This document shows, one piece after another, positions 1 to 64,000 of a stretch of 64,000 nucleotides of DNA. Position 1 is the stretch's first letter; each line of letters opens with the position of its first letter. Where the stretch lies: positions 62,001-126,000 of IMG/VR virus record IMGVR_UViG_3300032116_000035. The stretch is one strand, 5' to 3'. This stretch comes from a virus. The notes beneath the pieces are model-generated. The model had not been told where the DNA came from and ran no database searches. It saw only the letters and a program-made list of their open reading frames with translations. A program made the translations under genes and the position numbers.

Positions 1-2
1 TT

Positions 3-365
3 GATATTGTGATTGATGACGGCTCTCATGTAATGAATCATCAAATCACTACATTGAACAGTGTATTTACACACATCAAAGAGGGTGGTGTTTATATTTG
101 TGAAGACACTCACACAAGTTATTGGCCACAGCCATGGGGTGGTGTATTCCGTGGTGCTGGCACATTTACTGAACACTGTAAGCGTGTGACAGATATTGTG
201 AATCAACAACACTTTCAAGGCTCACCAATTTCTGATGAAGCACTTGCGGTGTATAACAATCTTTATTCTGTATCATTCTATAACAGCATGGTCGTGATGG
301 AAAAAGAACAACTGAAGACATTCGGCATTACAGACAACAAAGCAAATGTGGGGCGTGACCTATGA
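3..365 (+). CDS. O-methyltransferase, macrocin/MycE-like (C-terminal part)
   Basis: The frame is open at the left edge, so only the last 120 residues are visible. The IDDGSH motif at the start, then GGVYICED and HTSYWPQ, are typical of the metal-dependent class I SAM methyltransferases that methylate sugar hydroxyls (macrocin/mycinamicin O-methyltransferase and CmcI-like families). It overlaps the next gene by four bases, so it belongs to the sugar operon that continues to 5.2 kb. A role in methylating a glycan or nucleotide-linked sugar is inferred from this context. The substrate cannot be told from the sequence. Confidence 0.75.
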   Translation, partial: DIVIDDGSHVMNHQITTLNSVFTHIKEGGVYICEDTHTSYWPQPWGGVFRGAGTFTEHCKRVTDIVNQQHFQGSPISDEALAVYNNLYSVSFYNSMVVMEKEQLKTFGITDNKANVGRDL

Positions 366-1075
366 AGATAGCACTCTGTATCTCTGGCCAACCAAGAATG
401 TGGGAAAAAGGCTTTGAGTATCACAATCTAAACATTATCAAAAACAACGATGTAACTGTGTTTCTGCATTCGTGGGAAATGCCAGCAGAAGAAATGCAAA
501 ATATTTCAGAGAAATATAATGCACATAGTTTCATCACATCACCAAATCCCACAATTGATTTATCAAAATACACAAACACACCGCCACCATCACCAAACTG
601 GAAAGTTAAAGATGGTCGCATGTCAACATGGGCGCAGATGTTTGCAATTTACGAATGTATGCGTACAAAGCGTGAGTATGAAGAATATCACAACATGAAG
701 TTTGATTGGGTTGTTCGTTCACGGTTTGATTTTGCAATTAATGCTCGTATTCCTTTTGACACATTGAATCCGAACAAACTATACATTCCAAACTGTCGTA
801 TGTCACCTAATCGTGATTTTGGTAATGATCAGTTTGCGTTTTCATCCTCAGAAAACATGGACAAGTATTCATATGCATATCAACACTATGATGAATTCTA
901 CAATAATGGTGTGCAGTTCATGATGGAAGACTTTATGAGTGCCAACTGGAAACGATACGGTCTTGTTGGTGAAAATCTAGTATACTGTGATGTCAATCAT
1001 CCATTCTCACCTGGTGAGTATAATGGCACATGGCATTCACTGTTACGAAATGATATGGAAGAATGGTTGAAATGA
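362..1075 (+). CDS. Putative glycosyltransferase-like protein
   Basis: A 237-residue protein starting MKIALCISGQPRMW, an opening seen in a group of polysaccharide-associated proteins with a GT-A-like fold. A central WVVRSRFDF motif and a later NDQFAFSS segment fit nucleotide-sugar or acceptor binding in that group. It starts inside the stop of the methyltransferase and ends inside the start of the nucleotidyltransferase. Glycosyl transfer is inferred from the opening motif and the operon; I did not recognise the exact family. Confidence 0.5.
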   Translation: MKIALCISGQPRMWEKGFEYHNLNIIKNNDVTVFLHSWEMPAEEMQNISEKYNAHSFITSPNPTIDLSKYTNTPPPSPNWKVKDGRMSTWAQMFAIYECMRTKREYEEYHNMKFDWVVRSRFDFAINARIPFDTLNPNKLYIPNCRMSPNRDFGNDQFAFSSSENMDKYSYAYQHYDEFYNNGVQFMMEDFMSANWKRYGLVGENLVYCDVNHPFSPGEYNGTWHSLLRNDMEEWLK

Positions 1076-1794
1076 ATCTCATAATCTGTATGGCGGGATA
1101 TAACACCCGTTTTCATGATGTTGGCTTTGACATACCAAAATATCTTTTGCCTTGGAATGACAAGACAATCATATATGATATTTTGAAGAATCTTGGTTGG
1201 GTTACACAACTGATTCTTGTGGCCAATAAAAGAGACATTTATTTCAAAGATCAACTTGTTGAAGCAATCAAACCACTTGGTTGGAATGAAAGCAATATTC
1301 TATACATTGGTGACACAAAAGGCCAAGCACACACAGCAGCAATTGGTATTGAACAACTGAACAACAAATATTTACCAACGTTCGTACACAATGCAGATAC
1401 AATTATTAAAGGTCGTCGTATAGATTTTATTGCTGATGACTTAACCGCAAAGCATGATGCATATATTGATGTTTTTGTGGGCAACTCACCAAAGTATTCT
1501 TATGTTCGTGCATTTGAAAATACGGTAATTGAAATTGTAGAAAAGAAACAAATCTCACCGTATGCATCATCAGGCTTCTATGGTTTCCTGACGGGTCATC
1601 TTTATCTAGAATATTATAACAAGTTAGCCGAAAAAGATGGTGAATTATATATTGCAGATGTGATACAAAGTATGATACAATCTAATAAACAAGTATTCAT
1701 GAATCCTCTTGGTAGTAACCAAGAAACGATTGTTTTAGGCAGTCCTCAAGAATACGGAATTGAGATAGCAAGGCAAACATTAGGTGCAAAATGA
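1072..1794 (+). CDS. Sugar-1-phosphate nucleotidyltransferase-like protein
   Basis: The N-terminus MNLIICMAGYNTRF with KYLLPW shortly after is the NTP_transferase signature (GxGxR loop followed by a K-P-like motif), here with AGYNTRF replacing AGxGTRL. VHNADTII near residue 105 is the metal-binding aspartate strand. Length (240 residues) suits a monofunctional nucleotidyltransferase. The ATG at 1072 overlaps the upstream TGA as ATGA and is preferred over an in-frame ATG at 1063. Beside a sugar-phosphate cyclase and a kinase it could activate a cyclitol or heptose phosphate (inference). Confidence 0.7.
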   Translation: MNLIICMAGYNTRFHDVGFDIPKYLLPWNDKTIIYDILKNLGWVTQLILVANKRDIYFKDQLVEAIKPLGWNESNILYIGDTKGQAHTAAIGIEQLNNKYLPTFVHNADTIIKGRRIDFIADDLTAKHDAYIDVFVGNSPKYSYVRAFENTVIEIVEKKQISPYASSGFYGFLTGHLYLEYYNKLAEKDGELYIADVIQSMIQSNKQVFMNPLGSNQETIVLGSPQEYGIEIARQTLGAK

Positions 1795-2744
1795 AAACTA
1801 TATCATTGAAAGGTGGCTCACTCAGTAGAACTTACTGGCTACCAGATGAGAAGATCGTTCGTAAAGAAATTTCACGCATAGAAAATCGTGAATATGGTTT
1901 TATGCGTTGGTATTCTCAGTTAAAGAAATTACAAGAATACAATACACTATATCCTGGCTTGTTTCCTAAAGTTGTGAATGTAGATTCAAACAAAACAACT
2001 GCATGGTTTGATTTAGAATACCTTGAAGGTTTTCGTGACATCAAAAGCATTCTCAGCAAAGACATATTGAGTGAAGATCAAATCTTCAGAATGAGCCAAG
2101 CGGTTTGGAAAGGTTTGAATACTCTTCATTCAATTAAAAAAGAACCTATTCCTGGTGCGCCAAGACTTTATTTTGATGAAGAGATTGATCAGAAGATTGC
2201 TGATGCAATAAGTCTGCCATCATTCAAAGACTTCTTTTATCGTGGCACATATGGTTTCAACGGAGACCTTATTGTAGGTATTGGTGGTTATCTTCAAGTT
2301 TTGCAAGAATACTTTGCAGAATTGGAAAACGATGATGAGTGTAATATTCATGGTAATCCCACACTTGAAAACATCATGTATTCATTTGAAGAAGATCGTG
2401 TAGTTTTTATTGATACATATGATGAAAGTATGTGGAACACCAAGTATCTTGATTATGCACAAGTGCTTCAGTGTTCACGTAGTCACTATGGTTTCATCAA
2501 CGACCGTGATGTTCGTGTTATAGGAATTGATCTGTTCAATCCTCATGGCGGCACAGAACACTTTGACACGTTCAACAAACACTTTATCTCTGAGTTGCCA
2601 GAAGATAAAATGAAACTCATAGATATACTAGAAGCATCACAGTTCATTCGTATGCTACCATTTAAGTTGATTGCGGGTGATATCAACAAAGCCAAGTATT
2701 TTTATGTTCATGCATGTAAATTGTTTAGTAAGGCGATGAAATGA
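1791..2744 (+). CDS. Aminoglycoside/choline-kinase-like phosphotransferase
   Basis: A 317-residue protein of the APH/choline kinase fold: an N-terminal lobe with LEYLEGF hinge, and the catalytic-loop motif HGNPTLENIM followed by VVFIDTYDE. In most kinases of this fold the loop is HGD-x4-N, so the catalytic Asp position is Asn here while the metal-binding Asn and following Asp remain. It is four bases overlapped with genes on both sides. A role in phosphorylating a sugar or cyclitol is inferred from neighbours. It may be inactive or use an altered mechanism. Confidence 0.65.
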   Translation: MKTISLKGGSLSRTYWLPDEKIVRKEISRIENREYGFMRWYSQLKKLQEYNTLYPGLFPKVVNVDSNKTTAWFDLEYLEGFRDIKSILSKDILSEDQIFRMSQAVWKGLNTLHSIKKEPIPGAPRLYFDEEIDQKIADAISLPSFKDFFYRGTYGFNGDLIVGIGGYLQVLQEYFAELENDDECNIHGNPTLENIMYSFEEDRVVFIDTYDESMWNTKYLDYAQVLQCSRSHYGFINDRDVRVIGIDLFNPHGGTEHFDTFNKHFISELPEDKMKLIDILEASQFIRMLPFKLIAGDINKAKYFYVHACKLFSKAMK

Positions 2745-3877
2745 GTTTAGACTTTATGATGGATTATGACAAGTTCAAACGAACTTGGTCAGTTAAAACA
2801 GAACTACCAGTAGAATTCAAACTTACATACTCTGCTGACATCTTTAGCCCAAGCAATCAAGATATTGTAAACATCACGAATAGTGAGCGTAGAATTATCG
2901 TGATTGATTCTGAAGTACATGATTTATACAAAGATAGTATCGCAGCATATTTTGGTGCAGTCAAGTTGAGTTGTAAAATACTTTGCGTAGACTGCAAAGA
3001 AGAAAATAAGAATTGGAAAAATGTTGATCGTATTTTGGACTTTTTTGAACAATATGGAGTGTTACGCCGTGAACCTATTATCGCAATTGGCGGAGGTGTT
3101 CTGCTGGACATTGTTGGCTTTGCTTGTAGCATATACCGTCGTGGAATTCCCTACGTTAAAATTCCCACAACACTTCTTGCCATCGTTGACGCTTCTGTAG
3201 GCTCTAAAGTTGGAGTCAATCATCTAGGCAGACGCAATCGTATCGGTGCGTACTATCCACCACTTGCAACATACATTGATAAAAAGTTTATCAAGACGCA
3301 AAGTGAACGTGAGATTGTAAATGGCATTGCAGAAATATTCAAACTTGCAGTTATCAAATCACCAGAACTTTTTCATCTGCTAGAAGAGAATGCAGAGATA
3401 CTGATTGATGAAAAGTTTCAATATGGTGCGGTGCCAGTTCGTGTAATCAATCTTGCTATCACAGACATGATTGCAGAACTTGGACCGAATCTATGGGAAA
3501 AACGATTAGACCGTTGCGTAGATTTTGGTCACACATTCAGTCCTGTAATTGAGATGTCTAATATACCAGAGTTGTTGCATGGTGAAGCAGTAGCATTAGA
3601 TTGTTTGTATAGTTCGTGTATCTCATTCATTCGTGGCTACATTGACACAGTTCAATTGAAACGAATCTTTGGTGTTGCAAAAAGATTGAAACTGAAAACA
3701 TTTCATAAAGACTTTACCAATATGAAGTATTTGTTGGAGAGTCTACGTGATGCAACTAAACACCGTAACGGCAATCAATATGCACCACTGCCTATTGCAA
3801 TTGGTAACTATAAGATTGTGAATGATGTTACTGAAGATGAAATGAAACTTGCGATTGATGTTTTTGAGGAGATGTGA
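2741..3877 (+). CDS. Sugar-phosphate cyclase (2-epi-5-epi-valiolone synthase-like)
   Basis: A 378-residue member of the 3-dehydroquinate synthase superfamily. GGGVLLDIVGF is the NAD-binding glycine motif; the metal and substrate region reads IPTTLLAIVDASVGSK, GRRNRIGAYYPP, NGIAEIFKLAVIK and FGHTFSP. The RRNRIGAYYPP and YRRGIPY variants are those I associate with sedoheptulose-7-phosphate cyclases (EEVS) and not with true DHQ synthases, which carry a GKNxIGAFYQP form. The family converts sedoheptulose 7-phosphate to a C7 cyclitol with internal NAD redox chemistry. Kinase upstream and SDR downstream resemble a cyclitol pathway. Superfamily is certain; the EEVS subtype is likely. Confidence 0.8.
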   Translation: MSLDFMMDYDKFKRTWSVKTELPVEFKLTYSADIFSPSNQDIVNITNSERRIIVIDSEVHDLYKDSIAAYFGAVKLSCKILCVDCKEENKNWKNVDRILDFFEQYGVLRREPIIAIGGGVLLDIVGFACSIYRRGIPYVKIPTTLLAIVDASVGSKVGVNHLGRRNRIGAYYPPLATYIDKKFIKTQSEREIVNGIAEIFKLAVIKSPELFHLLEENAEILIDEKFQYGAVPVRVINLAITDMIAELGPNLWEKRLDRCVDFGHTFSPVIEMSNIPELLHGEAVALDCLYSSCISFIRGYIDTVQLKRIFGVAKRLKLKTFHKDFTNMKYLLESLRDATKHRNGNQYAPLPIAIGNYKIVNDVTEDEMKLAIDVFEEM

Positions 3878-4548
3878 TGCGTAAAGTTGCCGTGGTTACA
3901 GGATGTAGTTATGGCCTTGGCCATGATATTGCAGATAGGCTGATTGATGAAGGTTATTTCGTGTATGGTCTTTCACGCACAAAACCACCAGTAAAACTAT
4001 TTTCTGCACCGGATACATTTCAGTGGATAGAATGTGATATCTCAAAGTCAGATCAAGTTAAAGCCGCATTTGAAAGAATTGGCACATACATTGATGTGCT
4101 TGTAAACAATGCGGGTATATATGAGTGGGGGCGTTTCAAAAGTTATTTTACAGTTGAAAAGATAGATCAAATTATTGATTTGAACGTTAAAGGCACAATG
4201 TATGTGACACTGCAAGCACTCAAGTTAATGAACAAAGGTAGTAATATTATCTTCATTAACTCTGTAGCAGGTCTTAAAGAGATGGAATGGGAAGCAGTTT
4301 ACTCGGCATCTAAACATGCTATTACTGCATTTGCTGGTGCGTTGGGCTCTGAACTGCATACACAAATGAATGAGATTCGTGTGACAAGTATTCATCCTGG
4401 TGGTATCAAAACACCAATGCAAGATAAACATACTTCTAAAGATAAAATGTTAGATACAAAGGAAATTACTAACACAATAGTTCATGTATTGAATTCTAAA
4501 GCAACATACAAAACAATTAAATTATTTTCGGAGTTTGAATGGCACTGA
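3877..4548 (+). CDS. Short-chain dehydrogenase/reductase
   Basis: Classical SDR of 223 residues: cofactor motif TGCSYGLG near residue 8, NNAG near residue 75, catalytic serine in INSVAG, and Y-x3-K in YSASKH. The ATG at 3877 overlaps the upstream TGA; a GTG three bases earlier is less likely. As the gene directly after the cyclase it probably oxidises or reduces the keto group of the cyclised sugar (inference). Confidence 0.85.
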   Translation: MRKVAVVTGCSYGLGHDIADRLIDEGYFVYGLSRTKPPVKLFSAPDTFQWIECDISKSDQVKAAFERIGTYIDVLVNNAGIYEWGRFKSYFTVEKIDQIIDLNVKGTMYVTLQALKLMNKGSNIIFINSVAGLKEMEWEAVYSASKHAITAFAGALGSELHTQMNEIRVTSIHPGGIKTPMQDKHTSKDKMLDTKEITNTIVHVLNSKATYKTIKLFSEFEWH

Positions 4549-5246
4549 TACCTGATCGCAAACTTTTTATTGTAACTTCAGCACTCAACACAGACATGGG
4601 TGAAATTAAACGTGAAGAACGATTAGAACAAACTATAGACGGATTACAATTATTAAGAGAAAAAGTACCTGACGCTATTGTTTTATTCGTTGATGGTTCA
4701 CCACACAAAGTTGAAGAAGAAAAAATCAAAATCATTTCAGACTGTGTTGATTTTGTAGCCGACTTTTCCAGTGATGAAATGATTAGTACATTTGCAGTTA
4801 ATCATCGCAAAAGTGAGGCTGAAAGCACTTTATTGATGAAAACTCTTCTGCTTCTAAAACAAGAACCACATCTGGCCAAGATTATGTTGTCTGTAAATAG
4901 AGTCTTTAAATTGTCAGGTAGAACAGATTTGTTGAATTCTTTTGATATTCACGAACATGATCACTTTGGTAAATATGTGTTCAAGAAAAGAATACCAACA
5001 TGGTTAACCGACAGTCGTAAGGAGTTTGCAACAAATCTTCTTATTACCAGAATGTATTCTTTCTGTCCGTCTTTGATAGACAATTATCTAGAATCTTTAC
5101 GACAAATCATTACGGTAACAAATCAGACTAGAATTGACACGGAACATGCTCACTTTCTTGTGCTAAACAAAGAAATTCTAGTTGAATTGGATCAAATTCA
5201 TTGTCAAGGGACCGTGGCCACCACAAACACGCTAGAAGTTTACTAA
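4539..5246 (+). CDS. Protein of unknown function in sugar operon
   Basis: A 235-residue soluble protein overlapping the SDR by 10 bases. It begins with a hydrophobic strand (KLFIVTSAL) and has a second strand (IVLFVDGS), a layout suggestive of a Rossmann or GT-A nucleotide-binding fold, but no catalytic motif was recognised. Being last in the sugar operon, it may handle the same sugar. Confidence 0.55.
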   Translation: MALIPDRKLFIVTSALNTDMGEIKREERLEQTIDGLQLLREKVPDAIVLFVDGSPHKVEEEKIKIISDCVDFVADFSSDEMISTFAVNHRKSEAESTLLMKTLLLLKQEPHLAKIMLSVNRVFKLSGRTDLLNSFDIHEHDHFGKYVFKKRIPTWLTDSRKEFATNLLITRMYSFCPSLIDNYLESLRQIITVTNQTRIDTEHAHFLVLNKEILVELDQIHCQGTVATTNTLEVY

Positions 5247-5288
5247 ATACTAAATAACAGAAACAACTGCCGCAGAGGTAGAGGGATT

Positions 5289-7991
5289 ATGAAATTTAGA
5301 GATTTTCTACGTGAACAGAAAGAGAAACATGCCGTCCTAGCATTTGGTCGCATGAATCCGATTACAAACGGTCACGAAAAACTAGTCAATAAAGTCAAAG
5401 AGATCGCCGATAAAGTTGGCGGCTCACATCATATCGTTCTGTCACATTCACAGGACGCCAAGAAGAATCCCCTTACAGCAGATCAAAAAGTCAAACATGC
5501 CAAGAGAGCATTTTCTGGCACGAATTTCACAGCAGCATCTAAAGAAAAACCAACATTCTTTGACCATGCCGAAGCATTACACAAGAAGGGTGTAACACAT
5601 CTTCACATGGTTGGTGGTTCTGACCGCACAGAAGAATATCACAGACTGCTACACAAGTACAATGGCACACATGAAGGTGCCCGTTTCAACTTCAAAGAAA
5701 TCAAAGTACACTCAGCAGGTGAACGTGATCCTGATGCTGAAGGTGTAACTGGCATTTCTGCTTCTAAAATGCGTGAACACGCAAAGAGTGGCGATCTTGA
5801 TTCATTCAAGAAAGGCGCACCATCATCAATGTCTCATGCTCATGTCAAGCAAATGTTCAATGATGTACGTAAAGGTATGAGACTTCACGAAGAAATCATT
5901 CGTGAGGGTGTACACGACAAAGGTATTTTCAAAGCAGTATTTCTAGGTGGTGGTCCTGGTTCAGGCAAAGACTATGTGTTAAGCAAGACACTAGATGGTC
6001 ATGGTCTAACAGAAATCAATTCTGATAAAGCACTTGAGTATCTGATGGACAAAGAAAACCTTGATAAGAAGATGCCAGAGAATGAAGAATCACAACGTAA
6101 TGCTGTTCGTAAAAGAGCAAAGAACGTTACAGAATTGCGTCAACGTTTAGCACTTCATGGTCGTAATGGATTGATCATCAATGGTACTGGTGATGATCCA
6201 GAAAAGTATGCCAAGATCAAAGAGATGCTTGAGAAGTTAGGCTATGAAACATCCATGGTCATGGTCAATACAGCAGACGAAGTATCAAAAGAAAGAAACA
6301 TTGAACGTGGTCAACGTGGTGGTCGTACAGTGCCAGAAGACATTCGTAAAGAGAAATGGGAATCTGTACAAGCAGCACGACCAATGTTTGGTAAACTATT
6401 TCGTGACAACTATGTTGAGTTTGATAATTCAGAAGATTTGCGTACAGCAGCACCGGAAGTTGTAGAAGCAAAGACAAAAGAACTTGATGGCATTTTTAAA
6501 AACATGCAAAAGTTCGTCGGCAAGCCACCGAAGAATGATTTGGCAAAAGGTTGGATTGCTACAGAGTTGGGTAAGAAAGATACTGCACCGATTCGTACTG
6601 ATATGAAACCACATGCCGATGCTGGCACACATGAAGATATGTCCAAGATGGGTCTAGAGTATTATGGCTTTGGCCGTTATGGTAAAGACGGCAAAGTTAC
6701 ACATCGTTCAGTGCATGGTAGTTTAGTGCCGGTAGAGAAAATTGCAAAGACTGTTGAGACACATCAAAACAAAATGGCCAAGATGAATGAAGCAGTCACA
6801 GTATCAGTTACAGGTGATACAGTAGAAGAAGTCACACGCACACTTCGTTTGCTCAAGTCAGATGAAGAAGAGATGACAGAGGAAGAAGAAGTAAACACAA
6901 TGTCTGATGCTGGTGCTTACAATCTACTGACATTAGGTAGAGGTATGATTAAAGAAGATTTACGTAAGTGGTTTAGTAAAACTGATCCAGAAGGTGGCTG
7001 GAAGCGCATCAATAGCAAAGGTGAAGCAATTGGTCCTTGCGCCAGAGAACCAGGTGAAGCAAAACCAAAATGTATGTCAAACGAAAAGAGAGCATCACTA
7101 TCTAAGAAAGAACGTGCTGCTGCCGTGGCTTCAAAACGCCGCCATGATCCTAATCCAGAACGCAAGGGTGAGCCAATCAATGTTTCAAACTATGGCAAAG
7201 GTAAGATCAGTGAAGCGGCATATGAAGGTAACATTGGCATGATGGAAGTCATGAAGTTTCATCAGAAGGCTACACCAGAACAGAAGAAAAAATTCAAAGA
7301 ACATCTTGCGAACAAGAATCACAAAGAAGCATGGAAAATGATTCAACATGTTTCTGGCACAAAGTTAATTGGTAAACAGTTTGAAGAAACGCAAAAGAAA
7401 CAGAAGTTATTGACAGACAAGAACGGTAAGACAAGATTGTTTTACATTCGTGGTTCAGCAGCAAAAGAAGCACACCAAAAAAATGGCACAGTAGCAAAAG
7501 TTGGTAACAGATACGTTGTTAAATTAAAAGAGGACTTGCATGAAATACATTCACCTGATCATTCTGCGATTGAAGCACTTTATGGACAGAATAGTTCCAC
7601 CCCGTCAGCCCAACAACTCGGTAAGGTTAGAACCGGTACTGGAAGAAAAGAACGACCAGCCCTTGACAAACCCGTTGCCGAAGGAAGAAGAACCATCAGC
7701 CTTGCCACCATCAAAGAAAACTTCCAGAAGAAAGCCGAAGAAAGAGAAATAATTTCTGAGATTGACAGAGGCATTGAACCTGGTATTTCAATGGCAGGTG
7801 CTGGTGAATCTCCTGCTAGAGACATGGGTGAGAAGTTGAGTAAAAAGGGTAAAGCAACACAAGTTGTGCCTAAGAATATTAGTGAACTTACTGGTGATGA
7901 AACGACAGCATCAATTGGTGATCAAAAAGAAGATGAATTGAAGAAAAAAGGTATCTCACTTATAACATTTAAAAAGAGAAACTACGTATGA
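5289..7991 (+). CDS. Modular virion-type protein: nucleotidyltransferase, P-loop kinase and small modules
   Basis: A 900-residue protein. Residues 15-165 are a cytidylyltransferase-fold domain (GRMNPITNGH with TNGH at 26-29; closing motif ISASKMR near 156). Residues 215-400 are a P-loop kinase-like domain (GGPGSGKD at 221-228). Residues 560-640 carry a Cys/Lys/Arg-rich module (GWKRINSKG, then two cysteines), and 645-700 a helical module (GNIGMMEVMKFHQK). Modules are separated by L/I/M-x-E steps (LHEE 199, MNEA 499, ISEA 640, LHEI 750, ISEI 822), resembling T4 prohead protease sites. The N-terminus MKFRDFLRE resembles the short leader of neighbouring proteins. Enzyme folds are well supported; processing and packaging are inferred. 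Confidence 0.8.
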   Translation: MKFRDFLREQKEKHAVLAFGRMNPITNGHEKLVNKVKEIADKVGGSHHIVLSHSQDAKKNPLTADQKVKHAKRAFSGTNFTAASKEKPTFFDHAEALHKKGVTHLHMVGGSDRTEEYHRLLHKYNGTHEGARFNFKEIKVHSAGERDPDAEGVTGISASKMREHAKSGDLDSFKKGAPSSMSHAHVKQMFNDVRKGMRLHEEIIREGVHDKGIFKAVFLGGGPGSGKDYVLSKTLDGHGLTEINSDKALEYLMDKENLDKKMPENEESQRNAVRKRAKNVTELRQRLALHGRNGLIINGTGDDPEKYAKIKEMLEKLGYETSMVMVNTADEVSKERNIERGQRGGRTVPEDIRKEKWESVQAARPMFGKLFRDNYVEFDNSEDLRTAAPEVVEAKTKELDGIFKNMQKFVGKPPKNDLAKGWIATELGKKDTAPIRTDMKPHADAGTHEDMSKMGLEYYGFGRYGKDGKVTHRSVHGSLVPVEKIAKTVETHQNKMAKMNEAVTVSVTGDTVEEVTRTLRLLKSDEEEMTEEEEVNTMSDAGAYNLLTLGRGMIKEDLRKWFSKTDPEGGWKRINSKGEAIGPCAREPGEAKPKCMSNEKRASLSKKERAAAVASKRRHDPNPERKGEPINVSNYGKGKISEAAYEGNIGMMEVMKFHQKATPEQKKKFKEHLANKNHKEAWKMIQHVSGTKLIGKQFEETQKKQKLLTDKNGKTRLFYIRGSAAKEAHQKNGTVAKVGNRYVVKLKEDLHEIHSPDHSAIEALYGQNSSTPSAQQLGKVRTGTGRKERPALDKPVAEGRRTISLATIKENFQKKAEEREIISEIDRGIEPGISMAGAGESPARDMGEKLSKKGKATQVVPKNISELTGDETTASIGDQKEDELKKKGISLITFKKRNYV

Positions 7992-8482
7992 AATCATTCA
8001 AACAACTGATGGATGAAAGATGTTGGCCTGGATATAAACCAGCGCCGGGTAAAAAAGCATATGCAAAAGGCTCATGCGTAAGAGAAGAGAGAGAAGGTGG
8101 TGCTGGTGGTGCAGATAATCCTGTATTCACAAAGCCGAAGATGATGAAGTTAAAAAAAGAAGATTATGAAGCCGATGATGGTCCACTTACAGAAGAACAA
8201 TTAGAAGAAGTTGCAGCATGGCAGCGTAAAGAAGGTAAAAATCCAGAAGGTGGTTTGAATCAAAAAGGTGTTGAGTCATATCGTCGTGAAAATCCTGGTT
8301 CAAAATTACAAACTGCTGTGACAACGAAACCAAGTAAACTAAAAGCAGGTTCTAAGGCAGCAAATCGTCGTAAGTCATTTTGCGCCAGAATGGGTGGGAT
8401 GAAGCGTAGACTAACATCAGCAAAGACAGCACGTGATCCAGATTCACGTATTAATAAAGCATTGAGAAAGTGGAACTGCTAA
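7988..8482 (+). CDS. Basic phage virion-associated protein
   Basis: A 164-residue protein beginning MKSFKQLMDE, like the leader of the gene at 63.3 kb. The C-terminal 80 residues are very basic and contain GGLNQKGVESYRREN, RRKSFCARMGG and ARDPDSRINKALRKWNC, a conserved small domain I recognise from T4-like phage structural regions but cannot assign a function. It overlaps the modular protein upstream by four bases and is followed at once by a GTG-start structural gene. Confidence 0.6.
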   Translation: MKSFKQLMDERCWPGYKPAPGKKAYAKGSCVREEREGGAGGADNPVFTKPKMMKLKKEDYEADDGPLTEEQLEEVAAWQRKEGKNPEGGLNQKGVESYRRENPGSKLQTAVTTKPSKLKAGSKAANRRKSFCARMGGMKRRLTSAKTARDPDSRINKALRKWNC

Positions 8483-9793
8483 GTGGCACAGTTTAGAACC
8501 GACTTACATAAGATAGATTCAGGACAAGTATTCACTCGTTATGAGGTGAATATGATGTCTGATCGTCTTACGCCATCTGGTACAATCACAGATGCGTTTG
8601 GTCGTCTTCGTCTATCACAACCATTTACTCTTTTTGATAGTACACATCGCTTTGCTGATAACGGACTGTGGTCAACATCAAATACAGCAGGAAATAGTTC
8701 ATATGCTTTTGTAAACAATCAAAGTATGATTGTGATGACTGTGGGAACTACAGCAAATGCTGAAGTCATTCGTGAAACAACAAGAGTGTTTTCATATCAA
8801 CCAGGTAAGTCTTTGTTAATGATGTCGTCATTTGCTATGGAAACACCTAAAGCAAATGTTCGTCAGAGAGTTGGTTATTATGGCGCCGAAAACGGTATCT
8901 ATTTTGAGAATGAGGGTACAACAAACTATTTTGTGCTAAGAAGTAATACAACAGGAACAATTACAGAAACAAAAGTTGCACAAACAGATTGGAATATAGA
9001 CAAGTTTGACGGCACGGGTTATTCATCTCAAAGTGGTGGTGCTGAACATACTGATGGCATTGATATAAGTAAAACAAATATTCTTTGGATGGATGTTGAA
9101 TGGCTTGGCGTTGGTGATGTTCGTTGTGGATTTGTGGTTGATGGTAAAATGGTTCCTGCCCACATATTTCACAATGATAATAAGAATTTGGTTCCTTATA
9201 TGACAACGGCATCTTTACCGTTGCGTTATGAAATCAAGAACACAGATATTACAACAAGTAATTCCACACTCAAACAGATTTGTTCAACCGTTATGTCTGA
9301 AGGTGGATATGAATTGCTTGGATCTCAGCAAGCCGTTCAGACACCAGTTACTAGCCCAATTGATTTGGCCGTTGCTGGAACATATTATAATCTCATTTCT
9401 TTGAGATTGAAATCGGATAGATTAGATGCGATTGTCATTATTACTGCACTATCTTTATTAGCATTAACTAACAACTCATATTATAACTGGCAACTCAGGG
9501 CGGGTGGTACAACAACAGGTGGAACATGGGAAAGTGCAGGAGTTAATTCTGCTGTTGAATATAAATTAGATGCCGCAACAATTTCAGGTGGAAGAATATT
9601 AGCATCGGGCTTTACAACTTCTACTACACAAAGTTCTATACCAGTGGATATTCTTAGAGAAGCACTATTCAAATTTCAATTAGAAAGAAATGGATTGACC
9701 AATACACCCTTCGAACTCACATTATGCGTGGCAGCATCAGTTAATGGTTCTGATATCTACGCATCGATGGATTGGGAAGAAGTCACAAGATAA
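8483..9793 (+). CDS. Putative virion structural protein
   Basis: A 436-residue protein starting at GTG directly after the upstream TAA. The composition (rich in T, S, N, G with few charged runs) and motifs such as TPSGTITDAFGRLRLSQPFTLFD and VNSAVEYKL suit a beta-rich virion protein; similar openings occur in structural proteins of aquatic T4-like phages. No enzymatic motif was seen. Context (virion gene block) supports a head or tail decoration role. Confidence 0.6.
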   Translation: MAQFRTDLHKIDSGQVFTRYEVNMMSDRLTPSGTITDAFGRLRLSQPFTLFDSTHRFADNGLWSTSNTAGNSSYAFVNNQSMIVMTVGTTANAEVIRETTRVFSYQPGKSLLMMSSFAMETPKANVRQRVGYYGAENGIYFENEGTTNYFVLRSNTTGTITETKVAQTDWNIDKFDGTGYSSQSGGAEHTDGIDISKTNILWMDVEWLGVGDVRCGFVVDGKMVPAHIFHNDNKNLVPYMTTASLPLRYEIKNTDITTSNSTLKQICSTVMSEGGYELLGSQQAVQTPVTSPIDLAVAGTYYNLISLRLKSDRLDAIVIITALSLLALTNNSYYNWQLRAGGTTTGGTWESAGVNSAVEYKLDAATISGGRILASGFTTSTTQSSIPVDILREALFKFQLERNGLTNTPFELTLCVAASVNGSDIYASMDWEEVTR

Positions 9794-9818
9794 CAAAAAC
9801 TAAATCAGGAGAACTAAA

Positions 9819-10967
9819 ATGTCAATTTTCAATGACAAAGCACTGAAAAGTGTAGCAGAAGCAGCAGCAAAGGTTCTACAACAAGAACAACTAAAAGGCA
9901 ATCAGCATAAAATTGATGCCAACAAAAATGGCAAAGTTGATGCTCACGACTTCAAACTTCTACGTGCTAAAAAAGATATGAAGAAAGAAGAAGTTGAGCA
10001 ATTAGATGAAGTTGGTGATACACCAGCGGGCAGAAAAGCACTTGGTTCATATGTGACCAAAGCAATTGCCGACAAGACAAAAGATCGCACAAAAGGTCTG
10101 CGTAAGGCAACATCACGCATGTACAAAGATAACTTCTATGGCAAAAAGAACGAAGAAGTTGAAGCAACTGAACAAGAGCAACTGAACGAAGCATTTCCAA
10201 CTGTAGCAGATGCAAAGAAGCGCATGGATGCTGGTAAAACAGAACATGGCTCAGTCACAAAGACAGCAAAAGGTCTAGTTCACAAGCGTGACTACAAAGA
10301 TGACAATGATGAAGATGATGCACCGAAGAAAAAGGGTGGCTATGGTGCCCGTCAAAACTTTAAGCGTTCAACACGTGTGAACGAATCAACATCATTCACA
10401 GAGATGCTTGAACTGTACAATGAGCATGGTCTGAAAGTGTTAGCACCAATTGAAACAGAAGAGATGGATATTGATGGTAGAATGATTGAAGTTATTGATG
10501 CAGATAAAGTAAACGGCGTTGTTGCAACAGAAATTGAAGAAGGTATTATGGATGTTGCAAAAGGTGCTGCTGGTGTGGTAAAGGATGTTATCTCAAAAGA
10601 GAGAGCATATCAAGCACAAAAACAACAAAAGGCTGGCGAAGTAATGAGCAAACTTCGTAAAGAAGAATCGTTGTCAGAAGAACCAACAAACGATGAGTTC
10701 ACAAAAGAGTATGAAGACCAAAAAGCAAGTTTTGAAGGCAAAAAGAAACAACCAAAAGTTGCAGCAGGTAAGACAACTGGTGTAAAAGAAATGCCAGAAA
10801 GTGTTCAGCAAATTGAAGAACGTGAACTAACAAAAGGTGAAGCCAAGAAGAAAGAAGATTACGTAATGGGTATGAAGAAAGGTCTTTCTGGTTTCAAACA
10901 GCGTTATGGTGAACGTGCTAAGTCGGTAATGTATGCAACTGCAACGAAAATGGCCAAGAAGGACTAA
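9819..10967 (+). CDS. Modular head-core-like protein with calcium-loop motif
   Basis: A 382-residue highly charged protein. Residues 33-44 (DANKNGKVDAHD) match an EF-hand/dockerin calcium loop. EEVEQLDE at 57-64, EQEQLNE near 118-124 and LSEE at 285-288 separate low-complexity helical modules; the last 40 residues (FKQRYGERAKSVMYATATK) form a basic module seen in several T4-like phage proteins. A good ribosome site (aggag) precedes the ATG. Composition resembles T4 prohead core and internal proteins; packaging and cleavage at QLDE-type sites are inferred. Confidence 0.6.
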   Translation: MSIFNDKALKSVAEAAAKVLQQEQLKGNQHKIDANKNGKVDAHDFKLLRAKKDMKKEEVEQLDEVGDTPAGRKALGSYVTKAIADKTKDRTKGLRKATSRMYKDNFYGKKNEEVEATEQEQLNEAFPTVADAKKRMDAGKTEHGSVTKTAKGLVHKRDYKDDNDEDDAPKKKGGYGARQNFKRSTRVNESTSFTEMLELYNEHGLKVLAPIETEEMDIDGRMIEVIDADKVNGVVATEIEEGIMDVAKGAAGVVKDVISKERAYQAQKQQKAGEVMSKLRKEESLSEEPTNDEFTKEYEDQKASFEGKKKQPKVAAGKTTGVKEMPESVQQIEERELTKGEAKKKEDYVMGMKKGLSGFKQRYGERAKSVMYATATKMAKKD

Positions 10968-10969
10968 TC

Positions 10970-12589
10970 ATGTCAGTCGCAGATAAATTACATCAACGAC
11001 AAATGGCTCTGCGTAAGAAGTCGGGACTACCACATCCCGACTATTACAAAGAGTTGGGTCATTCTTACGGTATTTCTGACGATAAAGAAAGACTTGCGAA
11101 GCAATCTGAAATCAAAAAGAAATATAAAGTGGAAGAAGTTGAACAACTTGATGAGATGCCAGAGTCAAGCATGAAGACACGTGATGTTCATGCTCATCTT
11201 CGCAAATCAGGTTGGACATTGAAACGCACAGGTGGTGGCCATGATGTATATGGGCATCCAAAGTCAAAAGAACACATTGCTGTTCCAAGACACAAGCAAC
11301 TCAAAGCACCACTGATTCGTGGTATCATGAAAGCATCAAGAGTTTCTGAAGAAACAGAGATTGATGAACAATTAGAAAAGAAAGGACGATTTGTGTCTGG
11401 ACCAGTTAAAAAACCATATAAGTCTTCTACGATTGTTACACCAATTAAAGAAGCAAAAGATGCACGTGAGTATGATTATGAAGGTGATATGGCGATGTCA
11501 CAAATTCGTTCACTGATGTTCAATGCACAAGACATGATGGACTTGATGGAAGAAAACACAAATCTGCCAGAATGGGTTCAATCAAAGATTACACTTGCTG
11601 AAGATTATATCTCTACAGCAGCCAACTATCTGCGTGGTGAACTGAATGAAGAAGTTAAACGATATGTTCCTTCACCACACGGCACTCCTGTTCCTAAGAA
11701 ACCAAAAGGTGAATACGAACGCAAGGTTGATAAGTATTTAAAAAAGAAATACAACAAAGAAGAAGTTGAACTCACTGAAGGTCGCCCATCACAGCGCCAT
11801 CCACTAGAAGGTCATGAGTATCATAAGAAGACGAATGCTGAATTGGAATATATTGCCAAAGATGCCCATAAAGCAGCAGAAGCAATGAAGAGCCATAATA
11901 CAACAGCAGAAAACAAATATCGTGATCAAGCAAACGATTCTGCAACAGTAAGATACTTCCGTCAAAAGAGTGGTATGCCCGACTGGTACAAAAAGAAGTA
12001 TGGTCATGTCAAAGAAGAGACTGAACAACTTGATGAACTTTCGCCTGCACTTTTGGATCGTGCTGCAAAAATAGCCACAAAAAAAGGAAAAGACGCCAGA
12101 TCAAAAGGACATGATGAAGCGGGTGATGAACATCTGGGTCAGGCAGTTAGATTGAGAAGTGGTTATCATAGTGCAGTAGAAAGAGACAGAAAAAAGGCTT
12201 CAATGGCATCTATGTCACCAGTTAAACAAAGAAAATACACACAGAGTCAAAAAAGAGCAATGGGTGAAGATGTTGAATATCTTGAAGAAAAGAATGTGCC
12301 TACATCACCTGAGAAGTGGGCGCAGGCTAAAGCACAAGCAAAATCTAAGTTTGATGTATATCCTTCAGCATATGCTAACGGTTGGGCTGCGAAGAAATAC
12401 AAAGAAATGGGTGGTGGTTGGAAGTCTGTGAGTGAAAACACTGACGATCCAAGCGCAGCAGCAAGAACTCTATCACGCAAGGCTCAGATTGTTAGAGATG
12501 CCGCAAAGGGCAAAAAACAAGAACAAGAACAGGCATCGGATAAGTTTCAAAAAGACCCCGAATTGTCTAGCGATATACAGAAAACATAA
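10970..12589 (+). CDS. Modular virion-type protein containing an HicA-like toxin domain
   Basis: A 539-residue protein of at least five modules divided by QLDE (59-62), VSEE (125), EIDE (130), ELNE (224), ELTE (267), QLDE (353) and YLEE (437). Residues 68-124 resemble HicA/YcfA mRNA interferase: MKTRDVHAHLRKSGW, then TGGGHDVYGHP with the candidate catalytic His91, then IAVPRHKQLKAPLIRGIM. Residues 163-222 and 280-345 are helical modules; 446-486 (SPEKWAQAKAQ, YPSAYANGWAAKKYKEMGGG) is a conserved phage module. It follows the previous gene by two bases. The HicA similarity is strong in motif order. The cleavage model is inferred. Confidence 0.7.
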   Translation: MSVADKLHQRQMALRKKSGLPHPDYYKELGHSYGISDDKERLAKQSEIKKKYKVEEVEQLDEMPESSMKTRDVHAHLRKSGWTLKRTGGGHDVYGHPKSKEHIAVPRHKQLKAPLIRGIMKASRVSEETEIDEQLEKKGRFVSGPVKKPYKSSTIVTPIKEAKDAREYDYEGDMAMSQIRSLMFNAQDMMDLMEENTNLPEWVQSKITLAEDYISTAANYLRGELNEEVKRYVPSPHGTPVPKKPKGEYERKVDKYLKKKYNKEEVELTEGRPSQRHPLEGHEYHKKTNAELEYIAKDAHKAAEAMKSHNTTAENKYRDQANDSATVRYFRQKSGMPDWYKKKYGHVKEETEQLDELSPALLDRAAKIATKKGKDARSKGHDEAGDEHLGQAVRLRSGYHSAVERDRKKASMASMSPVKQRKYTQSQKRAMGEDVEYLEEKNVPTSPEKWAQAKAQAKSKFDVYPSAYANGWAAKKYKEMGGGWKSVSENTDDPSAAARTLSRKAQIVRDAAKGKKQEQEQASDKFQKDPELSSDIQKT

Positions 12590-12592
12590 ATA
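12585..12592 (+). promoter_or_regulatory. T4-like late promoter candidate
   Basis: CATAAATA matches seven of eight bases of the T4 late promoter octamer TATAAATA and sits 29 bases before the ATG of the structural gene at 12621, which has its own aggag ribosome site. It overlaps the upstream stop codon region. Confidence 0.45.
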
Positions 12593-12620
12593 ACTAATCA
12601 AAGATTTATAGGAGAAAAAC

Positions 12621-13199
12621 ATGTCACTTTGGGGAAATGTAGACGCATCTAACAATGCTCCAAACTTTTCAGGTCTGACTGGCTATGATACATCAACTAC
12701 TGGTGAAAGCCTGGCTAATTCACAGCCTTCATCAGTATTTGGCAACACATATATGAGTGCCACTCGTACTAACGTAGAGTTTGGTGTATTTGGTATTGAT
12801 ACGACAGAAGAAGGTCTAATCACTGACGGTACACCAACACACGCTGGTTGGGTAGCACGTACAAAAGGCGCAGGTGGAATTGATTCGGTCGCAGCAAATA
12901 CTAATGCTGTAGGTCCAGCAGCAACAGCCTGCACATATACACTGATATTGTCTGGTGGTGGTACAAACAATACCTCTGCACAAGTCAGTGTAACAACGGC
13001 TGCTACTGGTAGGATTACAGCAGTCACAGTTACGAACGCTGGTTTGTACACAGGTACACCAACAGCAAACACATTCGGTAACACAGCATTCACCTTTACA
13101 ATGGGCGGTCGTAACGGTCGTACCACATTTGAAACTCTAGTAGCAATGGGTTCAATGGAAGGTGATGCATCCGATGACGCTATCGCACCTGACGCTTAA
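12621..13199 (+). CDS. Putative virion structural protein
   Basis: A 192-residue Gly/Thr/Ala-rich protein starting MSLWGNVDASNNAP and ending FETLVAMGSMEGDASDDA, an ending I recognise from small structural proteins of aquatic T4-like phages. A central segment (ITAVTVTNAGLYTG) looks like beta-structure. It has its own late-promoter-like element and ends just before a stem-loop, so it may be an abundant, separately transcribed virion protein. Confidence 0.6.
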   Translation: MSLWGNVDASNNAPNFSGLTGYDTSTTGESLANSQPSSVFGNTYMSATRTNVEFGVFGIDTTEEGLITDGTPTHAGWVARTKGAGGIDSVAANTNAVGPAATACTYTLILSGGGTNNTSAQVSVTTAATGRITAVTVTNAGLYTGTPTANTFGNTAFTFTMGGRNGRTTFETLVAMGSMEGDASDDAIAPDA

Positions 13200-13207
13200 T
13201 TGAAATA

Positions 13208-13229
13208 GAGGCTGCTTTCGGGCAGCCTC
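13208..13229 (+). terminator. Stem-loop after structural gene
   Basis: Perfect 8-bp stem GAGGCTGC / GCAGCCTC with a six-base loop, nine bases after the stop codon. There is no long T-run, so it may be a weak terminator or a 3' end stabiliser. Confidence 0.5.
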
Positions 13230-13236
13230 ATTGATT

Positions 13237-13629
13237 ATGTCTTTTGAGAATCTAACCGATGACAATATAATGTTGTACGCAGCAAAGGCCTATGATAGGC
13301 CTAATTGCGTTATGAGTGAATTCACTGAAGACATGAAACGATTGAATTATCTCAAAAGATTATTCAGACGTTATTCTAAACATGGTGAAATGCGTGAGCG
13401 TCTGATACTCAATCATATTGTTGTTCTGTACAATATTTTTGGTCCTGAAGTATCAACAAGAATTATGTTTTATCATACCAATAAAGACGACTATAGTATA
13501 CTCAAAACATACTTGTTGTTTTTAAATCTCATGCCCGAAAAAGTTCGTGGCATCAACAATACAGACATTATATCATCAGAAATACCAGTTGATATGAATG
13601 TCGCAGAGGTTCTCAGAAATCTAAAATGA
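13237..13629 (+). CDS. Conserved phage protein of unknown function
   Basis: A 130-residue mostly helical protein beginning MSFENLTDDNIMLYAAKAYD. It contains YLKRLFRRY and LILNHIVVLYNIFG, then a run fitting a helical bundle. The ATG at 13237 directly follows the stem-loop and is preferred to an upstream TTG. It resembles small conserved proteins of T4-like phages in the virion block; no function is assigned. Confidence 0.55.
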   Translation: MSFENLTDDNIMLYAAKAYDRPNCVMSEFTEDMKRLNYLKRLFRRYSKHGEMRERLILNHIVVLYNIFGPEVSTRIMFYHTNKDDYSILKTYLLFLNLMPEKVRGINNTDIISSEIPVDMNVAEVLRNLK

Positions 13630-14354
13630 CAATCATCATTGGACCAGGCATAACAATAACAGGTGGTATTGATGTCAATGGTGGTATTGGTGTATTGCCC
13701 AGTGGTGTTTACACATTAGAAGTTGGAACGAAAGCACCCGTTCTTGGTGCTGGCGCACAAAGTCCTTTTCCTGCTTCTGGTTGGACATCTATCATATCTG
13801 CAACAGGTGACGATGCTAACACAAATGTATCACTTCCTTTTACTTGGACATATAACAGCACTGGTTATACAAGTTTTTTCCCAAACTCAAATTATTATGT
13901 AACATTTGGTTCTGGTTCAACTGTGTTCAATGGTTTAAGTGCAAGTAATCCAGCACTCAATAAAATCTTTTTTGCTGGTGCTGACAATTCTTGGCAAAGA
14001 GTATCTACAATTGCTTCAGGCACAGATTATAGAAGACTGCGTTGGGAAGGTACGGCATCAACATCAGGTACACCGGGCAGCCCTAACATGGTGTATGAAT
14101 TGACATTCTTCAATCCAAGTTTGACTGCGGGTAATCCATGGCTTGAATTGCTTGTTGGTGTACAAGCAAGAGGAAACAACAATGTTGGTGTCATTTCTGG
14201 TTTGTATAGTTCTACAGCGAAATTGACAGGTGGTGATTTGGGGCCATCAAATCGTGGCGTCACTGCCAATCAGAGTTATGTCATGGTAGGAAATAGCACA
14301 GGAACATCGTGGACTGTATATACTGGCTATAATGTGGGTGGAACAGGGTACTAA
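13626..14354 (+). CDS. Putative fibre or decoration protein
   Basis: A 242-residue protein rich in Gly, Ser, Thr and Asn with little charge, starting MTIIIGPGITITGGIDVNG. The composition and predicted beta-strands (VYELTFFNPSLTAGNPWLELLVG) suit a tail-fibre or surface protein. It overlaps the previous gene by four bases. Host-range roles are possible but not shown. Confidence 0.5.
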   Translation: MTIIIGPGITITGGIDVNGGIGVLPSGVYTLEVGTKAPVLGAGAQSPFPASGWTSIISATGDDANTNVSLPFTWTYNSTGYTSFFPNSNYYVTFGSGSTVFNGLSASNPALNKIFFAGADNSWQRVSTIASGTDYRRLRWEGTASTSGTPGSPNMVYELTFFNPSLTAGNPWLELLVGVQARGNNNVGVISGLYSSTAKLTGGDLGPSNRGVTANQSYVMVGNSTGTSWTVYTGYNVGGTGY

Positions 14355-14370
14355 TCACATAAATAAAACT

Positions 14371-14607
14371 ATGTCGAACGAATTTAAAAAAGAATGTGGC
14401 GCAGGTTATTATTGGTGTAGCACCGATAAAGTCTGCAAACCACTCAAAGAGGATGCTGGAGCCATGGGCGGTGCGCCCACTAACGCTGTGGGTGGTGGTG
14501 CAATTGCAGGTGTCGGCGTAGGACCACAAGGTGAACCCGGCGTGAAGAAACGTAAGACTGCAACATTCATTTCATTTATAAAGAGAAAGTCAAATGTGGC
14601 TTCTTAG
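14371..14607 (+). CDS. Small conserved virion-region protein
   Basis: A 78-residue protein with CGAGYYWCSTDKVC near the N-terminus (three cysteines) and a Gly-rich middle (AVGGGAIAGVGVGPQGEPG) before a basic tail ATFISFIKRK. This Gly-rich and FIKRK ending is familiar from T4-like phage proteins but unassigned. The ATG at 14371 lies just after a CATAAATA element; upstream in-frame starts fall inside the preceding gene. Confidence 0.55.
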   Translation: MSNEFKKECGAGYYWCSTDKVCKPLKEDAGAMGGAPTNAVGGGAIAGVGVGPQGEPGVKKRKTATFISFIKRKSNVAS

Positions 14608-15031
14608 TTTTTTGCCATCGGGCTTTCTTTTATTCATCATCAACACTGTTTTAATCTGCGGTGCCGTTGGTGCCGTATTGGGTTTTTTAGGTAGTAGACT
14701 GCCATTTATTGGCAACTATGCAAACGTTATTAAATACGTTTCCATAGCATTACTTTGCATCGGTATATACTGGAAAGGAGGCTATAGCGTCGAGCAAGAA
14801 TGGCGCCAAAGAGTGGCTGAATTAGAGGAGAAAATAAAAGATGCAGAAGCGAAATCACAGCAGACAAATGTTGTTATCGAAACGAAAATCCGAGAGAGAA
14901 CAAAGAGAGTCGTTGAAAAACGAGAGATTGTTGTCCAAAAGATTAAAGAAGTGGAAAAAGTTATTGATGCAAAATGCGAACTTGATTCTAACGTAGTAAG
15001 CATTTTGAACGAAGCAGCCAAGAAGCCATGA
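14594..15031 (+). CDS. Inner-membrane spanin-like protein (Rz-like)
   Basis: A 145-residue protein with two N-terminal hydrophobic segments (residues 5-30 and 42-60) followed by a long charged coiled coil (about residues 65-135, rich in E, K and R). This is the layout of an i-spanin, which joins an outer-membrane lipoprotein to fuse the two membranes at lysis. The next gene, overlapping by four bases, is a small lipoprotein, and an endolysin follows, so the role is well supported by context. Confidence 0.7.
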   Translation: MWLLSFLPSGFLLFIINTVLICGAVGAVLGFLGSRLPFIGNYANVIKYVSIALLCIGIYWKGGYSVEQEWRQRVAELEEKIKDAEAKSQQTNVVIETKIRERTKRVVEKREIVVQKIKEVEKVIDAKCELDSNVVSILNEAAKKP

Positions 15032-15288
15032 AAAAATTACTTATAGTTTTATTGATATCGGGCTGTAGTACAACAGTACCAGTGGCTCGCAAGTTTCCCG
15101 AAATGCCAGAATCATTAGGGAGACCTTGCCCGCCACTGACGCAAGTGCAAGAAGGAACGACCAAACTGAGTGAAGTGATTACGGTCGTATCTGATAACTA
15201 CATGGAGTATCATAAGTGTAGTGACAAAGTTGACATGTGGATAGAATGGTATAGATTACAAAAGGAGATTTTTGATTCCGTAAAATAA
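15028..15288 (+). CDS. Outer-membrane spanin-like lipoprotein (Rz1-like)
   Basis: An 86-residue lipoprotein: signal MKKLLIVLLISGC with a lipobox ending in Cys13, then a Pro-containing linker (FPEMPESLGRPCPPL). Size, lipobox and position directly after the coiled-coil membrane protein and before the endolysin match an o-spanin. Confidence 0.7.
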   Translation: MKKLLIVLLISGCSTTVPVARKFPEMPESLGRPCPPLTQVQEGTTKLSEVITVVSDNYMEYHKCSDKVDMWIEWYRLQKEIFDSVK

Positions 15289-15303
15289 TACCTGAGGAAA
15301 AAC

Positions 15304-15921
15304 ATGGAACTCACAAAAGAACAATTAAAACAATTACTACCAAAGAACCCATACATTGACCAGTGGCACAAGGCGTTAAGCCAATTACTTCCAGATTATG
15401 AAATCAATACACCACAACGCATAGCATCGTTTATTGCTCAGTGCGCCCATGAGTCTGGTGGTTTTGTTTTTCTTACTGAAAACTTGAACTACAAAGCAGA
15501 AAGTCTGATGAAGATATTCGGAAAATATTTTCCAGATATGGCAACTGCAAAAGCATACGAAAAGAAACCAGAAAAGATTGCAAATCGTATCTATGCTGAC
15601 CGCATGGGTAACGGCAACGAAGCATCTGGTGATGGATTCAAATATCGTGGTAGAGGACTCATTCAACTGACCGGCAAAACAAACTATACTTGGTTTGCCG
15701 CTTCATTAGAAATAACACCTGAAGAAGCAGCCGAATACACACAGACCTTTGAAGGCGCTGCACAGTCTGCATGTTGGTTTTGGGAAACAAACAAACTCAA
15801 TCAGTGGGCAGACAAAGGTGACATTCTTACAATGACCAAGAGAATCAATGGTGGCACCATAGGACTTGAAGATCGCAAGAAACATTATGAACATGCACTT
15901 CACGTTCTAGGAGTACACTAA
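15304..15921 (+). CDS. Endolysin, glycoside hydrolase family 19 type
   Basis: A 205-residue chitinase-like muramidase. The catalytic glutamate lies in AQCAHESGGF (near residue 48); other GH19 hallmarks are LTENLNYKAESL, the YRGRGLIQLTGKTNY loop (residues 114-128) and the C-terminal ITKRINGG-type segment (MTKRINGGTIGL). No signal peptide, so it needs a holin. It degrades host peptidoglycan at lysis. It sits between the spanins and the membrane proteins that may act as holins. Confidence 0.9.
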   Translation: MELTKEQLKQLLPKNPYIDQWHKALSQLLPDYEINTPQRIASFIAQCAHESGGFVFLTENLNYKAESLMKIFGKYFPDMATAKAYEKKPEKIANRIYADRMGNGNEASGDGFKYRGRGLIQLTGKTNYTWFAASLEITPEEAAEYTQTFEGAAQSACWFWETNKLNQWADKGDILTMTKRINGGTIGLEDRKKHYEHALHVLGVH

Positions 15922-16151
15922 TGAAATATCTAGCACTTCTATTGTTTCCATTACTGGTTGCTTGTCAAGAGAACTATCGTTATCCTTGCCAAGACCCAGA
16001 AAATTGGGATCAGAAACAATGTAAGAAACCATATTGTAGCGCAAACGGAACTTGTCCTGAAGACTTGACTCATTACGAAAAAAATAAAACAGGTCAACCT
16101 TCACCATCAACACAATTTCAACAAGTTCCAAGTAAAGGAGAATGCAAATGA
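15921..16151 (+). CDS. Small lipoprotein
   Basis: A 76-residue protein with signal MKYLALLLFPLLVAC (lipobox LVAC, Cys15), followed by six further cysteines in a short domain (YPCQDPENW, KPYCSANGTC). Overlaps the endolysin by one base. Likely surface exposed; perhaps lysis- or superinfection-related by position. Confidence 0.6.
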   Translation: MKYLALLLFPLLVACQENYRYPCQDPENWDQKQCKKPYCSANGTCPEDLTHYEKNKTGQPSPSTQFQQVPSKGECK

Positions 16152-16618
16152 TTAAGGATCTATGGTCAGGAGAAAGATACACTACTGAGGAACTAAATGC
16201 ACGACTGAAGTTCTTTATTGGTATCGTTTTAGGTTTAACACTATTTGGTATTGTATTTGTTGTTCTATACAGTTTGATTTTTGTAACTCAGCCAATGAAC
16301 GGTATGAGTCCTGTTGACAACAAATTTTTTGAATTAATTATTCCAATTGCCACATTCTTGACTGGTACACTGTCAGGCATTATGTTGGCAGGTGATGACA
16401 AAGACTTGAGAGCAAAAGCGATTGATGCTGCAAACAAGCCATATGTACCAACACCATCACCTTCATTGCCACCAAGTGGTGGTTTTAGTGCAACGTTTTC
16501 AACTAGCAGTGCAGAAATTGCTGCACCAGTTGCCGCAGTAGCAGCATTTGCACCAGCAGTTGCAACAGGTTTTGGTGGTAAAGAAGCACCAGCACAACCA
16601 CTACATCCAGAACTATGA
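16148..16618 (+). CDS. Two-TM membrane protein, holin candidate
   Basis: A 156-residue protein with transmembrane segments near residues 20-45 and 60-80 and a long Ala/Pro/Ser-rich tail. An aaaggag site seven bases upstream fits the ATG at 16148; an ATG six bases earlier would be too close. Position after the endolysin makes a holin or accessory lysis role plausible. Confidence 0.5.
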   Translation: MIKDLWSGERYTTEELNARLKFFIGIVLGLTLFGIVFVVLYSLIFVTQPMNGMSPVDNKFFELIIPIATFLTGTLSGIMLAGDDKDLRAKAIDAANKPYVPTPSPSLPPSGGFSATFSTSSAEIAAPVAAVAAFAPAVATGFGGKEAPAQPLHPEL

Positions 16619-16842
16619 TTAGTTTTATTGCTAAAGCATTATCTGGAGAAAATGAACAGAATCCTAGCAGCAAAAGGTTAATTACCTTTTTGGCATTCCT
16701 TTTGCTTGCTACGGGTTTTATTGCCGAATTGTTTTTTGAAAAGAAGTTGAATCCACAGACAATTGATGCTATAATGTATATTGTCCTTGGTGGGTTGGGT
16801 TTTACCGCAACTGAAAAATTTACTAACAAGGAAAAGAAATGA
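16615..16842 (+). CDS. Small membrane protein, holin candidate
   Basis: A 75-residue protein with two hydrophobic helices (LITFLAFLLLATGFIAEL and IMYIVLGGLGF) separated by a short polar turn and a lysine-rich C-terminus. Small size, two helices and a charged tail are the class II holin pattern. It overlaps the genes on both sides by four bases. Confidence 0.55.
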   Translation: MISFIAKALSGENEQNPSSKRLITFLAFLLLATGFIAELFFEKKLNPQTIDAIMYIVLGGLGFTATEKFTNKEKK

Positions 16843-17036
16843 AAAAAGAACTTGCCCTAGCATCAATGATTTTGTTTCTGCTTTTTGCACCATTGACCAA
16901 AGCAGCATTTGCCGCTGAAGAAAAGAAAGTTTGTGTCAAAGAGTTTGATAACAAAACTAAAAAAGAAAAAGAAGTTTGCAAGACCATCAAAGTTCATAAG
17001 AAACTAGAGGGCACAAAGATTCCTGAGAAGAAATAA
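16839..17036 (+). CDS. Small exported protein
   Basis: A 65-residue protein with a signal peptide (MKKELALASMILFLLFAPL, cleavage near AFAAEE) and a short, very charged mature part with two cysteines (KKVCVKEFDNK, KEVCKTIKV). Periplasmic location is inferred. Unknown function. Confidence 0.5.
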   Translation: MKKELALASMILFLLFAPLTKAAFAAEEKKVCVKEFDNKTKKEKEVCKTIKVHKKLEGTKIPEKK

Positions 17037-17037
17037 A

Positions 17038-17466
17038 ATGGACGGAGATGTAGCACTTAAAGTAGAGGTTGGCGTTCTCAAAGAAAAGGTCTATACACTT
17101 GTAGACCTTTGTGAGAAGATGGACCGTGTTATCGAAAAACTTACCGATAACAATGCCAATATTGTCAATCAGATTTACAAAGACATGGACAAACGCAAAG
17201 AAGATACCGTAAGCGATATCAAAGAACTTCATTCACGTATTACTACCACAGACAGAAATCTATCGGATAAAATAGAACTGACTGAGCGTAGAATCATGGA
17301 TGAAATCAAATCATTACGTGATCATATCACCGAACACAATCAAAAAGAAGATGACGATCTAAAGTCATTGATGCAGTGGAAGTGGATGGTTGCCGGCGGT
17401 GTTGTCGTTGTTGCATGGATGATCTCAAACGTCAAATTTGAATACCTGGCAAAGTTTTTTAATTAA
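17038..17466 (+). CDS. Coiled-coil protein with C-terminal membrane anchor
   Basis: A 142-residue protein: a long charged coiled coil (residues 5-115) and one C-terminal transmembrane helix (WMVAGGVVVVAWMISNV). Last gene of the lysis-side membrane cluster. Tail-anchored topology is clear; function unknown. Confidence 0.55.
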   Translation: MDGDVALKVEVGVLKEKVYTLVDLCEKMDRVIEKLTDNNANIVNQIYKDMDKRKEDTVSDIKELHSRITTTDRNLSDKIELTERRIMDEIKSLRDHITEHNQKEDDDLKSLMQWKWMVAGGVVVVAWMISNVKFEYLAKFFN

Positions 17467-17495
17467 TTGATTTTTGTGAGTAGTAGTGTTATAAT
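17467..17495 (+). promoter_or_regulatory. Sigma-70 promoter for the primase/dNTP block
   Basis: TTGATT, a 17-base spacer and TATAAT end seven bases before the primase start codon, so the transcript would have almost no leader. Confidence 0.55.
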
Positions 17496-17501
17496 GAAGA
17501 T

Positions 17502-18551
17502 ATGGCTCTATACATTGATGCAAAATATGTGAGAATGGTTTCTTCCCGCTTGCGTAACTTCAAGCAGAAGAATACCAATCTGTGGAATTTTTCATGCCCT
17601 TATTGTGGCGATTCCAAAACAAATTTACTTAAAGCCCGAGGCTATGTTTTCGCCAAGGGTAATGATTTATTTTACCGCTGTCATAACTGTGGAGTAGGAA
17701 CAAATGTCGCCAATTTCCTCAAGCACATCGACTCATCCTTACATGGAGAGTACGTACTCGAAAAATATAAGTCGGGCACAACCGGAACTGCCAACACGTA
17801 TCACAGAAAAAGTGAAGTATCACCACGAATCGTCACCAACCCACCCAAATTTGGTCACATCAAAAAGCGCAGCATATTTGAACATGGGGAATGGCTCAGT
17901 AGTTTACCAAGTGGACATTTTTGTTTAACGTATGCTGAGAATCGGCTAATCCCCGAAGAACATTATGATAAGTTGCTGTTCACTTCAAACTACAAAGCAT
18001 TTTGTGATGCGCTAATTCCAAATCACGATAAAAATCTAGTTGAAGATGCAAGACTAGTTATACCTTATTTTAATTACCAGAATGAATTGATTGCTGTATC
18101 GGGTCGTGCATTAGAGACAAGCGACCGCACACTACGCTATGTTACATTGAGAACAGACGATTCTGATAATAAACTTGTTTTTGGCATGGATCGTGTGAAT
18201 TTAAAAGAACGTGTGTATCTTGTTGAAGGTCCACTAGATAGTTTGTTTCTGAAGAATTGTGTAGCATCAGGTGACGCAAATCTTGCTCTAACAGTGAAAA
18301 ATATTCAAGCAGAAAAAATTACGCTTGTATTTGACAATGAACCAAGAAATAAAGAAGTGTGCAAGTTGATTGAAAATGCAATCAAATCAAATCACAATGT
18401 CGTCATTTGGCCTGATAACATAGATGGTAAAGATATTAATGAGATGGTGTTAAATGGTTTTTCAACAGGCGAAATCCAGGAAATCATAGATAGTAATACA
18501 TTTTATGGACTTGAGGCTATAGCCAAATTTACTTTTTGGAAGAAATTATGA
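17502..18551 (+). CDS. DNA primase, T4 gp61 type
   Basis: A 349-residue primase. The zinc ribbon is at C32-x2-C35 and C60-x2-C63 (FSCPYCGD, YRCHNCG), and the TOPRIM core has VYLVEGPLDSLFL and LVFDNEP (acidic metal-binding residues). Length and domain order match T4 gp61, which makes RNA primers for lagging-strand synthesis with the gp41 helicase. A consensus promoter lies directly upstream, and ThyX overlaps its end, placing replication and dNTP supply in one operon. Confidence 0.9.
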   Translation: MALYIDAKYVRMVSSRLRNFKQKNTNLWNFSCPYCGDSKTNLLKARGYVFAKGNDLFYRCHNCGVGTNVANFLKHIDSSLHGEYVLEKYKSGTTGTANTYHRKSEVSPRIVTNPPKFGHIKKRSIFEHGEWLSSLPSGHFCLTYAENRLIPEEHYDKLLFTSNYKAFCDALIPNHDKNLVEDARLVIPYFNYQNELIAVSGRALETSDRTLRYVTLRTDDSDNKLVFGMDRVNLKERVYLVEGPLDSLFLKNCVASGDANLALTVKNIQAEKITLVFDNEPRNKEVCKLIENAIKSNHNVVIWPDNIDGKDINEMVLNGFSTGEIQEIIDSNTFYGLEAIAKFTFWKKL

Positions 18552-19201
18552 ACGTGAAGTTAATTGGTGTGACTGCACCGTATGCAGGTCACAACTCCGC
18601 TGAAGATTTGATTGTACACATGGCACGTGTATCAAATCCAAGCAATCAGAATATGACAAGAGGTGATGAGAAATTAATTCGTTATCTCATCAAAAATCAA
18701 CATTGGTCACCATTTGAAATGGTCAACGTTGTTATGGAAATAAACACTACACGGGACATTGCAAGACAAATCTTGCGACATCGTAGTTTTTCCTTTCAAG
18801 AATTCAGCCAACGATATGCTGATCCAACGAAAGATTTAGGTTTTGAACTACGGGAAGCAAGGCTACAAGATACAAAGAATCGTCAAAACTCTATTGAGAC
18901 TGACGATAATGAATTGCAGTCGGAATGGAAAATTAAGCAAGTCAATCTAATTGCTGAAGCAAAAACAGCATACGATTGGGCGATAGCGAATGGTATTGCA
19001 AAAGAACAAGCACGTGCAGTATTACCAGAAGGCAACACACAGTCACGTATGTACATGAATGGTACATTGCGTAGTTGGATCCACTACTGTCAGTTGCGTA
19101 AGGAAAATGGTACACAGAAAGAACATGCCGAAGTGGCAGCGGCCTGCTGGAAAATTATTGCAGATAAATTTCCAAATGTAGTAGCAGCACTAGAACAATA
19201 A
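18548..19201 (+). CDS. thyX: Flavin-dependent thymidylate synthase
   Basis: A 217-residue ThyX. The family motif RHRxxSxxxxSxRY is present as RHRSFSFQEFSQRY at residues 77-90. ThyX makes dTMP from dUMP using FAD, NADPH and methylene-THF. The ATG at 18548 overlaps the primase stop (ATGA). It is followed by both ribonucleotide reductase subunits, forming a nucleotide synthesis operon. Confidence 0.95.
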   Translation: MNVKLIGVTAPYAGHNSAEDLIVHMARVSNPSNQNMTRGDEKLIRYLIKNQHWSPFEMVNVVMEINTTRDIARQILRHRSFSFQEFSQRYADPTKDLGFELREARLQDTKNRQNSIETDDNELQSEWKIKQVNLIAEAKTAYDWAIANGIAKEQARAVLPEGNTQSRMYMNGTLRSWIHYCQLRKENGTQKEHAEVAAACWKIIADKFPNVVAALEQ

Positions 19202-19214
19202 CAATGGAGAAGAA

Positions 19215-21008
19215 ATGGTAGATATTAGCAGCATTACAATAGACCTAGAGAGAGATAAATTATTTGATGAACTCGGAATTAAAAGACTCAAAGAATCATA
19301 CATGCGAGAGACTGAATCAAGTCCTCAAGAAAGATTTGCATTTGTATCCGCTGCCTTTGCAAGTGATGTTGCTCATGCTCAGAGGCTTTACGATTACAGT
19401 AGTAAGCATTGGCTTTCTTATTCTACTCCTATCTTGTCTTTTGGCCGTAGTAAGCGTGGCTTGCCTATTAGTTGTTTTCTCCCCTATCTTGATGATAGTG
19501 CAGAAGGTTTGGTTAACACTCTTTCAGAAGTAAATTGGCTTTCAATGTTGGGAGGTGGAGTTGGAATTGGATTGGGAATTCGTTCTGCTGATGATAAGTC
19601 CGTTGGCATCATGCCTCATCTACGTACTTATGATGCATCTTCACTGGCATATAGACAAGGTCGTACAAGGCGTGGCTCTTATGCTGCTTATCTTGACATT
19701 TCTCATCCTGATATTATTTCTTTCTTAGAAATGCGTAAACCCACAGGTGATCCTAATTTACGCACACTGAATTTACATCATGGAATTAACATTACAGATG
19801 AATTCATGCATATAATTGAAACATGTATGCTTGACCATGATGCCGATGATACATGGGAACTTAAAGATCCACATAGTGGTGAAGTCAAAGATAAAGTATC
19901 TGCACGTGAATTGTGGCAGCGTATTCTTGAAACACGTATGCTGACGGGTGAACCATACATTCACTTTATTGATACAAGCAATCGTGCAATGCCAGATTTT
20001 CAGAAGAAAAAAGGTCTGAGCATCAAGCAATCAAATTTGTGTTCAGAAATTATTTTACCTACAGATAAACAGCGCACAGCGGTTTGTTGCCTTTCATCTG
20101 TAAACTTGGAGTATTATGATGATTGGAAGAGTAATGAACTTTTTCTGCGGGACGTGGCGGAAATGCTTGATAATGTACTTCAGTATTTTATTGACAATGC
20201 TCCTGATGCTATTCACAGAGCCAGGTTCTCTGCTGAACAAGAGCGCAGTATTGGTGTGGGGGCTCTTGGTTATCATGCTCTTCTTCAGAAAAAAAATATT
20301 GCGTTTGAATCGGCAGTAGCAAAGTCATTCAACAATCAAGTGTTCAAACATATTCGTGAAAGATTAGATGATGCAAATCTCCAATTGGGAAAAGAAAGAG
20401 GTGAGGCTCCTGATGCTGTTGGTACAGGTAAAAGGTTTAGCCATATGCTTGCCATTGCTCCTAATGCTTCATCTTCCATTATTATGGGCAACACTAGTCC
20501 CTCCGTTGAGCCTTATCGTGCTAATGCTTATAGACAAGACACTCTTTCAGGCGCTTTTCTAAACAAAAACAAATTCTTGGATAAAATCATCAAGGAGAAA
20601 TGTGATGCAGACAACAAATTGGACTATCAAGAAATCTGGTCAAGTATTATTGCAAACGACGGTTCCGTCCAGCACTTGGATTTCCTGGATGAATACACCA
20701 AAGATGTCTACAAAACTGGTATGGAAATTGACCAACGATGGGTTGTGGACCACGCCGCTGACAGACAGCATTACATTGACCAGGCGCAATCCATTAACCT
20801 CTTTTTTAGACCTGATGTGAATGTTAAATACTTACATGCAGTACACTTTCAGGCATGGAAACAAGGCCTGAAAACATTGTATTACTGCCGTTCAGAGAAA
20901 CTAGCAAAGGCCGACAAAGTATCCAAAAAGATTGAACGTGAAATTATACAAGAAATTGATTTGAAGCAACTGGCTACTGAGGAGGTCTGTTTAGCGTGTG
21001 AGGGCTAA
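19215..21008 (+). CDS. nrdA: Ribonucleoside-diphosphate reductase, large subunit (class I)
   Basis: A 597-residue class I R1. The radical-site loop is KQSNLCSEI (N-x-C-x-E); redox cysteines appear at LPISCFLP and AVCCLSS; the finger loop and PNASSSIIMGNTSPSVEP motif are intact, and the C-terminus ends with a CLAC pair for thioredoxin or glutaredoxin reduction. It lacks the N-terminal ATP-cone found in longer NrdA proteins, so overall-activity dATP inhibition is probably absent. NrdB follows 1.7 kb downstream with a thioredoxin in between. Confidence 0.95.
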   Translation: MVDISSITIDLERDKLFDELGIKRLKESYMRETESSPQERFAFVSAAFASDVAHAQRLYDYSSKHWLSYSTPILSFGRSKRGLPISCFLPYLDDSAEGLVNTLSEVNWLSMLGGGVGIGLGIRSADDKSVGIMPHLRTYDASSLAYRQGRTRRGSYAAYLDISHPDIISFLEMRKPTGDPNLRTLNLHHGINITDEFMHIIETCMLDHDADDTWELKDPHSGEVKDKVSARELWQRILETRMLTGEPYIHFIDTSNRAMPDFQKKKGLSIKQSNLCSEIILPTDKQRTAVCCLSSVNLEYYDDWKSNELFLRDVAEMLDNVLQYFIDNAPDAIHRARFSAEQERSIGVGALGYHALLQKKNIAFESAVAKSFNNQVFKHIRERLDDANLQLGKERGEAPDAVGTGKRFSHMLAIAPNASSSIIMGNTSPSVEPYRANAYRQDTLSGAFLNKNKFLDKIIKEKCDADNKLDYQEIWSSIIANDGSVQHLDFLDEYTKDVYKTGMEIDQRWVVDHAADRQHYIDQAQSINLFFRPDVNVKYLHAVHFQAWKQGLKTLYYCRSEKLAKADKVSKKIEREIIQEIDLKQLATEEVCLACEG

Positions 21009-21134
21009 ATGTCATTCGAATTAAATCCAAAGAAACCAAAGCCACATCCAAAGAGGCCAACTTACAAGGAAAAAACTCCTGTTCAACCACAACCACAGAA
21101 GAAAGAACAGGAGAATAAAAAAGAAGAAAAATGA
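21009..21134 (+). CDS. Small Lys/Pro-rich protein
   Basis: A 41-residue ORF starting directly at the nrdA stop and overlapping the next gene as ATGA. It is nearly all K, P, E and Q (NPKKPKPHPKRPTYKEK). Tight coupling suggests it is translated; disordered; function unknown. Confidence 0.45.
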   Translation: MSFELNPKKPKPHPKRPTYKEKTPVQPQPQKKEQENKKEEK

Positions 21135-21772
21135 GTTGTACAATTGCTCTTTTCGTACAGCACCCAAGGTGTTCTGTACAATCATGTAATGGTGTAATCA
21201 AAGCACTTGGTGCTAACTATAACTATAAACTTTTTACCAAACATGAAATCGAAGACGATTACTTCAACGATGTGGATCTTGTTTGTTTTCCTGGTGGCAT
21301 TGGCGATGCTGACACCTATGACCATATGTTTAAATATCATGAATCTAGTGTCAGACAGTACATTAGAAATGGTGGTAGATTTCTCGGTATTTGTATGGGT
21401 GCTTATTGGGCTGACAAGCATTTTTTGGACATTATGGATGGCGTTGAAGCCAAGCAATACATACGACGACCAAATACCTGTACTAAACGATATTATTCCA
21501 AAGCAGTTGAATGTGACTGGCAAGGCAACACAGAAAGGTTCTTCTTTTACGATGGACCTGCATTTATCGGAAACGAATCAAAGTTTGAAACAATCGCAAG
21601 ATACAGCAACGGCGATCCGGCAGCAATTATACAAAACAAAATAGGACTTATAGGTCCACACCTTGAAGCAGAAGAGTATTGGTACAGTAAACCATATTTG
21701 CATAAACATTGGCATCATGGGAGACATCATAAACTACTGAGAGAGTTTGTGAATAAATTATTGGAGAAGTAA
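21131..21772 (+). CDS. Class I glutamine-amidotransferase-like (BPL_N-type) protein
   Basis: A 213-residue protein with a DJ-1/GATase1 fold: FPGGIGD oxyanion strand, the nucleophile elbow LGICMGAYW (Cys near residue 98) and a later GPHLEAEEYW supplying a His-x-Glu pair. This is closest to the biotin-protein-ligase N-terminal-like group and not to a true amidotransferase. It lies between nrdA and nrdB, so a link to nucleotide metabolism is possible but unproven. Confidence 0.65.
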   Translation: MSCTIALFVQHPRCSVQSCNGVIKALGANYNYKLFTKHEIEDDYFNDVDLVCFPGGIGDADTYDHMFKYHESSVRQYIRNGGRFLGICMGAYWADKHFLDIMDGVEAKQYIRRPNTCTKRYYSKAVECDWQGNTERFFFYDGPAFIGNESKFETIARYSNGDPAAIIQNKIGLIGPHLEAEEYWYSKPYLHKHWHHGRHHKLLREFVNKLLEK

Positions 21773-21773
21773 A

Positions 21774-21905
21774 ATGATATTAGATATGATTGTGTGGGGA
21801 TTTTTTAGTGCATGGGGTTGGATTGGTGCTAATGCAATTAAAGACAAAGTTTGGCCTGAGCCACCACAAACAGTAATAGTACAACCAGCAGAGAAAAAAG
21901 AATAA
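21774..21905 (+). CDS. Small membrane protein
   Basis: A 43-residue ORF with one hydrophobic helix (MIVWGFFSAWGWIGANAI) and a Pro/Glu tail. It starts one base after the upstream stop and overlaps the next start by one base. Confidence 0.5.
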   Translation: MILDMIVWGFFSAWGWIGANAIKDKVWPEPPQTVIVQPAEKKE

Positions 21906-22165
21906 TGTGGGCATATATTTTTACTTTTGTGTGTATGTTTGTTACAGACGTTGTTTATACACAGTTACTTAAATCAGTGCAAAATGATAGACCACTTGCA
22001 TCAAGCATTTGGGCGTCAGCAATTACATTTTTAGGTGGTGTGGCAATCATCAACTACACCAACGACAACATGATGATTATACCAGCGGTATTAGGAGCAT
22101 TTGTGGGCACGTATGTTGGTATGAAATTTCATATAGGAGAGAAAATTGAATCAAAAGGACTATAG
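21905..22165 (+). CDS. Three-TM membrane protein
   Basis: An 86-residue protein with three hydrophobic segments (YIFTFVCMFVTDVVY, SAITFLGGVAIINY, IPAVLGAFVGTYVGM) and little else. Similar proteins lie in the RNR region of other T4-like phages; function unknown. Confidence 0.6.
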   Translation: MWAYIFTFVCMFVTDVVYTQLLKSVQNDRPLASSIWASAITFLGGVAIINYTNDNMMIIPAVLGAFVGTYVGMKFHIGEKIESKGL

Positions 22166-22307
22166 TAACTTTGAAACACAGAAAGCAATTTTGTTAGAAT
22201 ATCTACAAGTAATGATTGCAATTGAAGATTGGCATGGTGTATCTGATGTAGCAAATGATTTAAGAGAACTTGAAGCAAAACAGGATTCGAAGTACAAAAG
22301 CAAATAA
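22146..22307 (+). CDS. Small conserved phage protein (TTG start)
   Basis: A 53-residue ORF starting TTG at 22146, five bases after a ggagag site and overlapping the upstream gene by 20 bases. The sequence ETQKAILLEYLQVMIAIEDW and WHGVSDVANDLRELEA matches a small protein I recall from T4-like phages near nrd genes. Unknown function. Confidence 0.6.
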   Translation: MNQKDYSNFETQKAILLEYLQVMIAIEDWHGVSDVANDLRELEAKQDSKYKSK

Positions 22308-22316
22308 GGAGATATT

Positions 22317-22454
22317 ATGGCTAAGCAAACTGGTCTAGTGAACAAACATAAAAAAGTACATAAACGTACAAAACAAGGCGGTCAAAAGAAAACAGCAAGC
22401 ATGAATAAACACGAAAAACGTTCACACAAAAAATATAGAGGTCAGGGCAAATGA
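22317..22454 (+). CDS. Small basic protein
   Basis: A 45-residue Lys/His/Arg-rich ORF (HKKVHKRTKQGGQKK, KHEKRSHKKYRG) with a good aggag site, overlapping the thioredoxin start as ATGA. Such composition suits nucleic acid binding. Confidence 0.5.
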   Translation: MAKQTGLVNKHKKVHKRTKQGGQKKTASMNKHEKRSHKKYRGQGK

Positions 22455-22696
22455 AAAAGGTCGTTCGATTTACTGCATCATGGTGTGGACCATGCAAGAT
22501 GTTAGCCAAAACATTGGAAGAAGTAAACACGAATTTGCCGATTGAAGTTGTTGATATTGACATACATCCAGAAATCGCAGCAGAGTTTGGCATTCGTAGT
22601 GTACCAACATTGGTAATCGTTGAGGATAATATACCATCAAAAAGAATAGTAGGAAATAAAACAAAACAAGAACTAGAGGCATTCATCAATGATTAA
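22451..22696 (+). CDS. Thioredoxin
   Basis: An 81-residue minimal thioredoxin with the active site WCGPCK (residues 11-16) and the cis-proline loop SVPTLVI. Shorter than host thioredoxin (about 105 residues), as phage versions often are. Its place between nrdA and nrdB indicates that it reduces the phage ribonucleotide reductase. Confidence 0.9.
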   Translation: MKKVVRFTASWCGPCKMLAKTLEEVNTNLPIEVVDIDIHPEIAAEFGIRSVPTLVIVEDNIPSKRIVGNKTKQELEAFIND

Positions 22697-23681
22697 AAAG
22701 CACGAAACAAGATTAACAGACGAAAGAACATCATTCAAACCATTTGCATATCCATGGGCATATGAATCATGGCTGAAACATGAACAATCTCACTGGCTTC
22801 ACACTGAAGTACCGATGCTTGAAGATGTTAAGGATTGGAAGAATAAACTTACGCAGAACGAAAAGAATTTTCTCACTCATATATTCAGATTTTTTACTCA
22901 GGGTGACATTGATGTTGCAGGTGGCTATGTTAATAATTACCTACCTTATTTTCCTCAACCTGAAGTAAGAATGATGCTATTGGGTTTTGCGGCACGTGAA
23001 GCACTGCACATTGCAGCATATTCACACTTGATTGAAACACTTGGTATGCCAGACACTACGTACACTGAGTTTATGGAATATCAAGCAATGAAAGATAAAC
23101 ATGATTACGTTCTTAATCTTAGCGCACAGAATGGCGATAGGGCTTCTACTGCTGCTCATATTGCAGTATTCTCTGCTTTCACCGAAGGGATGCAACTATT
23201 CAGTTCCTTTATCATGTTACTTAACTTCCCACGCCAAGGTAAAATGAGAGGCATGGGTCAGATTATTACTTGGTCAATCGTGGATGAAACACAACACGCT
23301 GAGTCTATGATTAAATTATTCCGCACTTATATCGAAGAGAATAAGGAAATATGGAATGACGACCTCAAATCAAAAATTTATACCATTGCTGAAAAGATGG
23401 TTGAACTTGAAGACAAGTTTATTGATCTTGCTTTCAATATGGGTGACATGTCTGGCTTATCTTCTGATGACGTTAAATCATACATTCGCTACATTGCTGA
23501 TCGTCGCCTCATTAGTCTGGGTCTCAAGGGTGTATTCAAAGTTAAAAAGAATCCGCTTCCATGGGTTGAAGAGATGATCAATGCACCAACACACACAAAC
23601 TTTTTTGAAAATCGTGCAACTGATTATTCAAAAGGTGCATTATCGGGTAATTGGGAAAATGTGTGGGGTAAAGCCGCATAA
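22689..23681 (+). CDS. nrdB: Ribonucleoside-diphosphate reductase, small subunit
   Basis: A 330-residue R2 with diiron ligands in GDIDVAG (Asp), AREALHIAAY (Glu and His) and DETQHAESM (Glu and His), and the radical tyrosine candidate in HIAAYSHLI. It overlaps thioredoxin by eight bases. It provides the tyrosyl radical for NrdA. Confidence 0.95.
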   Translation: MIKKHETRLTDERTSFKPFAYPWAYESWLKHEQSHWLHTEVPMLEDVKDWKNKLTQNEKNFLTHIFRFFTQGDIDVAGGYVNNYLPYFPQPEVRMMLLGFAAREALHIAAYSHLIETLGMPDTTYTEFMEYQAMKDKHDYVLNLSAQNGDRASTAAHIAVFSAFTEGMQLFSSFIMLLNFPRQGKMRGMGQIITWSIVDETQHAESMIKLFRTYIEENKEIWNDDLKSKIYTIAEKMVELEDKFIDLAFNMGDMSGLSSDDVKSYIRYIADRRLISLGLKGVFKVKKNPLPWVEEMINAPTHTNFFENRATDYSKGALSGNWENVWGKAA

Positions 23682-23693
23682 TACTAAATATAA

Positions 23694-23720
23694 AGTCTGA
23701 TTGTCTTCGGCGATTGGACT
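23694..23720 (+). other. Stem-loop after nrdB
   Basis: AGTCTGATTGTC pairs with the downstream GGCGATTGGACT strand through a 12-bp stem with several G-T pairs around a TTC loop. Followed by an A-run and not a T-run, so not a classical terminator on this strand. Confidence 0.4.
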
Positions 23721-23740
23721 ATTAAAAAAAATTCCAAATT

Positions 23741-23758
23741 GTGACGGATCCGTTACAG
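23741..23758 (-). promoter_or_regulatory. PHO-box-like site upstream of pstS
   Basis: Read on the minus strand the site is CTGTAAC-GGAT-CCGTCAC, matching the 7-4-7 layout of the PhoB box (CTGTCAT-N4-CTGTCAC) at five and six of seven bases. It is 37 bases before the pstS start codon. Orientation is opposite to the gene, and the site is also near-palindromic, so binding by another regulator is possible. Confidence 0.4.
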
Positions 23759-23795
23759 CAGAATAATTTTAGTAGTCTAACTCAAAGGAGATAAA

Positions 23796-24818
23796 ATGAA
23801 GAATTTTTTAGTATCATTATTGTTATTTACAGGAGTCGCATCCGCAGCAGAATTAACTGGAGCCGGTGCGACTTTTCCATTTCCAATCTATGCTAAGTGG
23901 GCAGAAGCATACAAGGCTGCCACAGGCATTGGTCTAAACTATCAATCAATCGGTTCAGGCGGTGGTATCCGTCAAATCAAAGCCAAGACGGTTGACTTTG
24001 GTGCAAGTGATATGCCACTCAAGAAAGAAGAACTAGACAAAGAAGGTCTTGTACAATTTCCAGCAATCATTGGTGGTGTTGTACCAGTTTATAATCTTGA
24101 TGGCATTGATGCAGGTAAACTAAAGTTGACACCAGATGTAATTGCAAATATTCATCTTGGTAAAATTACCAAATGGAATGATAAAGCAATTGCTGATTTA
24201 AATCCTGGTGTAAATTTACCTGCTATGAATATTACAGTTATTCATCGTGCAGATGGTTCAGGTACTACATTTATTTGGACTAATTTTCTAAGCAAATCAA
24301 ATGCAGACTTTCAAAAGGCAGTAGGTGAAGGTACAGCAGTGAAGTGGCCAGTTGGTGTGGGTGGTAAAGGTAACGAAGGTGTAGCAGCACAAGTACAACG
24401 TATCAAAGGTGCATTTGGTTATGTTGAGTATGCATTTGCAAAGAGAAACAAGATTGCATTTGCATCAGTAAAGAATCGTGATGGTAACTTTGTATTACCG
24501 GATGATACAACATTTAAAGCAGCCGCAGCCAATGCAGATTGGGCTAATGCACCAGGAATGTATTTGTTACTCACATGGCAAACAGGTAAAGATGCTTGGC
24601 CAGCAACAGGCGCAAGTTTCATTCTCATGCACAAGCAACAAGCAGACGCATTAACAGGTCGTGCAGTTCTTAAATTCTTTGACTGGGCATATAAGAACGG
24701 CGGTCAAATGTCAACAGAGTTGGAATATGTTCACATGCCAGCCGATGTAATTAAACTCGTACAGGAAAACTGGAAGAAAGACTTCCGTGGTCCAGACAAC
24801 AACCCAATTTGGAAATAA
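23796..24818 (+). CDS. pstS: Phosphate ABC transporter substrate-binding protein
   Basis: A 340-residue PstS with signal peptide (cleavage near ASAAEL). Phosphate-binding hallmarks are ELTGAGATFPFPIY, IGSGGGIRQIKAK, VDFGASDMPL and HRADGSGTTFIW. It captures phosphate in the periplasm for the host PstCAB permease, which is not encoded here. Phage pstS is an auxiliary metabolic gene that supports phosphate supply during infection. A porin follows 10 bases after its stop in the same operon. Confidence 0.95.
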   Translation: MKNFLVSLLLFTGVASAAELTGAGATFPFPIYAKWAEAYKAATGIGLNYQSIGSGGGIRQIKAKTVDFGASDMPLKKEELDKEGLVQFPAIIGGVVPVYNLDGIDAGKLKLTPDVIANIHLGKITKWNDKAIADLNPGVNLPAMNITVIHRADGSGTTFIWTNFLSKSNADFQKAVGEGTAVKWPVGVGGKGNEGVAAQVQRIKGAFGYVEYAFAKRNKIAFASVKNRDGNFVLPDDTTFKAAAANADWANAPGMYLLLTWQTGKDAWPATGASFILMHKQQADALTGRAVLKFFDWAYKNGGQMSTELEYVHMPADVIKLVQENWKKDFRGPDNNPIWK

Positions 24819-24827
24819 GGATATATC

Positions 24828-26234
24828 ATGAAACTATTTAAAAAACTTTCTATCGTAGTTGCACTAGCAGCAGTAATTCCTGCATATGCTGATGAGTATA
24901 AAGACACATTGAATATTCTCAGAGAGAAAAATGTAATCACTCAAAAAGAATATGAATCAAAACTCAAAGCATATGAAGAAAGAGAAGAAAACAAAAAGTT
25001 TGCAGAACAGCGAATTGACAAAGACGTTAGCGATTCAGTCAAATATAGACAAGCAAGAGCAAACGATGGTTCAGTCACAGAAAATGGAATTGGACTTAAA
25101 TCAAAAGATGGTAACAACACCATTCAACTTACAGGTAGAATTCATATGGACTATCGACACTACACGCCAGATTATGGTGTCGGTCAAACCACAGATTCGT
25201 ACCAAAACATAGCAGAGATGCGCCGTGGTAGATTTGGTGTTCGTGGTCAGTTTGCTAAAGATTTTAAGTATCAATTATTAGCAAACTTTGGTGCAAGCGA
25301 TGGGTTTAGTTCTACATCATCAACAGCAGATGAAATGTGGGTAAACTATGCAGCAAATCCAGAGATGCAATTTCAATTTGGTTTGTTTAAAATGCCATTC
25401 AGTCTTGAACAATTGACTAGCTCAAACAATTTAGATTTTATGGAACGTAGCTTGATTGGTCAGAATGATTCAGAATTAATTCCTGCAAAAGAAACGGGTT
25501 TCATGTTACACGGTGTACCAAAGCCTGGCCTTACATATGCCATAGCGGCAAGTAGAGGCAAAGCCAATAAGAACGCAGAGTTCGACGGTTTTGATTATAT
25601 TGGTCGTGTAACCACTAACATTGCTGAACTAACAGGCAGCAAAGCATACACTGCACACTTAGGTGCGGCTTATAGCACAGGTGAAATTAAAGGTGGTGTT
25701 ATACCAGTTAGTGGTAGAACAGAATCACGTATGCAGTCCGCTTGGTTTACTGGTTCAGCGTTGAGTGGTGACACTATAAGAACACGCCAAGGATTAGAAG
25801 CAGCATTTGCGTATGAAGGTTTCAAAGTTCAGGGTGAGCAGTTCAACTTCAAATACGATCCACTAACCGGCAACAATCAAGAAATCAAAGGTTATTATGT
25901 TCAAGCGGTGTATAATTTGACTGGTGAATCACATGCATATAAAGATGGTGCGTTTGGTTGGATTAAACCAAACAATCCTATTGATAAGGGTGGCAAGGGT
26001 GCATGGCAAGTTGGTGTTCGTATGAGTGAGTTTGATGCAAGCACAATCACAGTGGCAACAGGTAAATCAAATCGTGCTACTGCTATGACATACGGTCTAA
26101 CTTGGTTTTGCACTGACAACTTGAGATTTATGGTAAACTATGTTGATACTAAGTTTGATGCACTTGTCGGCAGTTCTGGTAGTCGTGTAAATGGTGAGAA
26201 AGCGATCATGCTTAGAAGTCAATTAAGTTTCTAA
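24828..26234 (+). CDS. Outer-membrane porin, OprO/OprP-like
   Basis: A 468-residue protein with a signal peptide (cleavage near AYADEY), a short N-terminal coiled coil (residues 20-75) and a beta-barrel starting at IQLTGRIHMDYRHY. Features typical of Porin_O_P: RRGRFGVRGQFAKDFKYQ, FGLFKMPFSLEQLTSS, FMERSLI, and a C-terminal aromatic residue (RSQLSF). It is co-transcribed with pstS, so phosphate uptake across the outer membrane is the likely role. Confidence 0.85.
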   Translation: MKLFKKLSIVVALAAVIPAYADEYKDTLNILREKNVITQKEYESKLKAYEEREENKKFAEQRIDKDVSDSVKYRQARANDGSVTENGIGLKSKDGNNTIQLTGRIHMDYRHYTPDYGVGQTTDSYQNIAEMRRGRFGVRGQFAKDFKYQLLANFGASDGFSSTSSTADEMWVNYAANPEMQFQFGLFKMPFSLEQLTSSNNLDFMERSLIGQNDSELIPAKETGFMLHGVPKPGLTYAIAASRGKANKNAEFDGFDYIGRVTTNIAELTGSKAYTAHLGAAYSTGEIKGGVIPVSGRTESRMQSAWFTGSALSGDTIRTRQGLEAAFAYEGFKVQGEQFNFKYDPLTGNNQEIKGYYVQAVYNLTGESHAYKDGAFGWIKPNNPIDKGGKGAWQVGVRMSEFDASTITVATGKSNRATAMTYGLTWFCTDNLRFMVNYVDTKFDALVGSSGSRVNGEKAIMLRSQLSF

Positions 26235-26324
26235 AATAGAAAAATCGGTCACAACGATCAGGTGACGCTGGAGCCGTAACCAGTAATTTAATTTATTCTC
26301 TAAATAGGTGTTTCGGAGGGTATC

Positions 26325-26780
26325 ATGAAATACCTATGTTCTTTTATACTTGCTGTTTTTTTGGCGATTTCGTCACATGCAGCACAGCCAGAGTTTCTAC
26401 TCAACATCACAGCAGATGATGTAATCATACACAATCAAAACGACTGGTATTTTGTAGCCAAGTCGGACGGACACGATATATACATTGAGAAAAGCATGAT
26501 TGGTGCAGAAAATGAGATTGTTAAATTTCATGCATTTGTACCATATCACGAACCACATTACATGTATGGCGTAGATGTTCCTGCGACTGCATTATATGTT
26601 TATGGTTCATTGCATTGTGGTAAACAAAAGTTAATGCTTCTCATGGATTTGTATGTTGATGCGAACAATAAAGTAATTTTCCGTAATTCATATGAGGTTA
26701 ATTCACACATTGTTTCACTCAATGTACCTAATACCACACGTTTTGACATTTTAAATCTTGTTTGTAAGGAATCAATATGA
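26325..26780 (+). CDS. Exported protein of unknown function
   Basis: A 151-residue protein with a signal peptide (cleavage near SHAAQP) and a mature part containing two cysteines (GSLHCGKQ, NLVCKES). It has a good ggagg site and overlaps the nuclease gene by four bases. A late-type element (TCTAAATA) lies upstream. Periplasmic location inferred. Confidence 0.5.
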   Translation: MKYLCSFILAVFLAISSHAAQPEFLLNITADDVIIHNQNDWYFVAKSDGHDIYIEKSMIGAENEIVKFHAFVPYHEPHYMYGVDVPATALYVYGSLHCGKQKLMLLMDLYVDANNKVIFRNSYEVNSHIVSLNVPNTTRFDILNLVCKESI

Positions 26781-27211
26781 AAAAATTATTATTTGCATTA
26801 CTGTTAGTGCCATCACTGGCTCTGGCACAGAAAGCACCACAAGGTGTAACATATGATGCACAAATCGTTCGTGTAAATGATGGTGATACTGTGGTCATTT
26901 CTGCACCATTTTTACCAGCACCATTGAAGCCTGAACTTGCCGTTAGAATTTATGGAGTAGATACACCAGAGAAAGGCTTTCGTGCCCAATGCCCACAAGA
27001 AGATGAAAGAGGAAAAGCCGCTACTAAATTTACAACCAACGCCGTTGCTAAATCAACTAAGCGTCAAGTCACTCTCTATGGGTGGGATAAATTTGGTGGT
27101 CGTGTATTGGGTGATATCGTTTTAGATGGTCAGAGTCTTCGTTCAATGTTAATTCAAAATGGCTTTGCACGTGAATACTACGGTGAGGCAAAACAATCTT
27201 GGTGTAATTAA
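26777..27211 (+). CDS. Secreted staphylococcal-nuclease-like nuclease
   Basis: A 144-residue SNase-fold protein with a signal peptide (cleavage near LALAQK). Active-site pattern: VNDGDTVVI (Ca-binding Asp), VRIYGVDTPEKG (catalytic Arg and Glu) and GGRVLGDI (second Arg). It would degrade DNA or RNA in the periplasm. Its role could be scavenging of nucleotides or exclusion of other phage DNA (inference). Confidence 0.8.
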   Translation: MKKLLFALLLVPSLALAQKAPQGVTYDAQIVRVNDGDTVVISAPFLPAPLKPELAVRIYGVDTPEKGFRAQCPQEDERGKAATKFTTNAVAKSTKRQVTLYGWDKFGGRVLGDIVLDGQSLRSMLIQNGFAREYYGEAKQSWCN

Positions 27212-27376
27212 ATGATTAGGATCAATCACCAGTGTTCGGCATGTAGTTCTGAATTCAGCATTTCTTATAATGAATTGGAAACCGAAACTGACCCTTTGTA
27301 CTGTAGTTTTTGTGGCGAATATCTTTTACTTGATCAAGAAGATTTTGATGAAGATGAAGATGATGAACCTCTATGA
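27212..27376 (+). CDS. Small zinc-ribbon protein
   Basis: A 54-residue ORF with two Cys pairs (HQCSAC and LYCSFCG) and a very acidic C-terminus (EDFDEDEDDEPL). A treble-clef or zinc-ribbon fold is likely. It overlaps the next gene as ATGA. Confidence 0.6.
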   Translation: MIRINHQCSACSSEFSISYNELETETDPLYCSFCGEYLLLDQEDFDEDEDDEPL

Positions 27377-27783
27377 CATGGTATTGCGATGGTGTGCCGT
27401 TTGAAGAAGACGGCACACATTTTGGTTTTGTCTACCTGATAGAGAATCTTATTACAGGAAGAAAATATATTGGACGCAAATACTTTACATGCGCTGGCTA
27501 CAAGCAAGTCAACGGCAAGAAAAAAAAGATACGAAAAACTTCAGACTGGGAAACCTATTGGGGTTCCAATGAAACACTTAAAAGAGAAGTTGCCGAATTA
27601 GGCGAACATAATTTCCGCAGGACTATTCTACACCTCTGCAAATCAAAGTCCGAATGCTCCTACTTTGAAACCTATGAAATATTCAGTAGACATGCTTTAC
27701 TGGATAGTGTATACTATAATGATTGGGTCTCAGCAAAAGTTAGACGGGCACATCTAAAAAATCTTCAAATAATTGCCTCTTAA
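27373..27783 (+). CDS. GIY-YIG-like endonuclease (SegE-type)
   Basis: A 136-residue protein with the modified GIY-YIG core FGFVYLIENLITGRKYIGRK, where FVY and YIG correspond to the two signature strands and Arg follows. A SDWETYWGSNETL segment and a conserved Glu (CSYFETYEIF) complete the fold, as in T4 Seg-like and patch-type endonucleases. It could be a homing endonuclease or a DNA-degrading enzyme. No second DNA-binding domain is seen. Confidence 0.7.
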   Translation: MTWYCDGVPFEEDGTHFGFVYLIENLITGRKYIGRKYFTCAGYKQVNGKKKKIRKTSDWETYWGSNETLKREVAELGEHNFRRTILHLCKSKSECSYFETYEIFSRHALLDSVYYNDWVSAKVRRAHLKNLQIIAS

Positions 27784-27788
27784 AAATG

Positions 27789-27817
27789 TTGCAAAGCAGC
27801 AAAAAATACTATATACT
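27789..27817 (+). promoter_or_regulatory. Sigma-70 promoter
   Basis: TTGCAA, 17-base spacer, TATACT, then an aaggag ribosome site and ATG at 27839. Starts a new transcription unit. Confidence 0.6.
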
Positions 27818-27838
27818 AGTATATAAGGAGAAGCAACG

Positions 27839-27985
27839 ATGTTTAAGAAATTTATTAATTGGTTTACTCAGCGACAAATGACTGAAATTGAGTATTTTAT
27901 CGCAACAAGAGATCCAAAAACTACGGCAGATGTAGAACAACTTATTAAAGAGTTCAATTACAAAAGGAGATTACAATGTTTTTAA
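27839..27985 (+). CDS. Small protein
   Basis: A 48-residue ORF (MFKKFINWFTQRQMTEIEYF) directly behind a promoter and a strong aaggag site; it overlaps the next start by 10 bases. Possibly amphipathic. Unknown function. Confidence 0.55.
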   Translation: MFKKFINWFTQRQMTEIEYFIATRDPKTTADVEQLIKEFNYKRRLQCF

Positions 27986-28224
27986 ATCAACCACAATTAC
28001 CAACATTCTACACATGGAATGATATTCAGCGCAAGGCTGAAAGTGCAACAATCAAGACAATTGATTTCAACAAAATTTTGGTTGATCACACCATTGCCTA
28101 TTTTGACAGTGTTACAGACAACAGTTTTACTACATATACAAAGAAAGTGGTAAATCTGAATAACAACATTGCAGAAGATGCAAAAAAAATCATCAAATCG
28201 GAAAACAAAGAATCTAAGGCTTGA
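27976..28224 (+). CDS. Small helical protein of unknown function
   Basis: An 82-residue protein with an aaggag site; polar and probably helical (IDFNKILVDHTIAYFDSV, KKIIKSENK). The segment order is loosely phasin-like but too short to assign. Confidence 0.45.
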   Translation: MFLNQPQLPTFYTWNDIQRKAESATIKTIDFNKILVDHTIAYFDSVTDNSFTTYTKKVVNLNNNIAEDAKKIIKSENKESKA

Positions 28225-28438
28225 TATAGAGGGTAAAACCAAATTTTGGCAGCCGGTGGTCAGAAACGGTTGGTGGATTAAATTCTCCACCTACCGTGAC
28301 CACTATATTCTATTGATGATCATTTCAAAATACACAGGCCAAACAATTCTTCGTTATTATGAAGATGAAAGTGAAGCAGTGGCATTTATCAATTTCATTA
28401 CCACATGTAGGGCACAGGACATTTTTCAATCAGCATAG
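28178..28438 (+). CDS. Small protein of unknown function
   Basis: An 86-residue ORF overlapping the upstream gene by 47 bases; the middle WKIKFSTY-like strand pattern (GWWIKFSTYRDHYILLMII) and YEDESEAVAFINFI suggest a small alpha/beta fold. The start is uncertain. Confidence 0.5.
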   Translation: MQKKSSNRKTKNLRLDIEGKTKFWQPVVRNGWWIKFSTYRDHYILLMIISKYTGQTILRYYEDESEAVAFINFITTCRAQDIFQSA

Positions 28439-28446
28439 GAATTGTT

Positions 28447-29070
28447 ATGAACATTTATGAGTCTTTGAAGGACACCAAAGCGGTGATTGATTGTTTATTG
28501 ACAGATGCTCCACTTGAATTCGCATCACGACCAATACCAAATCCATTAGAACAAACTAAACTTGCCGCTGAAGCCTGTGTGAATGCACTAAAGAATGGCA
28601 ATAAAATCTTTTTCATGGGTAATGGTGGTTCAGCAGCAGAAGCACAACACCTTGCTGGTGAATTAGTTTCTTATTTCAATTTACAAAGTGATGCATATGC
28701 CGCTATTGCATTAAACACCGACACTTCAATTCTCACTGCAATTGGTAATGATTTGGGTTTCAAATATATTTTTTCAAGACAACTACAAGCACTCTCAAGA
28801 CCTGGTGATGTGGCAATTTATCTTTCAACTTCTGGTCAATCTCCAAATGTGCTTGAGGCAATGAAGTTTGGTAAAATTAATGGATTGGTCAATATTGCAT
28901 TCACGGGTATGAAAACAACGTGGATGTATGATTACTCTGATTATTATATTGCCATACCATCAACATCAACACCCCGCATACAAGAAGGTCATTTAATTTT
29001 AGGTCATTGGCTCTGTGAATACATAGAGAAAACACTAGAAGAAAATGCCCGCACAAAAAACATGTCCTAG
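28447..29070 (+). CDS. gmhA: Sedoheptulose-7-phosphate isomerase-like SIS protein
   Basis: A 207-residue SIS-domain protein. IFFMGNGGSAAEAQHLAGEL (residues 56-75) and YLSTSGQSPNVLEA (sugar-phosphate Ser loop) with a later catalytic HLILGHWLCEYIE helix match GmhA, which turns sedoheptulose 7-phosphate into D-glycero-D-manno-heptose 7-phosphate. It is close to the bacterial length (about 195). Together with the HldE-like transferase at 52.8 kb and the cyclase at 2.7 kb it points to phage C7-sugar metabolism. Confidence 0.85.
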   Translation: MNIYESLKDTKAVIDCLLTDAPLEFASRPIPNPLEQTKLAAEACVNALKNGNKIFFMGNGGSAAEAQHLAGELVSYFNLQSDAYAAIALNTDTSILTAIGNDLGFKYIFSRQLQALSRPGDVAIYLSTSGQSPNVLEAMKFGKINGLVNIAFTGMKTTWMYDYSDYYIAIPSTSTPRIQEGHLILGHWLCEYIEKTLEENARTKNMS

Positions 29071-29359
29071 ATGTGGCACAACACACAATAAACGTGGACC
29101 ATATTGTTCACGTTCGTGTGGCAATGTGCGTGAACACACTGAAGAAGACAAAGCAGTTCGTTCACAAAAACTATTAGACTATCATCAAACACCCGAAGGT
29201 GCAGCAACACGTGCAAAGGCCGGCAAATATCTTACAGCCCTTAGAAAAGGTGAAGAGATACACATACCCGACATGGAAGATTATGTGGTAAATATTCCTG
29301 ATGTTACTGACTATGTGGCAGACTATGATGACACATGGCAACGAGCGGAGAAATGGTAA
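29045..29359 (+). CDS. Zinc-finger protein
   Basis: A 104-residue protein with CPRCGTTHNKRGPYCSRSCG (two Cys pairs) at residues 7-26, a basic middle and an acidic repeat (MEDYVVNIPDVTDYV). The zinc motif resembles those attached to phage HNH or NUMOD domains, but no nuclease domain is present. Confidence 0.55.
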   Translation: MPAQKTCPRCGTTHNKRGPYCSRSCGNVREHTEEDKAVRSQKLLDYHQTPEGAATRAKAGKYLTALRKGEEIHIPDMEDYVVNIPDVTDYVADYDDTWQRAEKW

Positions 29360-29499
29360 TGAAAACATTTATCTTTTTATTGTTTCTAATTCTAATTGTA
29401 ATTGCCATGCAAATGGGTGATGTGTTCGGTATAATTCTTGCTATGATGGGGTTTCTGATTATGTGGGCATTAATGGATGAAGATGATGTGGATGATTGA
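29359..29499 (+). CDS. Small membrane protein
   Basis: A 46-residue ORF: two hydrophobic helices (IFLLFLILIVIAMQ, IILAMMGFLIMWAL) and an acidic tail. Starts within the TAATG of the upstream gene. Confidence 0.5.
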   Translation: MKTFIFLLFLILIVIAMQMGDVFGIILAMMGFLIMWALMDEDDVDD

Positions 29500-29524
29500 C
29501 AAAAATTGATAGTGATGATAAACT
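29496..29524 (+). promoter_or_regulatory. Sigma-70 promoter
   Basis: Perfect TTGACA, 17-base spacer, TAAACT. The predicted start is about one base before the ATG at 29532, implying a leaderless message, or the promoter serves the next gene. Confidence 0.5.
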
Positions 29525-29531
29525 TTCAATT

Positions 29532-29702
29532 ATGGCTGAGATATATACATTTACACCCAAAAAAAAGTCCACGGATGAAAACGAGGAACTTAACCGTTTG
29601 AGAGCAAAGTTGCTAGAATTACATGAAATCCGTGATGCACTTAACAAAGAAATAAGGTATACAAAAGATGCAATTAAACTGCTTGAAAAAGGCGAAAAAT
29701 GA
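29532..29702 (+). CDS. Small coiled-coil protein
   Basis: A 56-residue protein starting MAEIYTFTPKKKS with a heptad-like helix (ELNRLRAKLLELHEIRDALN). A TTG at 29496 could extend it by 12 residues, but that stretch overlaps a perfect -35/-10 pair, so the ATG is preferred. Overlaps the next gene as ATGA. Confidence 0.5.
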   Translation: MAEIYTFTPKKKSTDENEELNRLRAKLLELHEIRDALNKEIRYTKDAIKLLEKGEK

Positions 29703-29950
29703 CAGATGAACCCGACAATTTTGGCGATGATGATAAGGTTGACATTGACGATGTTAATATCATTGACAAACTTGACATCTTAATAACACTTATTGAAAAT
29801 GGTCCTAGAGACAGATATAAAGCACTGACGAATACATTGTATGAAGCAAAATTTCAAATACTACATGCATGGAATGAGGTTCAATACTACATGGAACTTT
29901 GTGAAGGCTACGAAAAGACAGTTAAACAAGTGGGTGATAAACTGAAATAA
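29699..29950 (+). CDS. Small acidic protein
   Basis: An 83-residue, acidic N-terminus (DDDKVDIDDVN) followed by helices (LDILITLIENG, EVQYYMELCEGY). No recognised family. Confidence 0.45.
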   Translation: MTDEPDNFGDDDKVDIDDVNIIDKLDILITLIENGPRDRYKALTNTLYEAKFQILHAWNEVQYYMELCEGYEKTVKQVGDKLK

Positions 29951-29954
29951 GTTG

Positions 29955-29973
29955 TCGCCCAAGGAGAGGGCGA
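29955..29973 (+). promoter_or_regulatory. Hairpin displaying the ribosome binding site
   Basis: TCGCCC and GGGCGA pair with the loop AAGGAGA, which is the ribosome site for the ATG at 29973. The start codon begins at the end of the stem. Confidence 0.5.
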
Positions 29974-30065
29974 TGAACACTCTATTCAGATATCTATTCT
30001 TCTATATCGTTGTATTCTTTACGGTAATAACTTTACCGTATATTTTTTTCACAATCACCCAATGA
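29973..30065 (+). CDS. Tiny membrane peptide
   Basis: A 30-residue ORF that is a single hydrophobic helix (YLFFYIVVFFTVITLPYIFF). It overlaps the next start by four bases, so it may couple translation of the carboxypeptidase. Confidence 0.5.
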   Translation: MNTLFRYLFFYIVVFFTVITLPYIFFTITQ

Positions 30066-30946
30066 ACAAACAACTTACACTTACACAGTGGCTTGTAGCA
30101 TTTTTTGTTTTATTTTTTCTGACTGTTTCAGCAGCCGATGCCAAGCCTAAACACAAAAGAAAAAAGAAAGAAAAACAATATGCCGTGCAAACTTACGGCA
30201 ACATATCAGTGATGGTAACGAATATCACAGATAGTAAGATTACACGTTCACAAAACATTGATCAAGTTCGTGCATTGGCTAGCATGACGAAATTGATGAC
30301 TGCCATGGTTGCACTAGATTATGATCGTGATATGAACCGCAAACTTGTGTTAAGTAAATTGGCAGGCAGTAAAATGCCAAACCGTGAATACACACGTGGT
30401 GAATTGTTTCATATGCTATTGATTAAGAGTGATAATGCAGCAGCGGAAACATTAGCAGCAGATTATCCTGGTGGTCGTCAACGATTCATTCATCATATGA
30501 ATTCAAGAGCATTGATGTTGGACATGTATAGCACAAGTTTTGATGATCCATCAGGCTTGAGTAAATACAATGTAAGCACCGCCAGTGATGTAACACAGAT
30601 GGTCATTGAATCAGCAAACTATCCAGAGATTCGTGACATTTCTACCAAAAAAGTGGCAACAATTTTGACACAGGTCAAACAAAAGGCTAGAGTCCTAGTT
30701 CTACATAATACGAACACTGCCATATTATCACAAGTCAATGGTGTTCAGGTAAGTAAGACTGGCTATACAAACCCGGCAGGATTTTGTGTGGCAATTATGG
30801 TACATAAAACAGATGGTGACAGAGATTACCATGAGGTAATAGTTGTAATGGGCGCACGAAACTCTTCACACAGAGTTGACACTGTAAAACGAGTTGTGTA
30901 TAATGGAGTGATAGGAGATTATTATGACACGCCGAGCCGAATTTGA
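30062..30946 (+). CDS. D-alanyl-D-alanine carboxypeptidase-like protein (S11 family)
   Basis: A 294-residue penicillin-binding-type serine peptidase. Signal or anchor helix at residues 10-25, a basic stretch, then the three active-site motifs SMTK (near residue 73), SDN (near 122) and KTG (near 226, SKTGYTNPAG). It is close to PBP7/DacA length without the C-terminal amphipathic anchor. Known members trim or cleave peptidoglycan peptides in the periplasm. In a phage it could remodel the wall before lysis or block superinfection (inference). Confidence 0.85.
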   Translation: MNKQLTLTQWLVAFFVLFFLTVSAADAKPKHKRKKKEKQYAVQTYGNISVMVTNITDSKITRSQNIDQVRALASMTKLMTAMVALDYDRDMNRKLVLSKLAGSKMPNREYTRGELFHMLLIKSDNAAAETLAADYPGGRQRFIHHMNSRALMLDMYSTSFDDPSGLSKYNVSTASDVTQMVIESANYPEIRDISTKKVATILTQVKQKARVLVLHNTNTAILSQVNGVQVSKTGYTNPAGFCVAIMVHKTDGDRDYHEVIVVMGARNSSHRVDTVKRVVYNGVIGDYYDTPSRI

Positions 30947-31142
30947 AGCGGTAATGAAACGCATACAAAATCTTGAAGAGTATGAGATTGAAATAGTGAT
31001 GCCGGAAGAATTTCAATTTGATGGTCCTGTACCGTTTGATATGGAGATTGCCGGTGGTGTAGCATGGGTAAAAGTCATAGCAGCATCAATGGAAGAGGCA
31101 AAGTTTAAAGTAAATGAATACTTCGAAAGCAAATACAAGTAA
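30924..31142 (+). CDS. Small protein of unknown function
   Basis: A 72-residue ORF overlapping the carboxypeptidase by 23 bases; MPEEFQFDGPVPF and AGGVAWVKVIA suggest a small beta-alpha domain. Unknown. Confidence 0.5.
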   Translation: MTRRAEFEAVMKRIQNLEEYEIEIVMPEEFQFDGPVPFDMEIAGGVAWVKVIAASMEEAKFKVNEYFESKYK

Positions 31143-31275
31143 GCCTTGGATGGCACCAGAATATGATGTGCCTGTTCTAGAGAATGAAGAGATGTGGTCA
31201 CAACGAGTGATTGACGAACAAGCCGGTTATTTGTGGTTAGATATTGATAGGGAAGAAAATGAAAGAAAAAAATAG
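31114..31275 (+). CDS. Small acidic protein
   Basis: A 53-residue ORF; in-frame ATGs at 31114 and 31150 are both possible (the second gives 41 residues). The core MAPEYDVPVLENEEMWSQ and EQAGYLWLDIDRE is the conserved-looking part. It overlaps the next gene by 17 bases. Confidence 0.45.
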   Translation: MNTSKANTSKPWMAPEYDVPVLENEEMWSQRVIDEQAGYLWLDIDREENERKK

Positions 31276-31969
31276 TGTGATCAAAATTATGCCTGAGCCT
31301 AATGTGCATGGTTTATTTCCAACACCAGTGCTGTTCGCCAAATTTCACCGTGATTGGACAAAAGAAGAAAAAGAATTTTTTGAAGAGACTGCAAAATCTA
31401 CGACACAAAACACAGGCAATAAGACAAGTTCTGACCGTTATGTGCTAGATCATCCGGCCATGAAAGAAATTCGTGATCATTATCAATTCTATTTGAATTA
31501 CTACATGGAAAAGATATACGCACCAAAATATTCTGTTGAAACATACATTACACAGTCATGGATGAATTACACTGACACAGGACAATTTCACCACAAACAC
31601 GCACACCCAAACAGTTGGTTATCAGGATGCATTTATGTGAATACTGATAAAGAAAAAGATCGTATTACATTTTATAAAGAAGGTTACAACCGAATCAATT
31701 TGCCTACAGAAAACTTCAACCCATACAATTCAGAATCATGGTGGTTTTCTGTAGGCACTGGCGATGTTGTTATTTTCCCATCATATCTTACACATATGGT
31801 AGAACAAACAACAAGCAATGATACCAGAGTGAGTATTGCTATCAATACATTCCTCAAAGGTTATATTGGTGATGAACATAGTCTGACTGGTCTACACTTA
31901 AAAGATCAAGATACCGATGCACCACAGCGTAGTGAAGCACGACCAGATAATATGGCAGGTGGATACTAA
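31259..31969 (+). CDS. 2-oxoglutarate/Fe(II) oxygenase-like protein
   Basis: A 236-residue double-stranded beta-helix protein of the phage/cyanobacterial 2OG-Fe(II) oxygenase group. The family pattern is FPTPVLFAKFH at the start, HHKHAHPNSWLSGCIYV with the iron His-x-His pair, and GDVVIFPSYLTHMV with the second metal His, followed by TRVSIAINTF with the 2OG-binding Arg. It could hydroxylate protein or a nucleic acid base. The ATG at 31259 follows a ggaa site. Confidence 0.8.
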   Translation: MKEKNSVIKIMPEPNVHGLFPTPVLFAKFHRDWTKEEKEFFEETAKSTTQNTGNKTSSDRYVLDHPAMKEIRDHYQFYLNYYMEKIYAPKYSVETYITQSWMNYTDTGQFHHKHAHPNSWLSGCIYVNTDKEKDRITFYKEGYNRINLPTENFNPYNSESWWFSVGTGDVVIFPSYLTHMVEQTTSNDTRVSIAINTFLKGYIGDEHSLTGLHLKDQDTDAPQRSEARPDNMAGGY

Positions 31970-32157
31970 TGTGGGTTTTAATGATTAGTCTATACATGCT
32001 GCAATCAAACACTGAACTTGTACAAAGCAAAGGTGTGATAGAAGCACCACAGCGTAGCCTTGAACAATGTCACAAAGAACGTGACAGAGTGAAAGAACAG
32101 TGGCGCATGGATGGCTATCGTGTAAGCCCAAGATGTATCTACGTTAAGTATTATTAA
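31969..32157 (+). CDS. Small protein with N-terminal hydrophobic segment
   Basis: A 62-residue protein (MWVLMISLYML then a basic region with two cysteines: LEQCHKERDRV and SPRCIYVKYY). Possibly exported. It starts one base inside the oxygenase stop and ends just before tRNA-Leu. Confidence 0.5.
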   Translation: MWVLMISLYMLQSNTELVQSKGVIEAPQRSLEQCHKERDRVKEQWRMDGYRVSPRCIYVKYY

Positions 32158-32242
32158 GCGACTATGGTGAAATAGGTAAACACAGCAGACTTAAAATCTG
32201 CCGCCGAAAGGTTTGCCAGTTCGATTCTGGCTAGTCGCACCA
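32158..32242 (+). tRNA. tRNA-Leu(UAA)
   Basis: Acceptor gcgacta/tagtcgc, anticodon loop with TAA, long variable arm (class II) and encoded CCA. Reads UUA and UUG. Confidence 0.9.
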
Positions 32243-32246
32243 TTTC

Positions 32247-32322
32247 GGGCTGTTAGCTTAATGGTCAAAGCAGCGAACTCATAATTCGTTGAGTGCAGGT
32301 TCAAGTCCTGCACAGCCCACCA
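32247..32322 (+). tRNA. tRNA-Met(CAU)
   Basis: Acceptor gggctgt/acagccc, loop CTCATAA, encoded CCA. Elongator Met is most likely; a lysidine-modified Ile tRNA cannot be excluded. Confidence 0.85.
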
Positions 32323-32324
32323 CT

Positions 32325-32399
32325 CTGGCTGTAGTATAATGGATAATACACATGACTTCTAATCTTGTGATCCAGGTTCGATTCCTGGCAGCCGGACCA
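32325..32399 (+). tRNA. tRNA-Arg(UCU)
   Basis: Acceptor ctggctg/cagccgg, loop CTTCTAA, encoded CCA. Reads AGA/AGG, which are common in this AT-rich genome. Confidence 0.9.
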
Positions 32400-32418
32400 A
32401 TTTTATTATGGAGATAAA

Positions 32419-32748
32419 ATGACCCTTAAACCAAGTAGTCAAGGAGTTGGCAATATAGATGCTTCAACACCATCAATTGGAATATTTCCACCTGCAAGTG
32501 CAGATTATATTATTCAAGGTCAAATGTTGACGACCACATTAAAAATGTCGCCATATGAAGCCGAACAAATGGATGATATTGAAGTAAAAAATAGACTAAT
32601 TTCATTGATGGTGCGTGAGATTATGGATGCTAATTGCATAGAGTTTACAAAACAACAAGATTATGCAAATGACGAAATTATCATTCGTGCAAGAATATTT
32701 GTGACACCGAATGATGATGTTCAATTGATAAGAAAGGTGCAAAAATGA
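32419..32748 (+). CDS. Conserved phage protein of unknown function
   Basis: A 109-residue protein behind a strong ggag site: polar N-terminus, then alpha/beta core (DDIEVKNRLISLMVREIMDA, NDEIIIRARIFVTPND). Overlaps the next ORF as ATGA. Confidence 0.5.
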   Translation: MTLKPSSQGVGNIDASTPSIGIFPPASADYIIQGQMLTTTLKMSPYEAEQMDDIEVKNRLISLMVREIMDANCIEFTKQQDYANDEIIIRARIFVTPNDDVQLIRKVQK

Positions 32749-32819
32749 CAACACCAGTTGACACAAAAGTTGTCAAAAAGAAATCATTATGGCGAAAAAG
32801 GCAGGCCCCTAGCAGATAA
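32745..32819 (+). CDS. Tiny basic peptide
   Basis: A 24-residue ORF (DTKVVKKKSLWRKRQAPSR) overlapping the upstream stop. Its DNA includes an inverted repeat (TTGACAC...GTTGTCAA) and a 19-base element repeated at 43.08 kb, so it may be partly a regulatory cassette. Confidence 0.35.
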   Translation: MTTPVDTKVVKKKSLWRKRQAPSR

Positions 32820-32822
32820 TGG

Positions 32823-32851
32823 TTGACAATCTTACCGCTTTCCGCCATACT
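32823..32851 (+). promoter_or_regulatory. Early-type sigma-70 promoter 1
   Basis: TTGACA, 17-base spacer, CATACT, followed by an atgtgatgag box like several others in this region. First of the tiny-gene array. Confidence 0.7.
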
Positions 32852-32879
32852 AACAATGTGATGAGAAAGTGAGTAAAAA

Positions 32880-33152
32880 ATGAGAAAGAAAGTTGTTAAG
32901 TTTGATATAAGTGAAGCATGTGGTTGGGTCGGTATGGTTATGATTCATGCTGCTACTCTTCCTACTAGCCTTGGTGTGATTTTCGGTTATACTGATAAGT
33001 TGCCACCACTAAGCATGGTGTTGATGGTCTGGGGCGGATTGTTTCTGTTTCTGATCCGTGCTTTGGGTCGTAACGATAAATTATACATAATTAGTAACGC
33101 TGTTGGTTTCTTCTTTAACAGCATACTGTTGGCTTTGATTGTGTTTAAATAA
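32880..33152 (+). CDS. Three-TM membrane protein
   Basis: A 90-residue protein with hydrophobic segments (GWVGMVMIHAATLPTSLGVIF, MVLMVWGGLFLFLIRAL, AVGFFFNSILLALIVF). First gene after promoter 1. Unknown function; early membrane genes in T4-like phages often alter host permeability or exclusion. Confidence 0.55.
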   Translation: MRKKVVKFDISEACGWVGMVMIHAATLPTSLGVIFGYTDKLPPLSMVLMVWGGLFLFLIRALGRNDKLYIISNAVGFFFNSILLALIVFK

Positions 33153-33163
33153 TGGAGAATGTG

Positions 33164-33358
33164 ATGAGACACTATGGTATGTTTACAGACAACGGCAATC
33201 GTGTGATTGACGGGATTGTGATTTTCGCAAAAGAGCATAATTATTCTTGGGAATGTGTGAATGATGTACTTACCGCTATTTCAAGGGTAGAAGGTTTTGA
33301 AGAGGCGACCGATACTGCGGTTCGTGAATATGTCTACGAAGCATTGGAGGGTGTGTGA
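33164..33358 (+). CDS. Small helical protein
   Basis: A 64-residue ORF starting at 33164 after a tggag site; an in-frame ATG at 33152 would overlap that site. Acidic and helical (VNDVLTAISRVEGFEEATD). Unknown. Confidence 0.5.
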   Translation: MRHYGMFTDNGNRVIDGIVIFAKEHNYSWECVNDVLTAISRVEGFEEATDTAVREYVYEALEGV

Positions 33359-33585
33359 TGAATCAACTTGAATGGGAAAAGCAAGCCTACGGTTCAACTA
33401 AGGCGGAGATTCTAGAATCAATTGAAGATTCTCTTACATTTAGAATGTCTGGTATGGGAATGATAATCGCATCATACTTGTCCGATGCACAAGAATTGAT
33501 TGAGTTTAACGACAAAAATCGTGCCCGTCAATATATCAATATCGCAAAGATGTTAATTTTCGAGAAAATGGATGCAGAAGTCTAA
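33358..33585 (+). CDS. Small helical protein
   Basis: A 75-residue protein starting at ATG 33358 overlapping the upstream TGA; helical (ILESIEDSLTFRMSGMGM, IASYLSDAQELIEF). Similar proteins occur in T4-like phages; function unknown. Confidence 0.5.
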   Translation: MNQLEWEKQAYGSTKAEILESIEDSLTFRMSGMGMIIASYLSDAQELIEFNDKNRARQYINIAKMLIFEKMDAEV

Positions 33586-33811
33586 ACTAGGTCCGCTATT
33601 CATCGTGGCGGGTAATCGGGATGAATACGATGATTTTGTGATTCGTAAAAGAATGAGGGGTTGTGATTATGATTTTAGATATGTCTATGGTCCTGATGCA
33701 CTGCGTGGCCTCAATACCATTCGTGGGTTCTACGTGGGTAGTTATCAAGAACGCAACGACTGGCCTGAGATTGATGTTGCAATTAAGATAATAAAAGCAT
33801 GTGGTGGTTGA
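33572..33811 (+). CDS. Small protein, possibly nucleotide-binding
   Basis: A 79-residue ORF (LFIVAGNRDEYDDFVIRK, YVYGPDALRGLNTIRGFYVG) with a strand-turn layout like a minimal Rossmann fold. Overlaps upstream gene by 14 bases. Unknown. Confidence 0.5.
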   Translation: MQKSKLGPLFIVAGNRDEYDDFVIRKRMRGCDYDFRYVYGPDALRGLNTIRGFYVGSYQERNDWPEIDVAIKIIKACGG

Positions 33812-33812
33812 C

Positions 33813-33841
33813 TTGACAAAGTTTGCACTTGCTGCTATACT
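33813..33841 (+). promoter_or_regulatory. Early-type sigma-70 promoter 2
   Basis: TTGACA, 17 bases, TATACT, then cttgagttgatatggag, the same downstream box and ribosome site as other array promoters. Confidence 0.75.
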
Positions 33842-33871
33842 ATTAATTCTTGAGTTGATATGGAGATTGTG

Positions 33872-34069
33872 ATGACTGCGCCCGTAGCACCTATTACTGA
33901 TGAAGATATGATTAACGAATTAGCAAGGGAAATTGCTGAGGCTACACTAGCCGAAGATGCTGATGCCGAATATGAGGCGATGTTTGATGCATTGTATGCC
34001 GAACATGAGGCGATGATGTATGCGGCTCATTCGTGGGACCTTGATGCAATAGCATATGGTGAGATGTAA
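33872..34069 (+). CDS. Small acidic protein
   Basis: A 65-residue Ala/Glu/Asp-rich protein (ADAEYEAMFDALYAEHEAM). Net charge is strongly negative, so a DNA-mimic or inhibitor role is conceivable but unproven. Starts after a tggag site. Confidence 0.5.
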   Translation: MTAPVAPITDEDMINELAREIAEATLAEDADAEYEAMFDALYAEHEAMMYAAHSWDLDAIAYGEM

Positions 34070-34299
34070 TGAAACTATGTAAGGACTGTAAACACTTTCA
34101 AGAGGCCTCTGAAAAAGAGGCTTTTTGTTTACACCCGCAGGCATTGAAGTTTGACGATCCGATTTATGGTGAACATTCAAGGGAAACTTGCCGCAGTATG
34201 CGATTAGGTGGTCCTGACCGTACTGCATTGTGCGGCAGATATGGTAAACTGTGGACTGCCAAACCTGGCTTTGTGACAACCGAACCTGAAGTTATCTAA
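34069..34299 (+). CDS. Small cysteine-rich protein
   Basis: A 76-residue protein with CKDCKHF, FCLHP, ETCRSM and LCGRYG, four groups that could bind zinc. Contains an internal terminator-like hairpin. Start within TAATG. Confidence 0.55.
   Translation: MKLCKDCKHFQEASEKEAFCLHPQALKFDDPIYGEHSRETCRSMRLGGPDRTALCGRYGKLWTAKPGFVTTEPEVI
34105..34126 (+). terminator. Terminator-like hairpin inside a coding gene
   Basis: GCCTCT-GAAAA-AGAGGC followed by five T, wholly inside the Cys-rich gene. Could attenuate transcription of distal genes or be coincidence. Confidence 0.35.
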
Positions 34300-34348
34300 T
34301 TAGAATAAATAGTGGCATGATTCGGTGAACAATCCAATCAAGGCCATC

Positions 34349-34567
34349 ATGTCTGACGATAACGAAGATACAAAAGAAAAACTCAAAAAGTTCAAGCCCA
34401 AAAAGAAAAAGTTAGAAGTACCCGCAGAATTCTTAGATAATGCAAAGTCCTATGAAGACAAACTCATGTTGGTACAACACCTGACCGAAAGAGAAAAAGG
34501 TCGTGTGCTACTAGTAATCAGAAGTATGCTATCAGAGGCGGTGAAAGATAAAGGCAAAATAAAGTGA
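34349..34567 (+). CDS. Small Lys-rich protein
   Basis: A 72-residue protein (MSDDNEDTKEKLKKF, KPKKKKLEVPAEF) with a helical C-terminus (KGRVLLVIRSMLSEAV). An upstream element AATAAATA resembles a late promoter. A GTG at 34325 is an alternative start. Confidence 0.5.
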   Translation: MSDDNEDTKEKLKKFKPKKKKLEVPAEFLDNAKSYEDKLMLVQHLTEREKGRVLLVIRSMLSEAVKDKGKIK

Positions 34568-34833
34568 AACAGTTATTGGAAATACTACCAAAATTATTGG
34601 GCATGATGCCCGAATTGGTAAAGTATATCAAGTATATTCCAATACTGATGATTCTGGCAGGCATAGGTTATGGTGTATACTATGCTGCACAACGATACAA
34701 AGACCCTTATCTGTGCTATAATAATCAATTGTATTCACAAAAGTCCATTGATTCAAATGTTTATATTTTTGTTGGTGATGTATGTGTGAGTGGGAATGAG
34801 ACCGATGTTCAACCGCCTGTTACGGAAAATTAA
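34564..34833 (+). CDS. Single-TM protein
   Basis: An 89-residue GTG-start ORF: N-terminal helix, a transmembrane segment (IPILMILAGIGYGVYYAA), then a short domain with two cysteines (LCYNNQLYS, GDVCVSGNE), probably periplasmic. Overlaps upstream stop. Confidence 0.5.
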   Translation: MKQLLEILPKLLGMMPELVKYIKYIPILMILAGIGYGVYYAAQRYKDPYLCYNNQLYSQKSIDSNVYIFVGDVCVSGNETDVQPPVTEN

Positions 34834-35038
34834 CTGGGAATACGTGGTGCTGTATTGTTTTTACGCATCATGTATTCTTATCGTCATTACGGCCTATAAC
34901 GTAGTCCGTGGTCAATTTGAAGCCGCCGAAGAGGCTTGCAATAATCGCAACGGTATACTGTTGCAAGAAAAGCATGGTGGCTTTGTCTGCATTAAACGCA
35001 AATCTATTATCAATTTAGAAACAAATCATAGCCCTTGA
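34796..35038 (+). CDS. Single-TM protein
   Basis: An 80-residue ORF with a membrane helix (YVVLYCFYASCILIVITAY) and a C-terminal domain with two cysteines (EACNNRN, GFVCIKR). The pattern is like the previous gene, suggesting a paired complex. Start choice among 34796 and 34805 is uncertain. Confidence 0.5.
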   Translation: MRPMFNRLLRKINWEYVVLYCFYASCILIVITAYNVVRGQFEAAEEACNNRNGILLQEKHGGFVCIKRKSIINLETNHSP

Positions 35039-35063
35039 CAAACCCCCGACTTTCCGCCATAAT
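35035..35063 (+). promoter_or_regulatory. Early-type sigma-70 promoter 3
   Basis: TTGACA, 17 bases ending in ttccgc, CATAAT, then actgtgatgaattgatttggag. Nearly the same as promoters 1 and 6. Confidence 0.75.
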
Positions 35064-35095
35064 AACACTGTGATGAATTGATTTGGAGATGTCAA

Positions 35096-35278
35096 ATGTA
35101 CAAGAATCTAATGGCTGAAGTTGAGTATATACGGGAAGCACGTGGTTACGGTATACTTGAAGCGATTATGTTTATTAGTGAGTATGAGGACGAGTTTCCG
35201 TCTGAGGTGCGCCGTGAGTTGAAGGCGTTTCTGCGTGAGGGTGCTAAAATGTTCGCACCAGTTAAGGAGGCTGTATGA
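35096..35278 (+). CDS. Small protein
   Basis: A 60-residue helical, acidic ORF (EVEYIREARGYGILEAIMF). First gene after promoter 3, with a tttggag site. Confidence 0.5.
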   Translation: MYKNLMAEVEYIREARGYGILEAIMFISEYEDEFPSEVRRELKAFLREGAKMFAPVKEAV

Positions 35279-35487
35279 GTCGGGTCGGTGAATCTTTTCT
35301 TGATGGTCGTCGTGTGGTTGGCATGTATATGGGTGAGTATCCTGTATCAGGTATTGTGCGGCTGAGTCGTGTAAAATACGGTGGTGGTATGTCTCATCAT
35401 GTTACACTTAACAGTCCCATCAAAGTATATGGTGCGATACGTGAGTCGATTATTCTTGATGCAAGTGAAATTAAAGGAGTTTTATAA
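35275..35487 (+). CDS. Small beta-rich protein
   Basis: A 70-residue protein with alternating strands (RVVGMYMGEYPVSGIVRLSR, VTLNSPIKVYG). A small barrel (SH3-like) is possible. Overlaps on both sides. Confidence 0.5.
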   Translation: MSRVGESFLDGRRVVGMYMGEYPVSGIVRLSRVKYGGGMSHHVTLNSPIKVYGAIRESIILDASEIKGVL

Positions 35488-35681
35488 TGTACGTTTCAAA
35501 AGACTTTGGTACTGTACGGATTGTCTGTGACGGCAGTCCGTTTGATGTACTGTATGATGTAAAGGTAGAACGATTGGTCAACGGTGAGTGGACATTCTTT
35601 GACGGGTACAATAGCCTGTCCAATGACTATGCATTCTCTGAAGCAAATAATTCTGCTGCCCGAGCATTAAAATTGAATTAA
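35487..35681 (+). CDS. Small beta-rich protein
   Basis: A 64-residue ORF (TVRIVCDGSPFDVLYDVKVE, WTFFDGYNS) starting in the stop codon of the upstream gene, with an aaaggag site. Unknown. Confidence 0.5.
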   Translation: MYVSKDFGTVRIVCDGSPFDVLYDVKVERLVNGEWTFFDGYNSLSNDYAFSEANNSAARALKLN

Positions 35682-35703
35682 ACCAGTCAAAAATGCTCAA
35701 AAA

Positions 35704-35787
35704 ATGAAATATGACCACTTCTGGTACGCCGGTTTTATACTGACGATTTGTCTATGCCTGTACCTATTTCACAAGACACCACTATGA
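35704..35787 (+). CDS. Tiny membrane peptide
   Basis: A 27-residue ORF with one hydrophobic helix (WYAGFILTICLCLYLFH), overlapping the next start by four bases. Confidence 0.4.
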   Translation: MKYDHFWYAGFILTICLCLYLFHKTPL

Positions 35788-36047
35788 ATAAGAACGCCGA
35801 AAAACTTATACGATCCGTTGGTATTGATATAGAGTACCTGACCAACACCAAGCAAATCATTCTCATTGAAGAACTGGTCAAGCAAGTGGCCGAACATTGT
35901 GCCTTACTCTGCGGCTCCCAAGCCGATAAGAAAATCATTCGTTCGGCATTCGGTATACCTGTAGAGTCCAATGTACAATACGAGGCACCTCCTATCCACG
36001 GCTCAGTGACGAGCCAATACACCAGAGAGTATAATATACCCAAATGA
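35784..36047 (+). CDS. Conserved small phage protein
   Basis: An 87-residue protein starting at ATG 35784 inside the TGA of the tiny peptide (MNKNAEKLIRSVGIDIEYLT). Helical with a Cys pair (AEHCALLCGSQ). Unknown. Confidence 0.5.
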   Translation: MNKNAEKLIRSVGIDIEYLTNTKQIILIEELVKQVAEHCALLCGSQADKKIIRSAFGIPVESNVQYEAPPIHGSVTSQYTREYNIPK

Positions 36048-36298
36048 ACGAAGAAGACCTAGTAGAACGGCTGCGAAAACGAGCCGAAATCCGCCGCCAG
36101 ATACCGACCCGCAAATCGGTGCAAGAGAATCAACCTGACCGCATTGCCGACCTATTAGACGAGGCAGCAAGGGAAATTCAAATGCTCCGTAATGTCAACG
36201 AAATCCTTATGTGGCGAATAGAGCAAGAAACCAAGACCAAGGCTAATAATCACACCCAATGGTCAATCGATAACTTTGGTTCACCTAATGGTGCATAA
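36044..36298 (+). CDS. Small coiled-coil protein
   Basis: An 84-residue highly charged helix protein (EEDLVERLRKRAEIRRQ, LLDEAAREIQMLRNVNE). Overlaps the upstream gene by four bases. Confidence 0.5.
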   Translation: MNEEDLVERLRKRAEIRRQIPTRKSVQENQPDRIADLLDEAAREIQMLRNVNEILMWRIEQETKTKANNHTQWSIDNFGSPNGA

Positions 36299-36299
36299 C

Positions 36300-36575
36300 A
36301 TGAATACCACGACCGAGATTCTCACGATACTCCAAGAAGAGGCTGCCGAAGTAATTCAGATAGTATCCAAGATACACCGCTTTGGATATAATTCTGATAC
36401 ACTCCATGGCGGGTATATTCTAAACAATGCCAAACGCCTAGAACAAGAACTAGGCGACCTACAATGTATGATCAACCTGTGTATAGAACATCATCTAGTA
36501 GACGAGGCCATGCTTCAAATTCGCACACAAGAAAAAAGAGAAAAACTCAAAACATGGAGTAATATACCTGTATGA
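36300..36575 (+). CDS. MazG-like nucleotide pyrophosphohydrolase-type protein
   Basis: A 91-residue all-helical protein with EEAAEVIQIVSKIHRFG and RLEQELGDLQCMI, matching the E-x2-E and E-x2-D metal motifs of the MazG-like fold. Family members hydrolyse dNTPs or (p)ppGpp-related nucleotides; cyanophage MazG is a known example. Catalytic activity is inferred. Confidence 0.65.
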   Translation: MNTTTEILTILQEEAAEVIQIVSKIHRFGYNSDTLHGGYILNNAKRLEQELGDLQCMINLCIEHHLVDEAMLQIRTQEKREKLKTWSNIPV

Positions 36576-36706
36576 GAATCCTACTCCTCACCACACTCCT
36601 TACCGGCTGTACCTTTGCACCTATCACTATACGGGTACTGCCAGACACCAAGCCGCTCAACCATTGCATAAAAGACAAGAAAATAGTGTGCGATTATAAC
36701 ACTTGA
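36572..36706 (+). CDS. Tiny lipoprotein
   Basis: A 44-residue ORF with lipobox LLTGC (Cys13) and two later cysteines. Overlaps the upstream gene as ATGA. Confidence 0.5.
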   Translation: MRILLLTTLLTGCTFAPITIRVLPDTKPLNHCIKDKKIVCDYNT

Positions 36707-36731
36707 CAATCCTCCAGTTTTCAGCGATAAT
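36703..36731 (+). promoter_or_regulatory. Early-type sigma-70 promoter 4
   Basis: TTGACA, 17 bases, GATAAT, then ccgttgagagag. It begins inside the stop codon of the lipoprotein. Confidence 0.7.
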
Positions 36732-36766
36732 ATCCCCGTTGAGAGAGAAAACAAGGAATTATCAAA

Positions 36767-36964
36767 ATGACTACTGCACCAATCTGCCCATGCTGTAACA
36801 CTGCACTAGTGCCACGTGTATTTGCTGGCTACTATGACCGATTCACCTGCTGGACCTGCGCCTGCACCGATGCTGATACACTGATACCAGGTGCTACCAT
36901 CCTTGCTGGTGGATATGGCTGGGGCACCACTGGTGACCTTGCAACCGCTGATGACTTAGGGTGA
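36767..36964 (+). CDS. Small zinc-binding protein
   Basis: A 65-residue protein with CPCC (residues 7-10) and CWTCAC (28-33), then a Gly-rich tail (ILAGGYGWGTTGD). First gene of promoter 4. Confidence 0.5.
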   Translation: MTTAPICPCCNTALVPRVFAGYYDRFTCWTCACTDADTLIPGATILAGGYGWGTTGDLATADDLG

Positions 36965-36968
36965 TATA

Positions 36969-37142
36969 ATGAAATTTGAATCAAACAAAGTTTTTATTGT
37001 AATTGATATGTCTGAGGGTATGGGACCTAGAACGATCCTACGTGTATTTGCCGACTATGATTCCGCACTGTATTATGGTGAAGGACTAGTGGTAGATGGT
37101 GTTATCAATGAGTTTGATGTATATGAGCGTGAGGTGTACTGA
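36969..37142 (+). CDS. Small protein of unknown function
   Basis: A 57-residue ORF (KVFIVIDMSEGMGPRTILR, SALYYGEGLVVDG), four bases after the upstream stop. Alpha/beta, unknown. Confidence 0.45.
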   Translation: MKFESNKVFIVIDMSEGMGPRTILRVFADYDSALYYGEGLVVDGVINEFDVYEREVY

Positions 37143-37145
37143 ACC

Positions 37146-37184
37146 GCATTATATTGCATGTGGTGAGGATGCATTATATTGCAT
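37146..37184 (+). repeat. Direct repeat in intergenic space
   Basis: GCATTATATTGCAT occurs at 37146 and again at 37171. The stretch 37143-37344 holds no convincing gene, only this repeat and a promoter. Confidence 0.5.
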
Positions 37185-37289
37185 CCGCAAACGCACTATT
37201 TATGGCGTGCTGGAGGAGCGTGTGGCAGCGGCCTACTAAATGTTGCGATATTCGCACTGCACCGCACTACACCTAGTAGCACCAGGCGC

Positions 37290-37318
37290 TTGACAATGCC
37301 CACCCTGGCTGCTATAAT
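37290..37318 (+). promoter_or_regulatory. Early-type sigma-70 promoter 5
   Basis: Perfect TTGACA and TATAAT with a 17-base spacer; followed by a cggag ribosome site for 37345. Confidence 0.75.
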
Positions 37319-37344
37319 GCCGTTTTCAGTGACGGAGAACCACG

Positions 37345-37506
37345 ATGACAAAATTGCAACTACTCAAGCAACAATTGCAGGATAAGCAAGACCTGGCACT
37401 GGTTGTCAGAAAAGAAATAACAGAACTGAAAGAGGCTATCCGTGATGCCCGCCTGGCCGAAGCCTGTGGTTGTGAGATATGCCTTGCTGAACTTGCAACA
37501 CTATAA
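37345..37506 (+). CDS. Small coiled-coil protein
   Basis: A 53-residue ORF: Gln/Lys-rich helix (LQLLKQQLQDKQDLALVVRK) ending with CGCEICLAE. Unknown. Confidence 0.45.
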   Translation: MTKLQLLKQQLQDKQDLALVVRKEITELKEAIRDARLAEACGCEICLAELATL

Positions 37507-37538
37507 GCCGAGTTCAAATTTGAACTGCCACAAAGTGG

Positions 37539-37567
37539 TTGACAAAGCCCGCCCATTCCGCCATAAT
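37539..37567 (+). promoter_or_regulatory. Early-type sigma-70 promoter 6 with upstream palindrome
   Basis: TTGACA, 17 bases, CATAAT. Preceded by the perfect palindrome AGTTCAAATTTGAACT at 37511-37526 and a small CCAC-AAA-GTGG hairpin, a layout like the promoter stem-loop cassettes of T4-like phages. Confidence 0.75.
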
Positions 37568-37599
37568 CTAACCGTGATGAGATGATTTTGGAGATTGAG

Positions 37600-37686
37600 A
37601 TGATTGCGATTTTGATACTGTGTGCTGTGATTGCTGTGTGGGGTGTTCTGGCTGCTGCACCTGGTGCTGTTACTACTCTGGGTTAA
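37600..37686 (+). CDS. Tiny membrane peptide
   Basis: A 28-residue ORF (MIAILILCAVIAVWGVLAAA) with a tttggag site after promoter 6. Confidence 0.45.
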   Translation: MIAILILCAVIAVWGVLAAAPGAVTTLG

Positions 37687-37690
37687 TAAA

Positions 37691-37783
37691 ATGGAAACGA
37701 TTGAAATTGTGTTCTGTATAGCCGCTCTGGTGGGTGGTGTGTATATTGTTATTGATGCAATGATTGATAGGGGTGAACTGTAA
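37691..37783 (+). CDS. Tiny membrane peptide
   Basis: A 30-residue hydrophobic ORF (IEIVFCIAALVGGVYIVID), sharing one base with the next start (TAATG). Confidence 0.45.
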   Translation: METIEIVFCIAALVGGVYIVIDAMIDRGEL

Positions 37784-38043
37784 TGAGAACGAAAACATTA
37801 GTTCCTGGCCTGAAAAATACCGATGAGGTAATGATCCGATTTTGTGATTTTGACCTGCGGGTGGGTATGACCGTAAAGCAAGCGTTAAGCGGTTTTGTGG
37901 GTATAAATGGGCTGGCAGTGGAAAAAGCATTGAAGGCTCTAGGTGCTGCCAGGCGTGATCCTGGTGCTGCTGGAGTGGCTGCCGTGGGTCTAGCGGGATG
38001 CTGGAACGGCGTGGCACTGCAAGTTGATTATTACGCACCATAA
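37783..38043 (+). CDS. Small protein of unknown function
   Basis: An 86-residue ORF with strand pattern VMIRFCDFDLRVGMTVKQAL and an Ala/Gly-rich middle. Unknown. Confidence 0.45.
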   Translation: MRTKTLVPGLKNTDEVMIRFCDFDLRVGMTVKQALSGFVGINGLAVEKALKALGAARRDPGAAGVAAVGLAGCWNGVALQVDYYAP

Positions 38044-38058
38044 TTGCCGAATAACTGG

Positions 38059-38087
38059 TTGACAGACTTCCTGCACGGTGCTATAAT
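38059..38087 (+). promoter_or_regulatory. Early-type sigma-70 promoter 7
   Basis: TTGACA, 17 bases, TATAAT, followed by tgtgtggtgattgaaaaggag. Confidence 0.75.
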
Positions 38088-38117
38088 GCCTGTGTGGTGA
38101 TTGAAAAGGAGATTGTG

Positions 38118-38282
38118 ATGTATGCCTGTGGTGAGAGAAAATTCAAGACACTGAGAGCCGCTGTGGCTTTTGCCAAAAAAGAGTTTGTTCGGACTGGTGT
38201 GGTGTTAGGTATTGAGCCTGTGGTGGTGTTGAACAAAGAACCTGGCTATATTGCTTATCTTGCAAAAGGAATGACACTATGA
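38118..38282 (+). CDS. Small basic protein
   Basis: A 54-residue ORF (ERKFKTLRAAVAFAKKEF) after an aaggag site; overlaps the next gene as ATGA. Confidence 0.45.
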   Translation: MYACGERKFKTLRAAVAFAKKEFVRTGVVLGIEPVVVLNKEPGYIAYLAKGMTL

Positions 38283-38413
38283 TTATCCGCCGTGATACCA
38301 TTAATGAGATTGCAACACTGCGATACCTTGGCTACCCTGTGTGGCGTATTGCTGCCCTGCTGAACATTGCCGTGGGTGATGTAGCAGAGGCCATCAAAAC
38401 CTGGAGACTGTAA
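38279..38413 (+). CDS. Tiny helix-turn-helix protein
   Basis: A 44-residue ORF whose segment ATLRYLGYPVWRIAALLNIA then VGDVAEAIKTW has the spacing of a resolvase/sigma-type HTH. Possible DNA-binding regulator; too short for certainty. Confidence 0.5.
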   Translation: MIIRRDTINEIATLRYLGYPVWRIAALLNIAVGDVAEAIKTWRL

Positions 38414-38586
38414 TGAAAGCACAATTCACTGAGGCCGATGTAGCCGAAGCCACTAAGGGCATGGGTGCTACACTGTGCAAACCACGTAAGGCCAAAAAGC
38501 CAGTATGCCGTGCAAAGGCCAGTAAAGGCTTTGTGAAGGGCAGCGGTGGCTTTGCTGCTGGGTACCCTGGAAAGGCCTTTGCATAA
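38413..38586 (+). CDS. Small basic protein
   Basis: A 57-residue Lys/Ala/Gly-rich ORF (KPRKAKKPVCRAKASKG), TAATG-linked on both sides. Nucleic-acid binding is plausible. Confidence 0.4.
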   Translation: MKAQFTEADVAEATKGMGATLCKPRKAKKPVCRAKASKGFVKGSGGFAAGYPGKAFA

Positions 38587-38795
38587 TGAAAAAGGCACAA
38601 TTCAGTGATGCTGAGGCAGTGGCGGCAGCCGACGAATTCAGCACCTACATGGCCGCACGTACTGTGGTGGCAGGTGGAAAAAATGGTGATGTGACACTGT
38701 ACGGTGAAAACCCCAATGTGCGTAAGCCGCCAGTGATTAATGTACATGATGAGGATGAGGATATCAATGGGCTATTACAAGAACTTAGTAATTGA
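38586..38795 (+). CDS. Small acidic protein
   Basis: A 69-residue ORF with an acidic C-terminus (HDEDEDINGLLQELSN). Its first residues (KKAQFSDAEAVAAA) echo the previous gene (MKAQFTEADVAEAT), suggesting they share ancestry at the N-terminus. Confidence 0.45.
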   Translation: MKKAQFSDAEAVAAADEFSTYMAARTVVAGGKNGDVTLYGENPNVRKPPVINVHDEDEDINGLLQELSN

Positions 38796-38913
38796 GGTGC
38801 TGGAGTTGAATGACGCCGGCCTTGGTGTGATGGCCATTGCCGACAGGCTAGGGCTTGCTGCTATCACTGTGGCTAATGTGCTGGAGATGTATGGGCGCCC
38901 TGAGGGTGCATGA
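38767..38913 (+). CDS. Tiny helix-turn-helix protein
   Basis: A 48-residue ORF (GLGVMAIADRLGLAAITVAN) with an HTH-like helix-turn-helix spacing similar to the ORF at 38279. Overlaps the upstream gene by 29 bases. Confidence 0.45.
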   Translation: MGYYKNLVIEVLELNDAGLGVMAIADRLGLAAITVANVLEMYGRPEGA

Positions 38914-39073
38914 CACTACAAGGCAGTATATTGTGGTGTATAGGGTGAAAGTGATGAATGGTATAGAAAAAAGGGATTCCTTAAAGGAACATGCTATTTC
39001 AAAGCAACCTTATTGACAGTGAAATCGCCGACCTGCCACTGAGTCGCACTAAAATTTTTTTTGGAGGTATATT

Positions 39074-39280
39074 ATGTACAAAACCCGACAAGCCACTGAA
39101 CGCATTTTAGAACTCGTTGAGGATGGTCTGCTGGATCGTGACACCGTGATTATGGCGTGCCTCAAGTATATGTCCGAAGATGATGTGAAGGACATGGCAC
39201 ATGCCAATGAATTCTTTCTGGATGATGAAGACGAAGACCTTGACGAAGACCTTGACGAAGACCTTGATGAGGATGAGTGA
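39074..39280 (+). CDS. Small protein with acidic repeat tail
   Basis: A 68-residue ORF: helical N-terminus (ATERILELVEDGLLDRDTV) and a tail of three DEDL repeats encoded by the tandem GACGAAGACCTT. Overlaps the next gene as TGATG. The 160 bases before it hold only very short frames and no clear promoter. Confidence 0.5.
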   Translation: MYKTRQATERILELVEDGLLDRDTVIMACLKYMSEDDVKDMAHANEFFLDDEDEDLDEDLDEDLDEDE

Positions 39281-39540
39281 TGCCACTAACCCTTGAACTG
39301 CCCACCATTGAGGAAACACTGGATGCGGGTGAAGCGGTAATTGGTGAAGCAATTATCACACAACCGCTGCCACCGCTTCCCGCTGAGGTACCTTCTCTCC
39401 CGAACTATGGTGGTGAAATGCTGGTGCTGGCGGTGCTGGTGACCATTGTCTTTATGCTAATACGTGCTATGATGACACTACTCCCTTATGTGGTAAGTAT
39501 TGTTGTCGGAGTTGCATTATTGAAATACTTTGTACTATGA
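39280..39540 (+). CDS. Membrane protein
   Basis: An 86-residue protein with a Pro-rich N-terminal part (QPLPPLPAEVPSLP) and two transmembrane helices (MLVLAVLVTIVFMLIRAM and LLPYVVSIVVGVALL). Unknown. Confidence 0.5.
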   Translation: MPLTLELPTIEETLDAGEAVIGEAIITQPLPPLPAEVPSLPNYGGEMLVLAVLVTIVFMLIRAMMTLLPYVVSIVVGVALLKYFVL

Positions 39541-39680
39541 TAACAATACTTGCTGGAATACTAATCTTTCTCTTTGTGAATCTTTTGATAACACTCTGGC
39601 TTCGTTATCATAATGGTAACGATGGGTGGCTGGAGGTCTATCGTCGGAGTGGTGGTAAGGTGGTTGACAAAGGTCCTTGA
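39537..39680 (+). CDS. Small membrane protein
   Basis: A 47-residue ORF with an N-terminal helix (ILAGILIFLFVNLLITLW) and a polar tail. Its end overlaps the next promoter. ATGA-coupled. Confidence 0.45.
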   Translation: MITILAGILIFLFVNLLITLWLRYHNGNDGWLEVYRRSGGKVVDKGP

Positions 39681-39692
39681 TTCGCTTATAAT
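39664..39692 (+). promoter_or_regulatory. Early-type sigma-70 promoter 8
   Basis: TTGACA, 17 bases, TATAAT, then catgttgattgatatggag. The -35 lies in the upstream coding region. Confidence 0.75.
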
Positions 39693-39722
39693 GGATGCAT
39701 GTTGATTGATATGGAGAAGGTA

Positions 39723-39974
39723 ATGTTTACACTATGGAAACATAACAGGAATTTCACTTCTACTGCATTATACGTAAATATCAAAAAAGAAACAGAGAAA
39801 GCCATTCAGTTTGAGGCTGCTGACAATCCGAAGTACACCTTCTGGTTCCCCAAGAAAGCGGTGAAGTTTGAGGAGAACGAAGGATCGGTGATGGCGACTA
39901 TCGCTAATTGGTGTACTCCTGGTGAGTGGTACTTCAAAGCAGCGGATCGTTATGCAAATTACTACAAACGGTAA
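39723..39974 (+). CDS. Small protein of unknown function
   Basis: An 83-residue beta-rich protein (STALYVNIKKETEKAIQFE, YTFWFPKKAVKFEE). Start at 39723 after tggag. Unknown. Confidence 0.5.
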   Translation: MFTLWKHNRNFTSTALYVNIKKETEKAIQFEAADNPKYTFWFPKKAVKFEENEGSVMATIANWCTPGEWYFKAADRYANYYKR

Positions 39975-39977
39975 TGC

Positions 39978-40006
39978 TTGACAAAGTGGCGGAGTTCGGT
40001 TATACT
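39978..40006 (+). promoter_or_regulatory. Early-type sigma-70 promoter 9
   Basis: TTGACA, 17 bases, TATACT, then agtctgttgagtgag. Confidence 0.75.
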
Positions 40007-40036
40007 GTAGTCTGTTGAGTGAGAAATGAGGTTATC

Positions 40037-40357
40037 ATGAAAGCAATATTCTTTACACAGGTCTATGAGAACTATGCGGTCCGTGAAGACGGTACGATTG
40101 GTACGGGTGCTGATGCTTACTTTAAGGCCAAGGGTGGTGATGAGTATGTCGTACTGAATGTGGACAAAACCCAAATGTCTCGTATACTGGCAGAGGTTCG
40201 TGCCAAGGTTGAGGTCTCAAATGATTACTTTAAGGAAACCGTGGTAGATTTTCAGTTGGTTGAGGATGACTACCTGACCGAGTATGAACGAAGTCAGTTG
40301 GAGTACGATGGTCGTGTCGTTTATTCACCGAAAGAACTTGAATTGGAGTTTGCATAA
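40037..40357 (+). CDS. Conserved small phage protein
   Basis: A 106-residue ORF (AIFFTQVYENYAVREDG, RILAEVRAKVEVSNDYF). Start ATG 40037 after gagg. TAATG-linked to the next gene. Unknown function. Confidence 0.5.
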   Translation: MKAIFFTQVYENYAVREDGTIGTGADAYFKAKGGDEYVVLNVDKTQMSRILAEVRAKVEVSNDYFKETVVDFQLVEDDYLTEYERSQLEYDGRVVYSPKELELEFA

Positions 40358-40656
40358 TGTCTGATTTGGCTACTGCACTGATTGGTTTCAAAGATAACAT
40401 TGTCCGTGACTATGAATCTCGGTTTGAGAATCCAAACGGTGAACGATTTGGTATTGAATTTGAAGAGGGTTCAAAATACGTCAAGGTCGTGTCGGTGTCC
40501 TGGGGTTCACGGTCGGTTCACTCGTTCGTAGAGAAAGCAACCGGTAATATCTGGAAAGCCGCTTCATGGAAATCTCCCGCTCGGAACTTTGTGCGTGGTA
40601 ATGTTTTTGATTCCGCCTCGTATACCAATCGCCTTTCGTGGACTGGTGTGGTATAA
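40357..40656 (+). CDS. Conserved small phage protein
   Basis: A 99-residue protein (RFGIEFEEGSKYVKVVSVSW, SVHSFVEKATGNIWKAASW). The strand-rich pattern with a KATGNIWKAAS segment recurs in phage genomes. Unknown function. Confidence 0.55.
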   Translation: MSDLATALIGFKDNIVRDYESRFENPNGERFGIEFEEGSKYVKVVSVSWGSRSVHSFVEKATGNIWKAASWKSPARNFVRGNVFDSASYTNRLSWTGVV

Positions 40657-40901
40657 TGAGGGAATTCAAGTGGGAACGCTATGGTGACAAATACTATTAC
40701 TATGATTCGCTGACAGGTAAGATTATCGGGTCAGTGAGCAAGATTGCACTCCAAGAAGTTTGGATTGCACTTGTCTATACAGGCGAATACTCCTTTACAC
40801 TCCAGGATGAAAAACACCTGGGGCAGTATATCAATTTAGAATTTGCAAAACGTGCGGCCGAATTCTTTTGGGAACGTGAAAGTCGCACACTACTGGAGTG
40901 A
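40656..40901 (+). CDS. Small protein of unknown function
   Basis: An 81-residue protein starting at ATG 40656 in TAATG (MREFKWERYGDKYYYYD). Resembles a small beta-rich domain (GKIIGSVSKIALQEVW). Unknown. Confidence 0.5.
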   Translation: MREFKWERYGDKYYYYDSLTGKIIGSVSKIALQEVWIALVYTGEYSFTLQDEKHLGQYINLEFAKRAAEFFWERESRTLLE

Positions 40902-40904
40902 ACT

Positions 40905-41078
40905 ATGTTTAAATCGTTTAATGTAGCAAAACTAAAAGCCGCTCTTACCTACCTGTGGATTGGTTTGATGATTCTCTGCCTCTTTGTGGGTAGAGTTGAT
41001 TTGAGCATCTTTGCGGTGCTGATGCTGATTCTCATGGAACTGGAGAAACTGAACGGTAACTTGAAGAATGCGTCCTGA
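40905..41078 (+). CDS. Small membrane protein
   Basis: A 57-residue ORF with two hydrophobic helices (LTYLWIGLMILCLFVG, LSIFAVLMLILMEL). Unknown. Confidence 0.5.
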   Translation: MFKSFNVAKLKAALTYLWIGLMILCLFVGRVDLSIFAVLMLILMELEKLNGNLKNAS

Positions 41079-41481
41079 ACTGGATAAAGAACTCTGCGAC
41101 CGCTTTCCCGAAATCATGGCCGAACGAAATATGTCGGTCATGAATTCGTGCATGTCCTGGGGCTTTGAACATGATGACGGTTGGTATCATTTGCTGAATT
41201 CTGCCATGCGCCTCGTACAGTCGCATATTGACATATCTAAGCGGCGTGGCGTAGAAGTACCACAAGTGGTGTTTGAGCAAGTCAAAGAGAAATTCGGTAT
41301 GTTAAACATCTATCATCGTGGTGGTGATGAATACACCGATGGTGTGCTACGCATGGCTGAAGAGATGAGCCGCCATACCTGTGAGGTTTGTGGTGACGTT
41401 GGACATCCAAATGATACAGGCTGGATTCGTACACTCTGTATTGAACATCGGAATGAACACGAAGAGAGAATGAAATGTTAA
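41068..41481 (+). CDS. Conserved phage protein with C-terminal zinc motif
   Basis: A 137-residue protein with helical N-terminus and CEVCGDVG...TLCIEHRNEH at the C-terminus, which could bind zinc (Cys, Cys, Cys, His). The GFEHDDGWYHLLNSAM segment recurs widely in phage and prophage proteins. Unknown function. Confidence 0.55.
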   Translation: MRPELDKELCDRFPEIMAERNMSVMNSCMSWGFEHDDGWYHLLNSAMRLVQSHIDISKRRGVEVPQVVFEQVKEKFGMLNIYHRGGDEYTDGVLRMAEEMSRHTCEVCGDVGHPNDTGWIRTLCIEHRNEHEERMKC

Positions 41482-41624
41482 TGTTGTTAATCAATGTTGT
41501 TTTGGCTGGTTTGTTTTGGAGTGCCTGTACCATAGCGGTTGACGAAGGCCGACCTGGTTGGGCATGGGCATATTTGTTTGTATCGGCTTGGAATGGTGCA
41601 GCGGCACTATCATCTATTTTTTGA
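41475..41624 (+). CDS. Small membrane protein
   Basis: A 49-residue ORF with two hydrophobic segments (LLINVVLAGLFWSACT, AWAYLFVSAWNGAAAL). Overlaps the upstream gene by seven bases. Confidence 0.45.
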   Translation: MLMLLINVVLAGLFWSACTIAVDEGRPGWAWAYLFVSAWNGAAALSSIF

Positions 41625-41635
41625 GGAGAAGTAAC

Positions 41636-41797
41636 ATGGTCAAAGAAGCAATTTTGTTTTTCGTTTTCATGGTGTTTTTTATTGGTGCATTGTGTTTCAC
41701 CTCAATCTATGAGGCTACGATGCGACAAGAGTGTAGAGAACTGGCCATGCAACAAAGATATTCGCCCGTAGAAATTCAAGTGATGTGTAAACTGTAA
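41636..41797 (+). CDS. Small membrane protein
   Basis: A 53-residue ORF with one transmembrane helix (ILFFVFMVFFIGALCFTSIY) and a short tail with two cysteines. Strong gaggag site. Confidence 0.5.
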   Translation: MVKEAILFFVFMVFFIGALCFTSIYEATMRQECRELAMQQRYSPVEIQVMCKL

Positions 41798-41806
41798 GGA
41801 AAAATC

Positions 41807-42250
41807 ATGGCTCAATGGATCATTCACCCTAGTTGGAAAAAGTCGCTGATTGAACGCCAGTATTATCATAAGGACAATAATACATTTATGACAGAAACGG
41901 GTTGGCGTTGGGGCTCGTTTGAAGTTGAAACCGAAGATGAAAACGTACCAACGATCAGTGCCGGTGACAATCTGTGGGATTGTGGCTATGATGTTCAATT
42001 AATTGAAACATCTGATGGCTGTTGGGAAACTCACGACATGGATGATTGTGACGAAGAAACTCAACAATGGCTAGAAGAGTTTTTTGAAGATGACAATAGC
42101 TATTATGATTTAGAAGAACAAGAAGATTGGGTTCAAGGCGATTCTGAAATGATCATTGATTGTGATCCAGTCTTTGAGCGTGTTGATGGTCCCAATGCTG
42201 GTAAACGCTATGATGTTGACGGTAATGAAATTGTGAAGGGTGCAGAATAA
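41807..42250 (+). CDS. Acidic phage protein
   Basis: A 147-residue very acidic protein (WLEEFFEDDNSYYDLEEQED). Charge is compatible with a nucleic-acid mimic. Shares a base with the next gene. Unknown. Confidence 0.5.
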   Translation: MAQWIIHPSWKKSLIERQYYHKDNNTFMTETGWRWGSFEVETEDENVPTISAGDNLWDCGYDVQLIETSDGCWETHDMDDCDEETQQWLEEFFEDDNSYYDLEEQEDWVQGDSEMIIDCDPVFERVDGPNAGKRYDVDGNEIVKGAE

Positions 42251-42525
42251 TGGTCACAATTGTAAAACATGAATGGCATCAAGTCGATGAGCAGTATCAC
42301 ATGGAACTTGGTGAAGATTTGCTGAGTGAAATTTATCCTGATTTGGATGACGATGAACTTGAGGTAAAACTCAATCAAATTGAATCTGGTGAAATTGATA
42401 TCACTGAAGTAATTAATGATGCATATCACAATGATGTGGAACTTGAATGGGACCACCACTACAGTGATTGTTGGACTGCCCGCAAGGGTGGCTATGATGT
42501 TACCTATGAACTAGGGAATGATTGA
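42250..42525 (+). CDS. Acidic phage protein
   Basis: A 91-residue acidic protein (YPDLDDDELEVKLNQIESGE), perhaps partner of the preceding one. Unknown. Confidence 0.45.
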   Translation: MVTIVKHEWHQVDEQYHMELGEDLLSEIYPDLDDDELEVKLNQIESGEIDITEVINDAYHNDVELEWDHHYSDCWTARKGGYDVTYELGND

Positions 42526-42893
42526 TGGGGTACGGTAAACACTCAAATAGTTTTCAAGGCGACTATAAGCGTGTGCTGACAGTTTGTTCGGCCAACATGC
42601 TACGGTCGCCTACAATGGCACACATATTATCGGCTGAACCATATAACTTCAATACACGGTCGGCTGGCACGGAATCTTATGCATTGATTCCTGTCACGGA
42701 AGATTTGTTGTTGTGGGCTGATGAGGTCGTTTGTGCTGATACCGAACATGCATTATGGGTACGTGGTAAAATGATGGAGTGGGTGATAGACAAACCAATT
42801 ATTGATTTGGAAATTCCGGATCATTTTGAGTATCGTGATACCAAATTGATTAGACTTATCAAGGAGCGTTATGAACAACGAACTGCTGACTGA
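42525..42893 (+). CDS. Low-molecular-weight phosphatase-like protein
   Basis: A 122-residue protein with VLTVCSANMLRSPTMAHILS, which carries the C-x5-R phosphate loop (CSANMLR) followed by S-P typical of LMW tyrosine phosphatases, and a later VCADTEHA strand. It lacks an obvious D-P general-acid motif, though EIPD near the C-terminus could serve. It might dephosphorylate host proteins or act on arsenate (inference). Confidence 0.6.
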   Translation: MGYGKHSNSFQGDYKRVLTVCSANMLRSPTMAHILSAEPYNFNTRSAGTESYALIPVTEDLLLWADEVVCADTEHALWVRGKMMEWVIDKPIIDLEIPDHFEYRDTKLIRLIKERYEQRTAD

Positions 42894-43101
42894 CATTGCC
42901 AGACAAACTGGTGGTTCATTTTTTGTGGATGTCTTCAAAACACACCAGGAAAGATATGCTCTCCAGTTGTTGTCAGAAGTATATCAAGTGTTTCAAAAAC
43001 AGCAATTTGACGGATATGCAATAGACTTCTGGGATGACATTGTACAGCATTTCCAACTTGACAACACTGAGGTTGAAAAGTTGTCAAAAAGAAATGGTTG
43101 A
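42871..43101 (+). CDS. Small protein of unknown function
   Basis: A 76-residue helical protein with an aaggag site, overlapping the phosphatase gene by 23 bases. Its 3' end contains an inverted repeat (TTGACAAC/GTTGTCAA) that sits just before promoter 10. Confidence 0.5.
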   Translation: MNNELLTDIARQTGGSFFVDVFKTHQERYALQLLSEVYQVFQKQQFDGYAIDFWDDIVQHFQLDNTEVEKLSKRNG

Positions 43102-43126
43102 CAGAGTATCGCAGTGCCGCTATAAT
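43098..43126 (+). promoter_or_regulatory. Early-type sigma-70 promoter 10
   Basis: TTGACA, 17 bases, TATAAT, then acctgttgatgataattatatggag. Confidence 0.75.
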
Positions 43127-43160
43127 TATACCTGTTGATGATAATTATATGGAGGTTGTG

Positions 43161-43550
43161 ATGGCTTACGTATCTCAGGAATTGAAGTCTAAGTTGGCTC
43201 CGAAGATCAAGGCGATTTGCAAAAAGTATGGCGTCAAAGCCAGCCTTGCGGTTCGCAATCATTCTACGCTGGTGCTGAATGTAAAGGCTGGTAAAGTGGA
43301 CTTTATCAATGATTTTGGTGATACTCCTGAAACACGTGCCGATGCTGAGAAGTTCGGTATTCAGGTGAATCCTTATCACTACAAAAGTCACTTCAATGGC
43401 GATTCGTATTTCTTTCTGTCAGAAGTTATTCCCGCAATGAATGCTGGTAATTGGGATGAGTCTGATGCACAAGTTGACTACTTTAATGTCGGTTGGTATG
43501 TTGATGTGAATATCGGTAAGTGGAATCAACCTTACGAATTGGAGGCGTAA
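43161..43550 (+). CDS. Conserved phage protein (LPD29-like)
   Basis: A 129-residue protein: ELKSKLAPKIKAICKKYGVK, then LVLNVKAGKVDFINDF and a C-terminal VDYFNVGWYVDVNIGKW. This pattern belongs to a widespread phage and plasmid domain of unknown function that I associate with large polyvalent protein domains. Promoter 10 is directly upstream. Confidence 0.6.
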   Translation: MAYVSQELKSKLAPKIKAICKKYGVKASLAVRNHSTLVLNVKAGKVDFINDFGDTPETRADAEKFGIQVNPYHYKSHFNGDSYFFLSEVIPAMNAGNWDESDAQVDYFNVGWYVDVNIGKWNQPYELEA

Positions 43551-43551
43551 T

Positions 43552-43719
43552 ATGGATCAGTTGGATAAAATGATTGCTTACGAAGCAGGTGAGTTGCATT
43601 TTGATGAAACAATTGAATTTTTTCAAGAGTTGATTGATTCAGGTCTGGTGTGGCATTTGCAAGGTTCGTATGGTCGTGCCGCACGTGCCTTAATTGATGA
43701 GGGTTGGTGCATACAATGA
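43552..43719 (+). CDS. Small conserved phage protein
   Basis: A 55-residue ORF (KMIAYEAGELHFDETIEFFQ, WHLQGSYGRAARALID). The LQGSYGR motif recurs in small phage proteins of unknown function. Follows the upstream gene by one base. Confidence 0.6.
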   Translation: MDQLDKMIAYEAGELHFDETIEFFQELIDSGLVWHLQGSYGRAARALIDEGWCIQ

Positions 43720-44102
43720 TGAGTGAAGCAAGAATCGTATCGAATCGTATTCGTACACCTGACGGTACGATTCTTGAATCCATGCACCGCCACGATTATG
43801 TAACTTACCTTGATGCAAATGGTAAAGAATACATGGTTGATGGTGGATTAGATTATCTGCGCCGCAATGTACATGATGATGCACCATATGAGGAACTGTC
43901 GGTGTATGATGATGCACTACATGTGGAGATTCGTAATGTATTCAAATGGGGAACACGTGGTAAAGATGGTAAGCAACCGCTGAAATATGTGGTGCTAAAA
44001 GACTTGACAACGGAACACATTGAGGCTATACTGGATACACAGTCACATATTAGTGACTACATCCGAAAAATATTTTTAAATGAATTAAGTATTCGGGAAT
44101 AA
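43716..44102 (+). CDS. Conserved phage protein
   Basis: A 128-residue protein (RIVSNRIRTPDGTILESMHR, MVDGGLDYLRRNVHDDAPYE, LTTEHIEAILDTQ). The set of motifs is one I recall from T4-like aquatic phages; function unknown. ATG at 43716 overlaps the upstream stop; 43719 is also possible. Confidence 0.6.
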   Translation: MMSEARIVSNRIRTPDGTILESMHRHDYVTYLDANGKEYMVDGGLDYLRRNVHDDAPYEELSVYDDALHVEIRNVFKWGTRGKDGKQPLKYVVLKDLTTEHIEAILDTQSHISDYIRKIFLNELSIRE

Positions 44103-44120
44103 AATTTTATATATAGTATT

Positions 44121-44216
44121 ATGAACAAACTAGCACACATTACGAAGGAATGCCCACAGTATCGCACATTTAGCGATAATGGTTCATGGGCGCCCGCATC
44201 GGAGGTTTGTGTATAG
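44121..44216 (+). CDS. Possible tiny protein
   Basis: A 31-residue ORF (MNKLAHITKECPQYRTFSDN) with no strong ribosome site, ending at the terminator region. Weakly supported. Confidence 0.25.
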   Translation: MNKLAHITKECPQYRTFSDNGSWAPASEVCV

Positions 44217-44242
44217 ATTGTAGTTTAGTTCTAACTGTATAC

Positions 44243-44276
44243 AAACCCCGAAGTCCAAAAGATTTCGGGGTTTTTT
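44243..44276 (+). terminator. Rho-independent terminator before the tRNA cluster
   Basis: AAACCCCGAA pairs with TTCGGGGTTT (10 bp) and a T-run follows. Another imperfect hairpin (GTTTGTGTATAG/CTGTATACAAAC) lies directly upstream. Confidence 0.8.
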
Positions 44277-44284
44277 GTTTTTAT

Positions 44285-44363
44285 CTGGGTGTATTGTCAG
44301 CCTGGTCAGACGGCTCGCCTTGGAAGTGAGAGGACGCAGGTTCAAATCCTGCCACCCAGACCA
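44285..44363 (+). tRNA. tRNA-Pro(UGG)
   Basis: Acceptor ctgggtg/cacccag, loop CTTGGAA, encoded CCA. It lies between the terminator and the cluster promoter. Confidence 0.85.
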
Positions 44364-44410
44364 AGTTGCTAAAGTAATAATGTTGTAGAAAAACAACGGC
44401 AAAAAAGTAG

Positions 44411-44439
44411 TTGACAGAGTTTCGGATTTTCACTATAAT
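44411..44439 (+). promoter_or_regulatory. Promoter of the main tRNA cluster
   Basis: TTGACA, 17 bases, TATAAT, then attctgttgagttgattgag like the early array. Preceded by a TGTTGT/ACAAC hairpin. About 155 bases of leader precede the first tRNA. Confidence 0.8.
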
Positions 44440-44569
44440 AGATTCTGTTGAGTTGATTGAGAAAAAAAACAGAAGTGAGCGTTCTGTCTCTGAAAAGAGT
44501 TTAGCAAGGGTTTGATACGGTAATGCCTTCGGTATCATGTAACAGGCCTGTCCTTGTTAGTTCTTGAAT

Positions 44570-44583
44570 TGTTCTTTAAAAAA
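44570..44583 (+). promoter_or_regulatory. boxA-like antitermination element
   Basis: TGTTCTTTAAAA with an extra A-run in the leader resembles the rRNA boxA (TGCTCTTTAACA), especially the betaproteobacterial form. It lies 11 bases before tRNA-Glu. Confidence 0.55.
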
Positions 44584-44593
44584 TTTGTGAGAT

Positions 44594-44668
44594 GCACCCA
44601 TCGTCTAGTGGTCAGGACATTGCCCTTTCACGGCAGTAACACCGGTTCGAATCCGGTTGGGTGTACCA
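44594..44668 (+). tRNA. tRNA-Glu(UUC)
   Basis: Acceptor gcaccca/tgggtgt, loop CTTTCAC, encoded CCA. First tRNA after the leader. Confidence 0.9.
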
Positions 44669-44678
44669 GTTATATTAT

Positions 44679-44755
44679 GGGTGTGTAACTCAGTTGGCTA
44701 GAGTATCAGACTTTTAATCTGAGAGTCGTGGGTTCGAATCCCACCGCACCTACCA
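44679..44755 (+). tRNA. tRNA-Lys(UUU)
   Basis: Acceptor gggtgtg/cgcacct, loop CTTTTAA, encoded CCA that also starts long-stem RNA 1. Confidence 0.9.
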
Positions 44756-44832
44756 TATTGAAGCACATTGGTTCTAAGGGTTGTTCCGAGGATAATTCAA
44801 CTCCAATGGAGTCCCAGTGTGTTTCAATATGG
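44753..44832 (+). ncRNA. Long-stem RNA 1 between tRNA-Lys and tRNA-Asp
   Basis: CATATTGAAGCACATTGG pairs over 18 bp with CCAGTGTGTTTCAATATG; the pairing extends into the CCA end of tRNA-Lys and the GG of tRNA-Asp. The interior has GTTG/CAAC and ACTCC-AAT-GGAGT helices. No coding frame. See long-stem RNA 3 for the same stem. Confidence 0.65.
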
Positions 44833-44908
44833 CATGTTAGCATAGTTGGCCTAATGCGCCGCCCTGTCACGGCGGAGACCACGGGTTCGAATCCCGTACA
44901 TGTCGCCA
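44831..44908 (+). tRNA. tRNA-Asp(GUC)
   Basis: Acceptor ggcatgt/acatgtc, loop CTGTCAC, encoded CCA. Confidence 0.9.
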
Positions 44909-44914
44909 GAATGA

Positions 44915-44989
44915 TGCTCAGTAGATCAGCGGTAGATCAGCGGACTGTTAATCCGTGTGTCGTAGGTTCGATCCCTACCTGAGCAGCCA
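44915..44989 (+). tRNA. tRNA-Asn(GUU)
   Basis: Acceptor tgctcag/ctgagca, loop CTGTTAA, encoded CCA. Confidence 0.9.
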
Positions 44990-45113
44990 TATTAGATTTG
45001 CAGTTTGTAAGCCATGGGCTTGATCATGCCTGAGTAACTATGTAAATAAACGGTAAAGCCGGCCGGACATTCCGTTGAGCATAGCAAATAGTGCAGACTG
45101 CAATTCTAATATT
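44988..45113 (+). ncRNA. Long-stem RNA 2 between tRNA-Asn and tRNA-Gln
   Basis: ATATTAGATTTGCAGTTTG pairs with the reverse complementary strand ending CAATTCTAATAT, with one T-T mismatch and wobble pairs. Interior helices: AAGCC-ATG-GGCTT, CTATG...CATAG and ACGG...CCGT. About 125 nt, multi-branched, non-coding. Confidence 0.6.
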
Positions 45114-45115
45114 GT

Positions 45116-45189
45116 TGGGGATTAGTTAAATGGTATAACCACGGATTTTGATTCCGTTGTCGTAAGTTCGATTCTTACATCCCCTGCCA
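45116..45189 (+). tRNA. tRNA-Gln(UUG)
   Basis: Acceptor tggggat/atcccct (first pair open, as usual in tRNA-Gln), loop TTTTGAT, encoded CCA. Confidence 0.85.
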
Positions 45190-45196
45190 GTAATAT

Positions 45197-45280
45197 GGGT
45201 AACGAGCAGCATTGGTGACTGCACCTGACTGTAAATCAGACGCTTCGGCATACTTGGTTCGACTCCGAGGTTACCCACCA
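45197..45280 (+). tRNA. tRNA-Tyr(GUA)
   Basis: Acceptor gggtaac/gttaccc, loop CTGTAAA, long variable arm, encoded CCA. Confidence 0.9.
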
Positions 45281-45287
45281 AGTTTTA

Positions 45288-45362
45288 CGGTCTTTAGTAA
45301 AATGGATATTACGGGTGGCTACGGACCACCAAGTGGGAGTTCGATTCTCTCAGGACCGGCCA
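45288..45362 (+). tRNA. tRNA-Arg(ACG)
   Basis: Acceptor cggtctt/aggaccg, loop CTACGGA, encoded CCA. A34 would need host TadA to read CGN codons. Confidence 0.85.
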
Positions 45363-45454
45363 TATTGAAACATATTGCAAAGACCGCTGAGTCGTTCTGC
45401 ATTGCTGGAGTCTTCTATGAAGAGGTGTCGCAAAGGCAGTATGTTTCAATATGG
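45360..45454 (+). ncRNA. Long-stem RNA 3 between tRNA-Arg and tRNA-Ala
   Basis: CATATTGAAACATATTGC pairs over 18 bp (one G-T) with GCAGTATGTTTCAATATG, extended by the CC of the tRNA-Arg CCA and the first GG of tRNA-Ala. The outer nine base pairs are the same as in long-stem RNA 1 while the interior differs (CTTC-TAT-GAAG hairpin). Non-coding. Confidence 0.65.
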
Positions 45455-45528
45455 GGGATTGGTGCTAATTGGGAACACATGTGCTTTGCAAGCATGAGTA
45501 AGCAGTTCGAATCTGCTATCCTCCACCA
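45453..45528 (+). tRNA. tRNA-Ala(UGC)
   Basis: Acceptor gggggat/atcctcc, loop TTTGCAA, encoded CCA. Confidence 0.85.
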
Positions 45529-45538
45529 AAGTTTTATT

Positions 45539-45613
45539 GCCGGTTTAGCTCAGTGGTAGAGCATCCGCCTTGTAAGCGGGAGGTCGTCAGTTCGAATCCG
45601 ACAACCGGCACCA
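45539..45613 (+). tRNA. tRNA-Thr(UGU)
   Basis: Acceptor gccggtt/aaccggc, loop CTTGTAA, encoded CCA. Confidence 0.9.
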
Positions 45614-45619
45614 GACTAT

Positions 45620-45695
45620 CGCAGAGTATGGAAGTGGTCATCCGCTTGGTCTCATAAGCCGAGAATCGCAGGTTCGAATCCTGCCTCTGCAACCA
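45620..45695 (+). tRNA. tRNA-Met(CAU), initiator-like
   Basis: Acceptor cgcagag/ctctgca with a C1-A72 mismatch and purine11-pyrimidine24 in the D-stem, both initiator hallmarks; loop CTCATAA; encoded CCA. The anticodon stem has two of the three usual G-C pairs. Confidence 0.8.
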
Positions 45696-45708
45696 TTACA
45701 GGTGAAAC

Positions 45709-46176
45709 GTGAAAAAAGAAATTGATGTGAACGAAGTGGCCGCATTTCTTGATACATGTGGTCCTGATACAAAAGTGTATGTTGGTGCCGATTCTGAACG
45801 ATTTCAAATTGGTGGTGAATGGTACGCCGATTACATTCTTGCTGTTGTTGTTCACATTGATGGTCGTCACGGTTGCAAGATATTTGGTGCTGTACAACGT
45901 GAACGTGACTTTGAACAAAAGAAAAGCCGGCCACGTTTTCGTTTGATGAATGAAGTATACAAAGTGGCCGATTTGTATTTGAAACTCTATGATGCAATAC
46001 CACATGATATTCAGATTCATTTGGATATTAACCCAAGTGAAATGCACGGTTCAAGTTGTGTGGTAAATGAAGCGATTGGTTATATACGTGGCACATGTAA
46101 TGTGATACCATTGATAAAACCAAAAGCATTTGCAGCAAGTTATGCAGCAGATAGGTTTAAAAGTTTAGTAGCGTAG
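45709..46176 (+). CDS. RNase H-like protein (DUF458/YkuK type)
   Basis: A 155-residue protein in the tRNA cluster starting at GTG. VYVGADSE and YILAVVVHID are the first acidic strand of an RNase H fold, IQIHLDINPSE the third, and GSSCVVNEAIGYI the last. This matches the YkuK-type RNase H-like family of unknown function. Its stop codon overlaps the start of tRNA-Gly by one base, so it is transcribed with the tRNAs; a role in tRNA processing is conceivable. Confidence 0.7.
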   Translation: MKKEIDVNEVAAFLDTCGPDTKVYVGADSERFQIGGEWYADYILAVVVHIDGRHGCKIFGAVQRERDFEQKKSRPRFRLMNEVYKVADLYLKLYDAIPHDIQIHLDINPSEMHGSSCVVNEAIGYIRGTCNVIPLIKPKAFAASYAADRFKSLVA

Positions 46177-46250
46177 CGGGTATAATTCAGTGGTAGAATG
46201 TTTCCTTGCCAAGGAAAATGTCGTCAGTTCGAGTCTGACTACCCGCTCCA
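46176..46250 (+). tRNA. tRNA-Gly(GCC)
   Basis: Acceptor gcgggta/tacccgc, loop TTGCCAA, encoded CCA. Confidence 0.9.
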
Positions 46251-46254
46251 GTAT

Positions 46255-46328
46255 TCCGGTGTAGTATAATGGCAGTGCGGCGGTCTCCAAAACCGTTAGT
46301 GGGGGTTCGATTCCCTCCACCGGAGCCA
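46255..46328 (+). tRNA. tRNA-Trp(CCA)
   Basis: Acceptor tccggtg/caccgga, loop CTCCAAA, encoded CCA. Confidence 0.9.
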
Positions 46329-46340
46329 GTATTTTTTGGC

Positions 46341-46414
46341 GTGGCCATGTTGTAATGGTAGCAACCTAGACTGTGACTCTGGTAGTTCGGGTTCGAATCC
46401 CGATGGTCACCCCA
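46341..46414 (+). tRNA. tRNA-His(GUG)
   Basis: Acceptor gtggcca/tggtcac, discriminator C, loop CTGTGAC, encoded CCA. The base before position 1 is C and not the usual G. Confidence 0.85.
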
Positions 46415-46423
46415 AAAAGTATT

Positions 46424-46499
46424 GGTGCTTTAGCTGATGTGGTCATAGCGGCGGTTTGAAGAGCCGTTGAAGTTGGTTCGATTCCAACAGGCACCACCA
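46424..46499 (+). tRNA. tRNA-Phe(GAA)
   Basis: Acceptor ggtgctt/aggcacc, anticodon stem gcggt/gccgt with loop TTGAAGA, encoded CCA. Confidence 0.8.
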
Positions 46500-46500
46500 T

Positions 46501-46574
46501 TGTCCTGTAGTTAAATGGTATAACTGTCGATTGATAATCGACCATTACAAGTTCAATTCTTGTCGGGACAACCA
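46501..46574 (+). tRNA. tRNA-Ile(GAU)
   Basis: Acceptor tgtcctg/cgggaca, loop TTGATAA, encoded CCA. Confidence 0.9.
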
Positions 46575-46578
46575 GAAT

Positions 46579-46653
46579 GGTAGTGTAGCATAATGGTAGT
46601 GCGCCACCTTCATACGGTGTCAGGTGTAAGTTCGAATCTTACCACTACTACCA
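46579..46653 (+). tRNA. tRNA with CAU anticodon (Met or Ile2)
   Basis: Acceptor ggtagtg/cactact, loop TTCATAC, encoded CCA. With two other CAU tRNAs present, this could be the lysidine-modified tRNA-Ile2 reading AUA. Confidence 0.8.
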
Positions 46654-46654
46654 A

Positions 46655-46730
46655 GCGCCGGTGACGGAACGGTATACGTGTTGGTCTTAGAAACCAAATT
46701 TTGAGAGTTCGAATCTCTCCTGGCGCACCA
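46655..46730 (+). tRNA. tRNA-Leu(UAG) with short variable loop
   Basis: Acceptor gcgccgg/ctggcgc, anticodon stem ttggt/accaa, loop CTTAGAA, T-stem gagag/ctctc, encoded CCA. Only five bases (ATTTT) separate the anticodon and T stems, whereas bacterial tRNA-Leu normally has a long variable arm. Confidence 0.8.
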
Positions 46731-46755
46731 ATATAAGTAGCGTGTGAGGCGATGT

Positions 46756-46830
46756 GCATCGTTAGTTCAGCGGTAGAATCCCTGCCTTACAAGCAGGTTG
46801 TCGGTGGTTCGAATCCATCACGATGCACCA
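46756..46830 (+). tRNA. tRNA-Val(UAC)
   Basis: Acceptor gcatcgt/acgatgc, loop CTTACAA, encoded CCA. Confidence 0.9.
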
Positions 46831-46835
46831 ATAAT

Positions 46836-46913
46836 GCAACGGTGGCAGAGTGGTCCAATGCAAGGGACTGCAAATCCCTAAAGCCGTCAGTTCGAATCTG
46901 ACCCGTTGCTCCA
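46836..46913 (+). tRNA. tRNA-Cys(GCA)
   Basis: Acceptor gcaacgg/ccgttgc, loop CTGCAAA, discriminator U, encoded CCA. Confidence 0.9.
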
Positions 46914-46919
46914 GTTTTA

Positions 46920-47009
46920 GGAAGTGTGGCAGAGTCCGGTTTATTGCACCTGTCTTGAAAACAGACGAACAGAAATGTTCCGTGAGTTCGAATCTCACCG
47001 CTTCCGCCA
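46920..47009 (+). tRNA. tRNA-Ser(UGA)
   Basis: Acceptor ggaagtg/cgcttcc, loop CTTGAAA, long variable arm, encoded CCA. Confidence 0.9.
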
Positions 47010-47017
47010 AAGGAGAT

Positions 47018-47143
47018 ATGTTGATAACACAAATCATACTGACAATTTTAATGTATTGGGTGTTGATGGGTATCAGCGTGGCGGCAATTATGGCACTTTT
47101 TTATGGGTTGGCAGTAATTTTAGGAAGATTGGCAGAGAGGTAA
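47018..47143 (+). CDS. Small membrane protein overlapping a tRNA
   Basis: A 41-residue ORF with an aaggag site, two hydrophobic helices (ILTILMYWVLMGISVAA, IMALFYGLAVILG) and a basic end. The last seven codons lie inside tRNA-Ser(GCU), so tRNA excision would remove the stop codon from the message. Confidence 0.5.
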   Translation: MLITQIILTILMYWVLMGISVAAIMALFYGLAVILGRLAER

Positions 47144-47209
47144 TGCAGCGGATTGCTAATCCGTCACTGTGAAAACGGTGCAGAGGTTCGATTCCTCTAT
47201 CTTCCGCCA
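47123..47209 (+). tRNA. tRNA-Ser(GCU)
   Basis: Acceptor ggaagat/atcttcc, loop TTGCTAA, long variable arm, encoded CCA. Starts inside the small membrane gene. Confidence 0.9.
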
Positions 47210-47210
47210 C

Positions 47211-47239
47211 TTGACAAGCAAATTTTTCTGTAGTATACT
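47211..47239 (+). promoter_or_regulatory. Sigma-70 promoter after the tRNA cluster
   Basis: TTGACA, 17 bases, TATACT, seven bases before the ATG at 47247, implying a very short or absent leader. Confidence 0.65.
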
Positions 47240-47246
47240 GTTTCCT

Positions 47247-47405
47247 ATGAGTAAAAAATCACAAAAGTTGCAAAAACCACGAAATTTTGTTGCTAAAGAC
47301 TTGTTCACGCCGAAGTTTCGCATGAAAGTTGAGCATTCGGCGACAAAAATTCATAACCGAGCAGTTGAAAAACAAAACTTTAGGAAAATTTATGCCATCT
47401 TCTGA
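47247..47405 (+). CDS. Small basic protein
   Basis: A 52-residue Lys/Arg-rich ORF (MSKKSQKLQKPRNFVAKDLF). Small basic proteins with RNFVAK near the start recur in T4-like phages. Unknown. Confidence 0.5.
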   Translation: MSKKSQKLQKPRNFVAKDLFTPKFRMKVEHSATKIHNRAVEKQNFRKIYAIF

Positions 47406-47826
47406 TGAAAAAGTGCAACAAATTGAGTCCGGAACAATTTCTGGCGACGAAATGGTCAAGTTTGACGGTTTTTACTTTGTTCCTGACTATGATGACTACG
47501 ATGAAAACTACAAATTAGCATTTTTCAACTTCAAAGAAGAGTGGACAATGGCAAAACCCATTGAAAAGTCAGAAATGGGCTACAAATATCATATGGCATT
47601 CTTTAAAGAAGACGAAGAAGGTATGCCACAGTTTGATGATGCGTTTGAAGCGATACTTTCTGACCCAATTGTGTACATAAAAAACCTTGTTGGCTCAGGA
47701 ATATCAGGTTGCATTGTTAAAAAGACAGAAACATCAGAAAATTGGTGGGTTGAGTATCTTGATTTTATAACAAACGGTAAATTTAAGCAAAAAGTGAACG
47801 AAGCACTCAAATCTTTAACGGAGTAA
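47392..47826 (+). CDS. Protein of unknown function
   Basis: A 144-residue soluble protein beginning MPSSDEKVQQIESG after an agga site; FDGFYFVPDYDDYDE and FKEEWTMAKPIEKSE are notable aromatic-acidic patches. Overlaps the basic ORF by 14 bases. Confidence 0.5.
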   Translation: MPSSDEKVQQIESGTISGDEMVKFDGFYFVPDYDDYDENYKLAFFNFKEEWTMAKPIEKSEMGYKYHMAFFKEDEEGMPQFDDAFEAILSDPIVYIKNLVGSGISGCIVKKTETSENWWVEYLDFITNGKFKQKVNEALKSLTE

Positions 47827-47829
47827 ATT

Positions 47830-48123
47830 ATGAATACAAATGTTTTTTCTGGTAACAGTAAAGATGCAAAACGTGGTCGCAAGTGGCTGATTGGTTTGCT
47901 TGAAGAACGATCTGTTGAAATCGTTTTTACGAAAAAAGACGGAACTGAACGTACAATGAAATGCACATTGATGGAAGACTATCTTCCTGAAACAGCAGGT
48001 TCAGAAAAAACAAAAAATGATGAAGCACTTGCTGTTTATGATTTAGAAAAAGAAGGCTGGCGCAGTTTTCGTTGGGATTCAATCAAGCAAGTGAATTTTT
48101 CATTGGAGAGTGAAGATGCCTAA
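47830..48123 (+). CDS. Small phage protein (SH3-like candidate)
   Basis: A 97-residue protein: VEIVFTKKDGTERTMKCTLM followed by LAVYDLEKEGWRSFRWDSI. This KKDGTERxMxCTL pattern and the WRSFRWDSI ending recall a family of small phage proteins near replication genes. Function unknown. Confidence 0.55.
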   Translation: MNTNVFSGNSKDAKRGRKWLIGLLEERSVEIVFTKKDGTERTMKCTLMEDYLPETAGSEKTKNDEALAVYDLEKEGWRSFRWDSIKQVNFSLESEDA

Positions 48124-48406
48124 GTATATCGTTGAGCAATTATCTGCTTTTCGTAATGTTTATGTGATTGAGGCGGATAACGAAGAAGAAGCCGTCAAAA
48201 TTTCTGAATATGCTGATGACAATTGGCAAGAATGGCTCGGTAATCTGAAAATTGACGTAAATGAATACACCGATGAACGTATCGCTTACTTCAAACACAA
48301 AGATTATTATTGGGCAGGCGTAACATACAAAGATAAAGATGGGTATGTCGCATATCATCACCCAAATGGTGAAGATGTGGAACGAAAAGAGATTCTCATC
48401 AAATAG
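48116..48406 (+). CDS. Small protein of unknown function
   Basis: A 96-residue alpha/beta protein (YIVEQLSAFRNVYVIEADNE, EEAVKISEYADDNWQEWLG). ATG 48116 follows ggagag; a GTG at 48110 is less likely. Confidence 0.5.
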   Translation: MPKYIVEQLSAFRNVYVIEADNEEEAVKISEYADDNWQEWLGNLKIDVNEYTDERIAYFKHKDYYWAGVTYKDKDGYVAYHHPNGEDVERKEILIK

Positions 48407-48411
48407 TTTAT

Positions 48412-48485
48412 GCGGGATTAGTTTAATGGTAAAACTTGAGATTTCCAATCTTACGTTGTCAGTTCGATTCTGACATCCCGCTCCA
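48412..48485 (+). tRNA. tRNA-Gly(UCC)
   Basis: Acceptor gcgggat/atcccgc, loop TTTCCAA, encoded CCA. Stands 1.2 kb away from the main cluster. Confidence 0.9.
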
Positions 48486-48496
48486 AATTTTATATT

Positions 48497-48691
48497 ATGA
48501 ACAAATCTTGGACCTTAGAAGTAAAACAACACGAAGATGGTGATTACTTTATTGAATTTCCTGATGAAGTGCTAGCCGAAGTTGGTTGGGCAGAAGGAGA
48601 CACACTGAAGTGGATTGATAACGGCAATGGTTCGTGGTCGCTGAAAAAATTAGATAAGAATCAAGAAAATACTGAGTCTCCAGAGAAGTGA
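48497..48691 (+). CDS. AbrB/SpoVT-like DNA-binding protein
   Basis: A 64-residue protein: WTLEVKQHEDGDYFIEFPDE, then VLAEVGWAEGDTLKWI and SWSLKKL, the swapped-hairpin AbrB pattern (strand, P-x-E-x-L, G-W-x-x-G-D). Such proteins are small dimeric DNA-binding regulators, often antitoxins. No toxin partner is adjacent. Confidence 0.7.
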   Translation: MNKSWTLEVKQHEDGDYFIEFPDEVLAEVGWAEGDTLKWIDNGNGSWSLKKLDKNQENTESPEK

Positions 48692-48732
48692 AACTGTTTA
48701 AATAAATCGTAGTTATTTTATAGGGAGTTGAT

Positions 48733-49161
48733 ATGAGTTTGAAAGGCACAAAAACTGCTGAGTGCTTGAAAGAGGCTTTTGCAGGTGAATCAATGGCAAA
48801 CCGCCGTTATCTTTATTTCGCAAATCAGTGTGATATTGCAGGTGAGAACGATTTAGCATCATTGTTCCGTTCTACAGCAGAAGGTGAAACTGGACACGCA
48901 CATGGTCATATGGAATATCTCATTGAAGGTGGTGCAGGAGAACCTGGCACAAACATGCCAGCAAAAAATGCACGACAAATGTTAGAGGCCGCTATCGCTG
49001 GCGAAACGCACGAATACTCTGACATGTATCCAGGTATGGCAAAGACTGCACGTGAAGAAGGCTTTGATGAAGTAGCCGATTGGTTTGAAACACTTGCGAA
49101 AGCAGAACGTTCACATGCCAATCGTTATGCAAAAGCATTAGAAAAACATCTTTCAGAATAA
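48733..49161 (+). CDS. Rubrerythrin-like diiron protein
   Basis: A 142-residue four-helix ferritin-like protein. Diiron ligands appear as [41 protein letters not shown] and [14 protein letters not shown] (Glu and E-x2-H pairs). The C-terminal rubredoxin domain of full rubrerythrins is absent. Family members reduce peroxide, so protection of the infected cell is likely (inference). It lies 14 bases before pqqA and probably shares its transcript. Confidence 0.85.
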
Positions 49162-49175
49162 TAAGGAGAAGTAAC

Positions 49176-49250
49176 ATGGCATGGACTACACCTACAGCAA
49201 ATGATATGCGTTTTGGTTTCGAAATCACAATGTACATCGCAAATCGTTAA
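49176..49250 (+). CDS. pqqA: Coenzyme PQQ precursor peptide PqqA
   Basis: A 24-residue ORF with a strong aaggag site. It reads MAWTTPTANDMR then FGFEITMYIANR, matching PqqA, whose features are W-x2-P near the start, D-x-R-x-G-F/L-E, and the conserved Glu and Tyr spaced E-x3-Y (here E16 and Y20). In PQQ synthesis, PqqE joins these two residues and PqqF/B/C/D complete the cofactor. No other pqq gene is seen here, so host enzymes would be needed. It ends just before a terminator. Too short for standard gene finders; homology of such a short peptide carries some risk. Confidence 0.8.
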   Translation: MAWTTPTANDMRFGFEITMYIANR

Positions 49251-49258
49251 TCAGTAAA

Positions 49259-49290
49259 AAAAGCGGCTACCAAGCCGCTTTTCCTTTTTT
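49259..49290. terminator. Bidirectional terminator between convergent genes
   Basis: AAAAGCGGCT pairs with AGCCGCTTTT (10 bp) around ACCA, followed by a T-run on the plus strand and preceded by an A-run, so it works in both directions between pqqA and the minus-strand genes. Confidence 0.8.
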
Positions 49291-49464
49291 GTTCATCAGC
49301 GCCAATCTGTAATCGGCATCATTTCTTTTATTTTTCAATGCAGCATTCACTTGAGTGGCTAACATACCATCACGTGTGACAAGAATTAAATTATTACCTA
49401 CGTTTGTGAAAACATAGTAAAAAAGTTCATTGTCTAAAAACTCAATTTTTAGCATTGCCTTCAT
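49267..49464 (-). CDS. Small protein on the minus strand
   Basis: A 65-residue protein starting MKAMLKIEFLDNELFYYVF (an alternative ATG is three codons later). Strand-rich core (NLILVTRDGMLATQVNAALK). It overlaps the upstream minus gene by 23 bases and its end lies inside the terminator. Confidence 0.5.
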   Translation of the reverse strand: MKAMLKIEFLDNELFYYVFTNVGNNLILVTRDGMLATQVNAALKNKRNDADYRLALMNKKGKAAW

Positions 49465-50236
49465 AGCCAGGAATTTCACAGTCAACCCATTTTAAATTGC
49501 TATAGTATTGGTATGGCCATTGACCTTTTGGTAGAAGACAACTACCAAGTTCGGGTTTTTCCATGATACGTATTTGTAATACTGACCATACTAATAAAAA
49601 CAAATAAAGAATGAAAACTGTTGCAATGCCATATTTCCAAGCCTCACATCTTATTTTTTGAAGTCTCTTTGCTTTTTTGGTTGCAGCAATTCTATCGGCT
49701 TGTCTTTTTTTTGTCCATGCAATTGACTGCTCTTTCTTCATTTTCTCCATCATTGCATACACACGGGTATACAGATCACCTAATTCTGGAGGACAGTTGT
49801 AAACCATAAGTTCACGAAGTTCTGCTTCCATCGCAGTTAAACGACTTTGCATCAGAACACGTTGTAATGCTCTTTTACCTAAACTTGTTTCTCCCGTATA
49901 CACTTCTTGAGAATGCTTTTCTTCTTCTTCAAAGATAGCAGAACACTTGGCGTAGTTTTCAAAGTAAACGCCCAACTCTTCCCCTATCTGGGTATAGATA
50001 TCGTTGGGTTGTTTCTTACTTAATTCAAGTATGCGGTTTTTTTCTTCTATGTACTGATTTTTTTCAGCAATAGTGGGCGGCTTGTCTTTATGACGAGAAT
50101 TGAATTGCGACTCTAAATCCGATAGAACACCTTTTACATCACCAGCAACACCAGCAATTTCTTTGTATAACTCACAACCTTTTTTTACCGCTTGGACTGC
50201 ACCATTTGCCAGAGCAAAAAGTGTAAACGGATCCAT
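49442..50236 (-). CDS. Coiled-coil membrane protein (minus strand)
   Basis: A 264-residue protein with N-terminal helix (ALANGAVQAVKKGCELYKE), a long coiled coil (residues 60-210), a transmembrane segment (YGIATVFILYLFLLVWSVLQI) and a short C-terminal tail with two cysteines. Seems tail-anchored. Such proteins occur in aquatic T4-like phages without known function. It is one of only two minus-strand genes. Confidence 0.6.
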   Translation of the reverse strand: MDPFTLFALANGAVQAVKKGCELYKEIAGVAGDVKGVLSDLESQFNSRHKDKPPTIAEKNQYIEEKNRILELSKKQPNDIYTQIGEELGVYFENYAKCSAIFEEEEKHSQEVYTGETSLGKRALQRVLMQSRLTAMEAELRELMVYNCPPELGDLYTRVYAMMEKMKKEQSIAWTKKRQADRIAATKKAKRLQKIRCEAWKYGIATVFILYLFLLVWSVLQIRIMEKPELGSCLLPKGQWPYQYYSNLKWVDCEIPGYEGNAKN

Positions 50237-50293
50237 TTGTCTGTTTTGTGCCCTTTCTTATGCGAAACATAATTTGATTCAAAAAAGACAATC

Positions 50294-50323
50294 TTGACAA
50301 TCACAGACTATTTATGCTATACT
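50294..50323 (+). promoter_or_regulatory. Sigma-70 promoter and late-type octamer
   Basis: TTGACA, 18-base spacer, TATACT; an AATAAATA octamer at 50335 could add a late start. Drives the 50.4-56 kb operon. Confidence 0.6.
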
Positions 50324-50357
50324 ATGGTTTCATGAATAAATAGGGTCTGAGGTCATT

Positions 50358-51425
50358 ATGAACAGGTCAATTGACATTAAAGCAATCTTATCAAATAACA
50401 AAGAACCCAAGTTTGTGGGTGAGTTGTCACAAACGCAACTAACTCAGGCCTTGAGTTGGTATGCTCAAAATCGTGATAGCAAAGATGCAATAAAATACGC
50501 TACCGAATACTTCAAAAAGAAACTCAAAATCCAAGCGCCGGACGGCTTAAAATCTCAGCCGAGTACATTCGGCTTCGTTTGTCGTATTGTGAACCTAGGA
50601 GGCGTCCTGAACGAATCCAACAATACGTGGTTCAATGACATAATCAAGAAGTTGCAAGAAGAAACTCCTGTTGTCAAACAAGCAACTGCTACCGTTGTCT
50701 CAATTCAGGATCATATTAAAAGAAAAGCAAGTGATTGTATCGGTGAACTAGAGGGTCAGATTGACGAATTGATAATATCTGAGTTCAAAGCAAATGTTTC
50801 ACCTTATGCAACAATGACAGGTATGGATGCTAAAGGCGCTCATACAAAATTTATAATTGATCATTTTAAAACACGCCGTGCTGAGTATGATGTTGCTTTG
50901 ACAACAGATGACGGTGATATCAAAGAAGCATATTCTAACTTTACAAAAACACAACTTAAAAAGTTGATATCATACTGTGACCAAGTAATTGTTGACGGTA
51001 TGAAACTGGCTGGTGAAGCGGTCAAAACACGCAAGCCAAGAAAGCGCAAAGCAAAGTCGGCGGATCAGTTGATTGCCAAGATGAACTATGCAAAAGATTT
51101 TGCCGAATTAAAACTTGTATCAATTGATCCTAAGACAATCATTGGCGCATCATCGTTGTGGGTATACAATACGAAAACACGAAAACTTGGTGTGTATCAA
51201 GCCGCTGATGCTGCTGGTTTAAATGTAAAAGGCTCTACGATACAAAACTTTGCCGAGAGTAAATCGGTAAGCAAAAAGTTACGCAAACCAGAAGTGACAA
51301 TACCTGAAGTGTTGAAAGGCGGTAAAGTTGCGTTGCGTAGTGTGTTAAATGATATTCGTGCCGTTGAAAGTGCATTGACAGGACGAATCAATACTGATAC
51401 AATATTACTGAGAACTGTAAAATGA
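50358..51425 (+). CDS. Conserved T4-like phage protein near RNase H
   Basis: A 355-residue charged protein: N-terminal helical region, a Lys/Arg-rich middle (KTRKPRKRKAKSADQ) and a conserved-looking SLWVYNTKTRKLGVYQA then VKGSTIQNFAESKS. The basic stretch and location upstream of RNase H suggest DNA or RNA binding. No characterised family recognised. Confidence 0.55.
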   Translation: MNRSIDIKAILSNNKEPKFVGELSQTQLTQALSWYAQNRDSKDAIKYATEYFKKKLKIQAPDGLKSQPSTFGFVCRIVNLGGVLNESNNTWFNDIIKKLQEETPVVKQATATVVSIQDHIKRKASDCIGELEGQIDELIISEFKANVSPYATMTGMDAKGAHTKFIIDHFKTRRAEYDVALTTDDGDIKEAYSNFTKTQLKKLISYCDQVIVDGMKLAGEAVKTRKPRKRKAKSADQLIAKMNYAKDFAELKLVSIDPKTIIGASSLWVYNTKTRKLGVYQAADAAGLNVKGSTIQNFAESKSVSKKLRKPEVTIPEVLKGGKVALRSVLNDIRAVESALTGRINTDTILLRTVK

Positions 51426-51523
51426 CAATGCGTGGCTATTACTACCGCAAGTTTAAATTCCACTTGCGGGCTGCCTTTTTGTTTTTAATTAAAGGCATTA
51501 TTCTAGGACAACATGTAAAATGA
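51422..51523 (+). CDS. Tiny basic/hydrophobic peptide
   Basis: A 33-residue ORF (MTMRGYYYRKFKFHLRAAFL) coupled by ATGA at both ends. A terminator-like hairpin overlaps it. Coding status uncertain. Confidence 0.4.
   Translation: MTMRGYYYRKFKFHLRAAFLFLIKGIILGQHVK
51445..51480 (+). terminator. Terminator-like hairpin upstream of RNase H
   Basis: CCGCAAGT pairs with ACTTGCGG, then GCTGCC and a T-run. May partly stop transcription before RNase H. Confidence 0.45.
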
Positions 51524-52368
51524 TAATCTTTGACTACAATCAAGTAGCCATCTCTTCATTGATGGAACAAATCGGCTCATCTAAAAAGCCGGTTGAAGAG
51601 GCATTGGTACGACATATGATATTGAACGTGATTCGTACATATGTCAAAAAGTTCAAGTCTACACACGGACCAGAAGTCGTGATTGCTTGTGACAATCGCA
51701 ATTACTGGCGCCGTGAATTTTTTCCGCAGTACAAAGCGGGTCGCAAGAAAACACGTGATGCTTCTGGTCACGACTGGAATTCTATCTTTGAGTGCTTGCA
51801 CAAAATCAAAGAAGAACTAAATGAACATTCTCCATATAAGGTCGTTGATGTTGATACTGCTGAGGCTGATGACATTATCGCCACACTGACGATACGATAT
51901 TCTGCACACCAGAAGGTGATGATTTTATCTTCCGACAAAGACTTTGCACAGTTGCAAAAGTTTGACAATGTTGAACAGTATTCGCCGATACTGAAGAAGT
52001 TCATCAAAGAACCTCTGCCGGCGGTGCAATTGAAACAGATGATTATTCGTGGTGATAAAGGTGATGGTATACCTAACATTCTATCTGCTGATGATAGCAT
52101 TGTAAATGGTGTGCGACAAAAGCCAATTACTGAAGCCAAGATTATTAATTGGTTGAATCAGTCGCCAGAAGAATTCTGTGAAGGTGAAATGTTGCGTAAT
52201 TACAAGCGCAACGAAATGATGATTGATTTGACCAAAGTACCAGAACCGCTTCAGAAAAGTATTATAGATACATATGAAAGTGCTGCTGGTCACACCAAAC
52301 AGCATTTTATGAATTACATGATTGCAAACAAACTTAAAAATCTAATTGAGGTTATTGATGAGTTCTGA
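51520..52368 (+). CDS. rnh: RNase H, T4 Rnh type (FEN-1 family)
   Basis: A 282-residue 5' nuclease. Acidic metal sites: IIFDYNQVA, VIACDNRNYWRREFFPQYK, DTAEADDIIATL, SSDKDFAQL and RGDKGDGIPN, all in family order, with the helical arch between. It removes RNA primers and flaps during lagging-strand synthesis, with gp32 and the primase at 17.5 kb. Length is close to T4 Rnh (305). Confidence 0.9.
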   Translation: MIIFDYNQVAISSLMEQIGSSKKPVEEALVRHMILNVIRTYVKKFKSTHGPEVVIACDNRNYWRREFFPQYKAGRKKTRDASGHDWNSIFECLHKIKEELNEHSPYKVVDVDTAEADDIIATLTIRYSAHQKVMILSSDKDFAQLQKFDNVEQYSPILKKFIKEPLPAVQLKQMIIRGDKGDGIPNILSADDSIVNGVRQKPITEAKIINWLNQSPEEFCEGEMLRNYKRNEMMIDLTKVPEPLQKSIIDTYESAAGHTKQHFMNYMIANKLKNLIEVIDEF

Positions 52369-52789
52369 AAAGCTATACTCCGAAATATTTGAGGAGTTCG
52401 AAAAATTAACAACCAAACAAGAACGAATAAACTTTTTACGCAGTGAAGGCGATGAACGTTTTCGTTTCTTTCTCCAATTAGTATTCAATCCTGCCATAGA
52501 GTTTGATATTGCGCTGCCTGATCGGTATCGACCAGCAAAAGAACCCGCTGGTTTGAACTATGCTTATCTGGACACACAGATGCCGAAAATGTATCGGTTC
52601 ATCAAGGATCATCCTATGCGACCAGAAGGATTTACCGCAGAAAAGACTACACAACAACTTTTAGTTATGATAGAATCTTTACATAAAGATGAGGCTGCCA
52701 TCATTCTTGATGTTCTACAAAAAAGATTCAAAGTAAAACAACTTACCGCCAATTTGGTTAAAGAAGCATTTCCTGATTTAGCAATATGA
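52358..52789 (+). CDS. Stand-alone DNA ligase N-terminal-domain-like protein
   Basis: A 143-residue helical protein. The C-terminal part (EAAIILDVLQKRFKVKQLTA then ANLVKEAFPDLAI) and earlier helices have the order of the T4 DNA ligase N-terminal domain, in which a basic residue cluster leads to a PGLI-type end. The nucleotidyltransferase domain is missing. It overlaps rnh by 11 bases. Could assist ligation or clamp binding (inference). Confidence 0.5.
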   Translation: MSSEKLYSEIFEEFEKLTTKQERINFLRSEGDERFRFFLQLVFNPAIEFDIALPDRYRPAKEPAGLNYAYLDTQMPKMYRFIKDHPMRPEGFTAEKTTQQLLVMIESLHKDEAAIILDVLQKRFKVKQLTANLVKEAFPDLAI

Positions 52790-53226
52790 AAATAGTCGTT
52801 GTCTCTGGTGGATTTGATCCCATCCATTCGGGTCATCTTGCCTTGTTGCGTGAAGCATCGGGCATGGGTGACAAACTTATCGTAGGTGTAAACTCTGATG
52901 CATGGCTCACACGTAAGAAGGGTAAGCCATTCATGAATATTCACGAACGCAAAGCCATACTTGAATCAATTCGTTGGGTTGACGAAGTGTGGGAGTTTGA
53001 TGATTCTGATGACACCGCATGTGAGTTACTTTATCGTGTAAGAAATCATTTCAATCAAACACTTCCGATTTTATCAAACTATTCAATCTGGTTTGCAAAT
53101 GGTGGTGACCGCAACGAAACTAATAATGCGGAAGCAAGTGTACCAAATATCAACTTTGTGTATGGTGTAGGTGGCAGCAATAAAAAGAACTCTTCTTCTT
53201 GGTTACTAAGGAGTTGGAATGAGTGA
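52786..53226 (+). CDS. HldE/RfaE-like nucleotidyltransferase
   Basis: A 146-residue cytidylyltransferase-fold protein: GGFDPIHSGHLALLREAS (T/HxGH) and VNSDAWLTRKKGKPFMN, the pattern of D-glycero-beta-D-manno-heptose-1-phosphate adenylyltransferase (HldE C-domain), and R-x4-L-E-S-I-R. It could activate a heptose or glycerol phosphate. Alongside GmhA at 28.4 kb this is a second C7-sugar gene. Overlaps upstream by four bases. Confidence 0.75.
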   Translation: MKIVVVSGGFDPIHSGHLALLREASGMGDKLIVGVNSDAWLTRKKGKPFMNIHERKAILESIRWVDEVWEFDDSDDTACELLYRVRNHFNQTLPILSNYSIWFANGGDRNETNNAEASVPNINFVYGVGGSNKKNSSSWLLRSWNE

Positions 53227-53365
53227 CGGCGGAAAAGGTTCTAAGCCCAGACCAATTGAAATACCACGTGAAAAATTTGAACAAAACTGGAATGCAATTT
53301 TTGGTAAAAAGGTGAAAAATGAAAGTAGCAGTCGTAACACCAACAATCGGCGCAAAAACACTTAG
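53219..53365 (+). CDS. Small conserved phage protein
   Basis: A 48-residue ORF (MSDGGKGSKPRPIEIPREKF then EQNWNAIFGKK), a small protein I recall in T4-like phages near replication or sugar genes. It has a aaggag site and overlaps the glycosyltransferase gene by 47 bases. Confidence 0.55.
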   Translation: MSDGGKGSKPRPIEIPREKFEQNWNAIFGKKVKNESSSRNTNNRRKNT

Positions 53366-54074
53366 ACAGTGTATTGAATCTGTTGAAGCACAAACATATG
53401 ATGATGTGACACATTATATCGTTCTTGATGGTGAGGAAGAGCATGGCGACAAAATCTGGAATCAACTTCAAGTCCCATCAAAAGTCAAAACAATCCGTTT
53501 GCAAGAAAACATTGGCAAGGGTTGGTACGGTCATCGTGTATATGCTGCATGTGGTTATCTTGTCAATGCTGATGTTATATGTTACCTTGACGAGGACAAT
53601 TGGTTTGAGCCTAATCATGTTGAGAAACTTGTTGAGAGAATCAAAAAGGGTGTTGATTGGGCATACTCACTCAGAAAGATAGTTGACAAAGAAGGTAATT
53701 TTGTTGCTGAAGACAATTGCGAATCGTTAGGTCAATGGCCAATTTATTTCAACAAAGATGCATTTCACATTGACACCTCATCGTTTATGGTGAAAGCAGA
53801 CATTGCACGAAAAATTGGTCAAGCATGGTATGGTCAATGGGGTGCAGATAGACAATTCTTCAATGCACTAAAACAATACTTTCCAAACTATTCATGCTCA
53901 AGGGAATATTCTTTGTGCTATCGTTTAGATGGTAATCCAAACTCAGTCAATGCCGAGTTCTTTGAAAAAGGTAATGCAGAAAACGAGAAACAATATCCTG
54001 ATGGCTTTCCCTGGAAGCAGCAATTCAAAGAGGAATACATTGTGGGACCTGGAATAACGATTGTGAGTGGCTAA
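53319..54074 (+). CDS. Family 2 glycosyltransferase
   Basis: A 251-residue GT-A enzyme: AVVTPTIGAKTLRQCIESV and the nucleotide-sugar Asp in HYIVLDGEEEHG, DVICYLDEDNWFEPNH as the D-x-D metal site. It transfers a sugar onto a phage or host acceptor. Part of the second sugar operon. Confidence 0.8.
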   Translation: MKVAVVTPTIGAKTLRQCIESVEAQTYDDVTHYIVLDGEEEHGDKIWNQLQVPSKVKTIRLQENIGKGWYGHRVYAACGYLVNADVICYLDEDNWFEPNHVEKLVERIKKGVDWAYSLRKIVDKEGNFVAEDNCESLGQWPIYFNKDAFHIDTSSFMVKADIARKIGQAWYGQWGADRQFFNALKQYFPNYSCSREYSLCYRLDGNPNSVNAEFFEKGNAENEKQYPDGFPWKQQFKEEYIVGPGITIVSG

Positions 54075-54259
54075 TGTCAGAAACACATAAAAGAACGATA
54101 GCAAGAGCGGTCGTATGGAGAATTATTGCTACGTTAGTCACGGCAGCATTTACAGGACTGTCTGGTGCAATCATAATTAACATTTTTATGACAATTGCAC
54201 ATTACATTCACGAAAGAGTGTGGCTAAAAGTTGAATGGGGAAAGATGAATGATAATTGA
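54074..54259 (+). CDS. Small membrane protein, DUF2061-like
   Basis: A 61-residue protein with VVWRIIATLVTAAFTGLSGA and a second helix ending HYIHERVWLKVEWG. The R-x2-WR-x3-T-x4-T and HERVW pattern is the DUF2061 membrane family, found in bacteria and phages. Function unknown. Shares one base with the upstream gene. Confidence 0.7.
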   Translation: MSETHKRTIARAVVWRIIATLVTAAFTGLSGAIIINIFMTIAHYIHERVWLKVEWGKMNDN

Positions 54260-54740
54260 AGATACAAATCTTAAAGGCGTTAAACTTATCAAGCCAACGG
54301 TACATGAAGATTATCGTGGCACAAACATTGAAGCATGGCACAAAGATAATTATGCACAGTTGGGTGTGAACTTTATTCTTGACAGTATTTCTACCTCACG
54401 CCGACACACTCTGCGTGGCATTCATGGTGATGATAGAACAACAAAATTAGTTTCTTGCTTACATGGTACAATCTATCAAATCGTAATTAATCTTGATGAA
54501 GATTCTGATCAATATGGTCAATGGCAAGAGTTTACACTATCAGACCGCAATGGTTATCAAGTGTTGTTACCACCAAAACACGGTAACGCACATTTGGTAA
54601 TGTCTGAGCAATGTGTATTCAGTTATAAACTTGACCAATACTATGACCGTGCTTCACAGTATACGGTAAAGTGGAATGATGATCGTTTCAACATTTATTG
54701 GCCAATCAAAAACCCTATTCTTTCTGAAAGAGATAGATGA
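54249..54740 (+). CDS. dTDP-4-dehydrorhamnose 3,5-epimerase-like protein (RmlC family)
   Basis: A 163-residue cupin: YRGTNIEAWHKDNY, RRHTLRGIHGD (RmlC catalytic His and Arg), SCLHGTIYQIVINL, and LPPKHGNAHLV. RmlC epimerises dTDP-4-keto-sugars. No RmlA/B/D is in this window, so the substrate may come from the host. Overlaps DUF2061 and galE-like genes. Confidence 0.75.
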   Translation: MIIEDTNLKGVKLIKPTVHEDYRGTNIEAWHKDNYAQLGVNFILDSISTSRRHTLRGIHGDDRTTKLVSCLHGTIYQIVINLDEDSDQYGQWQEFTLSDRNGYQVLLPPKHGNAHLVMSEQCVFSYKLDQYYDRASQYTVKWNDDRFNIYWPIKNPILSERDR

Positions 54741-55699
54741 GAACAGCATTGGTAACTGGTGGTGCAGGTTATCTCGGAAGTCATTTGGCAAAAGCACTGA
54801 AAAAAGCAGGCTACACTACAGTCTGCTTTGATATAAAATCGCCACGCAATATGGTCTATTGGAACGATGCGTTTATCGGCGATGTTCGTCAATCTACCTT
54901 GGAAAAGCCGTTCAATCAATATCAGATTGATGTGGTGTTTCATCTGGCAGGCCGCATTGAAGTTGGTGAATCGGTTTTATATCCCGAAGAGTTTTGGGAC
55001 ATCAATGTGGGTGGCACATGCAACCTACTTAACATAATGAGAAAATTTGATGTTAGTAATATTGTTTATTCTTCTACTGCCGGCGTTTATCGTTCTCAGT
55101 TTACCAGCCTCTCTGAGAAATCGGAAATAGATAACAACAATCCGTATGCCAACAGCAAGTATGCTGCTGAGTGTGCGATTCGTGATGCAAAAGTGAATTC
55201 TATTATTTTTCGTTTCTTTAATTTGGCTGGTGCTGATCCTGACTGTGAGATGGGTGAAGACCATCATCCAGAAACACATTTGATTCCGCTAATGTTCAAA
55301 AGTCTAAATAACGAAAAGTTCATCGTATATGGAAATGATTATCAAACGGTAGATGGCACATGCATTCGTGACTACGTTCATGTGTGTGATGTTGCTGAAG
55401 CACATTTGTTGGCTGATGAATATTTACAGAAAAAAGGAAACAATCAACCTAGCCTATTCAATCTAGGCACTGGTAAAGGCTATACTGTACTACAAGTGAT
55501 TGATGCTGCTAAACAGGAACTAGGCGTTCCAATTCAATACACAATCGGTAAACGAAGAGAAGGTGACCCACGAAGGTTAGTCGCCAACTCTGATGCCGCC
55601 AAACATCATCTTAATTTCAAACCCAAGCATGATTTAAAATCCATTTTGAGAACGGCGTATAATTGGTATGAGCGACAAAGAGAACGAAATACAATTTGA
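54737..55699 (+). CDS. galE: NAD-dependent epimerase, GalE-like
   Basis: A 320-residue extended SDR. TGGAGYLGSHLAKAL is the NAD motif, SSTAGVYR holds the catalytic Ser/Thr and PYANSKYAAE the Y-x3-K. VGESVLYPEEFWDINVGGT and RDYVHVCDVAEAH are UDP-galactose 4-epimerase hallmarks. It would interconvert UDP-hexoses for the glycosyltransferase. Confidence 0.85.
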   Translation: MRTALVTGGAGYLGSHLAKALKKAGYTTVCFDIKSPRNMVYWNDAFIGDVRQSTLEKPFNQYQIDVVFHLAGRIEVGESVLYPEEFWDINVGGTCNLLNIMRKFDVSNIVYSSTAGVYRSQFTSLSEKSEIDNNNPYANSKYAAECAIRDAKVNSIIFRFFNLAGADPDCEMGEDHHPETHLIPLMFKSLNNEKFIVYGNDYQTVDGTCIRDYVHVCDVAEAHLLADEYLQKKGNNQPSLFNLGTGKGYTVLQVIDAAKQELGVPIQYTIGKRREGDPRRLVANSDAAKHHLNFKPKHDLKSILRTAYNWYERQRERNTI

Positions 55700-56201
55700 A
55701 CACTATACTCATTTTTTGTCTGGTAGCATTGAGCCAGCAGTTATTGAGTCGGCATCACGCTGGTTGCTATATGCCAAGTTCAACAAGATTGAAAAGCCAC
55801 TGACCTTGAACATCAACTCTGAGGGCGGCAATCTGGGTGATGCAATAGGCCTTGCCGACTTAATGTTGGGTGTGGGCATGCCCGTTCGCACACTAGCGTA
55901 TGGTAATCTAATGAGTGCTGCATTTGTAATATTTGCTGCTGGTGAAAAAGGTTATCGTGCTGTAGGCAAAAACACGACAATCATGATTCACCAATTCAAC
56001 GATGAAATGGGTGGCAAGTATCATGATATGCGGGCTTATGCCAAAGAGTGTGATAGGTATCATCACAAAATGGCAAAGATTCTTTCCGACTGTTCTAAAC
56101 TGTCGGTCAAAGATGTAAAATCCAAGTTTCTACGACCAACTGATGTTTGGCTGACCGCAGAAGACCTGGTAGAATATGGTATAGCAGATATTATCTTTTA
56201 G
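55668..56201 (+). CDS. ClpP-like serine protease
   Basis: A 177-residue ClpP-fold protein: NINSEGGNLGDAIGLADLM, catalytic Ser in YGNLMSAAFVIFAAG and His in TTIMIHQFNDEMGG. Shorter than host ClpP (about 200). No ClpX is present in the window, so it may act with host ATPases or as a virion maturation protease. Overlaps galE by 32 bases. Confidence 0.8.
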   Translation: MSDKENEIQFEHYTHFLSGSIEPAVIESASRWLLYAKFNKIEKPLTLNINSEGGNLGDAIGLADLMLGVGMPVRTLAYGNLMSAAFVIFAAGEKGYRAVGKNTTIMIHQFNDEMGGKYHDMRAYAKECDRYHHKMAKILSDCSKLSVKDVKSKFLRPTDVWLTAEDLVEYGIADIIF

Positions 56202-56212
56202 GAGCAATAAAT

Positions 56213-56365
56213 ATGTTGTCTGGCGGTAAGAAATTTCAGAAACCGAAGAAAACCAAATTTCACAAAAACCGTGAGCAGTATGAGAATCATCCATTGAAGA
56301 ATCAAAAGCATCATGATAAGTCTCTCTACCGCTTGCTCAAGCAGGAAAAAGATTATGTCATATAA
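56213..56365 (+). CDS. Small basic protein
   Basis: A 50-residue Lys/His-rich ORF (GGKKFQKPKKTKFHKNREQ) with an aggag site and an AATAAATA octamer upstream. Unknown. Confidence 0.5.
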   Translation: MLSGGKKFQKPKKTKFHKNREQYENHPLKNQKHHDKSLYRLLKQEKDYVI

Positions 56366-56531
56366 AGAACAAATTAGAAAACGCATACGTGAACTTGAGG
56401 ACAAGATTGCTGAGTCCAATGTAGACAAAGTTCAACTGGAAAGTCTGCGTTCCGAACTAGCCAGATTGAACATGCAGGAATTTGAAGAAGACCTGCGTTC
56501 CGAAGGTACACAACAACTCCTCAAAGGTTAA
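56355..56531 (+). CDS. Small coiled-coil protein
   Basis: A 58-residue ORF starting ATG 56355 (MSYKEQIRKRIRELEDKIAE then SLRSELARLNMQ), a charged heptad coil. Unknown. Confidence 0.5.
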   Translation: MSYKEQIRKRIRELEDKIAESNVDKVQLESLRSELARLNMQEFEEDLRSEGTQQLLKG

Positions 56532-56549
56532 GGTCAAGTCTCCTGTTCG

Positions 56550-56557
56550 TATAAATA
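56550..56557 (+). promoter_or_regulatory. T4 late promoter, exact TATAAATA
   Basis: The octamer TATAAATA is exact and lies 19 bases before the ATG of the tail-fibre-like gene at 56576, with an aggag site in between. Confidence 0.6.
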
Positions 56558-56575
56558 AGCGAATAGGAGACTACT

Positions 56576-57145
56576 ATGCCATTAACAAGAATTCTAGCTG
56601 GTGCTTTGGCTGATGCTAATGTCACCACATCAAAATTGGCTGAGGCCAATGTTACCACATCAAAGCTAATTGATGCTGCCATTACTTCACCAAAGTTGGC
56701 ACAAAATCTTAGCGTTTCCCTGACACGTGTTTTAGAAGAAGCAAACATTTCCACAATAGCGGTTGGTGGTAATGTTAATATTGACGTTGCTGATAGCACA
56801 GTGTATTTCTTTAATGCCAATACTACGGCCAATGTAACATTCAATCTCCGTGCAAATAGCACACATACTTTTGACTCCGCAACTACGATTGGTGAAACTA
56901 CTACAGTTGCCATAGCCGTAAAACACGGAACTCAAAGACATTCGGCAAACCTACACATTGATGGTGGACTGATAACTGGTCAGTTTTCCGGTACTCCCAA
57001 TTCCATATTTTATGCAGCGAATACAAGACCTGCAAGTATCTCTATCGTAAATGGTGAAGTAAATCTGTTCAGTTATTCTATTTTTAAAACGGCAGCAAAT
57101 GCGTATACAGTAATTGCAGCAAATACTTTATTTGGGTTGGGTTAA
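56576..57145 (+). CDS. Putative tail fibre protein
   Basis: A 189-residue protein whose N-terminus has ANVTTSKLAEANVTTSKL tandem repeats (10 residues each), then beta-rich sequence (TVYFFNANTTANVTFNL) and a conserved-looking ending. The repeats resemble fibre-stalk segments. Exact late promoter upstream. Followed after two bases by the glycine-rich adhesin. Confidence 0.65.
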   Translation: MPLTRILAGALADANVTTSKLAEANVTTSKLIDAAITSPKLAQNLSVSLTRVLEEANISTIAVGGNVNIDVADSTVYFFNANTTANVTFNLRANSTHTFDSATTIGETTTVAIAVKHGTQRHSANLHIDGGLITGQFSGTPNSIFYAANTRPASISIVNGEVNLFSYSIFKTAANAYTVIAANTLFGLG

Positions 57146-57147
57146 AA

Positions 57148-59625
57148 ATGCCTATTTTAGCATCTTTAAGTTCGAGTATTTTAGCATCATTTAAACTTAT
57201 TGGAAGAGAGGTCTCTACAGGTTCTACAGTAAGTAGAATATTCACCACAACAGGAATATGGACTGTACCCTCAGGTGTCACTCGGGTGGATTATGTTGTT
57301 GTCGCCGGTGGAGGTGGAGGTGGCCGTGGAGGTGGAGGTGGCGGTGCTGGTGGTTATCTTACCGGCGCCAGTTTCGGTGTAACACCTCTAGAGACATATA
57401 CCATCATAGTTGGTTCGGGTGGTGCAGGTGGAACATCCGATGCAACTGCTGCATCAAATGGAACGAATTCAGGATTTTATACATCGTCAACTTCACTATG
57501 GTCTATTGGCGGTGGTGGCGGTGGTGGAAGAACACCATCCTCACCTACTCAAAACGGAGATGGTGCTTCTGGTGGTTCAGGGGGTGGTGCTGGTGTGGGG
57601 TTTACACGGAATGCCGGTTTAGGCACACCTGGCCAAGGGAATAATGGTGGTATAAATTGGGGTAGTAGTGGAAATTATGGTGCCGGTGGTGGTGGCGGTG
57701 CAGGTGCAGTTGGTGCAAATGGAACATCTAGTGTTGGTGGCAATGGTGGCGTAGGAATATTTTCAACATTTTCGGGATCAAACACAGGATATGCTGGTGG
57801 AGGTGGTGGGGGTGCTTTCCCAAGCACAGGTCCATCAGGTTTCGGTGGAACGGGTGGTGGTGGCAATGGAGGAACTCCAGCATCATTAACATCTGGAAGC
57901 ACCAATAGAGGTGGTGGTGGAGGTGGAGGAAACGATACAATTAATGGTGCGGCCGGTGGTTCAGGTGTTGTCATTTTTCGTTATACTGAACCGCTCACTG
58001 TCAACGGAATTTTTGTTTTTGCAAACACAGGACAAATTGTTCTTCCTAATGATGTTACAACGATTGATTATCTCGTTGTTGCTGGTGGTGGCGGTGGCGG
58101 TAGTGGCGGAGGTGGAGCCGGAGGACTTAGAAGTGGTACGGGATATCCAGTAAGTTTAAGAACACAATTTACTGTGGTGGTTGGCGGTGGTGGTGCTTTT
58201 TCAACAGCAGGTTCGAATAGTGGATTCTTTTTAACTCCATCGGGTGGAAGCGCCATTTGGACAACTGGTGGTGGTCGTGCCGCAACCGGAGGAAACGGTG
58301 ATGGTGCGGGTGGCTCAGGCGGTTCAGGTGGAGGTGCTTCGGGAGATGGTTGGCCAGGAAACTCTAGAGTAGGTGGCTCCGGTAATGCAGGAGGTTACAA
58401 TCCACCCGAAGGTTATGGTGGTGGAAATGGCACATTCTTTGGAGCGTTTAATGGAGGTGGTGCTGGTGGTGGCGGTGGTGCCGGTGCGGCAGGTGGTAGT
58501 GGATATGGACCGGGTGCCGACTTTGGTGGAAATGGCGGCGTAGGAATATTCTCCACAATTTCAGGATCAAACACAGGATACGCTGGTGGTGGTGCCGGTT
58601 ACACAAGAGCCGGACCAGCAGCACTCGGCGGCGCCGGTGGCGGTGGCAATAGCAACCAACCTTCACCTGCACTTCCTGCTGCTAATGGAGTATCTCAAAC
58701 TGGTGGTGGTGGCGGTGGTGGTAGCGGTGGAACAACTGGCGGTGGCGGCATTGTAATTATTAGAGCGAATCGTCCACAAAATAATTTTGTAATCTTTAAT
58801 TCTACTGGAACATTTGCTCCACCTACAGGAGTCACTAATATAGAATATCTTGTGATTGCTGGTGGTGGCGGCGGAGGCGGAGGCACACCTGGCGGCAGAA
58901 GCGGTGGCGGAGGTGGCGCTGGTGGTGTACTATCGGGTTCCGGACTTTCTGTAAACTCTGAGATCACATATACAATTACAGTTGGTGGTGGAGGAGGAGT
59001 TTCAACTAACGGAACAAATTCATCAATTGTTGGACCAACACCATTTTCAAATGTAACTTCAATAGGTGGTGGCACCGGCGGCGGTAATGTGCAGGCGGGT
59101 GGACAAAATGGTGGTTCAGGTGGTGGAGGTAGGGCGGGTCCTTCTGGTACCGGTGGTGGCGCCGGGGTTTATCCTGGATCACCGTGGAATAGTGGAACAC
59201 GACAAGGCTTCAATGGTGGGGATGGACTTGGCACTAGTGAGCCTTATAATGCTGGTGGTGGCGGTGGTGCCGGTGGTGTGGGCGGTGGTGCTTTTGATGC
59301 CAACGGAGGTATCGGTATTTTCTCTTCAATCACTGGTGCTAATGTTGCATATGCTGGTGGCGGTGGTGGTGGCAGAAACGCTAACCCTTCACCAAATCCT
59401 CAAATGGGTCGGGGTGGTGGTGGCTACGCTTCTTATTCAAGCGGTTCACCTTGGTTAGGAACTCCTTTTGGTGGTGCAAATGGTGCCGTTGCTGGAGTAA
59501 TAAGTCAGGCAGCTTCAGCAGCTATCAATAATACTGGCGGCGGTGGTGGAGGTTATGCTCAACAAGGTGGACAAGCCGCCAGTGCCGGTGGTTCAGGTGT
59601 TGTTATTGTCAAATGGAGTACATAA
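57148..59625 (+). CDS. Triplicated glycine-rich adhesin or tail-fibre protein
   Basis: An 825-residue protein of three units, each about 259 residues, starting at residues near 31, 290 and 549 with a hydrophobic strand then V(V/I)AGGGGGG. Each unit ends with an NGG(V/I)GIFS and NTGYAGGGGGG-type block. Long runs of Gly with small residues suit polyglycine-II or Gly-rich beta solenoid folds as in phage adhesins such as S16 gp38. Late-promoter and fibre context support a receptor-binding tip. The repeats may vary by recombination. Confidence 0.7.
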   Translation: MPILASLSSSILASFKLIGREVSTGSTVSRIFTTTGIWTVPSGVTRVDYVVVAGGGGGGRGGGGGGAGGYLTGASFGVTPLETYTIIVGSGGAGGTSDATAASNGTNSGFYTSSTSLWSIGGGGGGGRTPSSPTQNGDGASGGSGGGAGVGFTRNAGLGTPGQGNNGGINWGSSGNYGAGGGGGAGAVGANGTSSVGGNGGVGIFSTFSGSNTGYAGGGGGGAFPSTGPSGFGGTGGGGNGGTPASLTSGSTNRGGGGGGGNDTINGAAGGSGVVIFRYTEPLTVNGIFVFANTGQIVLPNDVTTIDYLVVAGGGGGGSGGGGAGGLRSGTGYPVSLRTQFTVVVGGGGAFSTAGSNSGFFLTPSGGSAIWTTGGGRAATGGNGDGAGGSGGSGGGASGDGWPGNSRVGGSGNAGGYNPPEGYGGGNGTFFGAFNGGGAGGGGGAGAAGGSGYGPGADFGGNGGVGIFSTISGSNTGYAGGGAGYTRAGPAALGGAGGGGNSNQPSPALPAANGVSQTGGGGGGGSGGTTGGGGIVIIRANRPQNNFVIFNSTGTFAPPTGVTNIEYLVIAGGGGGGGGTPGGRSGGGGGAGGVLSGSGLSVNSEITYTITVGGGGGVSTNGTNSSIVGPTPFSNVTSIGGGTGGGNVQAGGQNGGSGGGGRAGPSGTGGGAGVYPGSPWNSGTRQGFNGGDGLGTSEPYNAGGGGGAGGVGGGAFDANGGIGIFSSITGANVAYAGGGGGGRNANPSPNPQMGRGGGGYASYSSGSPWLGTPFGGANGAVAGVISQAASAAINNTGGGGGGYAQQGGQAASAGGSGVVIVKWST

Positions 59626-59654
59626 AATAAAATTGTTGTAGAAATACAACACGC

Positions 59655-59683
59655 TTGACAGAAGGTAGGGTTTCTGGTATACT
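59655..59683 (+). promoter_or_regulatory. Sigma-70 promoter with hairpin upstream
   Basis: TTGACA, 17 bases, TATACT. A TTGTTGT-agaaa-TACAACA hairpin directly upstream resembles the one before the tRNA-cluster promoter. Confidence 0.7.
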
Positions 59684-59712
59684 ATATGTACTATGAAAAC
59701 TCTACCTTCTGT
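59658..59712 (+). promoter_or_regulatory. Inverted repeat spanning promoter and start codon
   Basis: ACAGAAGGTAGGGTTT at 59658 and AAACTCTACCTTCTGT at 59697 match as inverted copies at 15 of 16 positions, separated by 23 bases with the -10 and the ATG between. Possible operator for autoregulation. Confidence 0.5.
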
Positions 59713-60049
59713 TGGTTCGACAGTCACCGTAGATTGTCAATATATTACTAAAGCGACAACTTTTACAGGTGTCGTGGTCAAACCATATCGTTGGCTAGAT
59801 GCTAACGAATTCTGTTTACAAACTGATAGCAAAGAATTTCCAATATCAGTTATCAATCTTGCAAATGTTGTCAATCTGAAAATACTTAAAGGTACGACAA
59901 CAAATATCCGCAAGTTCAAAGTTGCCGGTACAAAAGGTGAATATTTGGTAACATTGTCAAATGAGCATTTTTCTTGTTCCTGCATTGGTTTCAAATATCA
60001 CAACAAATGTAAGCATATCACAAAGGTAAAAGAGAAAATTACCTCTTGA
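59693..60049 (+). CDS. SWIM zinc-finger protein
   Basis: A 118-residue protein with the SWIM motif FSCSCIGFKYHNKCKHI (C-x-C-x8-C-x-H) near residues 98-114. A beta-rich N-terminal part precedes it. SWIM domains bind DNA or proteins. The gene begins inside an inverted repeat that may be its own operator. Confidence 0.75.
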   Translation: MKTLPSVGSTVTVDCQYITKATTFTGVVVKPYRWLDANEFCLQTDSKEFPISVINLANVVNLKILKGTTTNIRKFKVAGTKGEYLVTLSNEHFSCSCIGFKYHNKCKHITKVKEKITS

Positions 60050-60074
60050 CAAGTGGCTCAACCCTTGATATAAT
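60046..60074 (+). promoter_or_regulatory. Sigma-70 promoter
   Basis: TTGACA, 17 bases, TATAAT, ten bases before the ATG at 60084. The -35 overlaps the SWIM gene's stop codon. Confidence 0.7.
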
Positions 60075-60083
60075 GGTATTGTT

Positions 60084-60476
60084 ATGATGATCCGTATCTA
60101 TTCCAGTTCAAAGAAAAAGAAGTTGACAAAGAAGCAATTGCAAGAACAGCAAGACTTTATTGCTTCGGTCAACAAGATTCCACTGCCTTCTGGTGGTCGG
60201 TTTCCTGCTGCTGCACCTAAGAAAGTCACGGCTAAGCCACTGATGCCGAGTCGTGTGGTACGCAGCACCAAGCACATTCCGAGTCTTCCAGACACACACA
60301 AGGGTGCTTTGACTAAGACTGGTATTATGAAAGATTTCCACAAACTCACCGCTTCCGACCGTGAGATTGTGGCTGATGTTGCATCCTGTACGGCACCAAT
60401 GCACAAGGGTAATTATGTCTATGTTACTCCTGGCATGAATCCTGCGGGTCTTGGTCGGAAAAACGAGGTACTGTAA
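60084..60476 (+). CDS. Basic conserved phage protein
   Basis: A 130-residue protein: very basic N-terminus (SSSKKKKLTKKQL), central PLMPSRVVRSTKHIPSL and C-terminal CTAPMHKGNYVYVTPGMNPA. The PMHKGxY motif recurs in T4-like phages without known role. ATG at 60084 or 60087. Confidence 0.6.
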   Translation: MMIRIYSSSKKKKLTKKQLQEQQDFIASVNKIPLPSGGRFPAAAPKKVTAKPLMPSRVVRSTKHIPSLPDTHKGALTKTGIMKDFHKLTASDREIVADVASCTAPMHKGNYVYVTPGMNPAGLGRKNEVL

Positions 60477-60479
60477 TGC

Positions 60480-60508
60480 TTGCCAAAGTTTCAGTACCAT
60501 GTTATCAT
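60480..60508 (+). promoter_or_regulatory. Sigma-70 promoter
   Basis: TTGCCA, 17 bases, TATCAT, 32 bases before the gene at 60541. Confidence 0.5.
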
Positions 60509-60540
60509 ATAGTTTCATTCGTTGAATAGGAGTTTTTATT

Positions 60541-60978
60541 ATGGCACGTACCAAATCAGGCGCTTTGCCTCCTTTTGTCAAACTGTTGACACTGTTGCAA
60601 GAAGGTGATGTTGTTACTAAAGATGAGATTGAATCTAAACTTGGTAGCGATATCTATACCTATCGTTTGTCAACCTATATCTGGCACATCAAAACCAATA
60701 CTGATGGTGTTGTGAAAGTCATCAAAGATGGTCGTAATGTGACTGGCTATCAGATTACAAATCCTCAAGTTATCAAAGACTATCTAAAGTCTGTTGGTGC
60801 TGAGTCGTTTGTTCCTGGTCAGGTTACATTGAAACCTTCTGCCAGTAAGTTTGCAAGCAAGCCAGTGAAATCGTTGGCTGCTCTGAAAGCAAAACCTGCT
60901 AAGGCTGCAAAACCTGCTAAGGTTGCAGCACCAGTTGCACCTGTGATTGAGGATGAAGTAACCGAAATCACCGAATAA
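60541..60978 (+). CDS. Winged-helix-like DNA-binding protein
   Basis: A 145-residue protein with a winged-helix-like domain (residues 10-80: LTLLQEGDVVTKDEIESKLG, YIWHIKTNTDGVVKVIKDGR, GYQITNP) and a low-complexity Ala/Lys/Pro tail (AKPAKAAKPAK) ending acidic. It has its own promoter. A role as a phage transcription regulator is likely by domain. Confidence 0.6.
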   Translation: MARTKSGALPPFVKLLTLLQEGDVVTKDEIESKLGSDIYTYRLSTYIWHIKTNTDGVVKVIKDGRNVTGYQITNPQVIKDYLKSVGAESFVPGQVTLKPSASKFASKPVKSLAALKAKPAKAAKPAKVAAPVAPVIEDEVTEITE

Positions 60979-60986
60979 TCAGTTTC

Positions 60987-61061
60987 GGGGTGGCTGCCGT
61001 CAGCGGTGCAATAGGCTAGCCATTAAACAACAATGAATGTCGGGAGACATCCACGTGCCCC
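60987..61061 (+). ncRNA. Structured 5' leader, three-way junction candidate
   Basis: GGGG...CCCC closing stem, TGGCT/AGCCA hairpin with an inner CCG/CGG, and ATGTC-GGGA-GACAT hairpin with a GNRA loop. It lies just upstream of the gene at 61080 and within 100 bases without any gene. Not a riboswitch class I recognise. Confidence 0.45.
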
Positions 61062-61079
61062 ATCTTTTATGAGGTGAAA

Positions 61080-61322
61080 ATGTCAAAACTTAAACAGTGG
61101 CTTGCGGCCAAGTATCTACAACTTGAGCAACAGGCCGTTGATGCTATTGGCACTGCCAATTTTTATGGTAATTTATTTACTGATAGACAGAAGTTTAATA
61201 TCGTAGTATTTTTTATGGGATTGTTTGCACTTTCTGGTTTACATGGTGCAGTTCAATTCATTGCGCTGGTTTATATTATGAGTAAGATGACACCGGAGGA
61301 TAAAGATGAAGATAAAAAGTAA
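61080..61322 (+). CDS. Small membrane protein
   Basis: An 80-residue protein: N-terminal amphipathic segment (LKQWLAAKYLQLEQQAVDAI), two hydrophobic helices (FNIVVFFMGLFALSGLHGAV, FIALVYIMSKM) and an acidic tail. Follows the structured leader. Unknown. Confidence 0.55.
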   Translation: MSKLKQWLAAKYLQLEQQAVDAIGTANFYGNLFTDRQKFNIVVFFMGLFALSGLHGAVQFIALVYIMSKMTPEDKDEDKK

Positions 61323-61581
61323 ATTGTTTTTTCTTGCGCCGTTATTGCTTCTGACGGCGTGTGGCACCACTGTTCGTGATCCTGTTATGAATCCACGAAG
61401 CCTGAACGATCAAGAACTGCTGCGTGAGAAAATTGTTCGTGTTGAACAGTTGGAACGTGAAATGGAACGCCGTGAGTCAGAACTCAAGTATCAGCACTTG
61501 AAAGAACTCACACATTTGCAAATTCAACAAAAAAATCGTCCTTCTGAAGGTCATGTAAGTTGTAAATTCTTTTGCTTCTGA
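61306..61581 (+). CDS. Small lipoprotein
   Basis: A 91-residue lipoprotein with lipobox LLTAC (Cys19) then a charged coiled coil (LREKIVRVEQLEREMERRES). Overlaps the membrane gene by 17 bases. Could bridge membranes with it. Confidence 0.6.
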   Translation: MKIKSKLFFLAPLLLLTACGTTVRDPVMNPRSLNDQELLREKIVRVEQLEREMERRESELKYQHLKELTHLQIQQKNRPSEGHVSCKFFCF

Positions 61582-62123
61582 TGAATATCTTTTATCTAGA
61601 TCACGATCCGAAAACGTGTGCCGAACAACACTGCGATAAACACGTGGTGAAGATGATCATTGAGTACGCACAATTGTTATCAACGGCGCATCGGATCCGT
61701 GACGGTCAAGAGTATTATGATTTGACTGCAAATAATCGTAAGATTAAACGCTGGCGTTTGCCCGATGACCGTGAACAACGATTGATGAAAGCATCACATG
61801 TTAATCATCCATCAAACGTTTGGGCTAGGGCAAACCATTTGAATTACAAATGGCTGTACGAAATGTGGGTGCATTTACTAGACGAGTATACATATCGTTA
61901 TGGCAAAGTACATGCGTGTGCAAGATTGAAAGACGATCTGGCTAAACTACCAGAAAAGATTCCTGTCGGGTTGAGTGAAACTGAACCAACACCAGCAATG
62001 CCTGATGACTGTAAAATAACCAATAATTCGTTGGCTTCATATCATAAATACTACAATGAAAAGAAAACACGTTTTGCACGATGGACAAAACGACCTGCAC
62101 CTAATTGGTACATACCTGCATAA
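61581..62123 (+). CDS. Conserved phage protein (pyrimidine-dimer-glycosylase-like family)
   Basis: A 180-residue protein beginning MNIFYLDHDPKTCAEQHCDK, with HVVKMIIEYAQLLSTAHR, the HPSNVWARANHLNYKWLYEM segment and PEKIPVGLSETEPTPAMPDDC. This is a widespread phage family related by sequence pattern to T4 DenV-like glycosylases, but its activity is not established. Start at ATG 61581 overlaps the upstream stop. Confidence 0.65.
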   Translation: MNIFYLDHDPKTCAEQHCDKHVVKMIIEYAQLLSTAHRIRDGQEYYDLTANNRKIKRWRLPDDREQRLMKASHVNHPSNVWARANHLNYKWLYEMWVHLLDEYTYRYGKVHACARLKDDLAKLPEKIPVGLSETEPTPAMPDDCKITNNSLASYHKYYNEKKTRFARWTKRPAPNWYIPA

Positions 62124-62428
62124 TGCCAACATACGATTTTTTAAATACTGAAACTGGTGAAACGTTTGAGAAACTTCTAAGCCTTTCCGGCAAAGAGGAA
62201 TATCTCAAAGAAAATTCACACATTCAACAAATTCATCTTGGCGCCATGTCAATTGTCAGTGGCGTATCAATTACTGGTAAAGTACCAGACGGCTTTAAAG
62301 AAGTTCTAGCAAAAGTTTCCGAGAATCACAAACAATCTTCCGTTGCAAACAAACACGGCAAGAAATCTATCAGAGAATCACAAACACAACGTATCGTGGA
62401 CAAGCATCTAGGAAAATTTGGGCAGTAA
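62123..62428 (+). CDS. Small phage protein
   Basis: A 101-residue protein starting MPTYDFLNTETGETFEKLL, like a small beta-domain of phage zinc-ribbon relatives, ending basic. TAATG-linked to the previous gene. Unknown. Confidence 0.55.
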   Translation: MPTYDFLNTETGETFEKLLSLSGKEEYLKENSHIQQIHLGAMSIVSGVSITGKVPDGFKEVLAKVSENHKQSSVANKHGKKSIRESQTQRIVDKHLGKFGQ

Positions 62429-62461
62429 CTACATTATGCTAACTTTTACAAAGGGGCATAT

Positions 62462-62644
62462 ATGGCTAAAAAATCTTTGCAGAAAAAAGTAGCACTTCTG
62501 AATGAGTACATCACCAGAGAAATTGAAAAAGAAATGACCACAGAATTATCACAAATAGAAAAAGACAATATCACTGCAAAGATAGAAAAGAAGTATCCTA
62601 GACAAAGTTATCCACACCACAGCCGAAATCACTACTTTACATAA
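62462..62644 (+). CDS. Small charged helical protein
   Basis: A 60-residue ORF (KKVALLNEYITREIEKEMTT, TAKIEKKYPRQSYPHH). TAATG-linked to the nuclease. Unknown. Confidence 0.5.
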   Translation: MAKKSLQKKVALLNEYITREIEKEMTTELSQIEKDNITAKIEKKYPRQSYPHHSRNHYFT

Positions 62645-63309
62645 TGCGAACATTTGAACATGTAATTTTACCCCAATTACAATTTGACTTAAAAGCAGAA
62701 ACCACCGATAGTGGTAGATTGTATACTACGCCAGAAGGCAATCAGTATAGGTCTATCACTACGGTGCTTTCTCATTTCAACAAACAAGCAATCTATGAGT
62801 GGCGACAGGCCGTAGGTGAAGAACGAGCAAACGAGATATCACGCAAGGCATCAAATCGTGGCACAAAGGTACACAAGATTTGTGAAGATTACATCAACAA
62901 TGAAATAAACGATTTTAGAATGCAAATGTTGATGCCTGATCTGAAGGAACTATTCTTCAAAATCAAGCCAATCATTGATGAGAATGTTGGTAATGTTTAT
63001 TCACAAGAACAAGCACTATACTCTGACAAATACCGTATTGCTGGTCGTGTAGACTTGATTGCCGAATGGAATGGTAAGTTATCGGTCATTGACTTTAAGA
63101 CTTCCACCAAGCAGAAGAACGAGCATTATATTCAGAATTACTTTATGCAGTGTACAGCATATGCACTAATGTTTGCTGAACGAACTGGTATTTGGATTGA
63201 TGATATTGTGGTATTGATTGCTACCGAAGAAGGACCAGCGCAAGTATTTGAAAAGCAGATTCACGATTATCGGCAACCATTGATTGAGATGATTAATAAA
63301 TATGCTTGA
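62644..63309 (+). CDS. PD-(D/E)XK exonuclease-like protein
   Basis: A 221-residue nuclease of the RecB/MGME1-like fold: SRKASNRGTKVHKICEDYI, GRVDLIAEWNGKLSVIDFKT (Asp, then D-x-K) and YFMQCTAYALMFAERTG. Similar single-domain nucleases occur in T4-like phages as exonucleases in recombination or primer removal. Confidence 0.75.
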   Translation: MRTFEHVILPQLQFDLKAETTDSGRLYTTPEGNQYRSITTVLSHFNKQAIYEWRQAVGEERANEISRKASNRGTKVHKICEDYINNEINDFRMQMLMPDLKELFFKIKPIIDENVGNVYSQEQALYSDKYRIAGRVDLIAEWNGKLSVIDFKTSTKQKNEHYIQNYFMQCTAYALMFAERTGIWIDDIVVLIATEEGPAQVFEKQIHDYRQPLIEMINKYA

Positions 63310-63324
63310 CATTTTGGGGGCATC

Positions 63325-63855
63325 ATGCTATCATTTAAACAACATACTCAATTAGATGAAGGTAACACGCTGGCAAGACTGGCTAAACACGCTGAAGAGG
63401 GTAGGCACTATGCTGTTATTTCCTCACAGCGACCACATGATGAAGTATCGCCAGAACAAAATAAGAAGCATCATGAAGAACTTAAAAAGAAACTGACTGC
63501 ACAAGGCTACACTCACAAAGAAGTTGAAGGTCATTGGGAAGGTGGTAAAGAAAAGTCTATATTGGTACATGCAAAAGGAAAAGGAGATGAACACGGCAAA
63601 CAACTCCTCCATGATATTAAAAAACATGGAGAACATTATAATCAAGACTCAATCTTACATCACGATGGAAAAACAGCGACCCTACACGGAACAAACAAAA
63701 CAGGATTCCCAGGTCACGGCAAGACAGAGAATGTAGGCAAGATGGCTTTCAATAAGCCACATGCACCGTTTCAAACAGAAACAAAACCAAAATCTGACAA
63801 GCCGCTGAAACCAGGAAGAACGAGCAAAGGTTCAGCAAGATTCACAACGGTGTGA
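63325..63855 (+). CDS. LDE-bearing virion-type protein (DUF3293-like)
   Basis: A 176-residue protein beginning MLSFKQHTQLDEGN, a leader similar to the gene at 7988 with a QLDE step at residues 9-12. The following domain (HYAVISSQRPHDEVSPEQN then QDSILHHDGKTATLHG) resembles DUF3293, and the tail is basic and low complexity. Leader and cleavage-like site suggest packaging into the head, by analogy to T4 internal proteins (inference). Confidence 0.6.
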   Translation: MLSFKQHTQLDEGNTLARLAKHAEEGRHYAVISSQRPHDEVSPEQNKKHHEELKKKLTAQGYTHKEVEGHWEGGKEKSILVHAKGKGDEHGKQLLHDIKKHGEHYNQDSILHHDGKTATLHGTNKTGFPGHGKTENVGKMAFNKPHAPFQTETKPKSDKPLKPGRTSKGSARFTTV

Positions 63856-63856
63856 T

Positions 63857-64000
63857 ATGCAAATTACTGAAAAAGAATACGACCAAAAACTTGATGCGTA
63901 CTTGAGAGAGCAAGGTCCTAATCCAGGTACTACTTTCTTTGGTTCATGGGGTTGGTATGCAGCAAAGAAAAATGAGTTTCAAAGAAAAATAGAACAAGAA
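63857..64000 (+). CDS. Partial gene at the right edge
   Basis: Starts MQITEKEYDQKLDAYLREQG one base after the upstream stop and runs off the window after 48 residues. Gly/Trp-containing segment (TTFFGSWGWYAAKKN). Unknown. Confidence 0.5.
   Translation, partial: MQITEKEYDQKLDAYLREQGPNPGTTFFGSWGWYAAKKNEFQRKIEQE

Follow-up and report, generated by a model that had tools for sequence, protein, structure and literature searches.

Does a gene of 75 bases in a phage genome encode PqqA, the precursor peptide of pyrroloquinoline quinone (PQQ), and what could a phage gain from the precursor alone? The question is raised by a locus in the window, the whole 64,000-nucleotide stretch analysed here, which a preliminary description made from the letters alone had read as a phage-encoded pqqA.

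The gene and the phage that carries it

Translation of the open reading frame returned every hallmark that had been claimed for the peptide, namely W3, P6, the D10-M-R12-F-G14 block, E16 and Y20, the last two in the E-x3-Y spacing of the residues that become PQQ, and its 24 residues fit the PqqA size of about 22-29. Scoring against PqqA HMMs, which the description had proposed as a check, gave significant values that exceed both curated cut-offs nearly twofold: 38.9 bits for Pfam PqqA PF08042 (E 8e-10, cut-off 21.1) and 39.2 bits for the NCBIfam equivalog model TIGR02107 (E 4e-10, cut-off 20). In a six-frame search of the 133,235-bp virus record, of which the window is bases 62001-126000, this gene is the sole PqqA match (E 9.6e-10), and the same search returned none in the control genomes (0/14). 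The match is far beyond chance, and the two models, together with the many phages that hold relatives of the gene (see below), confirm its identity as a phage-encoded PqqA.

The ribosome site, the terminator just after the gene and the neighbour 14 nt before it are likewise present as had been described (Table 1); terminator-like sites number 2 for 0.7 expected. The neighbour is termed rubrerythrin-like rather than rubrerythrin because it holds the diiron domain without a rubredoxin domain and scores 116.9 bits against a cut-off of 200 for the NCBIfam rubrerythrin equivalog. No promoter-like site was found on the + strand in the 14-nt gap, and the two genes are probably co-transcribed.

Table 1. 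Features of the pqqA locus (positions in the window).
Feature	Coordinates	Strand	Basis
64-aa protein, phage family phrog_661 (function unknown), upstream neighbour outside the claimed function	48497..48691	+	family match
rubrerythrin-like diiron protein, 142 aa, no rubredoxin tail	48733..49161	+	Pfam PF02915 5e-25
Shine-Dalgarno AAGGAG, 7 nt before ATG	49163..49168	+	sequence; similar sites ahead of most phage relatives
pqqA, 24-residue PQQ precursor peptide MAWTTPTANDMRFGFEITMYIANR, then stop	49176..49250	+	translation, both PqqA models, purifying selection
intrinsic terminator, common to relatives with and without pqqA	49259..49282	+	stem, then T-rich tail

The carrier is a real phage genome and not a host contig, as indicated by the virus record, by T4-type replication genes shared with the OM43 phage Melnitz and by 26 tRNA genes. 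We assign it to the Melnitz-like T4-type phages from its protein matches to Melnitz, 24 in the part of Melnitz compared, among them helicase and thymidylate synthase (61% identity each), DNA polymerase (48%) and ribonucleotide reductase (52% and 47%). Melnitz also carries a lone pqqA but differs in its setting: the gene is flanked by tRNA genes, close to baseplate genes, and no rubrerythrin is annotated next to it. A near-identity DNA search with 25 kb of the window returned no close sequenced phage. The tRNA genes (32158-48485) cover all 20 amino acids, most of them in one array (44285-47209), and a 539-aa protein at 10970-12586 partially matches the toxin-labelled phage family phrog_353 (E 4e-11). 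We found in this phage no convincing homologue of pqqB-E, no PQQ-domain protein and no PQQ-dependent dehydrogenase domain.

Compared with bacterial PqqA (PF08042, TIGR02107), the peptide agrees in length, in W3, P6, R12, G14, E16 and Y20 and in its start and end; its closest bacterial counterparts, from Thauera, Oxalobacteraceae and Comamonadaceae, share 19-20 of the 22 residues from Trp3. It differs in standing alone in a phage behind a rubrerythrin-like gene, with no pqqB-E nearby; the presence of pqqB-E close to pqqA is common in bacteria but not strictly defining, as solitary bacterial pqqA exist. The resemblance to these three groups points to a host that is probably one of the Burkholderiales outside the Methylophilaceae, although a peptide of 24 residues gives no more than a hint. 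Its EITMYIANR type occurs in other Burkholderiales, and the EVTMYVMNK type in most Methylophilaceae phages and in a 1.28-Mb methylotroph-like genome; because the peptide is not of the latter type, PQQ may serve a different dehydrogenase in the host. The link to methanol that had been proposed is well supported for the Methylophilaceae phages and at most tentative for the window's phage.

A proposed supply of precursor to host enzymes

PqqA is consumed in making PQQ. In the reading that we favour, with a probability of about 0.78, the phage adds PqqA as a substrate for host PqqD and PqqE and so sustains PQQ for the host's dehydrogenases. The gene, presumably expressed during infection, would yield the ribosomal precursor, which host PqqD would bind in the infected cell; host PqqE would cross-link Glu16 and Tyr20, and host PqqB and PqqC together with a protease would complete the cofactor. 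The resulting rise in PQQ would maintain the cofactor supply of PQQ-dependent dehydrogenases (for methanol, alcohol or sugar) during the shut-down of host gene expression, to the presumed benefit of the phage.

The precursor alone would be a cheap means to this end, since each PQQ costs one PqqA and additional solitary pqqA genes are kept beside a single pqqBCDE by many bacteria that make PQQ. Methylophilaceae genomes hold 3-12 pqqA copies with usually one pqqBCDE (PMC4109929), a chromosomal excess of pqqA over pqqBCDE sets that resembles the viral case in kind if not in location. This multi-copy habit suggests that the peptide can be limiting, the situation in which PqqA would be worth supplying by itself. 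A sample of 200 genomes from one order contains 46 with pqqA, and 35 of the 46 show two or more matches. Solitary pqqA genes without pqqB in the flanking DNA were observed at Burkholderiales loci L147, L171, L195, L200, L203 and L229, with a sensor-kinase-like gene nearby in L171 and L229.

The 1.28-Mb genome, whose extent and content suggest a streamlined member of the Methylophilaceae, encodes a XoxF-type dehydrogenase, one pqqE above cut-off and three solitary copies of pqqA for MWTTPAATEMRFGFEVTMYVMNK, letter for letter the peptide of phage P19250A. Its XoxF is 87% identical to a full-length XoxF methanol dehydrogenase in the 72-kb viral record IMGVR_UViG_3300025120_009955 (L059, L431), where it lies ~6 kb before pqqA, so that a single virus appears to target the same pathway from both sides.

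How far the precursor alone would raise PQQ may vary. In Acetobacter pasteurianus, pqqAB raised PQQ by 29% and the whole operon eightfold (PMC7936290); PqqA is therefore not always the main limit, and its supply need not raise PQQ much. An experiment cited in PMC9851590 is reported to have converted PqqA added to a G. oxydans extract into PQQ at 70-80%.

Relatives in cultured and metagenomic phages

A tblastn search of 50,697 annotated phage records matched 12, of which nine are isolates on Methylophilaceae (Melnitz x4, P19250A, Venkman, MEP301, MEP401 and MEP402). These nine are the Methylophilaceae phages that surfaced in the annotated collection; others in the NCBI taxonomy (MEP431-434, Venkman EXVC038S, HIM624-A, phiMB624-A), which may or may not belong to the collection, appear in no match list examined. 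Venkman, MEP301 and Melnitz belong to three distinct viral groups (PMC10580990). The only genuine match outside the Methylophilaceae phages among these records is a metagenomic podovirus (Manatee Spring); tblastn returned no pqqA match in MW202697, a metagenomic phage resembling MEP401. Two records named ‘Acinetobacter phage MD-2021a’ were rejected, the larger because an entire pqqABCDE operon lies there amid chromosomal genes and the second, a 13-kb contig, on the shared organism name; the 24 kb read of the former (CAKLQF020000010.1, L004) are bacterial chromosome with modABC, ppk and pqqABCDE, and the record seems to be mislabelled.

In none of the nine cultured phages is the gene annotated as PqqA: it either has no annotation or lies opposite an antisense ‘hypothetical protein’ that overlaps it. 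Antisense calls over pqqA in Melnitz (L002 8001-8072) and MW202481 (L005 2116-2187) are probably false. A scan of IMG/VR with a degenerate DNA pattern added at least 120 contigs with pqqA, and in one viral relative (L040) the gene was found by whole-record search. The guess that such genes may be common and missed is borne out by these counts, and the open reading frame proved to be present in related phages. Four further phage copies, with L040 left out of the count, and one bacterial copy also pass the curated models.

Among the matches listed, the 119 viral copies are short open reading frames that have an ATG close by and, in most cases, a clear ribosome site, and that end 22-23 residues from Trp3; with the cultured phages and the window, the listed IMG/VR contigs form about 26 clusters by shared proteins. 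No pqqB, C, D or E lies beside any of the ~120 listed viral copies in their flanking DNA, whereas pqqB adjoins 93 of the 119 bacterial loci that carry a motif of this kind. The 20 viral records taken whole hold exactly one pqqA each. An alphaproteobacterial-looking PqqA (EISVGLEINCYACAEL/I) in viral contigs L053, L064, L112 and L119 perhaps marks a second host group, and this type had no match in the annotated phages.

The first IMG/VR pattern required Glu16 and Tyr20, and a second search was therefore run with both positions free. Among its listed matches, both residues are kept in 120 of 120 phage copies. This bears on the possibility that phage PqqA is a decoy, occupying host PqqD/PqqE and yielding no PQQ, so as to lower PQQ and redirect carbon or electrons. 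Competition between so short a peptide and host PqqA is conceivable, and the downstream PQQ enzymes are all absent from the phage; a decoy, however, would be free to lose the PQQ-forming residues. Phage peptides can moreover equal the host-type peptide, and a phage carrying XoxF would profit from more PQQ, which together make such a throttle very unlikely.

Selection, gain and loss

The pN/pS of phage pqqA is 0.21 over all codons and 0.29 at the codons not used to recognise the gene. As pN/pS values from motif-selected copies are partly circular, the second figure is the one to rely on, and it indicates purifying selection. Relatives were also collected through rubrerythrin instead of pqqA: 23 of 80 such loci have pqqA, in most of them within 500 nt downstream of rubrerythrin, and 57, some incomplete, do not. 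As most close rubrerythrin-bearing relatives lack it, pqqA appears dispensable in some phages. In three of these (L257-L259), whose rubrerythrin is 96% identical in protein, the rubrerythrin stop is directly followed by the same terminator, and alignment to the window shows 89 nt absent, spanning the ribosome site and pqqA. From this clean absence between the same gene and terminator, it follows that pqqA comes and goes as a minimal cassette.

A unit of ~89 nt cleanly present or absent among close relatives is also what one would expect of a passenger, a host pqqA acquired by chance and of no benefit. The constraint on codons free of the search motif, the kept ribosome sites and the retention of the gene in unrelated phage lineages argue against this, and we consider it very unlikely. 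Still less credit can be given to the idea that the peptide serves a different radical-SAM enzyme or acts as a signal, its likeness to PqqA being historical: the function of phage PqqA is a prediction from sequence, but the peptide passes an equivalog-level model, the phage peptide type tracks that of the host, and the 20 pqqA-bearing whole viral records contain no PqqE-class enzyme above cut-off. The least probable alternative, a role for PQQ outside the dehydrogenases such as antioxidant protection together with the rubrerythrin-like protein, draws on the linkage of the two genes in the window's phage family, but in the general viral set very few pqqA genes have a rubrerythrin close by (L071, L091, L128), so that it is not the usual partner of pqqA.

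Precursor supply as a possible viral strategy

Viral pqqA itself is already known: it was proposed in 2020 as an auxiliary metabolic gene of the Lake Baikal viral population VP_266, with a predicted methylotroph host (PMC7678222), and is listed in a 2026 reservoir study (PMC13188868). VP_266 is comparable, by description and not by sequence, in having PqqA in a virus, and differs from the window's phage in also encoding a methanol dehydrogenase and probably in host group. The breadth and the lone-cassette pattern appear new; in the open-access literature we found no report of pqqA across cultured methylophages, of its coming and going as a cassette or of the conservation of the residues that are cross-linked, and the published descriptions of Venkman, Melnitz and MEP401/402 make no mention of pqqA.

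Overall, we lean towards the view that a lone pqqA is near-general in phages of PQQ-dependent methylotrophs and occurs in those of some other Burkholderiales, that it was gained several times and missed as too short to annotate, and that it would control a cofactor pathway purely via substrate supply. Since pqqA is found in every Methylophilaceae phage that surfaced and in at least 120 environmental viruses, the supply of a cofactor precursor looks like a strategy common among viruses. OM43 and LD28 are examples of the Methylophilaceae, methylotrophs that abound in aquatic habitats and depend for their energy on a PQQ-containing methanol dehydrogenase. Routine supply of the PQQ precursor by their phages, if it occurs, would give viruses a direct influence on the oxidation of methanol by way of a gene overlooked in standard annotation, and a gene of 75 bases can constitute an entire metabolic adaptation.
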